Shown one piece after another: positions 1 to 64,000 of a DNA stretch of 64,000 nt. Under the pieces are notes generated by a model. The model saw only the letters and a list, made by a program, of their open reading frames with translations, had not been told where the DNA came from and made no database searches. A program made the position numbers and the translations under genes. Numbering within the stretch: position 1 is the first letter of the stretch; each line of letters starts with the position of its first letter. Where the stretch lies: positions 372,001-436,000 of the forward strand of contig JAQGDQ010000172.1 of NCBI GenBank assembly GCA_030141605.1. The letters are read 5' to 3'. This DNA comes from Tubiluchus corallicola (lineage: Eukaryota; Priapulida; Priapulimorpha; Priapulimorphida; Tubiluchidae).

Positions 1-820
1 TACACTGCTTGACGATGAAAATGTCACTGAAGAAGACAGAAATTCACAGTTCCTCGTGGAACCAGCAGATGTTGGTAAAAATAGGGCACTCTGCTCCGTG
101 GAGAGGACTCAGCAACTGAATCCGATGGTCATCATTGATGCCGACACACAGAATGTCAGCGAAAAAAGTGACCAGTTTTTCCACAATTTCGATGTTGTTT
201 GTCTCACTGGCTGTGTCAAGGAACAGTTGATCCGTGTTAACAATATATGCCACTCACAAGGGATCAAATTCTTTGCAGGTGATACGTTCGGATATTATGG
301 TTTTCTGTTTCTTGACTTATGCCATCATGATTATGTTGAAGAAGTTCGTCATGTTATTACTAAGGATGATAACAGTGGCAGCAAGAAGCAGAAAGTAGAT
401 GAGACCAAACTTGTGAAACGATCCGAAACTTACATTACTTTCCAGGACGTGTTGGAGTTTGACTGGTCCACTCCCAAAGCTGTTAAGGGACTCAAGAAGA
501 CACCGTCGACTTATTTCCTTTGTTTAGTGCTATTGCAGTTTCGCTGGTTGCATGGAAGATTGCCTTGTCATGGGGATCACGACCAACTGCTTGCGGTCAA
601 GCAAAAAGTTTTGGAAGAACTGAAAGTTGACAAGAACATTTTGTCCGACTCATTTGCTGAACATTGTAAAGGTGAACTGAGTCCAGTATGTGCTATTGTT
701 GGAGGCATTTTAGGCCAAGAAATAATCAAGGCTGTATCGTGTAAAGATGCGCCTCATAATAACTTTTTCTTCTTTAATGGTATTGAAGGCAGTGGGCTTG
801 TAGACTGCATCGGCAAATGA
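1..820 (+). CDS. SAE1: SUMO-activating enzyme subunit 1 (AOS1/SAE1), 3' part
   Basis: SAE1 pairs with UBA2 to form the heterodimeric E1 that adenylates SUMO and starts SUMO conjugation, mainly in the nucleus. The frame is open from base 2 to the TGA at 818-820, about 272 residues. It begins LLDDENVTEEDRNSQFLVEP, which corresponds to roughly residue 55 of the human protein, so the N-terminal nucleotide-binding glycine loop lies outside the window. Family hallmarks visible in order are VGKNRA and LNPMV, the IKFFAGDTFGYYGF segment, a basic acidic linker (GSKKQKVDETK), the SPVCAIVGGILGQEIIKA helix and the conserved tail APHNNFFFFNGIEGSG. A GTG at 56 is internal, not the start. More than 800 coding bases carry no intron. 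GOLT1 converges on it from the right. Identification is secure by recognised family similarity. Confidence 0.93.
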   Translation, partial: TLLDDENVTEEDRNSQFLVEPADVGKNRALCSVERTQQLNPMVIIDADTQNVSEKSDQFFHNFDVVCLTGCVKEQLIRVNNICHSQGIKFFAGDTFGYYGFLFLDLCHHDYVEEVRHVITKDDNSGSKKQKVDETKLVKRSETYITFQDVLEFDWSTPKAVKGLKKTPSTYFLCLVLLQFRWLHGRLPCHGDHDQLLAVKQKVLEELKVDKNILSDSFAEHCKGELSPVCAIVGGILGQEIIKAVSCKDAPHNNFFFFNGIEGSGLVDCIGK

Positions 821-2933
821 CGAGCTCTCCAGAATCCACAGGAATATTTGCCTTGCAAAAGCTCAGTTATTGTGTTTACATGTTAACTGTCATCAAGCAT
901 TCACTTTCAGAAAGTAATATCATGATCTAACTAATTACAATGTAAAGCTACTTATTGAAGAGAATTTTGACATTCAATACATATTGCGCTATTATGTAAA
1001 CTGTTGTCCTCATGCATCACTTATAGAATAATCTGCTGCAGTGGCAGATATAATATGTATAATCTGTAATAAGTATAAATATTCAAGTGTATAGGCTATG
1101 CGAGTATACATACACTGCTGAACAGTGTCAGATGAATGGGGCTTATAGTAATTCTTGTGAATGTGTCCTGTCAATTTAAAATACTAACTTGTAAAAATTT
1201 CTGAAAAATGCAATATAACAGCACGAATGTCAAAACAAATAACACATCATTCAGTATGGTATATAAAATTTCAATTGAAACATTTGTCACAGTCTTAGAC
1301 AGATAAATAATATTAATAACATTATTAGTTGAATACAAAATAGGCCATGCCATTTTTGCAAAATACATAGTTGGAAAATGCTTATGAAGTTTATAAACTT
1401 TTGGCAATATTGTAGATTATATGTTCCTATGCCCAGTCCAATAAAGAGAGCTGCTGTACAACCACTAAATAAGCTTAAACATGTAATAACATAAATACAC
1501 GTACTCGCCCACAAAAATAAAAAGTATAAGTACAGTGTACAAAGATGTGTAAAAGTTTTCAAAGCAGTTTTTAAGTGGACTAACAAAACTGCAATTAGTC
1601 AAGCTATAGTAACTTGAAAAGAACATTTTCTGTTACTAAGATTTTTCAGACAGCAAATTTTCTGAAAGTTTTGTCAAGTAGAACTTTCATTTCAATAAGT
1701 AACGAAAGGTGAGCAACAAATTTGCATTAAAATAATCTCACTCGTTACCTAGTCCCAGAATCGTAATTGTAGGTGTTAATTTCTGTAATAAATGAGTACT
1801 ATAAAAATGAGTCACTGAGTTAGACATAATCAGTAATCAGTACAAGACCTATGCCATTTTTTACATATACACAAATTTACAAATCTTTATTGTCCTTTGC
1901 TGCCGTTTTTCTCAATAGGAATCTCAAATTCTAACAAATTGCCCCTAAATGTTGCATTTTCAACATGAGCAACAGTCATCTAAATACATGTTAAAATTTC
2001 TGGGCAGTAAAGTTCGAAGTATAGAAATAGTGTCTTTCATAGATTAAACATATTTTTCGTGTGTGCGTATAGGCCTACAGTGTTGTTTGACTAGCAAACA
2101 AATTTATAATTTTAAGCATAATAGTTGAGTAATACAGTGTTACAAAGATAACAAATAAAAATCCTCCATTCCTGAGGAAGTCCTACTTAAATGTATTATC
2201 GTAAGCCTGAAGTTTTGCTCGATGTACAAAATTAGAATGTACATATTTTTATTATTTCAGATAAGCATGAAATAAAGTAAAGATGCTATGTGTTTTGCTG
2301 GCCCAATTGCGAGTAAAAATGTTAGCAGGGCATTTCTAAATTTCGAAAAACTCGCTTCTGACAACAAAATTCAATGTTATACGAAGCCAGACTGCATGAT
2401 TTTAGTTCAAAGAAAGAAACCTTTTATATCACATTTTCAGTTCTAGTACTAAAAAAAAGTGAGAAAGTAATTCAGATTTCCATTTAATGCATACCCACAT
2501 TATCATAACAAGTTTTAAGAAACTTTTAACCATAAACTAGTGAACTGGTAAAGAACAACCATAATATCTCTGACAAAAATAGCTACAACTGACACCAGCT
2601 GAACTTAATCAGTAAGCTAAATGAGTAGCTGGAAACTCTCCACTTGACTCAACTTTGGCTAATCTACAGCTCAAGCAAAATAAAATTTAAAAACTAGTTT
2701 GTCAGTGTCTGCACTAATAATGCCAAATGGATCACAAAGCTCGTGCAAGTATAGAGACAGTGGAAAATCGTGTGCTTCAGTTTTTCACACATTCCCTTCA
2801 TGACTGCACGGGCATCCAATGTGCATGGCTCATTGTATTAATTCATAAATATTGTCATCTGACATTATTGGCAGATGCAGTAAGTGTCCACCTTGATGCT
2901 AAAAGTGAAAGGCTCATAACGCTTTTTGGAAAA
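821..2933. other. Convergent 3' flanks of SAE1 and GOLT1
   Basis: This AT-rich stretch contains no convincing coding sequence. It should hold the 3' untranslated regions of both convergent genes. AATAAA-type hexamers occur on both strands (for example + strand near 1786 and 2152, - strand at 1886-1891 and 2248-2253), but such hexamers are expected by chance at this base composition. Short ORFs on both strands here are not supported by codon pattern or similarity. Confidence 0.5.
2248..2253 (-). terminator. Candidate poly(A) signal for GOLT1
   Basis: AATAAA on the - strand about 680 bases downstream of the GOLT1 stop codon. Position is plausible for a 3' UTR, but a second hexamer at 1886-1891 is an equal candidate. 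Confidence 0.25.
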
Positions 2934-5900
2934 TTACACCATTGAGTTCGATTCGCCAGCTATCCGATTCACTACCTGCAAGATGTAATACTAGATTGCA
3001 TTGCAGTATAAATCAATCAGAAGCACTACATCATTATAAAAATTCATACATGAATTTTAAAGACATCATTCAAAAAGTATTCCGAGAATCTATTTTGAAA
3101 TTGTTTTAACTTTTAAACTCTCGTGTAAATGCCAAAAAAGTAATCGTGCTGCAGCAGCTCAATCTTAGCAGAAACTAAAGTTATAACTACTAAAATACTA
3201 TTACTATGTAGCTGTTATTCATGCATTTTAATGAAATCCTGAGAACTGTAGCCTGTCTTACAACATACTACAAGTTGCAATAAAATTAGGAATAGATACG
3301 TTACAAATGTAAGGAGATTAACAGGATCAACAGCAATATAAAAATCGAGGATTACCGCCTTTGTTCGTCATATAGCAATATCCACATCATGGAAAACCGT
3401 TGAAGAAGCTGAGTAACAAAGCAGCAGAAGCAAAAAATTATAACTTATATGGTATTTGTTAAGTCACCTGCCACTGTTCAAAAGTGGAAACTGCTACAAC
3501 AATAAGCAAAAGCGGAAATCAAGTTGGTGGAAAATTGATGCAAACATCGAAGTGTCGTGATTTTGCTCCATTACTCATAAAATTTTCATACAGATAGAAA
3601 CAGCTAATGAGCCACTATGCCACACAAATTATTCAAGTTATTTACATTTACTTACTGAGCTTATAAACGGAAAATTGAGAAATGTGCCTATAACAGGTAC
3701 TCTTCGTAAAAAATTAACAGCCACTGGAACAAATCCACTGTAAAAAATAGAAAGTATTTTACTAGAAGTAAGTTTGTTAGCTATTATAATTGAATAATAA
3801 TGTCAAATAAATATTGATAAACAGTCCTAATATTGATAAATATTGAGTAATTCTCCTGAAAGAAGAAAATGCACACAAAAGCTCCCAAATCCTGGAAGGG
3901 TTTTGCCAGTTAATTGCTGCCTAAGGGAAGGTTGTAATTGCTAGGCAAACATAATTCGTAACAATGAACACTTAATGAAAACTGGTATGTGAGTTTCAGA
4001 TAAAGAATAAAACATCAAAAAGATGAGAAAAAATGACACAAATATGGGAGCCATAATAGCGAAAAATTAATAGTTAATAAAAGGATAAGTACAATTCACT
4101 TATTCTTTTAATCACTTTTGCCTTGCAGCTCTCTGTCTTTCTGAAAACTTTTGCACTTCCACAGGTACCCAAACCCAAGACTGTGCTTTTCAGGCAGCTA
4201 TCCTAACCATTACTTACACCACAGAAACACTTGGTTTTTCAGATGCCTTTTTTGTTTTAGGAAAATGAAAAAATAAGCAAAGCCAAAACTCATAAAAAAA
4301 CTTGAGAGTCAAGTGATGGTGAAGAAATCCTTTATATCAGTAATCACACTTTCCAGGCTATGGTGGCTTGGACATAAATTTACAATAAGCTAAGCCCAGG
4401 AGCAGTAAGGGTATTATTTTGGAGAACTACTACTATTTTTTAGAAATAATCAATCTGTAAGCAAATAAAAATGTGGTGGGTTTCTACAGCACAAGAACAA
4501 AAATACACTTTTAGGTGTGATCGTTCAATGAAGGAAGAAAAACAAAATTAAGCAAGTATAAAAAATGCATTTTATGAACGATCACTAATTGTCATAGATC
4601 AAATGTCCTTGAAAAAGAACTGGCATAAAATTTTGTACAAAATATTTGCCACAGAAACTATTGCCTTCCTTACAGACATAGACATTTTATTTATCTCCTC
4701 ATTTACACCAGAATACAAATAGACTATTATTGCTATAGTTATTAATTAAACAGGATAAATTATGCATAAAGGAAAGAGTTAGGGGGTGCAGGAGAAAAGG
4801 TAGCGATTATCTATATTCTGTTATTATCAACATTATTACAGACTGCTATTAGTGACAGTTCTTTCTAGTCATCACTGGTAGCCCGTCCAAAATTGTAATT
4901 AAACAGCATTTTTAAACTCAGAAAATAACTGAGCAAATATTCCTTAAATTCTCAAAAAATGTCCAACAATGGACAGAGCTTGAAATGAAATGTTTTTCTA
5001 AAATATGACAAGAAATAACTAGTTGATCAATTAATGATCAGTAGTTGTTAGCCACTCCATTCTACTTACCTAAATAACAAGAACATTCCGTACAGTTCAA
5101 CACACATGCCAACGACAGGCCAGCCTAGTAGAACTATGAACATTCCAGCAAAAAAGCAGGCTGTAGCTCTTAGCTTATGAGACTGGAAGAAAAACCGCAG
5201 AGTTCGTTCAACTCCAATGACAAAAATTAAGCCTGAGATGAAGAGTATCTAAAAGCATTACAAATAAACAATATTTATTATACTTTGACTTTCACAATAT
5301 ACTTATGAATTGGACAAGAACAGAACAATAATTTGGCGTATCCATATTTTGTTACATCTGACATACATCTGATACACTGATCATCGGAATTTACTATCAA
5401 CTAGGAGCTTGCTTAAAAATTTTTTAGCTTTGTGCCAATGTTGGTTGATAAGATCTGCCTCAACTCCTCAATCACATATTCAAGTCTCATGAATTCCCTA
5501 ATATTCCCAAGAAGAACTCAGTACTACCAGCAAAAGGCAAAAGTATGGTAAATCTGAGGTTCAAAATTTCAAATTGTTTGCCGAGTTGATCCACGTCTTC
5601 ACGAGATTATCGTGACATTGTGATTGAGTTGTGTAATTGCACTACTGCTCTGGAATAGCACATATCATCTGTGCAACATGTGTCTCAGAAACAGGCATTT
5701 TTAATTACTTTTTGTCCATTTAAGCAGGAATGGTTTGTTAGCATGGAACTTTGAAAAACTAATGAAACTAGGCCTTACAAAGTAATACAAATAGTAATTC
5801 TTGAATACAAATCATTCTTAAAAAAGTACAATATTTGCACTTAACATATTTTAGAGTCAGTTCAAGCTGGTCAACAACTGAGTCTCATTTCTTTGATTGG

Positions 5901-6736
5901 TACATATAAAAATAAAGAAATTGTACACTTACAGTACTTACATTTCCTATAGCAAGTAAACCTCTATCAAAGAACATTAAAGTACCAAGCATTAAGAATG
6001 CAATACCAAACCCGGCTAAACCAACTCCAATTTCTGAAAGAAAGAAAGTTGAGCAAAAAACTGAGACAAAACCAACAATCGATAACGGAGCAGTTAGCCA
6101 TGTCCTATCCGTTCAGTCAGTCAGCTATTTAATAAGTTAAATAAGCTAATCAGTAATTTGTCAAATGATTAAAGTAATTAGCAGTGGTGTTTCTAAGATA
6201 TGTACAACTAACGCATTGCACAGACAATCCTCAGAATTTTCTTTGTTTGACAACAATTTTAATATGTATCAAATATTTGAAACTAAGGTCCTAGCTTTTG
6301 ATTTTTCATTAATTACAGTGAACATTTAATAATTAATGAATTAAACATTTACTTAGAGTTGTCTTTATAAAGTACTTATAAAATTAATGTACTAAGCAAA
6401 TAGCGAGATCTAAAAATTAGCTGCACAGTTTAAGCTGATCACTTAAAATGCCTTTGTAATCAGTTAGCTAACCAGTAAATTAGTTAATAAATTAATGAAT
6501 TAGTGCCAATGGGTAATTTTGCCAAAACTCCTGTTTAAATAATCATAAGTTACTTAGTTGATGCAAAACTACTGTTTTGGCATGTCTCTAGCATTCGGAC
6601 ATGTCTCTTAACATCTAGCATAAAAGCTAGAGCAAAACATTTCATTACAGATGTTAATTTACAAACTAAAAGCTTAAGATATGGCCATGCCGGGGCAATC
6701 AAAATACTCACTCTGAAAATCTGTCACTTCAATCAT
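2934..6736 (-). CDS. GOLT1: Vesicle transport protein GOT1 (Golgi transport 1), 5 exons
   Basis: GOT1 is a small tetra-spanning membrane protein of the ER-Golgi system needed for COPII-dependent export and fusion with the Golgi. I rebuilt five - strand coding exons: 6712-6736, 5942-6033, 5070-5248, 3656-3737 and 2934-2975. They join in frame to 139 residues plus TAA; the human GOLT1B is 138. Introns have canonical ends (GTGAGT, GTAAGT donors; CAG/TAG acceptors). Recognised segments are MIEVTDFQKIGVGLAGFG at the start, MFFDRGLLAIGN, FVIGVERTLRFFFQSHKLRA, LLGWPVVGM, the RRVPVIGTFLNFP loop and the conserved terminal GESNSMV. Hydrophobic stretches alternate with short loops as in the family. The start is the only ATG in exon 1 and matches the family N terminus. 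The gene converges with SAE1 and shares its strand with ABHD17, whose stop lies about 0.9 kb upstream. Whether it is GOLT1A- or B-like cannot be decided. Confidence 0.94.
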
Positions 6737-7633
6737 TGTTGTGTTTTTGTTTTCTCATACAAATCTGTAATCACAGTAAATCCTGTTAACAAGTTTACCT
6801 GCCATTTTTAATAATATTGTTCAAAGGCCATGTAGCCTATTACATAAAGGGTATTCCTACGAATGTGAGAACGCAGACAACATATTAAGGGATGGGGTAC
6901 TTTTTGAGACATATCCAGTAATCCGCAAACAAGACTTTTCAACACCAAAACCTAAATGCAAATGTATTAAATTTAAACACATGTCCAGATACAATGTCCT
7001 GAGTGCAATAGCTATGACTTCCACCATTTAACTCGTTTTCACGACTATGCAGGAGCAAGTCTACTTTATAATAGCAACTCTGCTGCAGAATAGAACACAA
7101 ATGCAGCACAAATTTATTAGAAGGTTAACTTTCAATTATGTGCCCCAACTCAAACAGTAAAATTTAGTAAGAAATGGGTCAGCTTTGGCCAGACATGTGA
7201 AATTTGCTATAATAATCCATCTCTTTATCTGACGAGAGCAAAACTAAGAAAAAATTGGCAATGAACTAAAATCATCCGTATGAAGTAAAGGATATTTTAA
7301 AGAAATTAAACAGTTTCTACACATACAGACGCACTCTGTTGTCAAATATGTTCAACTGTGAAACACATAAAACTCAGCATTACACATTATTTATAGATAC
7401 AACTACAAATAATTTTTTACAAATCAGTGTATTAAACATTAAACATTTACACCATACTGGTCTGTATTTAATAATCAATGAATATCAGTTTGAAATCTTA
7501 TTACAAAAAACTACACAATATATACGATACTAAATACATATTTTAAAGCAGAATTTGCAGCTAACACAGTTCCCGTTTGACTGCAGTTACTTTGTCTTAC
7601 TTTTTTATATGGAATCTTTTAAAGTAGCTGCTG
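6737..7633. other. GOLT1 upstream region and ABHD17 3' flank
   Basis: About 0.9 kb without a gene. It must contain the GOLT1 promoter and 5' UTR at its left end and the ABHD17 3' UTR at its right. No TATA box or CpG-rich core was recognised. A 64-codon + strand ORF here is composed of AT-rich low-complexity sequence and is not credible. Confidence 0.45.
7113..7118 (-). terminator. Candidate poly(A) signal for ABHD17
   Basis: AATAAA on the - strand about 520 bases downstream of the ABHD17 stop and before the GOLT1 start region. Position only; chance occurrence cannot be excluded. Confidence 0.3.
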
Positions 7634-8539
7634 TCAACCTACACATGAGGACCAGTTTGGTACCTCAAAATTGACAAATTTTTTTACACGTTCAACATAG
7701 CAGTTAGAAAACTGGACATCAGAGTGCCCAGCTCCTGGTATCCATAGATGTGTTACCCTTTGTGGACATTGCTCGTATATAGTCAGACCATGCGAAAAAT
7801 CAATAACTTCGTCATCTATGCCATGGATAACAAGAACTGGAGAACTCATAATCTTCTGCACTTTATCAATATTTGTAAAAACATCACAGCGCCAAGTGGA
7901 AGTTACGTTAGGAAAAAGTGTTCGTAAACCAGACATCAGTGGACTACATAATATAACACCTGCCACAGAAACTCTTGTTGCAAGATCTACTGTAGGAGCT
8001 GTGCCCAAGCTATATCCACACAGAATAATATCTCTGGGATTAACACCATACTTAGTTTGCAAAGCAGACAAAGCTGCATCAATGTCCAAATATAAATTTT
8101 TTTCTGAGGGTTTGCCACTGCTGCATCCATATCCAGAATAATCATAAGCAAAGATATTGCAATTTATATCACTACCAAAGTCGATATAAAAACTGATCAA
8201 TTGTCCTAGATCAGTAGCATTTCCATGACTGACTAAAAAGGTGTATCTTGAGTTTGTAGTACACCTTATAAACATGCAAACTATTTCATTACCTTCTCCT
8301 GTACGTGCCAAAAACAATTCCACATTCTCTAGCTCCTTTTCAGTATGTCGAAATTCAGCAAAATCGTTCAAAAGGCATTTAAAATTGGGACTTGTTTCTT
8401 TTGGTAGTAATGAGTAGCTTGGTTCTGGTGGGATAAAAGCGAATTTTTCTGTAACTTTTGACGGGCATGGGGGACAACAAAATATGCAGCACATTGTTCC
8501 AAGAAACCCACCACACCGTCCACACATCTTAGGTTGCAA
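7634..8539 (-). CDS. ABHD17: ABHD17-family protein depalmitoylase (alpha/beta hydrolase)
   Basis: ABHD17 enzymes are membrane-anchored serine hydrolases that remove palmitate from proteins such as N-Ras and PSD-95. The intact 301-residue ORF starts with the family's cysteine cluster (MCCIFCCPPCPSK, about residues 16-28), which is palmitoylated in known members and anchors them to membranes. The hydrolase fold follows: SHGNATDLGQ at 104-113 (oxyanion region), YDYSGYGCSSGKPSEKNLY at 132-150, nucleophile elbow GYSLG with Ser177, the acid in IDDEVIDFSHG near Asp242/243, and His272 in GAGHSD. The elbow is GYSLG rather than the GQSIG of vertebrate members. Length matches the family (about 290-310). 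There is no intron, whereas vertebrate ABHD17 genes are split. The first Met was chosen because it opens the frame; Met5, giving MCGRCGG, is an alternative. The A/B/C paralogue cannot be assigned. Confidence 0.93.
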   Translation of the reverse strand: MQPKMCGRCGGFLGTMCCIFCCPPCPSKVTEKFAFIPPEPSYSLLPKETSPNFKCLLNDFAEFRHTEKELENVELFLARTGEGNEIVCMFIRCTTNSRYTFLVSHGNATDLGQLISFYIDFGSDINCNIFAYDYSGYGCSSGKPSEKNLYLDIDAALSALQTKYGVNPRDIILCGYSLGTAPTVDLATRVSVAGVILCSPLMSGLRTLFPNVTSTWRCDVFTNIDKVQKIMSSPVLVIHGIDDEVIDFSHGLTIYEQCPQRVTHLWIPGAGHSDVQFSNCYVERVKKFVNFEVPNWSSCVG

Positions 8540-9790
8540 CCGAGCATTACTGTACTATCAATCTTTTCTGTTTACAGTTTCACTTTCAGCAAATCATATT
8601 TGCAACTGCTCATATTTTTTGGTACAAATTAATTATTTTAGCTGCGTGTTACATAATAAAATTAATTAAAATGCACCAAGTGAAGCATTTTGAGAAAACT
8701 TTATTTTATCAGGAGAACATATAAGATAGAATAAACTTACAATGAACAATGAGAATGCACTGGCATTGTTTTCACGATTTAGATTTTTTTCATGAACAGG
8801 CTGTTATTTCTCATATGTAGCAATACGTTTTATTCATTCTGTTAAGTTCCTAGTAAAAGAATAATCATATCACCACTGAAATAACGAAAACGAATTCAAT
8901 GACTTAACGTCGAATATTACACGTGGAAGTCGCCATTACTGGCTGACGATTTGTTTGAAATGGATTGTACATTGGATTGGACGCATCGCGTTGAGAGGTT
9001 TGGTTGCCTGCGTGCACTCATGTCTCGCTTCAGAATTGTGGTGATTTCTGCGTGAATGGTGATGATGAAAATACAAGAAAATTTTACAATACAATAATAC
9101 GTCGGTTTGCAGTACAAAAAAGAACATTATAGTCTATAAAGACTATTTTCCGGCATAAATACAAAATCCTAGCACCCTAAATTACCTAATTAAAATACAT
9201 TAAACCACTGCAGCCTAGAGAATACTAAATTACAATAGAAGCATACAAAAAAGTTCATTTATAAGATTAAGAGAGAGATGGCTATAAAATTGAGATAAAA
9301 AAACTAGAGTACCTTAAGTAAAGAAACATATCTAGATAATTAAAAATATAATACACACATAATAAAATAAAAAACCCAAACTACATACATAATAAGATGC
9401 ATAATTACAGAAACAAGTTGACTAACGGTACAATTAAGAATCTTCAGTGAAACATAATTATTTACTTGATTAAAGTACATATTTTTGCATTGCTATGATT
9501 ATAAGAAATTTCGTATACAATTAAGACACAAAATTAAATTTATAAAATGTACGAGGTTTAAAATTATAAAAGGTATTTGCAATTAATTTTTACAATAAAA
9601 TATACGGTATGATAAAATATGGGACTTGAATGCAGTATCTAAATATGATTGCGGTTAGCTCTTGAGAAGCTTGAGCAGTAAATGCTGAGCAAAGAATTAC
9701 AAAAAATAAGAACAGAAATGGCACAGAAGAAACACATAACTGAATAAGGACAAAGTGATCAAGCAAGAAGAATAACAAAGCGGTGGAATG
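8540..9790. other. ABHD17 upstream region and A-rich spacer
   Basis: The part next to ABHD17 should hold its promoter and 5' UTR. Around 8920-9060 the base composition is more balanced, with several CpGs, which is the best promoter candidate. From about 9120 to 9790 the DNA is very A-rich on the + strand and low in complexity. No gene is supported. Confidence 0.4.
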
Positions 9791-9799
9791 TATAAAATG

Positions 9800-11900
9800 A
9801 CAATGGAGGCTGGATTAATAAGATTTAAAAGAATTTGGGAATTAAGAAGAAGGGCAGAAAGAAAGAGGAACGTTGCACTATAAGGGACAATGAGAAAATG
9901 ATTAGTGACTGTGAAGAAATAAAAAAATACAGGAACTATTGCAAAGAATTACTTACAATGAAAACAAATTTCTAAAGTTGAAGAAATGGTGAATAAAATT
10001 TTTAAACAAATTGTGAGAACTAGGAAAACAATGAGAAATTAAAGAAATTACAATGGAAGAAACAGAAGAAGCTGTTAAGAATTTAAAAAATGAAAAGCAG
10101 GGGATATGCAAGGGTTGACAAGTGGAAATGATAAACAGATTATATATGTACGACGTGATCTAAAGCAAAGCATATAGTTACATTTTAATAAAGTAAAAAA
10201 TAATTATTATGGAGTTCCAAGTTTGTGGAAAGAAATGAAAATAAAGTCGTTAACTAAAAAGGCGGAAGTAGACATGACATAACTAATAGAAGAGGCATAT
10301 TTTAACAAATGGATTAATGGAGTTATTTGAGAGAACTCTGCTGAAAAAATGAAAATTTTTTAGAAAATAGAATAACACAAAATCAATGTGGTGGACGAAA
10401 AAACATGGGAACAGTGTATCATATATTTACTATAAAAATATCATTTTATAGGCTAACCAAGTAACATATATGGATTGGATAGGAATTTAAAGTGATTTTT
10501 AGATACTTAAAAGTGTTTCAATAAACTATGGCTGGGGGACTGTTTAACTGAAGTATGGCTGAAAGGAATATCACCTGAAGAAATAAATGTGATACATCAT
10601 ATGAAAAAAGAGGGGGAAGCAAAAATTGAGTTACCAGTTGGGGAGGAAACACAGAGGTTAGAATTAAGTGAAATTGCGCAGCAAGGGACAGTCTGGGCTA
10701 CCAAGACTGTGTAGTGTAACAACAGCTAGAATAAATAATGTGGGAGAAAATGTAAATGTGGCTATCGGATCAGAAAAACGAACAAATGCCAAAATAGATG
10801 TTGATGATACCATAGGTATGGGGGAAATGAACAATTGATCAGTATGGCAAAAATTTGTAAATATTTTGAGCAAAAGAAAAATTTGCTTTTAATATTAAGA
10901 GTCGCAGATATTAAAAACAGTTTAAAAGAAGCAAAAGAAATATAAAGAAAATTATACGGCAATTGTAAGAGTAAGAAGCGAATAATTTCTGAAACAAAAT
11001 GGTACAAGTATCTAGGAGATCGGAGAAAAGGTCGGAATTTTGGTAAAAGAAAATTAGTGTGGGGTAACATAAAGAGAGTTGGGGAATATGCTGTGGAAAC
11101 AAATATTACATTTGACTGAGACAGTAATTACACCAAGTGTGATATACAACAGAGAAATTTGAGAGGAAATAACAAAAAAGAGTTAAAGAAAATGGAAAAA
11201 AATATAAAAAGGGATGTTACAAAAATATTTCTACAGAAGGCATCAGCAAGTTATTGCGGAATGTTGATAGAAACAGAGGTCTGGCCAATGGAGCAGCGGG
11301 TAGATTATAAAAGGTTATGTAGTAATGTAATTTACAATCTAGTAAATTCAAAAGAATCTAGAGATGCTTATAAAGCTATGAAAGAGATGTGGAGAAAAGA
11401 AATTAAAAGTGGTTGGACTCAGACTATAGATTGATTAGCAAAAAATATGATTTAGAAATACAAAATGACTATTTTAATACAAGTACAAAAATCATCGTGG
11501 AAAAAAACAAGTTAAAGAAAGTATAAGGAAAATAATAAAAGAAAATGCCGCGGAAGAGATAAGTTTAAAAACAAAGTTAAGATTTCTGCAGTATGAATAG
11601 GACAACCCAAAACACTGCATAATAGACTTAACACCAGAGTAAATAAAATGAGTGCCAGAAATGAAATTAAATTTTTACCACTAAATAATAATTACAAGAG
11701 CTGGTTTAAGATTTGAGGTGTCCATTATTATAAAAAGGAAGAGGATAACAGCGAGCATCTGTTTGATTGTGATATGGCTAAAAACAGTACCAAAACAAGA
11801 AAGAAATTTCCAAGAAATGATAAAGTCAGATGATCCAAAAGTGCTAAGGAAATATTGCTGAAAATAGAGCAGATGGTTGAGGACACAATGAAACAATGAG
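9800..11900 (+). pseudogene. Degenerate non-LTR retrotransposon (reverse transcriptase)
   Basis: A LINE-type ORF can be followed across all three + frames through many stops and frameshifts. In order: a pre-RT linker (RIWELRRRAERK), the RT entry motif ITMEETEEAVKNLKNEK near 10050, fragments around NQCGGRKNMGTV near 10385, the primer-grip-side motif QGTVWATK at about 10679, a catalytic box reading VDDT at 10800-10811 instead of the usual YADD/FADD, and then the clearest surviving block at 11159-11434 (WPMEQRVDYKRL...NLVNSKESR). The C terminus has a cysteine/histidine finger-like remnant (RCP...EHLFDC) near 11715-11775. It is clearly dead. The VDDT box and QGTVW motif are typical of one lineage of elements seen in aquatic invertebrates, by recollection; the clade is not assigned. 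Confidence 0.8.
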
Positions 11901-12642
11901 CACTGAGATAAAGCTCCAAAAAGAAGAATAACGGAAAATAGATTATTTTACAGCAATATTCAGTGCGACACATAAGTAAATTCTTTAGTGCATATTTGAT
12001 TATGTGTCAGAATGCGTGGACACCGAGGAAACCATGAAACAAAGAAAACAGAATGAAAACCAGATTTAGAAGAACCCTCGGTAGCTTTTTTCGCTACACA
12101 CATACATTTGAGCAATCATTTGTCATTTGATCAATTTCACAGTTTCTCTCTTTCTCAAAGTTTTCTATCCTCTCCTTCACTGGCCTGTCTGTTAGAATCT
12201 TTTGTTCATTTGCTCATACTTGTTTCTTTACAATAAACTGTGGAAACTCAATAAATGTGGTTGCTTTATAATTTGTAAGATCGTTTTTCTCATACATGTA
12301 TTTTATTGTGGTATAATATAAAATAATAATCACGTTTTGTAAGGCCTGCTTAATTTTTGTGATAATGTCTTGCATTTATGCTATGCTGTCTGGTATTATT
12401 TAAGTGTTCGTGTTTAAGTGGTCCAAAAAGAAGAATTAATTGAAATGACTAGAATTAACTAACAGAAGTGATATAAAGGCCATGACGAAAAAACTCATAA
12501 TAACACCAGCAATGATAATGACACCAAAGATGTTGATGATGACGATCAATTTCAAATGGAAATAATTTGTGAACTCGATAAAAGCAGCACAAAACAGTAT
12601 AACAGGTAATTTTGCTTACGAGTATCATCTTTATCACCATCG

Positions 12643-12692
12643 TCATCGTCGTCGTCATCACCGTCGTCGCCGTCATCGTCATCATTATCATC
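12643..12692. repeat. Imperfect (TCR)n trinucleotide repeat
   Basis: About 50 bases of alternating TCA, TCG and CCG triplets. They create His/Arg-rich and Thr/Met-rich translations in opposite frames that are not genes. Confidence 0.8.
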
Positions 12693-13844
12693 CATGTATG
12701 TGCTATGACATTACACTTGTTAACAGCATGTACCACTTGTTGACGCCGAGCACTTCTGTAACTGCTTTCGATCCACGCTCCTTCCAATATAGAGCTGTAC
12801 TTTTACTTGCTAATTAAATCCCGTCAGCAGTTGGATTTTCTTGTTGATTTAAGAGCTTGATATTTTCTTATAATGCTGTAGAAAAAAGAGATACCTGGGG
12901 CAACTGTAATGCATGTCTAGGAAAAAATGTAGTCTTCTCATTAGGATTTACTTATTCTATGGGTCTTTATTTACAACGTCATACAAATTATCATTCGACA
13001 TTCTGTCATTCCATTTGATACCTAATATCATTCTCTAGCGACATCTTTGAAAAACCTCTATTTCTTTCTATTGTTAGCTTTTATTGTCTATAGTTAGGCA
13101 ATGTGTAAAATAACAGGTTCAACTGAACTAGAGAAAATCTGTTGTTTTTGAAAACCACCGTGAGATCTGAGTAACAGGCTGTAGGACAATGCTGGAATTC
13201 TCCTCTACATTTTATGTCAGCTTTAATGTCTAACAACCTGAAAACTTATTCCTTCGCCGTTACCAAATATAGGTCATTTTAATCAAACGTAACAGCTTCC
13301 CAATGTAAATCATTCCACTTTCAGGGCACCTGTAAAATAAAACTGGGATTAGGTTTAACCTGCACTTAATGTTGCTGCATTCGAGAAAGTCGAAAGCATA
13401 GAAGTCATCAAAAGATCCTTGGATATCAAATAATGAAATGTGACTGCCATGTAAACACGACTGAATGAATTATAATCCCAAATGCGCGAGTATGGTCGTG
13501 TTTTCACTTCTTATGCCGGGTTCAATGTGTTTCGCTTTTTCCCTTTTTCGCTTATCACGTTTTGGCTCTTACCTCACACCTCGGACTCTTAAACAATCCC
13601 AGCTTTCTTAACCGTATTATTGTCTCTATCACAGGCGTGTACCTACACAAGTTTTCTAATTCTAGCTGGGCTTCCGCGTTTGCATATGCGACAAATTAAA
13701 AAATCTAAAGTCGACGCATAAAAAAATCAGCCTATAGGCCTACATACTCATAGATTCGCATTGTTCCGGATAAAAATGGAGTAGATTAATGCTGAGGACG
13801 ACCTAGCTGCTTATGCCTATGTGCAGTGAAATTGGCGTCGGTTT

Positions 13845-13944
13845 ATTCTCTAAACTTATCCTTTCTTATTTCTTTAAGACTGATATAAATGCTCATTCTC
13901 TAAGCTTATCCTTTCTTATTTCTTTAAGACTGATATAAATGCTC
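13845..13944. repeat. Recent 50-bp tandem duplication
   Basis: Two head-to-tail copies (13845-13894 and 13895-13944) starting ATTCTCTAARCTTATCC differ at one base only (A/G), so the duplication is young. Confidence 0.9.
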
Positions 13945-15357
13945 ACTGCCTACTCTAACTATACACAAAGCAGTACATAAAAATAAATTCGAAATCAGTA
14001 CAGTAATATAATATTACTACGCTCTCATTATACATACCGTACATTGAAAATAATAATAATCATGCTAAGGAACAGTGAATGATGCATAATAATAATTATT
14101 ATTATTAAACTGACAACAATATTTAAAACAATTGGCAAACCTATTTACACAAATGCATTTTACGTAAAGAAGCCTATGGTGTGAATTAGTTGACTTAATA
14201 AAGCGACTAAGTAAGTTATAATAAATACCTACATATTTACACTGTATGCATGAACAATAAATAAATGAATACATACAAAGTAAAGTAAAAATAAATGTAT
14301 GTTGTAAATACGACTATAAATCAGATTATATAACTATAAGTGTAACAAATCGATAATGTTTTGATTAACATTAAGTGATGCATTGTTTTATTTATTGTGC
14401 TGTTTGCCATTAACTTCATCAGTTATATATATCACCCTGTTCTGTTGACTAGAGTAGAGAAAATAATTTCATACGTTTGAAAACTTAGAAAAGAAACAAA
14501 TTACCTGTAAAGAATACACATTGCACTGTATATTCTATAAAACAAATATAATACGAACAATTTATCTCGGTGTATTGCTCGGTGATCATAAATAATTGGC
14601 TAATTTATTTTGAAATTAAGGAGAATATAATATCAATGCTCTTTTACAGAATTTATTTTAAATGCTTAACTTTGCTGTGTTCGTCTCGTGAGAATTATCT
14701 TTTGTGACACGGAAAGTTTAAATTTCAAACGAGGTGCAACAATATAGCCGAATTCTGTTAATAGTATAATACATAGTTCTTTCATGAAGTATTCATGAAT
14801 AAAAAATACGACCTGTCTATACAAATATTTTCGCAATCTAATATGTAGTCTATCATTACTTAAAAAACTGCGTAAAGACAGTAATTTGACTAGAAAGTAG
14901 CTTTGGTGATTATTGTGCAGAAATGCATTATTTAAAGTAATTTAACAAAATAACAACTTAATTTAAAAGTTAAATTGCGTGATGGTATAAAACTTTACAA
15001 TTTATCACACGATAATAATTGCCAGCAATGATGCCTGAAATTCAATGTATTAATATCTAATTAATAAATGTTTCTATTACTTAAATATAGATCTTATACA
15101 CAAGGTACCTATATTACGGCGCATCTTCAACTTTGTACTTACTAAATGTGTAAAGGTGGTACCTATAAGCATATAATTTTACCTCATAATTGGTAGCCCC
15201 ACAACCACAGAAATAAGCCACAGGGATCATTATAGCTATTACTATATAAATTATCGATTCTCATAACACATGTATACAATATAACCCATATGTTCGTCAA
15301 TATTACAGATTCTGTATCAAATTAACAGGAAAGTATCCATAGATATATCTGATTACT

Positions 15358-17331
15358 TCATCTGCTATAGCTGCGGCTACGGCTTCGGCTATACCATGGT
15401 GTTATTGAACGGCTACGACTGCGTGAGTATGATGCTGACGTCCATGACCCATATGGGCTCCAACTGCTCTCATCATCTGAAGGGGTTGGGGGCGTTTCTC
15501 TTCGGTAGGGCACAGGTCTCTTCCTTGCACTAGAATTAGAAACCAATAACTCTGCATTAACTCACACTACAAAACACAGAACAAATCTGGACTAAGAGTG
15601 TTTTTAAAACTTTATAGTTTAAACTGCAATAACGAAAATATGGCTATAGAGACTCTGACTAGGACTCTACCGATTTTAGATGCGAATGAAATAAATAATG
15701 AAAAAAATACATCATTATTATGGTCTTCTGTATGTTTTCTTTTTTCTATTAAAATAACAACTTTACTTAAACCCTAAAAGCAAAGCATTAAAAAAACATC
15801 CAGGCTTCTCGACTGCAAACATATAGTCTTCATCATTGGACTGTTTTGTGTTAGAAGCCATGTAGGTTTATATAGGCTAATTGCTTAGAGTAAGTGTACA
15901 TATGACTAGAAGCCCATTGATGAGGTGTAAACAATGCAGATACAGCATTTAGACAGAAAGTACAATGGTACTATAAAAATAAAGATAATTGAGATTGAGT
16001 TACCTTGCATATCGAGACAGGGCGCATTATTGTGTACTGATAGACTTTCTTCCTTTAAATAAGAGATCATACTTCTGCCGCTGAACAAACTCGTGACTGC
16101 AGTCATTTCAGTACTGTCTATGCTAGAGCTAGAAATGACTGTGATCTCTTAATTAAAGAACGTCTGTCAATGTACAGCAACAACCCCTCCTTTAATGTTC
16201 AAGGTAGTTCAACCATCTTATCTTTGTTTTCATAATACCCCTGTACTTACTCTAAATAGTTGTTATATCTACTTATTTACATACCTACCTCATCAATTGG
16301 CTACTAATTATGCATAAACTTACTGTAAGCAGTTAGGCCTATATAGACCTTCATGTCACACAAAAGAGTCCACTGCCAGCTTTTTGCAGTCGAAACTTTT
16401 GGACGTTTTTTGTGCTTTGCTTGCTTTTCTTTGAGTGTTTTGCAATGTTGTTACTTTAAAAAAAATATTCATTCACTGTCTGTTTACTGGTTTTCCTTTT
16501 TTACCTGAAACTGATAGACAGCAGTATGTTGAAATGTCTTTGTGTCTTTCAAATCTGTTTACTTGTACACCCAATTTTCATAAGAAACGCAAACATATAT
16601 ATGTGCAATTACATCTAGCAATATCATGAAATCCACATGCAGTTATAGCAACATAGCGACAAACTAAGTTTTACTGATAGTCTGTCTAAATATTATCTGT
16701 AAACTACAATGTTAGTGTGTTATTGTAGACTAAACTGGCGACATTTGCAGAAATTGCATATAATTATTAGTAGGCTACCATATTGTAAATGACAGCATAT
16801 AACTAACCTTAAGTAATAATTTTGAAATGGTAAGTGCACATTGAATAGCACTCAACGGGTTTGCTATTTGTAGTTAAGTGCTATTACAGTATTAGTCACT
16901 TTATTAGTGTTTTAGTCGCGATAAATTAATTTTAGTTATTAATTCTTATTACATATATTTAATTAAAATATTACTGCTCGTATATGCCTCATTGTATTGC
17001 TTGCGTATAGGCTAGGTAAATCTGTAAAAAAAACAATTTTTACGTTGAAAAAATAAGTAATAACTTTTGTTATAACGAGAAGAAAATCAAAATTTTCCTC
17101 ATTATATTGTAATCTACAGTTCGTAATAATTTTTATGCAAACCTGGTGATTCTTCTTCTGGATTTGAAAGACGGTGAAACTCTTTTGCGTAGAGGGCGTC
17201 GCTTTCTTGGACTAGTTGAACGACTGCAAGTTGCTGAACGAGATTGCCTGGCCCTAGATGCTGATCTTGACCTTGACATCCTAGCTCGTGACCTTGACCT
17301 TGACGAAGAGTGATGACTACTTATTTGTGAC
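15358..17331 (-). other. eMIC-encoding final two exons
   Basis: Exon 11 (17143-17331) ends with SPSFKSRRRIT and exon 12 (15358-15529) begins SARKRPVPYRRETPPTPS, then serine- and tyrosine-rich sequence and repeated YSRSRSRS to the stop. Vertebrate SRRM4 has the same RRITSARKRP core before a similar Ser/Arg tail. The intron splits the core within the Ser codon (AG|T). This is the part known to be sufficient for microexon activation in the family. The donor of exon 11 (AG|GTTTGC) is weak by consensus. Confidence 0.85.
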
Positions 17332-20300
17332 CTGCAAATTCACCAAACCACTGACATTACAATTTTTGCTTTCTGTGTCACCTTTTGTTAAAGATGTTTT
17401 TTTCTGTGAAATCTGGCACCTGACGATTAAAAAAATTGATAATTTGTGCAGAAGATTTATTAGAGATGTTCATTGGGATAAACTTTTGGAGAGGTTATAA
17501 AAATAAAAATAGCAAGATTTTACTTACTGAAACTTTGACTGCTTTGACATTGAAACTTTGACTCAAAAATAAGAGCATCATTTAGCAGTTAATCAGCAAA
17601 AAGGATGTGAAATGGAGAGGGAAGAAAAATAACAAAAAGTACAGGAGGAAATTTAGAAAGAGAGAGAGAGAAAGAGAGAGAGATGATAATACTGAATGCT
17701 CAAATCATGCCCAATGTGGTCAGAATCAGATGCACAACCTCAATTATAGCAAAACACACAGTATGCTCTAATTTTAAATAACTATTTCATTCGTACATTA
17801 GAAAAACATTATTAAAACACAGCTTAAATTAGTTAACACAATATTTTTGACGTGGTCGTCATTTTGATTTTAATGAATTCTCATTGTTTTATTTTTGTAG
17901 GAATTGCACTTAGCAATGAAATCACTACTTGTAGTATTTTTTCGACAAGTGACCGTAGGTCAAAGATCTGCCAATCTCCTGTCAACTTATACCATTCATT
18001 TCACCCTATCGAGGCTTTCCTTTGATACACTAGAAGCTAGCGTCGTTTGATGCTAAAGCATTTGTCTCCCCGAACCCTGCTTTGCCCCCTAGTTGGGTCA
18101 CACGACAACCCGTTTTGCTGAAATTTACACCGTTCAATTCGTCTCATTGAAACTTTTCATTTTATCTCCTGCAAGCTATTGTCGATTTACATCTGAGCCA
18201 TTTCCGTCCTCACCTCCAAATTTTGGTTTTTGCCCTCTAGCGGAAAGTACTCCAATATCTACGTGCCCATATTCAGCCATGCGCAAGACCTTGATCCAAT
18301 TTAGTCATATGCTAAAAATTGTAGCAATAGCTCAAAAACTTTAGGAGCAGATAGAACCTAGCGAACCTATCCCGTTCGCTCTGCAACGTTTCACCCGGCA
18401 TTGTCGGGTCACTACCTACATAATTCTTTTAACTTAAGGAGTGCGCCCTGTGAGTTTTGCGTCCCTAGCCTTTTACTGCTGCTTGGCAATTTTTTAAAAC
18501 CCTGGGGTGCGCATTTACCCCCAGGTACCTAAATACTTGTGAAAAAAATAAAAAATATTCTGAAATACCTGAAAGGAAGAGTTGAATCACAATCGTAAAA
18601 TTGACCTTCGTCTATTGACATTAACCCCTTGATTAGATGTCAAAGGTCAACCTATTGCTGCCCTTCTCCCGTCCAGAACTACCCTCCCTGTGAGTTTTGC
18701 AAATTTAGAATGCAAGGCTAATGAGCGAAATGTTTGTGGTGTGTAAAAGTTAAATAACTGTATGAGATTCAAGAAGATTTTTTTAGCAAAACTTTAATTA
18801 TACCTCGAGCGAGATCTTGAGCGACTCCAGGTTTTTGATTTCGATTTTGCTGCTCTCACTGTGTGAGGTGGCGACTGTGATCTTGATACACTCCTGCTCC
18901 GCGGCTGTAGCTTATAGGCAACTGGAAGAGGAGGCGGTGAATTACTCGGTGATTTCGCCTCCTTCATTTCTACTAACGGCCTAGGAGAGATATCTAGAAG
19001 CGGGGATGCCAGAAAGGTAAAGGGAGAATCCCAACCGTTTACCTTTTCGTTTCGAGATGACGTATTTGATAAAGGAGGCGCATTTCTTGCATCTAAAGGT
19101 ATTTTTAGTTTGCTTGGTGTGATGGACCGTGTACTTCTTGCTGAAGCTGTTGAAGACCTCGAAGAGTCTGATGCAAATCGAGACCTCATTAACTGACGTA
19201 TTTTACTGCTCGAGGTACTGGAAGTAGACCTAGAGGAACGCGACCTTGATCTGGACCTTGACTTTGATCTTGAATTTGATCTTAATATTGGTTTAAGTTT
19301 AGGGCTTGAGCTTAATATTGAACGTGATCTGGAATGCATTCGTGGAGATTTTCTCTTATACTTTGCTTTCTGGACTGTTGCAGTTAAGTTTGTCAAAGTC
19401 TTTCTCTTTTCTCCAGAAACTTGTAAAAGTGGCGAATTACTCTGAAAAATATATTATGTAGTCGTAAATGCTGATACAGACATCAGGAGCTGATACAACA
19501 AGGTTTCCAAAACGAAAAGTAACAGAACTTACCAACAAATGCTGTAACCATACCACTATTATACCATACAAAGCCAATAAGTAGGGTCATACCAAATTAT
19601 AGCGGAAAAGTTGGAATTATATAAATATAATGACATGTCACAATGATGAAATCCAGATTCATTTTGAGGTATTTCTTCAGCATGCCTCAGAACATCAACA
19701 TAATAAACCTTTCCAGCGATTGATGATGATCGTGAAAGGGTCAACGGCTAAGTGTACCAAACAACTTATTCGTGTACACTTGAAACGCCTCGCAACCCAT
19801 GCTATTGTAACAGTAACAGTTTTAACAGTTACATAGAACCTTACCTAGTTCATTTTTTCTTATTCACAAGCAAGATCCTACTAGTAAGTCACTCTACTCA
19901 CAGACTAATGAATAATTAAGTAAAGTCCACATAAAACAACGGAAGTTTACTGAACTGATGTGCTTTACCCCTATGGCCACATGTCACGTGGCGGTTGTAG
20001 TTAAGACCGCTTGTGGTACACTCAACCTTTGACCTACAGCAACTGCGCGTGTGAAAAGGCTTATTTAATTTCTACTGCACTGTTCCTTTTGAAACACCCA
20101 GTATAATACATAATGAAAATATTCATGTAGCATGTACCTGTCTAGAATTTGAAACGCCACATTTTCCATTTTCAGTCTTGACGTCTTTTTCTATTCCATC
20201 AAATTAATGTTCAAGTAAGTTTTACATTAACACAGCCTACCGTGAAAAGGTCACGGAGTCGTAACATAATGCTCTATTTAGCAAATTCGCTATCGTGACT

Positions 20301-23300
20301 AAGTCATAAAAAGTAGTCGTTCAATGATGCTTTCTATTTCGTTATTGACGTTGATTAAACACACTATTGTGAATTATGGTATAACTTACAGAGTGCATGA
20401 TAATTTACAAATTTTCATGAGTTCATCCAAATTAGCCTTGGACTAGATGTTAGACTAGATGTTGGACTAGCATTAGATGTTTAAACAGTAACAATATATA
20501 GATAATAATAACAACAATAATGCGCTCACTAACTTTTTCAGTTGTCTTTACAGCTAAGTAGGTTTTCTGTTGAAACTCTGAACATTTTTTTTACATTTCT
20601 TAACAATGAAAGATTTTTTAAGCGCCATATATTGTATTCGATAAATATCATTACGTACACTATGATACAAAATTTTCGGCAGACATACTTTTGACTTTTC
20701 CACATTATGAGAATGACTGTGATTCCTGCTTGAAGATTTCCTTTTTCTTTTAGGCTTTTTTCTTTTCAGCAACTGAAAAGCAATACAAAAAAGCACATTA
20801 TATCAGGAGCAGTGGAGTTGCCCAAGTAAATGCAGGCATAACAGTTTTTGTGAAACAGTGGACTGTTTACGTATACTGTAGTATGACTCTTGAAATTTGT
20901 AACTTTTATTTTTTCTTGTAAAAAATGGCCGTCAAACACTGTCAACCATTTTCTCTCACTTTAGAAATAATTGAGGCATACCTTTCCATTTTCGTCTCTT
21001 TTGCGAAGATGATCACCCTCTCTTCGTCTGCGCAACTTTTTTGGCTTCTCACCTGAACCTTGACCAGTTAAACTGCTGAAACGATCAGAGAATTGATCTG
21101 GATCAGCTAACAATGCTACAAATCGCCTAATCAGTATTCACAGTATACTTGGTTTGGTGTAACACACAACAAATTACACATTTCGTCTCAAGTCACCTCA
21201 TCTCTCAGATCAGCTCACCTCATCTCACGTGCCTTACTTCATTTGACATAAACTGAAATGCTCACTCATTTTACCGTTCTTTTCTCTGTGTACTCTCACT
21301 TCACATTTTCTCCCTTATCTCACATGGCTTCACGCCTTCAATTCCGTACCTCATGATCTGATTTCGCTAGACCCCATTTTTTCTCACGATTTCATTTCTC
21401 ATCTCAACAGATAATCAACGGTTAAATTTAGGAGAAAGACGGCTCTGAAAATTTGGAGTTCAAGATTCGAACTCCGAGCCTTGCGATATCAGGTCACAGG
21501 TCACACGTTTTATCTAATTGGGTTATCAACCAACATGGCCTGAATTCTCGTACTTATCACGCGCAATAAATCAGAGCCACCTTTTCGTAGTAAAGAACAG
21601 CTAATTAATTAGTAAGGTTCCTTTGGGTCCTTAGCAGGGAACACAAATAAAGTACATACAGCACCAGATTACAGTACTTATATAATGGACAATTAAATTT
21701 AGAAGGAAGAAATTTAATTTGAAATTTATATTATATGTAAATTCCAAATATACATGTAGCTTGACTCTAATAATTTTTTTATTAATGTTTAGTGAAAAGC
21801 CATTGTACTTTTTTAGATAGCCTACCTTTTGCAAATTTTAATTAAACGTCTTTTTTTCCTTTTGTGTTTGTGGTCACCTGCCCTGTATACATTAAATATC
21901 CCCTTGTAAGTGCAGGATTGTAATTGAAAGTTTCAAATAAAACACAGAAACGCACATTTTTAATGAAATCTACTAGATAGTTATTTTACAATACAGTACG
22001 TAAAGGAAACGTAGCAGAATTTCAGCTCACAGTAGATTTTCAGTGAAGCAAACTGAAAATACATTCACGACAGTGAAATTGATAGAGAAATTAAAGAGAA
22101 GGCATGCATTAATGTAAGTGTGATGTTTGACGGTACTCTTTTCAGAAAGTTGTAGAACAATACCTCTAAATTGAACTGAATTCATAAGCAGCCAGAAAGT
22201 TCGGCTTTTGGCTGGATTTAAATCAGTGCGCTAACTGGTTTTTTTAACAGACTCCATTACAGACACTGTAAACCCACAGCAATACAATGAAATTAAAAGA
22301 CCAAAAAACAGATACATATAATTATAGGAAAACTAAAAGGGCATGCAGACAAGAGTGTGATATTTAATTAGTGCAAAAATATGGACTGCCTACTACATAT
22401 TTGAGGCGATTTTTACTTTTTTATACAGCTTAACGTGCAAAAAACATTCTGTCACTTTCAGAGCACAGCAACAAAAATTCTGATTAAAAGCTCTGATCCT
22501 ATTATTAATAACAAATGAAATCGATTAGCCGTGGAATAAACACTTTTTCTTCAACGAAAATAAAAAAATCGCTTACTTTCTACATGGAAGATTGGTTAAG
22601 ATGTACACCCAAAAACCAATTAAATACGTTCATTTTGTAATACTGACTACTTTTTATAAACATTTCAGACATACAAATCAGCTCTTCCACCTTTACTTAG
22701 CTTTTATAACAAAAAAACTCTCATGTGCTCAGGGCTGGATTACCCTACAGTCTGGTATAGGCTTCAGCCTAGAGCCCTTCAAGTATGGGGCCCATACTTT
22801 GCTTTGCTGACTTTAGAAAAGGAGGCCAGGAAATCTGAAAATCCAATTTTAAAGTAGCTTCTCTTATGAGATAAAGAATCTCTGTTTGAGGCCTTTTATT
22901 TGAGACAATGAGCCTCTGTTTGAGACCGTTTATCAGAGATGTTCCTCTCTTTGAAGCCCTTTATTTTAAATAAGGGGCCGCAGCTGTGCAAATGTTGCTA
23001 AAATATATCACAAGTAAAAATATTCGAGACGAGTACGAGCAAATTAGAGAGTAGCTCCGTTTGAAAGGAACCTCATAATTTCATTAGCCTAGGCCCCAAA
23101 AGGTCATGATCTGGCCCTGCACGCGCTACACAAATGTGCTTATTGTAGGCCTATATTATTGTGACGTTTACAATCACAAAATAATTATGATGTAATAGGA
23201 AATCCACAAAACAGCACCTGCGCAACAAGCTGTCCATTAACTGTAGAATATAATTATGGAAGAAAGAGTTATGTATGCAACAAAATGTTGACTTTTGAAA

Positions 23301-26300
23301 ACCGTCAAAATATCTCATCAAAGGCCGCAATAAGACTCCATAAATCTTTCCAGCGAAATTTGAATATTACATTCCCCACACTTGATGTCCGAGAACTTGT
23401 AATTTGGCTGTTAATTCCGAACGCTTTTTGGCGTGCACATATTTGGTATTTAAGAAAGATTTGCGACGAGCAATTCAAAATTTATCTAATTTTTATAAAA
23501 ACACAAAATTCCAAACGCTGTACATCATTAAAAATACAAAAATCATACCTACCACCATACAAAGAATTGTCATCATCTGATGTCGTTTGCGGGCTAAGGT
23601 ATAGTAATAAACTGTTATAAAATGAATTATTGCACACCGCTTTAGAATTCCTAATGTCTATGTAATGATATCGGCTGTGTGCATATTTAAAACCAGTAAA
23701 CGCAATGTTATGACTCTGTAAAACAACCAGCTTCACCTATTTAACTGTATTTACAGTGTATTTAAAAGAAAAATGCTAAATAATTCAACAAAAAATAAGC
23801 CAATGTATAGCCACTTTTAAGTGTTTTACACGGATCACACCTGAAACAAATTGATGCAATATGCAGAACATATAATAGTTAAAAAATATTATCTATCAGT
23901 TATTATACTGTCATGGATACGTTAATCGCAAGCTTACCTTATTTTATATTTTACACGTTTTTTCTTGCGTTTTATTTCTGTAGACCCGTCAACATTCTCT
24001 GCATTATCACTCGTATTCCTCTGTTTCCTTTTTGATAATGACCTTGACCTGGATGCTGATGTTGACCTTGACCTAGTAATATCATAATTTCATTACTTTG
24101 TGCGATTGCACTATAACGTTTTTGGGTCATATGTGTTACATTTGTGCTGCTATCGCAGTTTCTTACGTTGTCACTTCCCAAAGTCTCCAACGGGACATTG
24201 AATGCCTTGCATTAGTTCGATTTTTCCTCCTCCGTCACCCTTTGTAACAATACACTGCGTTAAGTGTAGCTTCCAGTATCTCAAAATCCCAAAATTTAAT
24301 TACCTGGCCTAAGTGTATGATCTTGGAAGCCATCCTATAGTTAGGGCAACCAATATCAATGCAAACACCTTGTGACCAATTGTAGAAAGTGCTACAGTGT
24401 GGCACCACCTAATCAAATATGTACCATTAGAATTTTCTAAAAGGTCAGCTCCTAAACATCGGCTCTTGTGTATAACTTTGGGTAAAATTGTAAAGATAAC
24501 AAAACGGTAACGGTGTGATACAATAAAAACAACAAGCTGCGATCAACAATATAGCTAACATATTATTTCTGCATATATTTTTCCTCAACTCGTTATCTAA
24601 TGGTAAACTATAGAATGTAGAATATTTATTAGATGCGTGCAGTGGAATCTACTGGGTGTACCAAAAGTCCCAAATTATTTTTAAAAAGCATTTTAATTTT
24701 TCAAGAGAAACCAAATGACAATATAGTTGTTGAGTCTACCAGTCACGAGAATATTGACGGCATCAAAACTGACTTCATAGGTCTATTGTAGCGATTTTCA
24801 CCTATGTGTGTCATGCTCTTTTTTGTATGTAGCCAATGCAGCGAATTAGTACTCTACTCTGTTCTGAGGAAAATAAAAATGTATACTAAACAAGACTGAA
24901 TTAATTTAGCTCCAAATCCATGAGCGCAACGCCATGACCGCGTTTACACCTGACTATACCTTGCCGAGAGTGGGTGACTTATGTCAATACGTGTAAATTA
25001 CTACTCTCCATCATTACTAATCAGTGAATCAGTACGTACGGTTCTCTTGACTAATTAACAGTTTACTGTCTCGTAACTAACGACGAGTTTAGTTACTACA
25101 GTTTTAGAGTCATTCATTGCTATGTATTGAAATCCGCCATCACGACGGCGTTTGTGACTTGACTGTGCTTTGTCAGATGTCACTGGCCCAGCCCTTTTTA
25201 ATTACTGAGTACTAGTTTTTCACGAGATCATTGCCGATTAGCTCAGAAGAAACTTGAAAACTAAATTAATGAGGGACTTGTGAGAAACACCCTGTACTGA
25301 TTTTGAAATGAGCATACCTGGAGCGCTTAAGTTTGGCTTGAATGTGCTGTTTTTGGGTGTCTGATTTATCATCGGTGTCATCATATTCATCGTCATCCTT
25401 GATTTTAAGTTTTGTCGCTGCTGGGGAACACGACAAGTTTCTATGCTTTGACCCTAACCTACAGATTTATTTAAAAACTTTAACCATGTCTGGATTATTT
25501 ATTGTATTAATACAATAACGCATTTACAGATATCTTACAGATCGAGTTGTTTTTGTTTGAGAAATAATCAAAAGATATTAATGCATAAAGCAGAATATTA
25601 AATTAAATATTCATGCAATTACTGTAAAGACAGAGGGTTATTAATTCTCAACAGAACAGAGATATTAATAATAAAAACACTAACGGGTATAGCATTTTAA
25701 GTGGGTACCAAAGAAAAAAGTTACTACCACATCCAACAATTGAAATTACACCGTTTCAACTATTTCCAGAATTTTTAGCGAAGAAAACTTTAAGAATTTT
25801 TTCTGAAAACGTTTTTCAAACACCCTGTTAACTACCAACTTACCCTAGATTTGAATCCAGAACGAGCAAAGAATTAACAAGGGGAAATACTTATTAGAAA
25901 TATATTGTCATCACAAAAACTATTGTACGAAATTTTATACAAAATGACATATATCTGTGGTAAAAATTTTAGTTAACACAAATTTAATACACATGATTTA
26001 CGACACTGATATGTTATATGTTGCGTATTTTTGTACAGTAATACTTATTTTTAGAATAAAAGAATTCATCGCAATTTACAACAAAATAGTGAGCTATTTC
26101 AGAGCTAGATAAATAACATAAGAAACTAAATGTACGTGAGCTTAGCCCTGTTGGAAAAAACTAGCAGGGATATTTACAGATAAGCTGATTTTTGTTCTTT
26201 GCATTGACTATTAAAGGAGAAATAAAATTAGACCTGCTATTAAGCCTGCCCATGCATTTATTGAATTTTATTACTGCGTTTTATTTATTGAATCGAAAAG

Positions 26301-28299
26301 CATATTATTGAAACTAGCCGAATAAGCGGTAAGCCCAAACAAAATTTTGTCTTTTTGAAAAATACAACCATAACTATATATCTGTGCAACAGACTGCTCA
26401 TGCAACAGGCTTGAGCAGTCTCGCAGTGTTAAACTAAAATGTCAAATATCAGCTATTACGACATTGCGTTGATTTAAAAGCTATGTGCTGATTTTTTAAC
26501 TAATAAGTTTATTTTCAATCCACTTAACAAAATTATATTAAGTTTGAATACCTTATCGTTTTGCTTGCTTCGGTTTCAATTTCACTCAATTTTTCTGAAG
26601 GTCTAATCTTTCTGAAATGTTCCATATAGATGCTAGTAATACTCATACATACATTTTTATACTTACATAGAATTTTAGCTTAAGGGCAAAAAACTATGTG
26701 CCTTCTTTTATCCCCATTTACAATTATTTATAATTTTCAGTTTAAATAGTTTATTCGATGTCAGTAATAGTAAATTAAACTAGGAATCAGTAAATTATAT
26801 TTAAACGTTGAGGCGATTCAGACGGTCAGAAAGTGTTTTTTGAAAACAAGCATGTTGCCCTATACATTTTTCATAGTTCTTCCAGTCTTTAAAATATTGT
26901 AAGTGTAACAAAGATAAACATATTAAACAACAAACAATAAATATAAGAAACCCTAGTTGTTTTGTACAGAGGCTTGTAAACTGACTATAGTTATACTTAC
27001 AGGCCTACACATTTTGAAATGTTAATAACAGTTTTTTTCACATTTAGTTAGATAAAAAATTGATAAAAATATGCAGAACGTGCCATTAACATTGAACAAC
27101 AAAATTAATTATGGCTTTTCAGTTAAACAAATTGCTGTTGTTTTTCAATCATATTTTTGTAATAATATTTTATTATGTTGGCTACCTTTTAGCATCTTTG
27201 ACCAAGTGATGATGCATACGGCGTTTTTTCTCTTGTTTGTTTATATCTTCTAGTGACTTCCTGTAAATTAACGATGTAATCATATAACTGCAGCGACAAG
27301 ACTATTACTCACAAATTTCCTGGTAAAGAAATGTCAAAGAAAATAATTGTTGAATTTCTTGTAATGTTGAACATCTATTCTTAACTGGTAGAAGCAAAGG
27401 TTTCATTCAATTTTTCTAGCAACTTTTTATTATCGAAGAAAATTTTTTATAAAATACAGTGATAAAGTTACTCATAAAGTTTGACAAAACTTGTTTCATA
27501 ACTCGTTATCTAGTCAAAGGTCTGCGAAAACGTTCATGTCTGATACATAAATTGTAAGTTTTTTAAACCATTCTAGATAATATTCTCATTTGTCTGGCTT
27601 TACAAAATTAAAAAATTAATGAAACTATTGAGCCGTTCTAGCCACATTTTAACTAATAATAATAATGATGATAATAATTTTTATTTGAAGTCGGCTTTTG
27701 TGTGAACAATTAACCTGAGCTCAAGGAGCTATTATCGCGCATTTTTAACCTAAACACCACGCGCCAGGCGAGGCAACAGCAGGTACCATTTTTGAAGTCT
27801 TTGACCGGCCGCTGTATCGAACTCACAACCTCCCAGACGCAAAGCAGACGACGCGTTACCAATAAGCTAAACCGACTCGTCTAGTTCAGAGAAGTGTTAT
27901 AAGGCATAAAATACGCTTTTAACTACTATAAATGCAAAAAAAACATTTCAGCAAATCAAGTTTTTAATGTACTCACTTTAGCAAGTTTTCCGTGGAAATA
28001 GGCCTACTTTTCTTTCTTTTGTCTTTAATGAGAGGTTTTGCATAATCTTTTTGATAAATTCTGGAAGGAAAAAACATAAGAATAACTTTCATTTAACAGT
28101 GACTGATTACAGAAAGCCACCATTGCAGAAAAAATACTTTTAACGTTGGAGGGCTTAATCACAAATTTATATTGTTAAAACATTTAATAAATTTTTGTAA
28201 TGAACAAATTCTTATAACTTACATCGTGATCTCATCACTGCTAGCTTTAAGGTTATCTGTTGCTCCTACAGAGGAATTTCTTCTAGTTGGGTTGTCCAT
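15358..28299 (-). CDS. SRRM2/3/4-family splicing regulator with C-terminal eMIC domain, 12 coding exons
   Basis: Proteins with an eMIC domain (vertebrate SRRM3/SRRM4, ancestral Srrm234) activate inclusion of neural microexons. I joined twelve exons on the - strand: 28223-28299, 27977-28060, 27186-27260, 26552-26611, 25318-25458, 23938-24072, 23549-23593, 20982-21075, 20689-20772, 18804-19441, 17143-17331 and 15358-15529. Every junction is GT-AG and every phase matches, giving 597 residues plus TGA. Residues 1-53 are charged and unrecognised; 54-265 are Lys-rich with short RS runs and basic patches (KRKKKRVK, KPKKLRRRRE, KRKKPKRKRK); 266-535 hold long RS arrays; the end carries RRIT/SARKRPVPYRRE (about 537-552) followed by an SR tail, matching the eMIC core. 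No cwf21 domain is present in this model. The ATG lies one base after a 3' splice site, so an upstream exon exists. Expression and paralogy are not shown by sequence. Confidence 0.88.
17656..17692. repeat. (GA)n microsatellite
   Basis: Short GA run in the intron between exons 10 and 11 of the SRRM-like gene. Confidence 0.85.
18793..18798 (-). terminator. Candidate intronic poly(A) signal just after exon 10
   Basis: ATTAAA on the - strand begins 6 bases beyond the exon 10 boundary. If the exon 10 donor (AG|GTATAA) is skipped, the frame reads Arg-Tyr-Asn and stops, overlapping this hexamer. That would give a terminal exon lacking the eMIC domain. Sequence position only. Confidence 0.3.
21440..21545 (-). 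mobile_element. tRNA-like SINE fragment
   Basis: On the - strand a B-box-like GGAGTTCGAATC follows, at tRNA-like spacing, an A-box-like stretch (GATAACCCAATTAGA). It sits in the intron between exons 7 and 8. Both boxes are degenerate and no 3' tail is obvious, so it is either an old SINE or a tRNA pseudogene. Confidence 0.4.
22730..23119 (+). mobile_element. hAT-like miniature element, copy A
   Basis: A 390-bp element with short terminal inverted repeats (CAGGGCTGGAT at the left, CAGGGCCAGAT as the reverse complement of the right). It is flanked by 8-bp direct repeats CATGTGCT and CACGCGCT; the two mismatches are both T/C at CpG-like positions. Eight-bp duplications and CAGGG ends are hAT hallmarks. 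It encodes nothing. A second copy lies at 40093-40519 in reverse orientation. It sits in an intron of the SRRM-like gene. Confidence 0.75.
27655..27882 (-). mobile_element. tRNA-derived SINE
   Basis: Read on the - strand it begins with a tRNA-like head: A box TTAGCTTATTGG near the start and B box GAGTTCGATAC about 40 bases later. It is followed by a non-tRNA body and a 3' tail of A-rich and (ATT/ATC) repeats ending near 27655. This order (tRNA head, body, simple-sequence tail) is diagnostic of a SINE. It lies in the intron between exons 2 and 3 of the SRRM-like gene. Confidence 0.7.
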
Positions 28300-28303
28300 T
28301 CTG

Positions 28304-30150
28304 AAAAATAGAAACATACCTTCACATACCGTTAAAATGCAAACAAATTAGGATGAAATTTGGCACAAAACTAGGATGTGTAATTAAAAATTTTTCCGGA
28401 TCGAAAAGCAAATCTTAATGAGCTTAGTAAGCGTACATCGTTTAGAACATCTTTTAGGAAACCTAAAATATATACCAAAAGAAAATGACAAGTCAACAGA
28501 GCTCTAAAGGCTTAACAGAGTAATTGTAGTTAGTAACTTGAAATAAAGTACAGACAATGCATATAATAATCCTAGAATATAATTTCAGTCTCAAATTCTA
28601 AACTTGGCGATACGTGTTAAAGTTCAAGTTACGCTGATGAGGACTTTGTGATTAAAATGCTGTCACAAAAATGCATTGAGACTTGGATAATTTAGTTTTA
28701 CTTCTACAATCATAATGGCAAGTATTAAGAGAGTACTCAATTTCTTGGCCTCTATGGTTTTCCAGATGACTCAGCCTATATTACACACTGATCTGATGGC
28801 ACACATTCATTAATAATAATATTTTCTGATAATAATCTTTGTGTAAGCTCGTAGCCCTGGCGAATCCTACTGTGTTTTTCATTGGCTAAGCGGGACGGAA
28901 TACCGTTAGATTCGCTAGGAGCACGTGGCGTTCCGGATTGTTATCACTGCAGGTGTACCTAACAGTAGCCGAGGGCGGACTCAGGTGCAACAGTAGCCGA
29001 GGGCGGACTCAGGTGCAGCAGTAGTCGAAAGAGATTCAGGCAGCGATTAGTACTAAATATAGCAAAATCCAAATTTGTTAAACATAAGCACTTTTATATT
29101 ATCCCAATTCCAAAATATTTTTTGTGATATCAGTTTGCTTGATGACAAAACAGTAAATCACGCGACTATGAAACGCATACCACAGTAAATTTAAAAGGCA
29201 AATATTTTGATGTTGATCTCTCAGTTTTATATACATTTATGCGCTTAAATATTCTGGAATTATTTGGCAAATAGTTTTTTGTGCAAATCGATAGTTATTA
29301 ATACGAGTTATTGTTACATTATTGTTATATATTATTACATATCCTTTTCATACAAGCTTAAAAACAGACCTGTTTCTTTATTTGCTCGACAATGCCTTCC
29401 TCACTATCCACACTTATACATATGATCAAAACAACTCCTAAAATGAAAAAGTATTTTGACTAATTATTATTACCGTTTATCAAAAAGCTACAATGTTAGC
29501 ATTAAAAGAACCACAAATAATACGTTGAATATTTTTTGTATGAATAGTTCCTAAAATTACAAGCAACTATAATCTTTTACACCATTGTATACTACAAAAG
29601 CCGTTGATTTCAAATTTAATTCCACGCAATTCTTACAGCAAGCAAAAGCTGTAGCCCTTGTGTGCTGTATGAGTGATTATTGCAAGCACAAGATCGATAA
29701 TGTATCGATTCGAAAATGTAAATATAGGCTATGCTTTACCCAGCTACCGATACTTGTGTGTGACTACAATGACGTTGTAAAACAAAAAATCTCAAGAACA
29801 ATAACATTGATTTCTGAAATGATGCTTTTTTCTTAATAATTTATTTATTAAAATGTTCATGAACGATTAATCATGAAATTTCGTGATGCACAAATACTGA
29901 AAGCGAAACAGCAGGCAAATGTGTTACAATAAACAAGTTTTTAATTTCTCTATCAATTAAGCTTTATCGAACAATTATTATTGCAAATTGTTTGATGTCT
30001 ATAGGCCTGCCATCGTGGTAAAACAAAGAATATCACTTAAAGATACCGTGCGCACCTATAGTAACACTGCAGCCTCCTGTTTTTCTCATTTTGCCAATGG
30101 AAAACATATAAACTTATTGATGATTTGCTAGAGCAAAAATCCATACTTAC
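28304..30150 (-). other. Probable first intron of the SRRM-like gene
   Basis: The region between the 3' splice site before the ATG and a good donor at 30150. A further exon-like segment with a strong acceptor (TTTTCATTTTAG) and an ACAG|GTCTGT donor lies around 29370-29430, but it keeps no frame with its neighbours. It also holds a 28-bp tandem repeat. Confidence 0.35.
28961..29044. repeat. 28-bp tandem repeat, three copies
   Basis: Two perfect GC-rich copies (28961-28988, 28989-29016; core GCCGAGGGCGGACTCAGG) and one decayed copy to 29044. The CpG content is much higher than in the surroundings. Confidence 0.9.
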
Positions 30151-30310
30151 CATTCTTGCGGCCCATAAATGGTACTCGTTTTTTCAGCACCTATTTGTTT
30201 TTCATTCCATCCAGTACACTTTTTCATGCGAATGTATGAGAGAGAGAGAGAGACAATGGAGCTGTTAAATATGGACAGATGTTACAATAATTTGCATAAA
30301 ACGTCGCGCG
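30151..30310 (-). promoter_or_regulatory. Candidate 5' non-coding exon and promoter of the SRRM-like gene
   Basis: On the - strand, an exon-like segment ends AATG|GTAAGT at 30151. If spliced to the ATG exon, a short upstream ORF starting at 30227 (25 codons) stops with TGA directly abutting the main ATG (TGAATG). Just upstream are a CT run (about 30235-30255) and a CpG cluster with CGTCGCGCGCATG near 30303, which are common at animal promoters. The link to the gene is inferred from position and splice sites. Confidence 0.4.
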
Positions 30311-31000
30311 CATGATGCAGTAGCTTCTGTACAGATCAATGAGATGCTATTGATCGTAATTATTGTGTATTCCTGCCGCTAGACGGAAGCACATTGCAGT
30401 TCGCCCAAAGTTGAATTATTTTCTTAAGTTTTAAACGAGAAACAAAGCTCGTCGTACTTCCGCTAAAATTTATGCATAACCAATATTTGACGTTAATATT
30501 GTCTAGCGTGTTGCGTCTTTTGTCATTGAACGTGTGTGTTAGCAACTTTTTTGCCAATATGACACAATATTAGAATGTCGCATGCAATTCGTAAATAATT
30601 CTATAAATAATTACTAATTTCACTGGTGTTTTGTTGAATTTTATAATTGTCCGAATTTTGGCCTATAATAAAATTAAATCGATTGGGCTTATTATTATGA
30701 AAATATTATTATTACACCTTCGTATTGATGTTATTGTGATAATTAATTTAAATATTTATTTTTAAACAATATGTACTAATTTATTTCGTTTAAATATTAG
30801 CTTCATAACATCAACAATTTTTCGGAAACATGTTGATGTTTGCACCCGTGTTGCTTAGTTTTTGAAGGTGCCTGTATGTTTCTATATTCATGAATGGCAC
30901 TAATTACTTAAACTTATAACAGTAATGAGCCATTGCCAAAGTACATAAGTGAACTATAACGAAGACCATTTGGACTATGATCCACTTTCATTTCATGATC

Positions 31001-31264
31001 CACTTTATTTCACTTCACTTCATTTCACTTCATTTCGCTTCATTTCACTTCATTTCGCTTCACTTCACTTCACTTCATTTCATTTCACTTCATTTCACTT
31101 CATTTCGCTTCACTTCACTTCATTTCACTTCACTTCATTTCATTTAATTTCTTTCACTTCAGTTCACTTCACTTCACTTCATTTCACTTCACTTCATTTC
31201 ACTTAATTTCATTTCACTTCACTTCATTTCACTTCGCTTCACTTCACTTCATTTCACTGTACTT
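31001..31264. repeat. (CACTT/CATTT)n pentanucleotide satellite
   Basis: About 260 bases of mixed CACTT, CATTT and CGCTT pentamers. It produces a Phe/His/Ser-rich translation that is not a gene. Confidence 0.95.
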
Positions 31265-31299
31265 CACTTCATTTTACCTTACCTCGCCCACATCACCAC

Positions 31300-33030
31300 A
31301 TGTTACTTACCACACCTCGTCTCTTCTTGACTCACTTCAGTTTTACCTAACATTGTTCACTTATTTTAAGGAACTTCGTTTCTTAGTCATTATGCGAAAT
31401 ATAGGTCCATATTTCACCGAACATTTCAGCAATGATACTTATTGCATAACCTATGATTACGTGTATATCTCCTTTCACGTTGTGGACATGAAAGCTTGCA
31501 AGTGTTAAATACGCTTCACCAATGTATCGTACTGAAGCCACGCGCTGGTCATGCAATCTATCTTTTCGTTTCACTAATCACGGGAAAGATTTAGCTCAGC
31601 AATACGCTACTCCATTTGATAAAATGGCACAGTTACGTCTAATGAGTAGAACAGTGTCATTTTCTTAAGTAAAATTCTCTAATGTTTCTCAGCTTGATCT
31701 CTTAATGGGTATTCCATTAAACCTCTGAACGTACTCCTTGCTCTTCTTGCAGGCCAATGCATGCAGTCTCGACTGTATTTCATCATTTCTCAGATATCAG
31801 AATGTTGTGTGGTTGACGTTTAGGAATTGTTTTGGCTCTTATAGAGATAACTACGACAAAAGATAAAGGTATTTTTAAAGCTAGAAATAGCATCATTCTT
31901 TTAGCATGGCAACAACTCACGTACGATAAAATACTATAAGCTCAAATTGCAATGATGGGAGTTTGATATAACAGCACATGCGCACGTTTGGTTTGAAGGT
32001 CATAAGTGAAGCCTAACAAGACAGTAATTACAAATTTTGTCTACATGACGTTTGACATGAAACAACGTAAAATGTGTGGGCGGTTGCCTAGAGCTGCGAT
32101 GAAACGAAATTGATGATGACTCTTTGAGTACAGTGTTACACCTTGACGAGTTAGGCCTATAAGTCAGTTTTTCGTATGTAAGAATTAAAGAAATGTATGT
32201 AAAATCCGATTAAACGATAAACACTACAGTCGGCCACCTCGCTTTAAACAAAAAATATATTATTATATTAGCTAAACACTAGGTTAAAATTTCTCATATA
32301 AATTTACTGAAATTTATGTGGCATTTGAAAAACTTCTTCTGTTACTCATTAGACTATATTCGTTAGTTTATATTCTTTGCTTTGTTTACTTTCACAGGGT
32401 GAGATAATCTAACAAGCCCTGCTTTTTGATTGCCCCGCAGCGCATTTACATTTATATATAGGTAGGCACGAGTGTGAGGCTTTTTTGATCAGAAACAGTA
32501 AACAAAATATACCGTGTTCATCGTAGGCCTTTTCATTGTATTTTCGTACACAAAATTGTTGTAAATGTGTTATGTGAAATAAATGACTTATGATTTATTG
32601 TGACTTACTAGACCAATACATAGAATGTCATATATCATGGCCAACTCGCAACTTTCCAATCTCGCGGGCGTTTTTTAAATGGGACTTTGTAAGAAAAAGG
32701 AATATTACATCTGCTTTTCATCCAATAATATAATTGTTTAGTTGAATTTTCTAAAATATCATAATCGAATGCATGAAAGTATTAGTTATGAATATAAATT
32801 ATATAGCCGTGCCAAATAATTTCCGAATTGCTTTTTCATTATGCAAAACACCTTTATATTGTTGTTCCACTTATTAATCTATAGCTTAACTTAGTTAAAT
32901 TAACCTACCTCGATTCACTGAACTTTCTTAAGCGAGATGCATATACTTGGGTTAGATTTGTTAACGATATCTTTAGCTTTACCGGATTTTGGCAAATCTG
33001 GGATAATCAGCACAATAACAATATAAATAA
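31300..33030. other. Spacer without recognisable features
   Basis: AT-rich DNA between the pentanucleotide satellite and the LINE tail. I see no exon, RNA gene or element that can be supported. Confidence 0.4.
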
Positions 33031-33036
33031 AAAAAA

Positions 33037-33540
33037 TTGTTGCAAACGCTTAAATTAACATTTGAAAGTAAGTATTTATTCAAATTGATAGATGATATCA
33101 ATAGAGTATCTAATAATGAAAATCCGGAAGGAAAAAAGTTGAGAACCTACTGCAAAGCAAAAAACGGTTATGGAAAATTATTTGCTCACCAACATTTTGA
33201 CTCCAAAACTAAAACAGCTTTTTGTAAACTATGAATAAGTGCCCATAGTCTAGCCATTGAAACAGGCACGCATCATAAATGGTACAAGTTACCAATAAAC
33301 GAAAGAATTCGTAGACAACTAAGAGGAAGATGAATTGCACATGATGCTTTTCTGCCATATATATAAGCATAGTAGGCAGAATATGTTCGCACAAATTAAT
33401 TCTTTATGTCCTGGTTTTCTAGATATGCCTGGTAAAGATAAACTGATTTTTCTAATTGGGACCAATGATGTGGATATTTTAAATATAGTGTGTAACTATG
33501 TAAAATATTGCTTTACAAATAGGTCAGGAATTTAATTGTT
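33037..33540 (+). pseudogene. Non-LTR retrotransposon C-terminal fragment
   Basis: A first frame (33037-33234) continues past one TGA as ISAHSLAIETGTHHK...LPINERIRRQL, the typical C-terminal region of a LINE ORF2 (LRISSHxLxIETGR...NRxC pattern). A frame shift then leads into 33335-33535 (ELHMMLFCHIYKHSRQNMFAQI, then LCPGFLDMPGKDKLIFLIG), which is the family's ending. Stops and a shift show that it is dead. Confidence 0.7.
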
Positions 33541-33780
33541 GATGTCTAAAGGGATGCTGCACCAATAGTTTAAATTTTGTGTTTATATTATTTTATATGG
33601 GTATTATACAACAACATGTGATATTTGTGAATGTGTAAATATTTTGTTTTTTTATAAATGCTTTAATTGTACTCTTGTGAGCGTGTGCGTTATGTAAAGG
33701 AGGGCAAAAATTTGTATTAATATTTGTATACGTGTTCTGCTATCCATTGAATATATCAAATATATCAAAAAATATTAAAG

Positions 33781-34200
33781 GAGTAGTACGCAGTTGAAAA
33801 ACCAGTTGAAAAGAATCTACCGTGCTTCATCAGGCTTCTTGATTTTTCCTGGATCCTCCACATGGCGCCAGCATCTTTTTGTATTGTTGTTTTTACCAGT
33901 GTCATATGTTGGTTGGTTGTACAACGGCTGATATCGTGTGGTAAGATATTCTTTGGGTGATGTCGATACTGGTTCGTTTTGTAACTAGGTGACTTTGTTC
34001 GTACATTTGTTGATGTGTATTCTCTTCGATTGCCTTGCTGATTGTTTCAATGGGCACTTGCTACCTGTTGGATACTTGTAGGGGCATTCTAATCAGCTTT
34101 GGAGGAACGTGCTGAGGCTGTTTGGGTTATCGAGTCCAACTAACTTCCAGTAATTAACGTACTGACACCAAAATGCCGTTAAACCCAATATGAAATGATG
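33781..34200 (-). other. Unidentified GC-richer segment, probably an old repeat
   Basis: On the - strand two frames are open over long stretches: one ends GKIKKPDEAR and stop near 33818, the other reads VPIETISKAIEENTHQQM across 33961-34055. Each has internal stops upstream. Composition differs from the flanks. It may be a decayed transposable element; I do not recognise a family. Confidence 0.3.
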
Positions 34201-36420
34201 ACTTGCCACCCATGCAAAGACTCTTTCAGTATGGGTTTTTTCGTTGGGCGTACAAACCCAGTTATACAAGTCCTATGTTTTTTTTGTTAAAATGTGTAAA
34301 CATTCCAGTTGTTCGGGGGTTATGGCGACAATTCGTATGGTTTGGTTATACAGTTTTGCAGCTTATGATGAACTATACGGATGTATTTGCTTTCGTCTAC
34401 GTTTACATTGCATATAATTTGTCATAAACCTGCAGGATCTATCAGATCTACAGTCGCCTCATTTGCTGACTTAGAGCAATGTCACTACCATAACCGAAGC
34501 CACAGTTGCAGTAATTGCACCGTTATATGGAGATCAAACAAACCAAAAGAGGCGCTGGCGTTATTGTTATTACAGCTTTAAACAAAGAAAATATGTAACT
34601 TTACGTAAAATCCCCAAAACCCAAGTTTTTAGAAAGTCGGAAGCTTTGATTGCTAAGGGTGCCTCGTGGTACACAGTAATAAATTACCTCAGTTAGAGAG
34701 TCACATTCAAACTGAATTGTTTCTTACGTTTTTCAATATCACGATTTTTCTGCGTTATTTGCGCACTGAATAACTTATATATCCGATTAAATTATTGAGA
34801 ATGTTGTAGTCGTTCCTTAAGTCATTTAAAGGGCAGTACAGCCTGTCTTTTGTTTTGTTTCCCTTCCCTCCTTAAGTGAATTAGGAAAAATAATTTAATC
34901 AAGCCTAGCAAAGCACATAGTTTTTTGCAAACGTTGCACAACGTAATTCTTTTTGGGCAAAAGTTGTGTAAAAGAAAAAAGTTATTTTAAAGAAAATTTA
35001 TGGCTTTTTTACCAAAAATCAACTTCAGACAGAACCAGTGGCTTTGAAAATCGCCCAAAACAACGAATTCATTTCAAAAACATTGAACAAAGAACCAGAA
35101 CCATGGTTCAAGAATTTTTAACAAAATCTTTCCATGCAAAGCCCATTGCCTTTTCACAAAAATAATCGAGAGCAAAGTCCTAAAGTAACTGAAGCAGTAA
35201 TAACATCTTCACCACGTCAAATTGCCTTCATCCGTTTTAATCAGCTTTACTTTACTTATTTCTGAAGGTTAAACAAACCAATGAAGATTCACATTGATAT
35301 TTAACCCATAGTCACTGCTCACTATAATAGTACAGGAACATAGTTCACTTTTTTGCAAAACAAAAATTCTGGCCTAGCCAAAAATTGGAATCAATGTCTT
35401 ACATTTTAGCCCCGCCAATCTCGTCCAGTTGTGTGAAGTAACCAACTGAGCTCCAATCATCAGATCTCTACATCCTCTATACCCTACTTCATCACATTTA
35501 CTGTATTTTTAAGAAGTCAGAAATAATACAACAGTGTTTTATGTGAAGCTCTGCAAAGCCAACTGCCAGTAAATCTTTCTATACAGGTAATGAAAAGAAG
35601 CCAGCAATTGATTAAAGGTAAATGCATAGTTCAAGGTTCTGTATAATGATGGAAGTTTGTATACAGAGAAATAAATCAGTTTCATAGCTGAAATTTAGTG
35701 AGTTCTTTGCATGAGATTAAAATTTGATATTTTTACAAAAGAATGTAATAACATGACTATCAGAATAACATTCACTGGATAAATGTATGTACATGCTATT
35801 GAAAATCATGACTTATTATAATAACGTCATAATCAGTTAAACAAATTGATAGAATCATGAGCTTCACGACATTGATCACTATACTCCTTACAGCTTTCCC
35901 ACCTTTCACATCGTCATGTCCTTCCTCCTCCTCATCTTCGCCCCAGCCAGGCATTGAGTTTCACTACAAGCAAAACTTGTCCCAACGACAGACATAGTAA
36001 CTGAAAATTGTCCTAAGTGAAGCCTACGCCTTTCTTATCCGAAGCGAAACTCTACCTGCCTTCAATGAAGCGCAAGGCAGTAGCTGGCGTTATGATGATG
36101 AACATGATGATAGACACCGGGGAAGTGAGATAAAACCGCAAGCATTGTGCATCTGTAACTCTTACAGTTCAGAATGCTAGACAGATATTGGCGAGAAGCT
36201 TGGTAAACCTGAAATACGTATATGTGTGTATTAATCAATAGCAATCATCGAGCTGAGATTAGAAAAAAATCAATACAAGTTCTGCATGGTAAAAATAATA
36301 ATAAAAGTTATACTGATTAGTACTTGATGATAAGAAAATCTATAAAACTTTATAACCTATCGTTGGTTAATATTGATGCACGTTTCTAGTTTTTATTTTT
36401 TTATTTTTATTGAGTTATTA
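34200..36420. other. Spacer; one acidic exon-like segment on the - strand
   Basis: Mostly featureless. At 35903-35954 on the - strand there is an ATG followed by an acidic frame (MPGWGEDEEEEGHDDVK) and a possible AAAG|GTGGGA donor. A TTGTAG 3' splice-like site lies 9 bases before the ATG. No following exon could be found. Confidence 0.25.
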
Positions 36421-36429
36421 TGGAACGTA

Positions 36430-36490
36430 CAAAGGCGCAGGCGTAACGACGGGCATTATAGCAGCAAGGCACAGAAGCGCATGCATTCTC
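36430..36490. promoter_or_regulatory. Candidate CpG-rich promoter with NRF1-like motifs
   Basis: GCGCATGC at 36477-36484 and GGCGCAGGCGT at 36434-36444 resemble the NRF1 site (GCGCATGCGC) within a locally CpG-rich patch. A donor-like TTTT|GTAAGT lies downstream at 36612 on the + strand. No gene could be attached to it. Confidence 0.2.
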
Positions 36491-36904
36491 TATAACCGCA
36501 GTTACTGCAAAGCTGATTGCCTAAGTATATTAGTGACTGCCTGCAACAGTGCGAAATTAACTTCTGGAAGCCTAAAAGAATCATTTCACTGGACGCTTTG
36601 TCGATCTTTTGTAAGTGCATGGAAAAAGACGAAAGGAGATAAGTACACTATTCAGGTATTTTGCACGTTTACAGATTTCTAAGGATGATTCTTTATTTGT
36701 TCGCTTTCCGTAACAAAGTAATTAGTTTTCTGAGAAATAATCCATGTAGTAGCATAAGTTATGAATAAGCTATATAAATTTGCTAGCGACACTTTAATTA
36801 CTTATTCATGGAAAAATGCAGTTCACGTCCAGGCGTCGGGTCACATGCACAGTTAATACAAGCATTACTGGATACGAATATTTACAAATAAAGCCATTCT
36901 CAAA

Positions 36905-37007
36905 AGTCAAGTAGGCAAGCAGGCAATCATGCAAACAGGTTGCCTGGCAGAAGGCAGACAGGTAAGTAGGTAGGCAGATAGGCAAACAGGTAAGGAGGCA
37001 GTAGACG
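36905..37007. repeat. Degenerate (AGGC/AGGT)n tetranucleotide repeat
   Basis: About 100 bases of AGGC, AGGT and related tetramers with interruptions. Confidence 0.8.
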
Positions 37008-37439
37008 AGTAAACGAGCAAGCAATCAAGTAACATCTATTGCTTATTAAACGAACGTGTATTAAATTATTTTTACCACCTATTAACCTTCGGGGTTTGTG
37101 ATTGAAAAGTTCAATGGTTAAATATTTTCAACAAGCAAAAAGAAATATTGTTGTCCTAAATCTGGACATAATCTTCCTAGTCGATAGAGCTTAACGGCGT
37201 TAAATAATGACGAAACTATTTGTACCACAAATTGCACCCGCCGTAACACAATAAGCTAAAATTATTCTGCGACAAAACCACTGTGAAAAGTGTGTGATAA
37301 CATAGTTATACTAATACTCTGTCATCTCATTCAAATTCTAAGAAAGCTGCTGGATGAACTACATACTTATCTAACGTTCTTAAGAATCCTTTTAAACTTT
37401 GTATTGTTCGAGATCAATTAAGTGAACACGTTTTCAGAG

Positions 37440-37710
37440 TTACTTAAAAACCTTGTTAATTAAATACAGCATTTTTAGAAAACGCAGCCTATTTAATTTT
37501 TGTGTAAGATGTTTTGTTACATAAATTAGCCAATTATGTCCTATTCTCGCACAGATGTTTTCGTTTATTCGGGCTATCTGAACATTTGATTATACACATC
37601 AGTGATTTGCGCCCTGTCTTTTGTGTTCAACTTATATGGTTTCAGGATTATTTTCTTATTAAGCCGTATGCGTTTTGTTGTATCAGCATTACTACACATA
37701 TTTAAGCATG
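37440..37710 (+). repeat. Left arm of a 1.3-kb inverted repeat
   Basis: About 270 bases that match, in reverse complement, 38478-38757. The clearest shared blocks are ATTATACACATCAGTGA, GTCTTTTGTGTTCAACTTAT and AGGATTATTTT. Divergence with small indels suggests an old element with long inverted ends or an inverted duplication. Confidence 0.8.
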
Positions 37711-38477
37711 CGCATATATATATATGTATATATATATTTGTACTCAACGACATACTTTATTTATTATGTTGAAAATTCTGGCTGTACCGCAACTTCTTTT
37801 TAAACATATTCCCAAAAACGCGGCACTGGACTGGGCTCAACCGACACAAATGCCTTTACCCCATTTACGTAAGTGTACATCGTCTCTTGACAACTGAAAT
37901 AGACGGAGTGGTATTACATATCATCAGTGAAACAGATTTCCTGCCTGTCGCCCATTTATTTACTAACAAGGTTTGACGTTACTTAACTGCCATCGCTAAA
38001 ATAAGCACGGTGACCACACAGTTATCTCAGCTTTTTGTCTTACCTTCGCTGACCACAACGTAAAGGAAACAGATAATTTATATATGAATCTGGACTCGAA
38101 GGGATAGGGCCTCGCTCATAGGAAGAATTGCTTGACCAGCGAAGGTGACCAGCGTGACACTACCGCCTATTATAGGCCCTCTATGCTTGAGATGGAGTAA
38201 GAACTTGATGAAAACTGGCACTAATCACGACACCACTCTGGTCTTAGTTCTTTCAACGTAAAAGCTCATATCACCCATTCAAAAAGAGGAATTATTTACT
38301 GGAAGATGTGCAGTTCGAGATAAAGGCAAAAATGATACAATGTATTTGCCATCGTTTTTCGGTTTTTAAAAAATCTGATATCCAAGTAAATTCTTGTTTT
38401 TTTTTAAGTAAATTAATGTTAGAATCAGCGAGCGTAGACCTTTATCATCAACCATATCATTCAAGATAAATATAAAT

Positions 38478-38757
38478 GTCTAGATATACATGTAGTAATA
38501 CTTATACAACAAAGCGCATACAGCATTGATAACAAAATAATCCTGAGACCATATAAGTTGAACACAAAAGACGGGACACAAGTCACTGATGTGTATAATC
38601 ATACCTGAGATAGCCCGAAGAAATGAAAACACCTGCGTAAGAATAGGACATATTTGGCTAATTAGCACAAGAATATATTCTATACTAAAACTAATAGGTT
38701 GCCTTTTCCAAAATGTGCTGTTTTTTAATTAACACTTTATTTAAGTGTGAAAGCAAA
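38478..38757 (-). repeat. Right arm of a 1.3-kb inverted repeat
   Basis: Reverse-complement partner of 37440-37710, separated by a spacer of about 770 bases that itself contains no recognised gene. Outer sequences (GTTAATTAAA and CATTTT) also match, so the arms extend to about 275 bases. Confidence 0.8.
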
Positions 38758-38879
38758 AAAAGTGAAATAAAGGACAATGTGAAATTTTTCGAGATGTTAT
38801 GCCACTTGAACTAAATAAAATTTTATGCAGTAACTATCATAATGATATTGGTGTAGGAGACAAATAATTTCCAAAATTT

Positions 38880-39790
38880 GAAGAGAAGTTGTTTAAGTTT
38901 TTGATGCACAAGTTCCAAGTTCTGTTATTAATGTTAATTGTTATTACTTAACAAATCAGAGATGCTGGATTTATTTTAAGCCAAATGATGTTTCAGATCA
39001 CTGGTGTGGTTTATCATCAGGTGAAAAAAAGAGGAAAGGGGAAATATTTAGTAGCTTAATGTGATTATTTTCCCCGTTTTTCTGTTGTTTTTACCCTCAT
39101 TATATGCAGATCGGTGTATTAAATCATTACGAGCTTCAAAACTAGGTTGTTACGTATATTATAAGTATGCAAGAATTGTTTGTTATGCCGACGATATTTT
39201 ATTAATGGCTTCTAGTATTAATGTTCTGCAAAAAGTTCCAACAATATGAGTTATATGCTAAGACGTGGGATATTACTTTTAATAGTCATTACTATTGTGT
39301 TTTGGTGACAACACAGCTATCGCAACAAATATAGTTTAGATGGATGCAATTTAGTTAAAGTTAGATATTTAGGATACGATATTGTATCAGGAAAAGAATT
39401 CTCGTGCGATTTAACTAGGCTCAAAAGAAATATGTACTGTAAAATGAACAATATTTTACGTACACTAGGTAAACGAAAGTCGGAAATGACAACATCTTTT
39501 TTAACGAACACTAGCTGTTTACCAACTGTAATTTATACTTCAGAAGTGAGGTCAGTGAAAAGTAGAGACTTAGACACTGTCAAAGTTGCGTGGAACACTG
39601 AAAACGATAGATTGCTTCAGTACTTCTGTAATATGATGCCACTAAACTATTTAATCGATTTAAGAGAACTTATATTCTATATAAGTCTTATGCTTCACAC
39701 AGATAGCTATATTGTTAGAGTCCTCTATGAAATTAATAAGCTAGATCAATCGTTCGTACGAAATATAAGACACCACTGAACTTGTCTTGT
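38880..39790 (+). pseudogene. Non-LTR retrotransposon reverse-transcriptase fragment
   Basis: The + strand reads through shifts as an RT palm: ...QRCWISFKPNDVSDHWC, a ruined SGVKQGG-like box, LYADRCIKSLRASKLGCYV, then the catalytic box YADDILLMASS at about 39187. The thumb region follows (VRYLGYDI at 39360, and ILRTLGKRKSEMTTSFLTN). The final open block is 39432-39779. Several stops and shifts show that it is inactive. The family differs from the element at 9.8-11.9 kb. Confidence 0.8.
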
Positions 39791-39960
39791 ATTAATGCAA
39801 AACGTCTAGTAGAAAATGAATTTTTTTGTAAGAACCTAAACACCAGAAATCTTATATGAAATAACAAACTTGTATATATTGTACTTTATTTTAGATGTGA
39901 ATTTTTTTGTGTTGTATTTTTATTGTATTTTATTGTACCCTTTTTGTGATGTACTGTATC

Positions 39961-40042
<82 letters not shown>
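39961..40042. repeat. (ATT)n microsatellite
   Basis: About 80 uninterrupted bases of ATT, a few bases after the retrotransposon remnant. Confidence 0.98.
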
Positions 40043-40044
<2 letters not shown>

Positions 40045-40092
40045 TACAGAATGCACCAACTAAAACATGGTCCGGACTTATTATTCTCTTAC

Positions 40093-40519
40093 CATTAGGG
40101 TTATGACCTTTTGAGGCCCCCAGGTTAACGAAATTATGAGGCCCTTCAGACGAAGCTATCCTCTAATTTGCTCGCACTCACTCTTCTCGAATATATTTTA
40201 CTTATGATGTATTTCAGCAACATTTGTATAGCTGGAGACCCATAATTCAAATAAATGGCTTCAAAGAGGGCCCGTTATCTTAAATAAAGGACCTCAAACA
40301 AGGACCCTTTGTATCAAACAAAAGGCCTCAAACAGTGACCCTTTCTCTCAAATGAGGAGCCACTGTAAAATTGGATTTTCAGAGTTTCTGGCCGCCTTTT
40401 TTGCAGTTGAAATTTTATTGTAAGTTATATGAATTATTCAACAACGCAAAGTATAGTCCCCCAAGCTTGAGGGGCACTAGGTTGTAGCTTATGCTAGCCT
40501 GTAAGGTAAATCAGCCCTG
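40093..40519 (-). mobile_element. hAT-like miniature element, copy B
   Basis: The reverse complement aligns along its length with 22730-23119 (shared runs include GAAAATCCAATTTTA, GAGGCCTTTT, GCAAATTAGAG and AAAAGGTCAT). Its left terminus on the element strand is CAGGGCTGATTTACC; the other end is eroded. No clear target duplication remains. Confidence 0.75.
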
Positions 40520-43500
40520 CTCACGATACTTATTCTTAGGAAGCATTCATTGAGTAACATGAGTTTTTGTGGATGCCAGTAAAGTGAATGTTGTCACGCT
40601 ACATTTAGAGAACAATCAATTCACGTTGTAATAAAAGCAACTTTGCGTTTTGCTACGCGTTCATAAGTGAGACGGTGAAAACATGTTCCAATATTAGCCC
40701 TAATGAGAACTAATAGCTTGCCTCTGCATCAAAGCTTTATTAACCTTGAATCAAATTTAACCACGTTTAGCAGTTTGACGAAAGCACTAAAACTATAGTG
40801 TATATAATAACTAAACGTTCCAACAGACTTTATCGCAACTCTGTCCAGACGTGGGGCTAGTTTTTCTTTGTAACGTTGAAAATCTTACTAATGTACAGGT
40901 ATTTTAGCTCAAGGACGGCGTAACGAGAAGGAAAAGTGGTAAAGAACATATTTTTGTGTTGGATGACTAAAATAAACAACTTTTAAAAAGTGCCTGCAAT
41001 TTTATACTTTGACATTTCAATATAGGCATTTTTTCAAAATAACCACTCTTCAAACGTGTAAACATTCATATTACAAAATATTAGACATTAATTTTAAAGC
41101 GTATAATATGTCTATACGATCACTAAGTTTGCGTGGAGATATGAGACGAGGGATTATGCTGGGTGGTAAGGGTGTGAGCTTGGCTGGACAGTCAAATAAC
41201 TCTAGACTTAATTAATAAACGGACGGGTGACTATCGGTTGAACGGCGTCATCTGCCCTACTACCCCCATTATTTATCTCTTTCAAGGGGGGGAGTATACA
41301 TTTGCAAATGTGATTTAGATACCTTCCGTCGATTCACTGTCTCATCTTAAAAATATCATTGATGTTGTAATTGTTAATGAACAAGGTTCCGATCCCGCCT
41401 CAATTACCTTGCATTAAGCTAGTCTGCTGTCGATTGTTGGGTAGTGATCTGTGACAGATAAAGGACAACTGACGGGCTTTCAAGCTACAGTAGCTAAGAA
41501 AACGATGTGTTCTGCTCAAGAATTCACTGACTAGACCCACTCGTTCGGGTTCGAATCCCACTCTTGTCGGAATGCTTTGAGGCGCTTGCTACTTGTACAA
41601 GACTCTTCCGTCGTCATCCGAGGCCTAGTCAGCCTTACTTGAAAACCCGAAGGATAACGCTTCTCAACGACGCACTAGCCATCTGAGCTTCGTGTGTGCT
41701 GAGGCTTCGTAAATACCGTGCAAATGCCGCAATCATTTATCCCAAAGCTAGACACGTCTGGGGGCATTCTCCTTCTTCTTCTCGCTCTTGTTTCCCCTCC
41801 TTAGGAGCGTCACATATTTCCTGTAACAAGAAGAAATATAAAACATTTAATATTCAATATTATATGTAGCATACCATCACTGCTGCCAGCCTCAAATGAG
41901 AAGTTAGCGTTGCTGTGGCTAGAAGGAATATTGACAGCTTCAGCCTCGCTGCATCTTCTCGCGTATAGGCAGAATCTTAGTGAATATCTGGACCAGATAG
42001 CGTGGACACCGTGGAAACAACGAAACAACAACGCCGAAGGACGTGAACCCTAGTTTGGCATAGTTAACTTAGTCTCATCTTATCCTTAACCCAAGCCTCT
42101 AAGCAGAGGCGAGGGAATGAGCAATGCTAGGCTGTGTTAGTGAATGAATGGGCGACCGATAGAAAAGCTACTTCTACTAATGTCATTCACACTTCCCATC
42201 CTTTTTCTCTGTTGAAAGAATGCTGTACGTACACACCCATCTGTGGCTGCCAGTTCAATATTTGATCCTAGATAATGGGAGTCACCTTGATAATGAGCAA
42301 GACTCTAGTCTCAAGACAATATAGAATAAATGCTAAAAATCGACTTGTGCGTTAACTTCTAAACCGTAATTATAAAAACGCTAGATAACCTGAAAGTAAC
42401 CGTAGCATAGTTTGAAGCCAATTATACTTCTCTTTTAATGTTTACTTATGTTAGCACTAATTAGGCGTCCAACGTACCTAAGGATGCACGGTTTAGGCCC
42501 GTGTTGTAGTACAAAGTTTTAATTAACTAATTACGCTACTGCATGTGGCAAAATCTGTTTGATTCGCGTGCTTCAAGGAAACGGTTTCTGCGTGTAAGTG
42601 AACCTTTTTCTATAAAATTTACGCACAAAGCTATCTACATCTTGGATATAGAATTACAGTAACTGCAGCAGTTTCGCCGGTAAAAATTGCATAATAGAAC
42701 CTGTGGGAGTTAAGATTACGTCGTATATAATCTTAACCAAGCACTTAAACGGCGTATCAGTTCTTTAATTTACTGAGAAAAGGTAAAATCCTTGCAAGTT
42801 CATCAAGCCACAGCTTTCACGCTGCTTCACGCAGCATCGGGATAGGTTTAAGGGAAATAGGTGTTATAAATGGCCAGTTTGTTGCCCTCGAATTTGTAAC
42901 AGCACAGGCCCAGACGTTCCCTTTTCCTCTTCGTCAAAAAACAGACATGCACAAGGGCAGTCATTACCTGTTGCTTATTTATCCCCTTTTCTAGAACATT
43001 TATATTACGCTTTGCCAAAGCTACTTATGATGTATTAAATCTTGTGATGTTTTGGTATATATGTATTAAATCTAATGGTCTTTTGCCTACAGCTGTTTAT
43101 ATAACTAACGCTTTGGAAAATTGATTATGGTGTATTAAACTTGGCTATAAGAGCATTGCCTGTAAGTATTATTCAGCGTCTGCTTGTGTATATGTAAGCT
43201 CCTGAACTCGGCCAGTAGTTCAAAAAGACACTTGCACTTATTTTACGGTTCATGCCAAGAATTCAACATTTAAACATTATATGTTTTGTAATGGAACTCG
43301 ACGTTACCTCGCTTAGCTCGCACGTTTAGTGGTTTAATCAGTATTTACGATGATGACGTCAGTAGCTGAAGAACTGTAATGGGTGAACCTCAGACTCTGA
43401 TGCTAAATTATTGCAGTAGGACTATACGATTGCCATCATTAAGCTGATACATTTCACACTATTTTTAAACCCTTATTGAAATTCAGAATAAGTAATAGAC

Positions 43501-44690
43501 TCACTTGTGGACGTATAATGCGCTGGTAATGACTCGTCAATGCAGGCGTTGACAACAGATATAACAATGTTTAGAGTGCGCTATCTAAGACTTTGTTTTA
43601 ACCATAAGTGGCCATTTTGCTAACATCTTTTTAAAAAATATGCAACACTCCGATTTTTACGTATTTTTTTTGAGTTCTATACTCAACGTATGACTTCGTT
43701 GTCTTGCATATGTTTGCAAAGGGCTGCATCAAACACATTCAATAGTATTAAACATTATTTGCTAAAACAGGCCGTCAAATGAGCAAATTATCTGGAAAAG
43801 GAATCGAGCGAATGTTGCTGAAAGTTATAGATTTGGCGCCCATAAATACATGAGTAAATAAATATAACTAACGGATACGTTGATGATGTTCAGCTTTTTG
43901 TTTACCCTCATAATTAATCTTTCTAAATTTTGGCAGATTTCGCATTCATATGACAATAAGCGGCATACCTTCACATTTGAATTAAAACTACAAAACAGTT
44001 TGTACTGCCTTAAGCGTGTGAAATGGGCACCAAATCCCATTTTTAAGTAACCAACATTTTACTTTAGTGTAGTTTTTGTAAGTAAATTGTAGTCTGGTTG
44101 CATTGATGGTTAGTGAAATTCTGGTTTGTCTAGAGTCACCTACATTAAGGTAGATTCTACCATTGAATGCTCCATCCCCGTCTGCATGGTAACGAATTAT
44201 GGAAAAAAATCGACTACAAACTTAAATTTACTCCACAATAGTAAACTATAGAAAATCGACTACGCTTATCCATCCATTTATTTTCCAGGCTAAGAATTAT
44301 TAACTTTGGTTAAGCACACACTGCTACCACTTCCATTCGTCTTCCCTCATCTATTGTTTCAAAAACATACCAGCCAGCAAATTTACTTTATGCAATCACA
44401 GTTTTTGTTCAGAACTTTCTCACCAAATCAGCTTCAAGGATTTAGGTTCCAGTCACACATGCTAGTTTTGTTTCTTGTTAGTGGCAGCTAGACGGACTCC
44501 TGCAGCAAAGAAAAATAAGTTTTATCATATTAATTTAGAAACGTTTTTAAAGGAAGACCGGACAATTGTTTAGACTCAATCTCATTTTAATTTACTGCTT
44601 AAAACATACATTTTCTTGCCTATAAAAGTTAACAATTGTTCCTTGTATTTGAATAATTAGCTTAGAAAGTTATTTAACGGCAACCGATCA
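40520..44690. other. Spacer with a tRNA-like B box
   Basis: No coding exon is supported. At 41548-41558 a perfect B-box-like GGTTCGAATCC occurs on the + strand, preceded about 55 bases upstream by a poor A-box-like TAGCTAAGAAA. The T-stem pairs only in part, so this is at best a SINE or tRNA pseudogene remnant. Confidence 0.35.
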
Positions 44691-44995
44691 CAGCTATTGC
44701 CTACGTCAGAAACTAACCACAGTTTGTGCAATGGCAGGTGTCTTCCCTTGCGCGTCAAGCACATTTGCATACGTGTTACAGTACTGCCTAAACGCATGAT
44801 GTCCCGAAAAATGGGCTTTTTATCATATGACGTCATGAAATTTACACAGCAGTTCATGATCATGGTTATCACGGTACCGCCTTCTTTTTGTCGGGTACGC
44901 GCACGTGACAAAAAGGCGCCGTTGCCAATCTTAGTAGATTCACTGAGCAGCAGAACTTGAAAGTTTAACGAAATTTGAGTATCCGAGGTAATTAT
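44690..44995. promoter_or_regulatory. Candidate promoter patch with CRE and E-box
   Basis: A locally GC- and CpG-rich stretch contains a perfect palindromic CRE TGACGTCA (44828-44835) and an E-box CACGTG (44902-44907), then a possible + strand donor CCGAG|GTAATT near 44989. The associated gene, if any, is not identified. Confidence 0.25.
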
Positions 44996-47345
44996 TATTT
45001 AATCTAATCTTTGGTTTCAAATAAGCTATTGTGGTTTTCAATATTTTAGAGCATTCTTTATTCTGAACTCGTGTTTACACAACCATCCGGTTTTCCTTTA
45101 AGGTGCAATTAACGACTCTTAAATTTATAATAAATATTACTTTAGAAAATTTGTTAGGTATGTACTGATGTAGGCATAAAGTATATTTAACAAACAAAAT
45201 TAAATAAATTAAGTACTGTATTGTATGAATATACAGGCAATCTGTAAAATACAACGTGCTCAACGAAATTATAAATTTTAAGGAATGCACGTGATCTTTC
45301 TTTCTAAAAATTTTAAATAGCGTTTTAGTCGCACGAAGTGATTAAGTTCTAAGGAAGAACGGCGGAGAAAACGTTCAATTGATCCCTTTTTCAATAATTC
45401 AATTACGTAGTCTTTTCATATTGCCACTTCTCTAGATTATGACAAGTTTTATTTATGCTGTAATGAGATTAACTTTGGAAAACGGGAATAAATTCTAAAT
45501 CAATTCGCATCTCAGATCTAATGTGCATCATCTCACAGAGAAATATTGGCAAGGCAAAGCACTGCAGTAAGGCGTTTTGTATAGGGGGGTAGTGGATGGG
45601 AGCAGATAAGGACTAAGAAGCCAAGGAAGCAGCGCTGGTTCGCTTTTAAAATTGAAAAAGAAAAGACTCGTTGTGCAATTGTCTGCTAGCCAATATCTTC
45701 ACTTCGTATAATAAGGAACAAACGTCAGTGTAATTGTCGTAAATAATTCTGGATCCTCTGGGTTTGCTGCAGTAATATGTTAGTAAACGTACTCGTGATG
45801 TGTGTTAATTTTTCTCAGCGTTAATTGATGATTTTCAAGCGGGATGAAACCAAAATGTTGTTTACTTGATGTACAACACATGACACAGTTTAGCCATGAA
45901 TTTAAGTTTCTCTAAACTAATGAAACGTAAATCAAATTATGAACAGTAGCCGCCACGCCCCACGAAATCAGACTAGTTATTTAGTTTAGCAGGAATGGGT
46001 ACCAGCAGCAAAAATGGCTTCGTTAAGAACTAGGTTGACAATCCCGTTATGATCCGACCATTTTAGTTTCGTGATAATAATAATCGTGTTTTGACCAAGT
46101 TAACTATGTGGAAAATGGGTGAACAAAGAGCTCGAAAGTGAACAATTTTGTCCCAAAATACTTACTACAGGGGCAAGATGGGCTTTGTTTAAGAGGGTTT
46201 AACTTACTACGTACGCATTTCTGTCTGCACGAACAATGAATGCATTCTAGTAGCCCCTTGGGAATTCAATTCAAGAGCGTCTGTTAGTAATCAAATTAGG
46301 AAACTGTGAAGTATTATCAGTTGGAATTAAATAAAAACCCCATTTAACCTAGCACTGCAATGTCATTGTCACGTATCGGCGAGTCGCGCTCTCGATATCT
46401 GGCGTGCTAGACGTGTTGTTAGTTGATATCAATCTGTTTTTCTTGTGTTGGATTGTTTTTAATTCAATTTGTCAACACCAGTGCTGGAATTTTCTAGCAC
46501 TGTCGTTTTATACCTTGTGTTGGGTAATACGAATTTAACCTTGAGCACTTTGTGAAAAGTAACTAAAATGTAAAACGCCTATCCAAGAAAAGTAAATACC
46601 ATATTTCCAAATTATACTATATGCAAACTAAAACTCATTCGTGCAATTAATTTTGTTTTAGTAAAAACGTTTAGGCTAGTTTGTCAGTGTTGTTTAAAAT
46701 TTAAAAATTTTAATTTCTTTAAATTGAAAAATCCAAAACGGCTGCCAGAAAGTCGTAGAATATTAAGCTTTTCATTACATAGTTGTATATGAGCTTAATA
46801 TAAGTATTATAGGTATTCCTATTATAAGTAAGCAGTTTAAAAAACATTTCGCTTGGTTTTCTTATCCAATGCGCTTTTCTCCCGACAGAACTTTTAATAA
46901 ATCGCATTGATTCTTTTGCTTATTAACTCTTTTGCTTCAGCTTGCTTCTATAATTGGAAGAATAGAGAAAAACAACTGACAGTCGTGAAAACTAATAAGA
47001 CTGATTTAAACTAGCGAGTGTAGCTAAAAGTAGAAAGTTGATCGAGAAAGCAAATGATGACAGTAACGTGACAAAGCTGTATAGCTAACCTCTACCTTTA
47101 ATTATACAAGGAAGGTGCTGATTTCGCAAAGTGCACACTGTGCAGGATACCGTTGGGTTATCTAAAAGCACTGTTTCACAGCTGTATGGTTAGAGGTCAT
47201 TATAATAAGGAATGCTTTTTTCACTTCAGCTCAATTCAATTCTTTTTAAATTCTGCAAATGGCACATAGGCACATAAATCTGTGTTACTCTCTGACACTC
47301 ATTGCCTATAGACGAGAACTCACTATTTGACTCTCGAGAACTCGC
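44996..47345. other. Spacer without recognisable features
   Basis: AT-rich DNA with no supported exon or element on either strand. Confidence 0.35.
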
Positions 47346-47505
47346 CGAGGCGTTCACACTAGTAGCTCGTAGGAAATCAACTCGCAGCAACTGTCGAAAA
47401 AATTACTTTAACTTACCGACAGTAACTCGCAAAGCAGTTCGCTCTTACCATTTTGCTGTCAGAAAGAAATCTGGCCACAGAAAAATAGCTAGTCTGAACG
47501 CGTCG
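47346..47505. mobile_element. Putative 160-bp miniature inverted-repeat element
   Basis: The ends form imperfect inverted repeats (CGAGGCGTTCACACTAG at the left; CGACGCGTTCAGACTAG as the reverse complement of the right), with a second internal hairpin CTGTCG...CGACAG. No convincing target duplication. The end sequence resembles the Harbinger-like element at 52475 only in GCGTTCA. Confidence 0.5.
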
Positions 47506-47670
47506 TTAATTAGGTGAATCACATATTTGAGGGCGCTAAAAAATAGCGTAATCTGACGATGCCCTCACATTGTTTTACACGTATCTTAGTGTGTACATTA
47601 CCAAAGAAATTAAAACTAAATAATACTAGCAAACTTTAAAATTTAATATCAAAGTCAGTAGGAGGTTAAC

Positions 47671-48099
47671 TCATAAGGCATTGATGTTGGCAACGACAAG
47701 AATAGTTTTGAAGAATACGTTATTCAAGTTGTCAGGAAATGACAGCATCAAAAGCACATGGTACTGAAAGCGACCTTGAATATAAAGAGTAGGTGCTCCG
47801 ACTGGCATAGAAGCGGGTTTGTGAATATAATGCCATGTCTGTACGTTCTTATGTACCGAATAAATTTTAATGAAGATACTGTATATTACAGTGACAGTAT
47901 AACACGAAGAAGGGGCTTTTGACAATAAAATAATAAATTCAAGTATCGCGCGACTTTCCTGACATGTACAAGCATTGAATGCACTAACCTGTAATGTCTT
48001 AAGAGCACTGGCTGGTTTAACTTGAAATGTTCTGTCGCGTGTATCAGTAATTTCATTGGCATAACCACGTGAATTACTAAAGCTTGAAATGTGTATCAT
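47671..48099 (-). CDS. Unrecognised 142-codon ORF
   Basis: An ATG-to-stop frame of 142 codons, unusually long for this AT-rich non-coding half. It starts MIHISSFSNSRGYANEITDT and has a hydrophobic middle (about residues 52-77) and end. I recognise no domain. A GTTAGT after ...KTLQ near residue 36 could be a donor, and the opposite strand is also partly open. It could be a chance ORF, an exon or a repeat remnant. Confidence 0.2.
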   Translation of the reverse strand: MIHISSFSNSRGYANEITDTRDRTFQVKPASALKTLQVSAFNACTCQESRAILEFIILLSKAPSSCYTVTVIYSIFIKIYSVHKNVQTWHYIHKPASMPVGAPTLYIQGRFQYHVLLMLSFPDNLNNVFFKTILVVANINAL

Positions 48100-48838
48100 T
48101 CAAGATGAAACAAAGGGGACATTAAATGGGAATCTAGATGTTAATAAAAAACGCTAATCCTCGCTGTTGTTGCTGTTGTCATACTGCAGTATATAAATAT
48201 GGATTGCAGACACATTCCTTCTTTAATTACGTTACTAAAACTAATGTAGGTTACAAAGTGTCACTTCGTAAAGACAATACTGTCAAGTTTAACAATATAC
48301 AAAGTATTCAGAATAATGTAGATTGCGTTGTGCAAATAAACAGTATGAGCTTTTGTTAAGATTCTTACTAAACTATGTAAACTATTGAACTTGAGCACCC
48401 ATTCGTTAGCACAGGTCACCAAAGCTAAATCATTTTAATGCAATTTCGATTGTTTTCCCAATGCTGATTTTATCTGTTTTTATTTTGCAAAATAAATATC
48501 ACATAATAATTATAGGTCCTTTATTATTTATTTAATCCATATAGAATCTGTAGCATATGAGTAATTAACTTGATCCAATCTTCATCAAATTACTAGACCT
48601 TCTTTCTTATTTTTCATACGCCAAAGATTCCGATTCTAAAACAACCGAATTTTTATTTTCATATATTCGCAAATCTCAGTTAATTTGTTTAGTTTTTTAC
48701 GACTTCGTGTCAAGTTTTCTGGAACATTTTTAAGAACAAAGTCTTTCCAGCGCGTTTTTTGTAACAATTAATCTCTGCTACCTGTCTACCTAATTACCAA
48801 CCTACTTATCTACCTGCCTTCTCTCTTTCTCTCCCTCT

Positions 48839-51834
<2,996 letters not shown>

Positions 51835-52006
51835 AGACGGATTTTCGATCCGCCATTTTTAAATCAAGAAGGCGGCAATAATTTTCGAAAATGCCTAAAG
51901 CTATGTGAATCCACAATGGATCGTCATTTTCTTAGTCGCAGGCTTTTTTTCGAAAATAATGATGTTACCGTTCCCTTGAATTAAAAATCGGATTAAAAAT
52001 CTGTCT
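51835..52006. mobile_element. 172-bp foldback miniature element
   Basis: Nearly the whole element is an imperfect hairpin. The left end reads AGACGGATTTTCGATCCG, and the reverse complement of the right end reads AGACAGATTTTTAATCCG. Similarity continues through TTTTTAA, TCAAG and ATTTTCG for about 55 bases. No coding capacity; the target duplication is unclear. Confidence 0.65.
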
Positions 52007-52474
52007 GTTGATGCAAAATTAGTTTTACTATAATCTTCTGAAGTTTCAAAACAACCCATTGGTAATGTATGGAACACTTGGCTTTTTAAAAGGTTATTAC
52101 TAGGGTGTGTGGTTGTCTAATCATTATAATTATTATACGTCTGCCAATGAAGTGAAAAACTTAAGGCATTTATTAACCATTGATTATTAAGAAGAGAAAG
52201 ATGGCGAAGCAACGTCGCCTTTTTTGCACCAAAAGCATAATCTAGCTCGAAACTCTTCCTCCTGTAGGTACGCCGCCGAAAAACCATCTTCGTCAGTCAT
52301 TGTACAGCTCAGCACTTAGGCAAAAGTATCACATATATAACTTTAAAAATTTAAAAAGTTTCATATAATAAGGGTAAACGTATGTAACAATACGATTACT
52401 CTACTAGAAGTATGTGCGAATCATAGTATACCATACTTTGACATAGTATTACTCAAGAGTAAGTACAGTTCTAA

Positions 52475-52669
52475 TGGCGCGTTCAGACGTAGAGACTTCT
52501 CTCACAACTTGTTGCAAAACTTCTCTCTGAGAGAAATTGCCAAGCCGTTCACACGTTGCAACAAGTTGCGAGAGAAGTTGCCAACCGTGCACGCCTTGCA
52601 ACTTTACTCTCTCTCAGAGAGAAGTTGCCCAACAAGTTGCGAGAGAAGTCTCTGCGTCTGAACGCGCCA
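52475..52669. mobile_element. PIF/Harbinger-like MITE
   Basis: A 195-bp element with near-perfect inverted ends over about 40 bases. Both ends begin TGGCGCGTTCAGACG and continue AGAGACTTCTCTC, then CAACTTGTTG. It is flanked on both sides by TAA, the 3-bp TWA duplication typical of PIF/Harbinger. The internal half also folds on itself through GAGAGAAGTTGC motifs. Confidence 0.85.
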
Positions 52670-52689
52670 TAACTCTATTCATAGATAGA

Positions 52690-53157
52690 GTTTTAACTTG
52701 TAGCAGTGTTCTTGTGAGTAGTGTTGTAAATAGTGATTATTTGTTTTATTCAGAATTATATAAAAATTCGTTAAACCTAATATTTTTAAAGTTATGTAAA
52801 TAGTAATTGTTCATGTTTCTTGTATTGTATTGTATCAGAAGAGAATGTCCTTAGGACTGCAAAATATGCTTATAAGATTTTTAGAATGAGGCAAAACAAG
52901 ATATATATTTAATACATGACTTGTCCATTCAGGTATATGTTAAAATTCCATATTATATATTTTCTTTTATTTGATATTCTATGTAAATGAACTGCACAGT
53001 TATTATGTGATAAATTTTCATGAAATTGACTTGTAAGCCCAAGTGGGCTGGAAACAGCTTTAATAACATTTTACAGTATTAATTAACACATGAATTATTA
53101 CATTGTTATTATCATATGTTTATGTCAATAAAGATATTCAATCAATCAATCAATCAA
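52690..53157 (+). mobile_element. 3' end of a non-LTR retroposon with (AATC)n tail
   Basis: A short open tail ending LIFLKLCK and stop near 52803 is followed by a 3' UTR-like stretch and a terminal TCAATAAAGATATTC joined to (AATC)n at 53137-53157. A short tandem tail of this kind is typical of LINE or SINE 3' ends. The 5' boundary is approximate because the element abuts the Harbinger-like MITE. Confidence 0.5.
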
Positions 53158-56100
53158 AACTAACTGTTACTGTTATGTATTATATTGTGTTGTATACTTA
53201 CAGTTATTATATTTGCTTTAGTTGCTATCAAAACGTCGCTATCAAAAGAAATGAAACTGCCTGATTGCTGCTTAGCCTAATAGTTTATTTATTTTTATTT
53301 AAAGTTATTTCAGCACATAAAAATGCTATATAAAAAGTTAAAATTTACACTAAAAGCTGAGAAACACTACATTGCAGTATTAAAAAAACTACAAATATAT
53401 ACAAAAATATAATAAAAGTATATACAGAATTTAAAACTACCAACTACCTAGCAACCAAACGTAAACATTCTTCTGTGTATTCATGTTTTACAGGTGCCTG
53501 TAAAGATTTCAATAGGGTTAGTAACCGTATTCTCTTTAACAATTACTTTAGGATAGTTAGGTTACTTAATTGATGGAACTAATTACATTGAGAAAAGCAC
53601 AGGCAAAATTGTCGTTCTTGCATATGTGTACTAAATTTTTTAATGTGGTGAAATAAATGTGCCATTTCACCATTTTATTCTTTCGTTTTTTTTCAGATGT
53701 TTTGTGTTGTATGTCAAACAACACAACAGCTACACAACAACACAAGTCGAACTTGCTACAGTTATTACGTACGTACCACATTAGTAAATATATTTGTCTT
53801 GCAGTAATGGTACATTTCACTAATTTCGTTTCTCTGTGAGTGACAGTTCGTCGGATGTGACCACTAGTCAGTGATCTACAATTTATGGCAGAAACGCCTT
53901 GGAAAATTTTCTTTGTCTTCTCCAGTAGTCAGTAGCTAACGACTGGAACAATGGGGACAAAATTCACACAAATACTGGTAGGGAGCCAAATTCACTAAAG
54001 GTGTGTAGTAACCCAACGGGTGTAGTGTACTCTTAGTTTTCCTCAGACTGTAATACTGAACAACAAAACAAACTTAAGGTTCGTTAAGACGCGAACAAAT
54101 ATGAGTTAAGCGGAAGTCAAAGCCTACTTTGGCCTACTAACGGGGCGCCTAACCTGTGAACCAAATTTGTGACAATTTACAAATTCCTCTTGTAACAAAC
54201 GCTAGATTTTGTCTCACTGTTTATTTTAGCAGCTCTTGAAATATAATTACTCCATTTAAATGTTTCACTTTATCATGTGCTGAAGTGAAATAAACGATGA
54301 TAATAATTAAGTAGTACACTACAATCCGTATGCCATTATCATTTTTACAACTAAAGTGTTTATGGTGCGTTAGCAAGCAGCAGCTAAAAACATTTTACAA
54401 CATTTTTATAAATAAAGTGTTTGTGGTGTATTAGCAAGCAGTAGGTAAAGTAACATGCAGCTTGCAAAAATGAAACGAAATAATTATGTTGTTTCCTTTA
54501 AAAGCCTTTTCTCTTTAACAATATCGTGTCACGGAAATGTATTGGCTTGTATTAAACTATCACTTATTATCCTATGGTTGCCCAGACATAAAATATAAAT
54601 GTCCAATTTTGAAAGCGATTTTGTCTACGCAAAGATGCTTTCGAATTTGAATATCTATAGACTTTCATGTCCTTGGCGACTGACACGGTCACATGTCAAA
54701 ACCATCGCCTTTTATTGGTTATGAGGCTTCGACGAAACCATTTATCTGGACAGCCAGCTTGCATTTGCATTATTGAACTGTCTTTGGTGACTGCAGTAAA
54801 TTTAACTTGGGCAAGGAATATGCTATAACCAAGGCGTCTGTTAATCTAGTAGCTACTTAGTTAGCTAATTATGTAGCCCTGCAATGTAATGAAATAAACA
54901 GATAGTGATTGATGAGGATAATGATTTATTGACCCGAGAGATTCTGGGGTACTTACTTAAAGCAGTAATCATCACAGGCTTACTGAAAGCCAGCAGTCCT
55001 GATGGACTATGTGCGTCAAAAATCTGCAGTGCATTAGGGCCTACATCTTAATTCACTGCATGACTTTGAAGTAATTGTAAAAGGACCTCGAATGGTTGTT
55101 CGTCCATTAAGACATTTTTATAAATACTGTTTCAAATAGTATTTTTTCGGGAAAACTTAGAATAAAAAATAAGTATATAGCTTTGATTAAGTAACTTGCG
55201 CACAAAACGTAGTTAAATGCTTAAGCAGCAAAATTGCTTAAATTTTATTCATACTCTTGGTACATCAAATAACAATAATTATTCATATATATGACATTTA
55301 TAATATGTGATAAACGACAGCGCCCCAGACTTGAAGGTGCCGTAGTATCCCATTTATTAATAATGCATGTAGATATAACGACTGTTATAACTGGTTATAA
55401 CGATTGTTGAAATGGATTTGCTAAAATGGCAATAAACGCAACAGTAACAAAATGCAGAAAAAATATCAAAGTAACGAACAATAAACAGCACAAGAGATAT
55501 AGATTGCATGTTTAAAAATACAACATTTCGACTTAATTATATCAGAATTATTATGATATATATTATGAATAAGATATTCTATGATTCTTCTTATAATATG
55601 ATTTTTCAATAACTTAACAAGAAGTCATTTACTACCAATTATTTGTAATCATCCATTCCATAGAAAAGAGTTCAGACAGTGCGTTTGTCTTAATAGATTC
55701 AATTAGTTGTATGTTGACATGTTGCTTCATTTGGCAAAAAAGTAAGCGATTGTCTCTAATGTTGCATTTCCTTCCGAGTTTTCAGTTTACTTTCCCGTTT
55801 AACGCTCAAAGGAAGTATTTGGTTATGTTCCGACTGTCTAATCTCATTTTTCATTAATAGAATTATTTGCATGGAGAACATAGAGGGTTTTTTCTACTTC
55901 TGAACAAATACAGATAGAGAAGTAAATAATCTACCGATGTGTTTCGTTTCGTTGCAACATTGTAAACTTTTGACTTCTTGTTTATTATTATAGAACGCAC
56001 TTTGAGCAAAAAAACCTAGCTGTCCAAGTTGTTAAGGATTTTAAGGAGAAAAATCAGGAATGTCAAAACTTCTTGGAATTTAATTAAAACTCTCAACTGT

Positions 56101-56440
56101 CATTTGACGGCAGTTAATTGTGGAAATGTTGGCCCATCTGTGTGGCATTTCACTAAAATTCTTAAAGCAAGCAATGGTTGTTCAAAAGAGTATTCTGGGC
56201 GCCTTAACAGTTTGTACATAGTGTCCAATAAGTTTATATCCAAGTTTTAAGTTTATTAGAGAATGTCCAAATCGAAAATGACACTGCCACGTTTTGTAAA
56301 CCCTTAAATTTATCTTTAGCTTTGTTTTCAGTTTCAACTTTATGCACGACTTTTAGCTGCTGAGTTTAGTGACTAAACTGTTCACTAAACAGCATAAACA
56401 GCAGGTAATACTATGCCACTAATACTGCGCATTGAATAAC
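53158..56440. other. Spacer without recognised gene
   Basis: No coding exon is supported. An ORF at 56029-56250 (LRRKIRNVKTSWNLIKTL) loosely resembles the linker between endonuclease and RT of LINEs and may belong to the remnant that follows, but this is not demonstrable. Confidence 0.35.
54351..54450. repeat. Direct duplication with 61-bp period
   Basis: The segment AAAGTGTTTRTGGTG and its continuation TTAGCAAGCAG occur at 54353 and again at 54414 with a few differences. Confidence 0.75.
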
Positions 56441-56445
56441 ACTGT

Positions 56446-57950
56446 GATACCGGTTGTACCAACTTAAATGCCTCGGCCATACCATCTGCAACGATTTGAA
56501 AAATAATGAAGATATCGTGAACGAAACGCACTTATTCTATGTCCGTATTAATATTTTAATAAGGAAGCTTAATAATTGCTCTGCTAATGTTAAATCCTGT
56601 CTCTTCAAAATTAAGTGTTGTACCTTCCATTGTTTTTCACTGTGGGTTAATTTTGAATATGTTCTAGAGAAACTTAGGGTGTCATAAAACAATCGTATAA
56701 CGGAATTTTTTAAACTTAAATGTGATTGCTTACAGTGGTGGCTCGTAGCTAAAATTAGTGGGAGTGCTGCTTCAGAAAAATTTTAGCCATTGTTTTAATA
56801 CTGTGCAAAACGTAACAAATATACGTAATTTTAATGTTGCAGTTATATTTGTAGATCGGGTGTTGAACGACCTCTTTTCTTAACTGCAACTTTCTCGTGG
56901 AGAGACAACTGTGAAAAATTAAGCTGTTGTAGCTCACTTACAGTCACAGAACCTATTTCTTGGGGATACAAGGCGTACATCTATACTCTTATATTAATAT
57001 TCTTGGTATATATATATATATAAGATTCGAGGCTACAGCTTCGACGAGGGCACCATTTGCGACGATCTATACATCAAACGAAAGGTCTCGATCTAGTGTC
57101 GTCTCATTGGGGGTTTATTTTTCGAATCGGGCCCACCGGGAGGAACGCCTTAGAAAACTGCCGACGCAAAGGCATTGTGCTGACGTCATCCATTATTGCT
57201 TATAACTTTAATTCAGCAAAAAACTGCTTTGCGTTAGGTAAGTAAACAAACAGTAGGCAGGATGTTACGGGCTTTGTGTTATAAATGAGGACTAGGTAGA
57301 ATGTTCGCGTATTATTGACTATACGTGGTTTTTTACGCAAAATCTTTTGCGGGGCCTTTGCTAGTTATTAAATAATTTATGATTTAAGCGCACACCCTAG
57401 GTTTACACTTTATCACATCCAAGAATATGACAGTACACGGTACACACGTGTGGCAATTGTTACTGTGTTAGAGACAGTACTTTTCTACCTAGCAGCAGAC
57501 GCTAGCGTACAGCGTGTAATCTTAGACATGTGCGCATGGCCGCATTTGCACAACAGCCAAACACCACGTTGCTTGGGCTGAGAAGCAAATTGTACTTCCG
57601 TCACGTGGGCCGGTTTAAAAAAAGAACTCAAGAGAAAAGTCTTATTATATTGAATATTGTCGATAATAATGAGTGAAAACTGGGGGTGCTCCAGTACCAC
57701 AATACCTATACACGAGCCGCCACTGATTGCAGTGTATCTCAAATGTGTATGTTTTTTGTGTGTGTGGACGTCCTTCTTATCTGGCGTGGGTAGCTTTTAA
57801 TATTTGTTGTTGTTGTTGTTGCATATATTTGGTAGAGTTAGTTTTTTATGTGTTTGTCACAGTTTGTGAGGTAATTTATCTTTTTAGTGTATTATAATTA
57901 TGGCAACTTTAATGCTGAAATAAAAAGTGAATTGAATTGAATTGTTCTCA
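56446..57950 (+). pseudogene. Non-LTR retrotransposon 3' part, interrupted by a DNA transposon
   Basis: The open block from about 56454 (YQLKCLGHTICNDLKNNEDI, RINILIRKLNNCSANVKSCL, LWVNFEYVLEKLRVS) matches the post-RT region of LINEs, where YLGH, a DDEDI-like motif, YARxNxLxRKF and LW.NY are typical. The frame runs to 56732, is broken by the 993-bp element listed next, and resumes near 57726 as CSVSQMCMFF. The copy ends in a tandem GAATT tail at about 57931-57950. A stop and substitutions show that it is dead. Confidence 0.75.
56733..57725. mobile_element. 993-bp non-autonomous DNA transposon (CAGTGG ends)
   Basis: The left end is CAGTGGTGGCTCGT and the right end is CAGTGGCGGCTCGT as reverse complement, a 14-bp inverted repeat with one mismatch. 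Flanks share ATTGC (56725-56729 and 57726-57730), consistent with a decayed 8-bp hAT-type or a 5-bp duplication. The interior holds short ORFs only, a TATATATATATAA run near 57005 and a CRE-like TGACGTCA near 57181, with no recognisable transposase. Confidence 0.75.
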
Positions 57951-58565
57951 TCCGTTAGATGTCCATTTCGTTTTTACCAAGATCCTTATGGGTCATAATG
58001 AGTGCTCGATTATTCAGTTATTTCTGTATTATTTAATAAGTTTATGAATTATTAAGAAAGCTAAGAAATTCGTATAAATGAAATAGACGTGGTCTGGCAA
58101 CCACTTATGATCAACGAGTGTATTAGTAGTTCTAATTAATATTAATTGTTTTTTTGCAATTTTTTTTGAAAATTTGCGCTTAATTAAGTATGATTAACGT
58201 CAAGTATTGTGCTGACTTTGTATAGTTTAGCGTTAAAAAGTCTAATGTTTACCGTTGCTTTTATTCTTAGCAATTTCATTTTCATCATCTCCTAAACAAT
58301 ATTCGAAATGCTTTTGTTTATATTTTATTTTGATACGTACCGGTCTATTATTTATCTTGCAACTGTTGTTGGTTTGATTAGTTCTTTGGTTGGTTCGGTA
58401 GTTAGGTGTTTAGTAGCCTGGAAAGTTTCAACTAGCTAATCAGTTAGCCGATCATTATTTAGTTGCTTGTTCATTGCGCTATTTCCAAATATCATTCCCA
58501 GCATTTAGCCGCTTTGCACGGAATGACAACCTCGTGTCTGGCCCCATTAACAACCTGATTAAGTA
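57951..58565. other. Spacer without recognisable features
   Basis: T-rich DNA with no supported feature. Confidence 0.35.
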
Positions 58566-58573
58566 ACACCTAT

Positions 58574-58796
58574 AGGAAGGAGTTTACAATTCCCCACACA
58601 ATTTAAATACACTAACCCTAACCCAACCCTCATCCTGACCCCAACCCTAACCCTAACCCTAATCCTAGCCCTAACCCTATCCCAACCCTGACCCTGACCC
58701 TGACCCTGACCCTGATCCTAACCCTAACCCTAACGCTAACTCCATCCCTAATCTACTTCACGAACTAATTTCTTGTATGCGGGGATTTGTAAACTT
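58574..58796. mobile_element. Telomere-repeat-bearing miniature element, copy 1
   Basis: A 223-bp unit with inverted ends (AGTTTACAATTCCCCACA at the left; AGTTTACAAATCCCCGCA as reverse complement of the right) around an array of CCCTAA and variants (CCCTGA, CCCCAA) at about 58608-58748. After the array comes CTTCACGAACTAATTTCTTG, shared exactly with copy 2. Flanking ACACCTAT (58566-58573) and TAACCTAT (58797-58804) agree at 6 of 8 bases. Confidence 0.8.
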
Positions 58797-59282
58797 TAAC
58801 CTATCCATAAAACCGGCCTGGGAGAAAAGCGGAATAAATTCTTCTTAGGAAGGTGAAACGTGTACTAACTTCAAATTTTACAAGGTTGTAGAAGAGGATA
58901 ATGTCGACAAATATGCAAACTTTGAAGCTTTTGCTTCAGAAGTTATAGTTCTGAATTTGCATTCCACATCAGCGAAACGCTATACAGAGTGTTGAACAGC
59001 ACCAAATGTGGTATGATCATGAATGGCTTCGATGCAGCTAATTGTTACTTACAGGAAGGTTTTTGTCAAGATTTTGTTTAAAATGCGAAGTCACCTATTT
59101 AAACTCTCGTTGCACTTCCGGTATATAGCGGAAATTCATGGCGCTAACGGAAAACTAGTCGTTAAGAGATGATGTAGCGCTACTGAATGCAATTTTTCAA
59201 AAGTGCCAGAGTTTTGTATCTTATTCCGCGAAAATCTAGATGAATCTTTCAGGAAAAGCAAGCTCGGTGACTTAAAAGAGTA

Positions 59283-60290
59283 TTACGATACCCGTTGGGT
59301 TAAGTGACTGTTCGGTTGTAAATGTTACGCGTTCAAATACCCTGAGGTCTTCATGTAAGCCTCCCTTAACCGAACAGACCGGCGGCCTTCACGTAAATTC
59401 ACTTAACCAAGCAGATAGACTGCCGTTTACGTAACCCTAACTTACACGGCGGACTAGTCTATATATAATTTAATTTGAATTTATTTCACATCACATACAA
59501 ACAATAAAGACAAACGTTCATATAATACAAATGTTTACATAAAAATCATCAAATCAATGATGTGGGGAGACGCTGAGAGCCAAAATTACCTACTTATAAG
59601 CGCCTATCCAAAAGTAAAAATCTATTTATGTCTACAGCATCTAATCTAGTTTTGAAAAGTTTTGTGGTCTGCGCTGTTACAAGTGGAAATCCATTTACTT
59701 GTGCGGGTTAGCTATTCCAGATAGGGACAACCCCGTTCGAAAAAGTCGCCAAAACCTTTTTTCAGTACGTCTAACAAAGAGTTTGAGTGAATGGTTACTT
59801 TTGGTTTTGTTGGCAATTGCTTTAATAAAAAATTTTTTTAACCGAAGAGACTGACGAGTCTTTACGTCTTTAGGTCTTGATAGATTTTCGCGTAAAGCTC
59901 ACTTAACAAAACTGATTTACAGATCTTACCTCGCTTAACCAAAGAGACGCGTAGGTCTTTATGTAAGCCTCGCTTAACTGAACAGACTGACAGGTCTATT
60001 CGTCTGGAGTCTCACGATATCTGTTTGGTTAAGTAAAAGCTCGGTTGTAAATATTGCTTAATCAATACTGAGGTCTTCCCTCAAACTTTGCTTACACAAC
60101 AAACTGGCAAGTCTTCGTGTAAAATTCGTTTAACCTTACAGTGTTACAGATCTTCACGTAAACATCGCTTAACCGAACGGACTGAATGGTTTTTAGCTAA
60201 ACTTGGCTTAACCAAACAGACTGACAAGTCTTCACGTGAATTTCGTTTAACAAAATAGAGTGACAATTCTTTATCTGATTTCGCTTACGT
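59283..60290. repeat. 39-bp minisatellite with higher-order structure
   Basis: Repeated units of about 39 bases with consensus near CGCTTAACCAAACAGACTGA then CAGGTCTTCACGTAAACTT. Two adjacent units around 60168-60245 are clean. A longer motif beginning ACGATAYCYGTTKGGTTAAG occurs at about 59283 and 60011, suggesting a higher-order unit. A LINE fragment splits the array. Confidence 0.85.
59457..59838 (-). pseudogene. 5'-truncated LINE fragment inserted in the minisatellite
   Basis: On the - strand the frame VPIWNS, then LPAQVNGFPLV-like, FKTRLDAVDINRF is the terminal motif of many LINE ORF2 proteins (WNSLP...FKxRLD). It is followed by a 3' UTR and a short A/T tandem tail (AAATTCAAATTAAATT) at the low-coordinate end. 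One stop interrupts the WNS motif. The minisatellite resumes on both sides. Confidence 0.7.
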
Positions 60291-60517
60291 CCTATTTTAA
60301 GTCCTATTTACACCGTGCGCTTCTAATGCATGAATCAGACGCATACGTTCCGATTCTGACGCATGGTAAGCAGAACGCAAAAAGGAAGGTGGAAGGAGGA
60401 AAGAAACAGTGTCAACGCAGGCATCACTGTGAACTTAAACCTGCAAAGTAAACTGGCAACAGTGACATCGATTAAACAAGATCGCCATGTGGGATTTGGC
60501 TTTATTGATTTTTGAAG

Positions 60518-60552
<35 letters not shown>

Positions 60553-60585
60553 CGCGCGTGCGCGCGTGCGTGCGTGCGTGCGTGC

Positions 60586-60633
<48 letters not shown>
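60518..60633. repeat. (GT)n/(GC)n microsatellite
   Basis: About 115 bases of GT with a central GC/GT-alternating part, capable of Z-DNA. It gives a His-Thr-rich antisense ORF that is not a gene. Confidence 0.98.
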
Positions 60634-60636
<3 letters not shown>

Positions 60637-61293
60637 GTAAATCATTCAATATGTTTAATAAAGTAAATATCATTTTGATTTAAATCGATTATTTAGATCA
60701 TTTAAATTAACACTTTTAAATAATGTCTTTTAATAATGCGAATTTTCATTTGGATGATGCAAAGAACGCATTCGTCTTGGACCCCCGTCTAGGACGCACT
60801 GTGTAAACAGGCTCTTACGTGGACTAGTCATATCAGACTAAATATGATATAATGCTATTTGTATCCACTTTAACCTTTTAGAATAATTATCACACAGTCA
60901 ATATGCATATAATGTGACCACATCAAAAATGCATGATTCGGCATGGTAGTTGACTGCATACCAATATTCCATTATAGGAAAATTAACCTCATCAAGAAAT
61001 CAAACAATTACAAACTGAGTGCTCGGAGCTTTGTGTTGCAGCATATTATTATTCAGAAATGGTACATTATATTGATTTGAGTTGGATTAATTTGCAATTG
61101 TAGTAAGAGGATTCATTGTCCGTTGCCACTAGTTACTTGTATTGTGTTGATGAAAAATAAACAAAATGTGAGTTCATATGTAGTCTGAGCAATTTATTAT
61201 TGCCCTAAAAACGAAAATTAAATAACCGCTGTAAATGTTGAATTTTAAACTGTTTTAGATTTATTAATTTAAAAGAATCTTTACGTAGGACTA
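60634..61293. other. Spacer without recognisable features
   Basis: AT-rich, no supported feature. Confidence 0.35.
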
Positions 61294-61747
61294 GCGGTGA
61301 TCAGCAGTTACCATGCTTTACCGGTTTTCGGGGCTTAACTGGACCTCCACATGGCTACCCAATAGCTAAGATGTGAAACTATTCTTGTGAAATAGTTTTT
61401 CACCTGCTTGATGTTTCGGTCCAATCGTATCATAAGAAGTGTTGCTTTTCGTTAGATGACTGGAATGATGTCGACATCTTGAAACGTTGTGCTTTGCAAC
61501 TAGATGAGCATGGCTCGTATGTTTTATGTGCAGTCTTTTCGATTGGCTAGCTAATTGCTTCAACTGACCCTTGATACGTTCATTACCTTTAAAGGATTCT
61601 ATTCAGCTTGGAAGGAGTATAGTGCCACTGCTGGGGTAATGGCAGCATAGCAGAATAGTCAGCTAACAGCTTGAGTATAGGGGCGCCACGTGAAGGGTTC
61701 GGTTAAGCTCCGAAACACAGAAAAACATGGTAACTGCTGATGACCGC
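61294..61747. mobile_element. 454-bp element with inverted ends
   Basis: The terminal 22 bases are inverted repeats with a single mismatch (both contain ATCAGCAGTTACCATG), and similarity continues inward through GCTTAAC for about 50 bases. A block just inside the left end (GTGAAATAGTTTTTCACCTG) recurs, diverged, outside the right end near 61780. No clear target duplication and no coding capacity. Confidence 0.6.
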
Positions 61748-61789
61748 AGACCTTGCCTTATTGCAGCAATTAGAGATTTCTGTGAATTT

Positions 61790-63467
61790 GTTTTCCACCT
61801 GCGCGGCGTTTTACATTTTTCCTCTTTAAAAACAGTCAATAATCAGAATTCGAATCTTGCCATTGCTCTCTGACGGTCACATAGGTCTCCTGTTTTCTCC
61901 TTCCATCCTTGCATTTAATACCATGTATAATTAACTCTTTCTCTTGTCTGTTGTTTCTCTCTCTCACTCTCTCTCTCTCAGACGTAAAATCTAAGAAAGT
62001 ATAGGCGGGTTAGCACTGTGTTATGGTTTGTTTGTATAAGCAATGTGCAAATAAATACTATTTGCTTAAATACCAGACACGCTATAAAATTACGGAAAAT
62101 TTATTACTTCTTAACATCATAAAAATAATGTTTTACGAAAATTTATAAATCGCCAAGCATAAAACAGTAGAACACATTAGCGGAGGAGGTGTGAAAATTC
62201 GGTACTAAGTGGTAAAAAACTTGGACAAAATTTTAACATTTCTCGAAATTTTAATAAAATTTCATTTAATGTGATATTTATCGTGACACAGTCTTGCATC
62301 TACATATCTTATAAATCTTATTAGTAAAAATTGTTGTCTGGCGAATACATCTAATGAACGTGGATTATTGAATAAGACGTCAATACGTCTTGCATCAAAG
62401 TTACAAACTCTAGCTAGATTTTTGGCACATACTAACAGAATTTACCTAATTCAGTAAAAAAAACGGAGCATACAAAAACGTGTAAGAAATTCAGTATAAT
62501 TTTGTATCGCAAGCTTAGTTTTTATATTAGCCGTTATAGAAAGGCCAGTCGTCAATCAAGATAAATAGTTATGTAGTAGAGTGCCGGACGAAACCAAACG
62601 CTAGACTAGTTCCCTCCCTCCTCTATGTGCGTTTGCAGAAATATATCAAGTTTTATTTTAATTGCCTGCTTTTTTCTTATAGCCATGCCCCGTTCAAAAC
62701 TGAAGTAGCGCAGTCAACATGTATACGACACTATACATTTGTCAATTAATGTGTCAATACATGCACAGACTGAAAGCTAATCTAGGAAAAAACAACCTAA
62801 CAAACGTCCATTACACTTAGCATAAAGTAATTACCAATTTTACGTTCACTTGAGATGCTGTTATCCAATTTTGTCTCTGAAATATCCGAAGATTTCTGAA
62901 ACAGAAAATTTTTAACATCAACTTGGATTCGAAAATGCGTGATGTCACTAAAGTAGAAGTAGCCTTCTTATGCGGAGGTAGTTCTCACTAGCTACCCAAG
63001 ACCTACAACCTAGATTGCTTTATCCTGTAAATTATCAATTGTTTTTTTTCTATCAAGAACATTAATAATTGACCACCAATGACCTTAAAAATGTTCAAGG
63101 CAGTCCAGACAAGGTTGCATGTCAGAACCGGACACAATATGTTGCAGATTATTTACCATCAATATTCGGTTCTTATCCAGAAATAGTCTAGCTGAGCTAT
63201 CGAATGGTAGATTCTTAAAATATCTCTTTTTTAATGATTTTGTTACGTTTATGAGTGCTTAGAAATCGTAGATCTTTCAGCACTGCTATTGACCAAGTAA
63301 AACATTACAGGTTTTAAGCATTACTTTTTAATTTTTTAGTTGTAAGCGCTACTCATTTGATCCAGACAATTTAAACGAAATTTCAATCTGTAAATTGTTG
63401 CTTGTCACAATTTAATTGTTCACTGGAAACAAATCTAACTAAATCCATGTTAATTGGCGTGTTCACA
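61790..63467. other. Spacer with a short CT run
   Basis: Contains a CT-rich run at about 61955-61980. No gene or element is supported. Confidence 0.35.
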
Positions 63468-63476
63468 CATACACTT

Positions 63477-63588
63477 GAGAAGGAATATACAGTTCCCCAC
63501 ATGCTCTAAATACCCTAACCCTAACAAAACCCTAACCCTAATCCACTTCACGAACTAATTTCTTGAAGGTGGGAATTGTAATCTTGAG
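63477..63588. mobile_element. Telomere-repeat-bearing miniature element, copy 2
   Basis: A 112-bp relative of the element at 58574. It has the same end motif (ACAGTTCCCCACA; ACAATTCCCACC as reverse complement of the right), a short CCCTAA array (about 63512-63540), and the same CTTCACGAACTAATTTCTTG block. It is flanked by a perfect 9-bp direct repeat CATACACTT at 63468-63476 and 63589-63597, which shows insertion as a unit. Confidence 0.85.
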
Positions 63589-63597
63589 CATACACTT

Positions 63598-64000
63598 CTA
63601 ATATTTCAAATCAGTGTTTTTGTATAGAGTCCGCAAGAAGAATGAGTAAAATTGTTTAACCTATTTATTTGTTCAATCTGATGATATTAACCAAAATTGG
63701 CAAAAAGCATCGCCAAATGAGCAGCTCAACCGCCGCTGTTGTCCTGAGTAATAACATTACTCAAGTGAGGTAAACATTAAGTATGTTATACATTCAAATC
63801 TGCTCTAAAAGTAATTGTATATTACATCGTTATAGCAGTAGATTCAGTTAGTGATGATCACTTTAACATAATTACGCATTTGCAAAAACAGTATCAATAC
63901 CACAGCCAAAGACACTTCCTACGGAAAACGAAATTAAAGTCTTGTTCATATGGCTTAGAATTAATCAAGGAAGTAAAACCAACAAACTGCTAGTATAATA
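63598..64000. other. Spacer to the window end
   Basis: AT-rich, nothing recognised. Confidence 0.35.

Follow-up and report, generated by a model that had tools for sequence, protein, structure and literature searches.

The window that we analysed, a stretch of 64,000 nucleotides from the priapulid Tubiluchus corallicola (GCA_030141605.1, contig JAQGDQ010000172.1, positions 372,001-436,000, forward strand), contains two units that are very probably copies of a non-autonomous cut-and-paste DNA transposon (MITE) carrying a telomere-like CCCTAA core. They belong to a dispersed family with common ends and cores of variable length, for which both 8-bp target duplications and empty insertion sites were found. 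The CCCTAA hexamer is the telomere repeat of most animals, and interstitial telomeric sequences are commonly interpreted as relics of chromosome fusions or of repaired breaks.

Both units lie in the same orientation with 4.9 kb between them (Table 1). That they have common ends, as stated in a preliminary description of this DNA, was confirmed by sequence comparison, and the block CTTCACGAACTAATTTCTTG, described there as unique and shared, is identical in both units, and a search allowing up to three mismatches gave no further site in the window (0.02 expected). The CCCTAA arrays reported inside the units are present and do differ in length. The figures of 223 and 112 bp given for them come close to the sizes of the entire units (227 and 113 bp), and the corrected array lengths are ∼146 bp for copy 1 and ∼31 bp for copy 2. 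The left end of copy 1 deviates from the family consensus at none of 35 positions, and seven exact CCCTAA words are found within its core, here delimited by fixed trimming to 137 bases. A scan of the window for RNA families and tRNAs gave no hits, and copy 1, folded as single-stranded DNA, has an unremarkable energy.

Table 1. Positions in the window of the two units and their parts.
Feature	Position	Strand	Remarks
Copy 1, whole element, 227 bp	58575..58801	+	Shared ends; flanking duplication decayed
Copy 1, left terminal inverted repeat GGAAGGAGTTTACAATTCCCCACACA	58575..58600	+	Identical to family consensus
Copy 1, telomere-like core, degenerate CCCTAA with CCCTGA variants	58610..58755	+	∼146 bp
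Copy 1, conserved block CTTCACGAACTAATTTCTTG	58756..58775	+	20 bases, same in copy 2
Copy 1, right terminal inverted repeat	58776..58801	+	End shared with copy 2
Copy 2, left target duplication ATACACTT	63469..63476	+	8 bp, exact repeat on the other side
Copy 2, whole element, 113 bp	63477..63589	+	Shared ends
Copy 2, telomere-like core	63513..63543	+	∼31 bp
Copy 2, conserved block	63546..63565	+	Identical to CTTCACGAACTAATTTCTTG
Copy 2, right target duplication ATACACTT	63590..63597	+	8 bp

A genome-wide search with the block revealed 397 sites at no more than one mismatch, compared with none for the control, and these sites are divided evenly between the forward (199) and reverse (198) orientations. 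With copy 1 as the query, the 40 candidates scored out of 1,337 gave 58 matches, and three copies were present in 200 kb of sampled stretches; by estimate, the genome probably harbors thousands. No match to the exact block was found in viral contigs or prokaryote genomes, nor any match to copy 1 in phages.

We measured 31 unique copies, which remained from 42 stretches after leaving out eight without both ends (L010, L013, L015, L018, L027, L031, L036, and L048, the last a neighboring stretch picked by choice rather than a search match) and three with the same flank as another copy (L034, L035, and L042). These copies are 114-742 bp long, and their common ends pair as inverted repeats. The termini follow the pattern GGAAGGAGTTTACAATTCCCCACACA...TGTGTGTGGGGAATTGTAAACTTTAGCC around the degenerate CCCTAA core, which has AATTTAAATA to its left and the CTTCACGAACTAATTTCTTG block to its right. 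The inverted ends are imperfect and extend over ∼26-28 bp (GG....AGTTTACAATTCCCCACACA, also given as GG....AGTTTACAATTCCCC). The right end is variable, with 16.6% divergence from the consensus, and a recognizable partner end is absent in seven of 39 hit stretches. The CCCTAA hexamer is retained in the family consensus, and long cores show private higher-order periods of 24 bp (L017, self-match 0.91), 30 bp (L012, 0.82), or 23 bp (L009, 0.79). Filled by ends and repeat core, such short, MITE-like copies would have no room for a transposase gene.

Copy 2 is flanked on both sides by an exact 9-base word, and a shared word of at least nine bases occurred in only 0.06% of 20,000 random pairs of places. 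The preliminary description had interpreted this word as a 9-bp target duplication. Because the family-wide duplication peaks at exactly 8 bp, the ninth base, a C, is best read as the last base of the element itself, which leaves a duplication of 8 bp. Duplications of this length, matching at seven or more of the eight bases, flank 10 of the 31 unique copies versus 0.43% of 930 swapped pairs; allowing two bases of slack, the numbers rise to 17 of 31 versus 2.8%. The other 14 copies, copy 1 included, show no duplication at seven of eight bases even with slack.

Empty sites were searched for with joined flanks as the query, for eight of ten prepared pairs. Two of these eight copies yielded an empty site with a single target, in all seven relatives fetched; both sit within other repeats, and it is the uninterrupted relatives of those repeats that represent the empty site. 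The remaining six gave filled sites only, and no allelic empty site was seen among the eight.

The common orientation of copies 1 and 2 at a distance of 4.9 kb would also suit a segmental duplication instead of two insertions, and shared flanks do occur elsewhere in the family: among L033, L034, and L035 and between L041 and L042, which look like alternative haplotypes or duplications, and at C1977, where one copy lies with its flank in an inverted duplication. For the window pair, the probability of this explanation is negligible, and we reject it because the flanks of the two copies are not shared. The joined flanks of each match only their own site, and when copy 2 was searched together with its flanks, all 40 other matches scored (40 of 619 candidates) were confined to the element and a few bases, with none on the flanks, either beside copy 1 or elsewhere. 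A lack of further copies or the presence of common flanks had been named beforehand as evidence against transposition, and neither is the case for the window pair. Common ends with unshared flanks, equal use of both orientations, the 8-bp target duplication, and empty sites in related repeats support the proposal that this DNA is spread by transposition.

We infer that the family moves by cut and paste through a transposase acting in trans. Encoded elsewhere, this transposase would recognize the inverted ends and excise the element, which would then reinsert at mostly AT-rich sites and thereby generate the 8-bp target duplication, with the telomere-like tract moving along. The tract itself would grow and shrink by local tandem duplication, probably through slippage or unequal exchange, giving rise to the distinct higher-order periods of long copies.

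Apart from Merlin, 8-bp duplications are made by the superfamilies Zisupton/KDZ, hAT, and P, and the known ends of hAT and P elements do not match the GG termini of the family. According to the accessible part of the source, Merlin elements have a terminal 5′-GG, target duplications of 8 or 9 bp, and inverted ends of at least 24 bp (PMC8101967). The family resembles them in its GG termini, its 8-bp duplications, and the length of its inverted ends, and we file it as a MITE without superfamily. One resident Merlin element (L069) shows, as read by eye, ends of the form GGG...CCC and an 8-bp target duplication, ATAATCTT. None of the seven Merlin transposase loci found is bounded by the ends of the family within ∼1.5 kb. 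A pattern consisting of the family end with the usual next base excluded matched 28 sites, 14 of which were read: 13 proved to be copies of the family, and the last, C4, consists of a solo end that lies within a local palindrome next to such a copy. Neither these 14 sites nor the seven Merlin loci contain a helper transposase with family ends, and the helper may be lost or unassembled. C1977, the sole pair of inverted ends ∼11 kb apart, was considered as an autonomous partner and turned out to be the inverted duplication of one family copy and its flank mentioned above.

The core is presumably of telomeric ancestry. One could alternatively regard it as an ordinary hexamer microsatellite that merely resembles a telomere, within an otherwise real transposon. 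Retention in the family consensus of precisely the hexamer that most animals use at their telomeres argues against this view, which we consider a possible but not the favored reading. In its favor, the cores are degenerate, and the assembly gave no direct evidence of the telomere repeat of this species: among the matches listed perfect arrays do not exceed ∼110 bp and no terminal telomeric array was seen at a contig end. It is improbable that the telomere-type core has been kept for a function, such as recruiting proteins of telomeres or G-quadruplexes by which the element would be protected or positioned, or seeding the addition of telomeres where chromosomes have broken. If it were functional, the family would represent a genome-wide store of telomere seeds.

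Perfect telomeric arrays of 30 bases were found at 21 loci among the matches listed, which comprise 100 of 108 pattern matches. A family end is present at 11 of these loci and absent from seven, and three are not callable either way. Within the 200 kb of sampled stretches, the only locus with a 12-base telomeric tandem is a family copy. Since the mobile element carries telomere-like repeats in its middle, a good part of the telomere-like DNA inside chromosomes has been placed there by transposition. The broader suggestion that interstitial telomeric sites of this genome are largely such elements is only moderately supported, given the seven loci without a family end. Those seven (for example L078, L085, and L093) may be ordinary interstitial telomeric sequences derived from telomerase or double-strand-break repair, like the TERC-ITS of vertebrates. 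Extending that origin to the window units is hardly credible, and for the MITE family we reject it: constant non-telomeric ends, a constant block, 8-bp duplications, common ends with unshared flanks, and empty sites all contradict it, as do cores that are degenerate and internally re-duplicated.

The mobile element has carried telomere-like repeats to hundreds of places confirmed by the block and, on our estimate, to thousands. Because it disperses these repeats, FISH spots or motif counts in T. corallicola are not necessarily signs of fusions, and TTAGGG-counting assays might give inflated values in this species. For studies of array growth and decay, the family provides a large set of telomere-type arrays that each stem from an insertion event of their own.

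Helitrons insert without target duplication, a feature that the family, with its 8-bp duplications, does not show. Together with the terminal inverted repeats, this makes it very unlikely that the element is a Helitron-type satellite carrier (HINE or Pearl) moving by another mechanism, although Pearl and Cg_HINE of oysters similarly hold tandem arrays between conserved ends and disperse satellite-like DNA; the accessible part of the source assigns them to the non-autonomous Helentrons, and their repeat units are longer, ∼160 bp for Pearl (PMC7492417). TERC-ITS share with the family the presence of telomere-type repeats within chromosomes. As far as the accessible text goes, these and other vertebrate interstitial telomeric sequences were inserted at double-strand breaks, and its authors argue against an involvement of transposons (PMC8537989), whereas the priapulid vehicle is a transposon with constant ends and block across copies. 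No TIR transposon with a telomere-type core was found in the accessible portions of the open-access full-text literature, a weak negative given the restriction to open access. Short mobile elements with an internal tandem array of variable length are known from Drosophila virilis (Tetris; PMC4079207) and Porphyromonas gingivalis (a minisatellite MITE; PMC4596501), as described in the accessible parts of these sources. Judging by those descriptions, the priapulid array is set apart in consisting of the telomere-type hexamer CCCTAA, and the family seems to be unrelated to these elements in sequence. It is a variant of the already known satellite-carrying MITEs.

The two CCCTAA-containing units of the window belong to a dispersed, MITE-like family of short terminal-inverted-repeat elements. 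The shared ends and the block reported in the preliminary description are present in both, the block being 20 bases long and lying on the right side of the core; its array lengths of 223 and 112 bp are about those of the whole units, whereas the degenerate CCCTAA tract between the ends is longer in copy 1 (about 146 bp) than in copy 2 (about 31 bp). The window also encodes ThiF, Got1 and alpha/beta-hydrolase domains, and we judge its genes to be animal-like. Because the ThiF gene and the alpha/beta-hydrolase gene each lie in a single long open frame, few introns are suggested here. One of three further pairs of inverted repeats is possibly another MITE.

Coordinates of features in the window and at other loci of the assembly
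Feature	Position	Strand	Remarks
ThiF-domain gene	2-817	+	one long open frame
Alpha/beta-hydrolase gene	7634-8554	-	one long open frame; presumably ABHD17-like
Inverted pair	37587-37662/38526-38601
Inverted pair	52474-52534/52610-52670
Copy 1	58575-58801		ends and 20-base block same as copy 2
Tandem repeat	60083-60271		between copies 1 and 2; degenerate, 39 bp (AAACTTCGCTTAACCAAACAGACTGACAAGTCTTCACGT)
Inverted repeats, possible MITE	61294-61345/61696-61747		52 nt, 83% complementary, spaced 350 nt
Copy 2	63477-63589		ends and 20-base block same as copy 1
L069	G000:C2335:84509-84928 (plus flanks)		Merlin-type transposase
L105, L106	G000:C1977:37660-37800, 48610-48760		family copy with flank, twice, inverted
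L091, L092	C1672:1550-2250, 47250-47950		same stretch, inverted
L081	C850:20150-20850		third occurrence of this stretch

Copy 1 gave 58 matches in the assembly (343.5 Mb in 2,344 contigs, the window being C969:372001-436000; 40 scored out of 1,337 first-look candidates). Forty stretches were fetched, 39 of them matches, and combined with the window copies; leaving out eight without both ends and three with repeated flanks, 31 unique copies of 114 to 742 bp were obtained. Their consensus reads GGAAGGAGTTTACAATTCCCCACACAATTTAAATA, then the CCCTAA tract, then TCCTAATCCGCTTCACGAACTAATTTCTTGTGTGTGGGGAATTGTAAACTTTAGCC, and the ends are inverted repeats of the form GG(AAGG or CTAA)AGTTTACAATTCCCCACACA. 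Left ends diverge from the consensus at 6.8% of positions, right ends at 16.6%. Where the core is long it has a higher-order period private to that copy, as in L017 (24 bp, self-match 0.91), L012 (30 bp, 0.82) and L009 (23 bp, 0.79). We read these as local tandem duplication, by which each core would have grown inside its own copy, and not by repeated telomerase action.

With GG...CC taken as the element boundaries, agreement of the left flank with the right in the 31 copies was maximal at exactly 8 bases. At least seven of these eight bases were equal in 10 copies (three perfect), compared with 0.43% of 930 swapped flank pairs; allowing 2 bases of slack, the figures were 17 copies and 2.8%. 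The other 14 show no duplication at the 7/8 level even with this slack, and copy 1 retains no clear target duplication in its flanks. Copy 2 is flanked by ATACACTT: the duplication described earlier exists, at 8 bp instead of 9 bp, the ninth base being most readily explained as the C that ends the element. Near two random places of the window, a shared word of at least 8 bases occurred in 0.19% of 20,000 trials, and one of at least 9 in 0.06%.

Copy 2 with its flanks yielded 40 other matches (40 scored out of 619 candidates). All lie inside query positions 671-806, a span made up of the element plus a few bases, and no scored match belongs to the flanks. Since the matches are confined to the element, segmental duplication is excluded as the origin of the window pair, and the proposed spread by transposition is borne out here as insertion. 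For empty sites, joined flanks were made for 10 copies, of which 8 were searched (40 of 285 candidates scored); six returned filled sites only, including L033, found on three contigs. L017 and L047 are inserted within other dispersed repeats, and all seven relatives fetched (four and three, respectively) align continuously across the junction with a single target copy.

The block occurs, with at most one mismatch, at 397 genome sites (199 forward, 198 reverse), its reversed control pattern at none. An end-profile search of twenty 10-kb stretches, spaced regularly along seven contigs on which a copy had been found before, gave three clear further copies (L061, L062, L063). Extrapolated from these non-random stretches, the assembly would hold about 5,000 copies (Poisson range roughly 1,000 to 15,000). 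One copy recurs together with its flanks on three contigs (L033, L034 and L035 on C2264, C2138 and C1787) and another on two (L041 and L042 on C2055 and C1198), which suggests unmerged haplotypes. The C1977 pair, about 11 kb apart, was considered as a long transposon and rejected; it is an inverted duplication of a copy with its flank.

Exact 30-base (CCCTAA)5 has 108 overlapping matches in the genome, and the 100 matches listed represent 21 loci (L014 and L027 from the stretches described above, and 19 additional ones). Family ends were found at nine (L014, L027, L077, L079, L080, L084, L086, L088, L090), with no more than weak scores of 12-19 bits at four of these, and small extra stretches revealed an end at L076 (through L097, 40 bits) and L082 (through L096, 15 bits). 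Thus, at least 11 of the 21 loci among the matches listed carry a family end. At L083, L089 and L094 the array runs beyond the fetched stretch; by eye, L094 resembles another copy of the L076 locus. Seven loci have no family end (L078, L081, L085, L087, L091, L092, L093). Within the 200 kb sampled, a 12-base telomeric tandem was present at a single locus, L063, which is a family copy. That interstitial telomeric sites are largely such elements, as first suggested, is plausible and moderately supported. On the 49.4-kb contig C1672, L091 lies towards one end and L092 towards the other; they share 99.8% identity across 617 bp, and both hold a nearly perfect CCCTAA array, unbroken for 96 bp. L081 matches at 98.6% over 648 bp, its array broken once. 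This stretch lacks family ends and is a possible inverted repeat belonging to some large mobile or viral element.

Merlin transposons are described as having terminal 5′-GG, 8- or 9-bp duplications and ends of 24-462 bp (PMC8101967), and the termini and duplication length of our family agree with this. Family ends are absent within about 1.5 kb of all seven Merlin transposase loci in the genome. At one of these, L069, the transposase lies between GGGTCAAGACAAG inverted ends (GGG...CCC) with, by eye, a perfect 8-bp duplication, ATAATCTT. An end-only pattern hit 28 sites; of 14 read, 13 (L046 included) represent copies of the family, and the remaining one is a solo end adjoining a copy, so that no helper transposase with family ends was found at these 14 sites or at the Merlin loci. 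We refrain from assigning the element to the Merlin superfamily.

The core is called telomere-type from the CCCTAA hexamer, a putative telomere repeat of this species. Searches of open-access literature turned up no description of a terminal-inverted-repeat element with such a core. For vertebrate TERC-ITS, the authors argue against transposons as the vehicle (PMC8537989). Mobile elements carrying satellite arrays are a known kind, examples being Pearl and Cg_HINE of oysters (PMC7492417), Tetris (PMC4079207) and a minisatellite MITE from a bacterium (PMC4596501), and we place the element with a telomere-type core among them as a variant.
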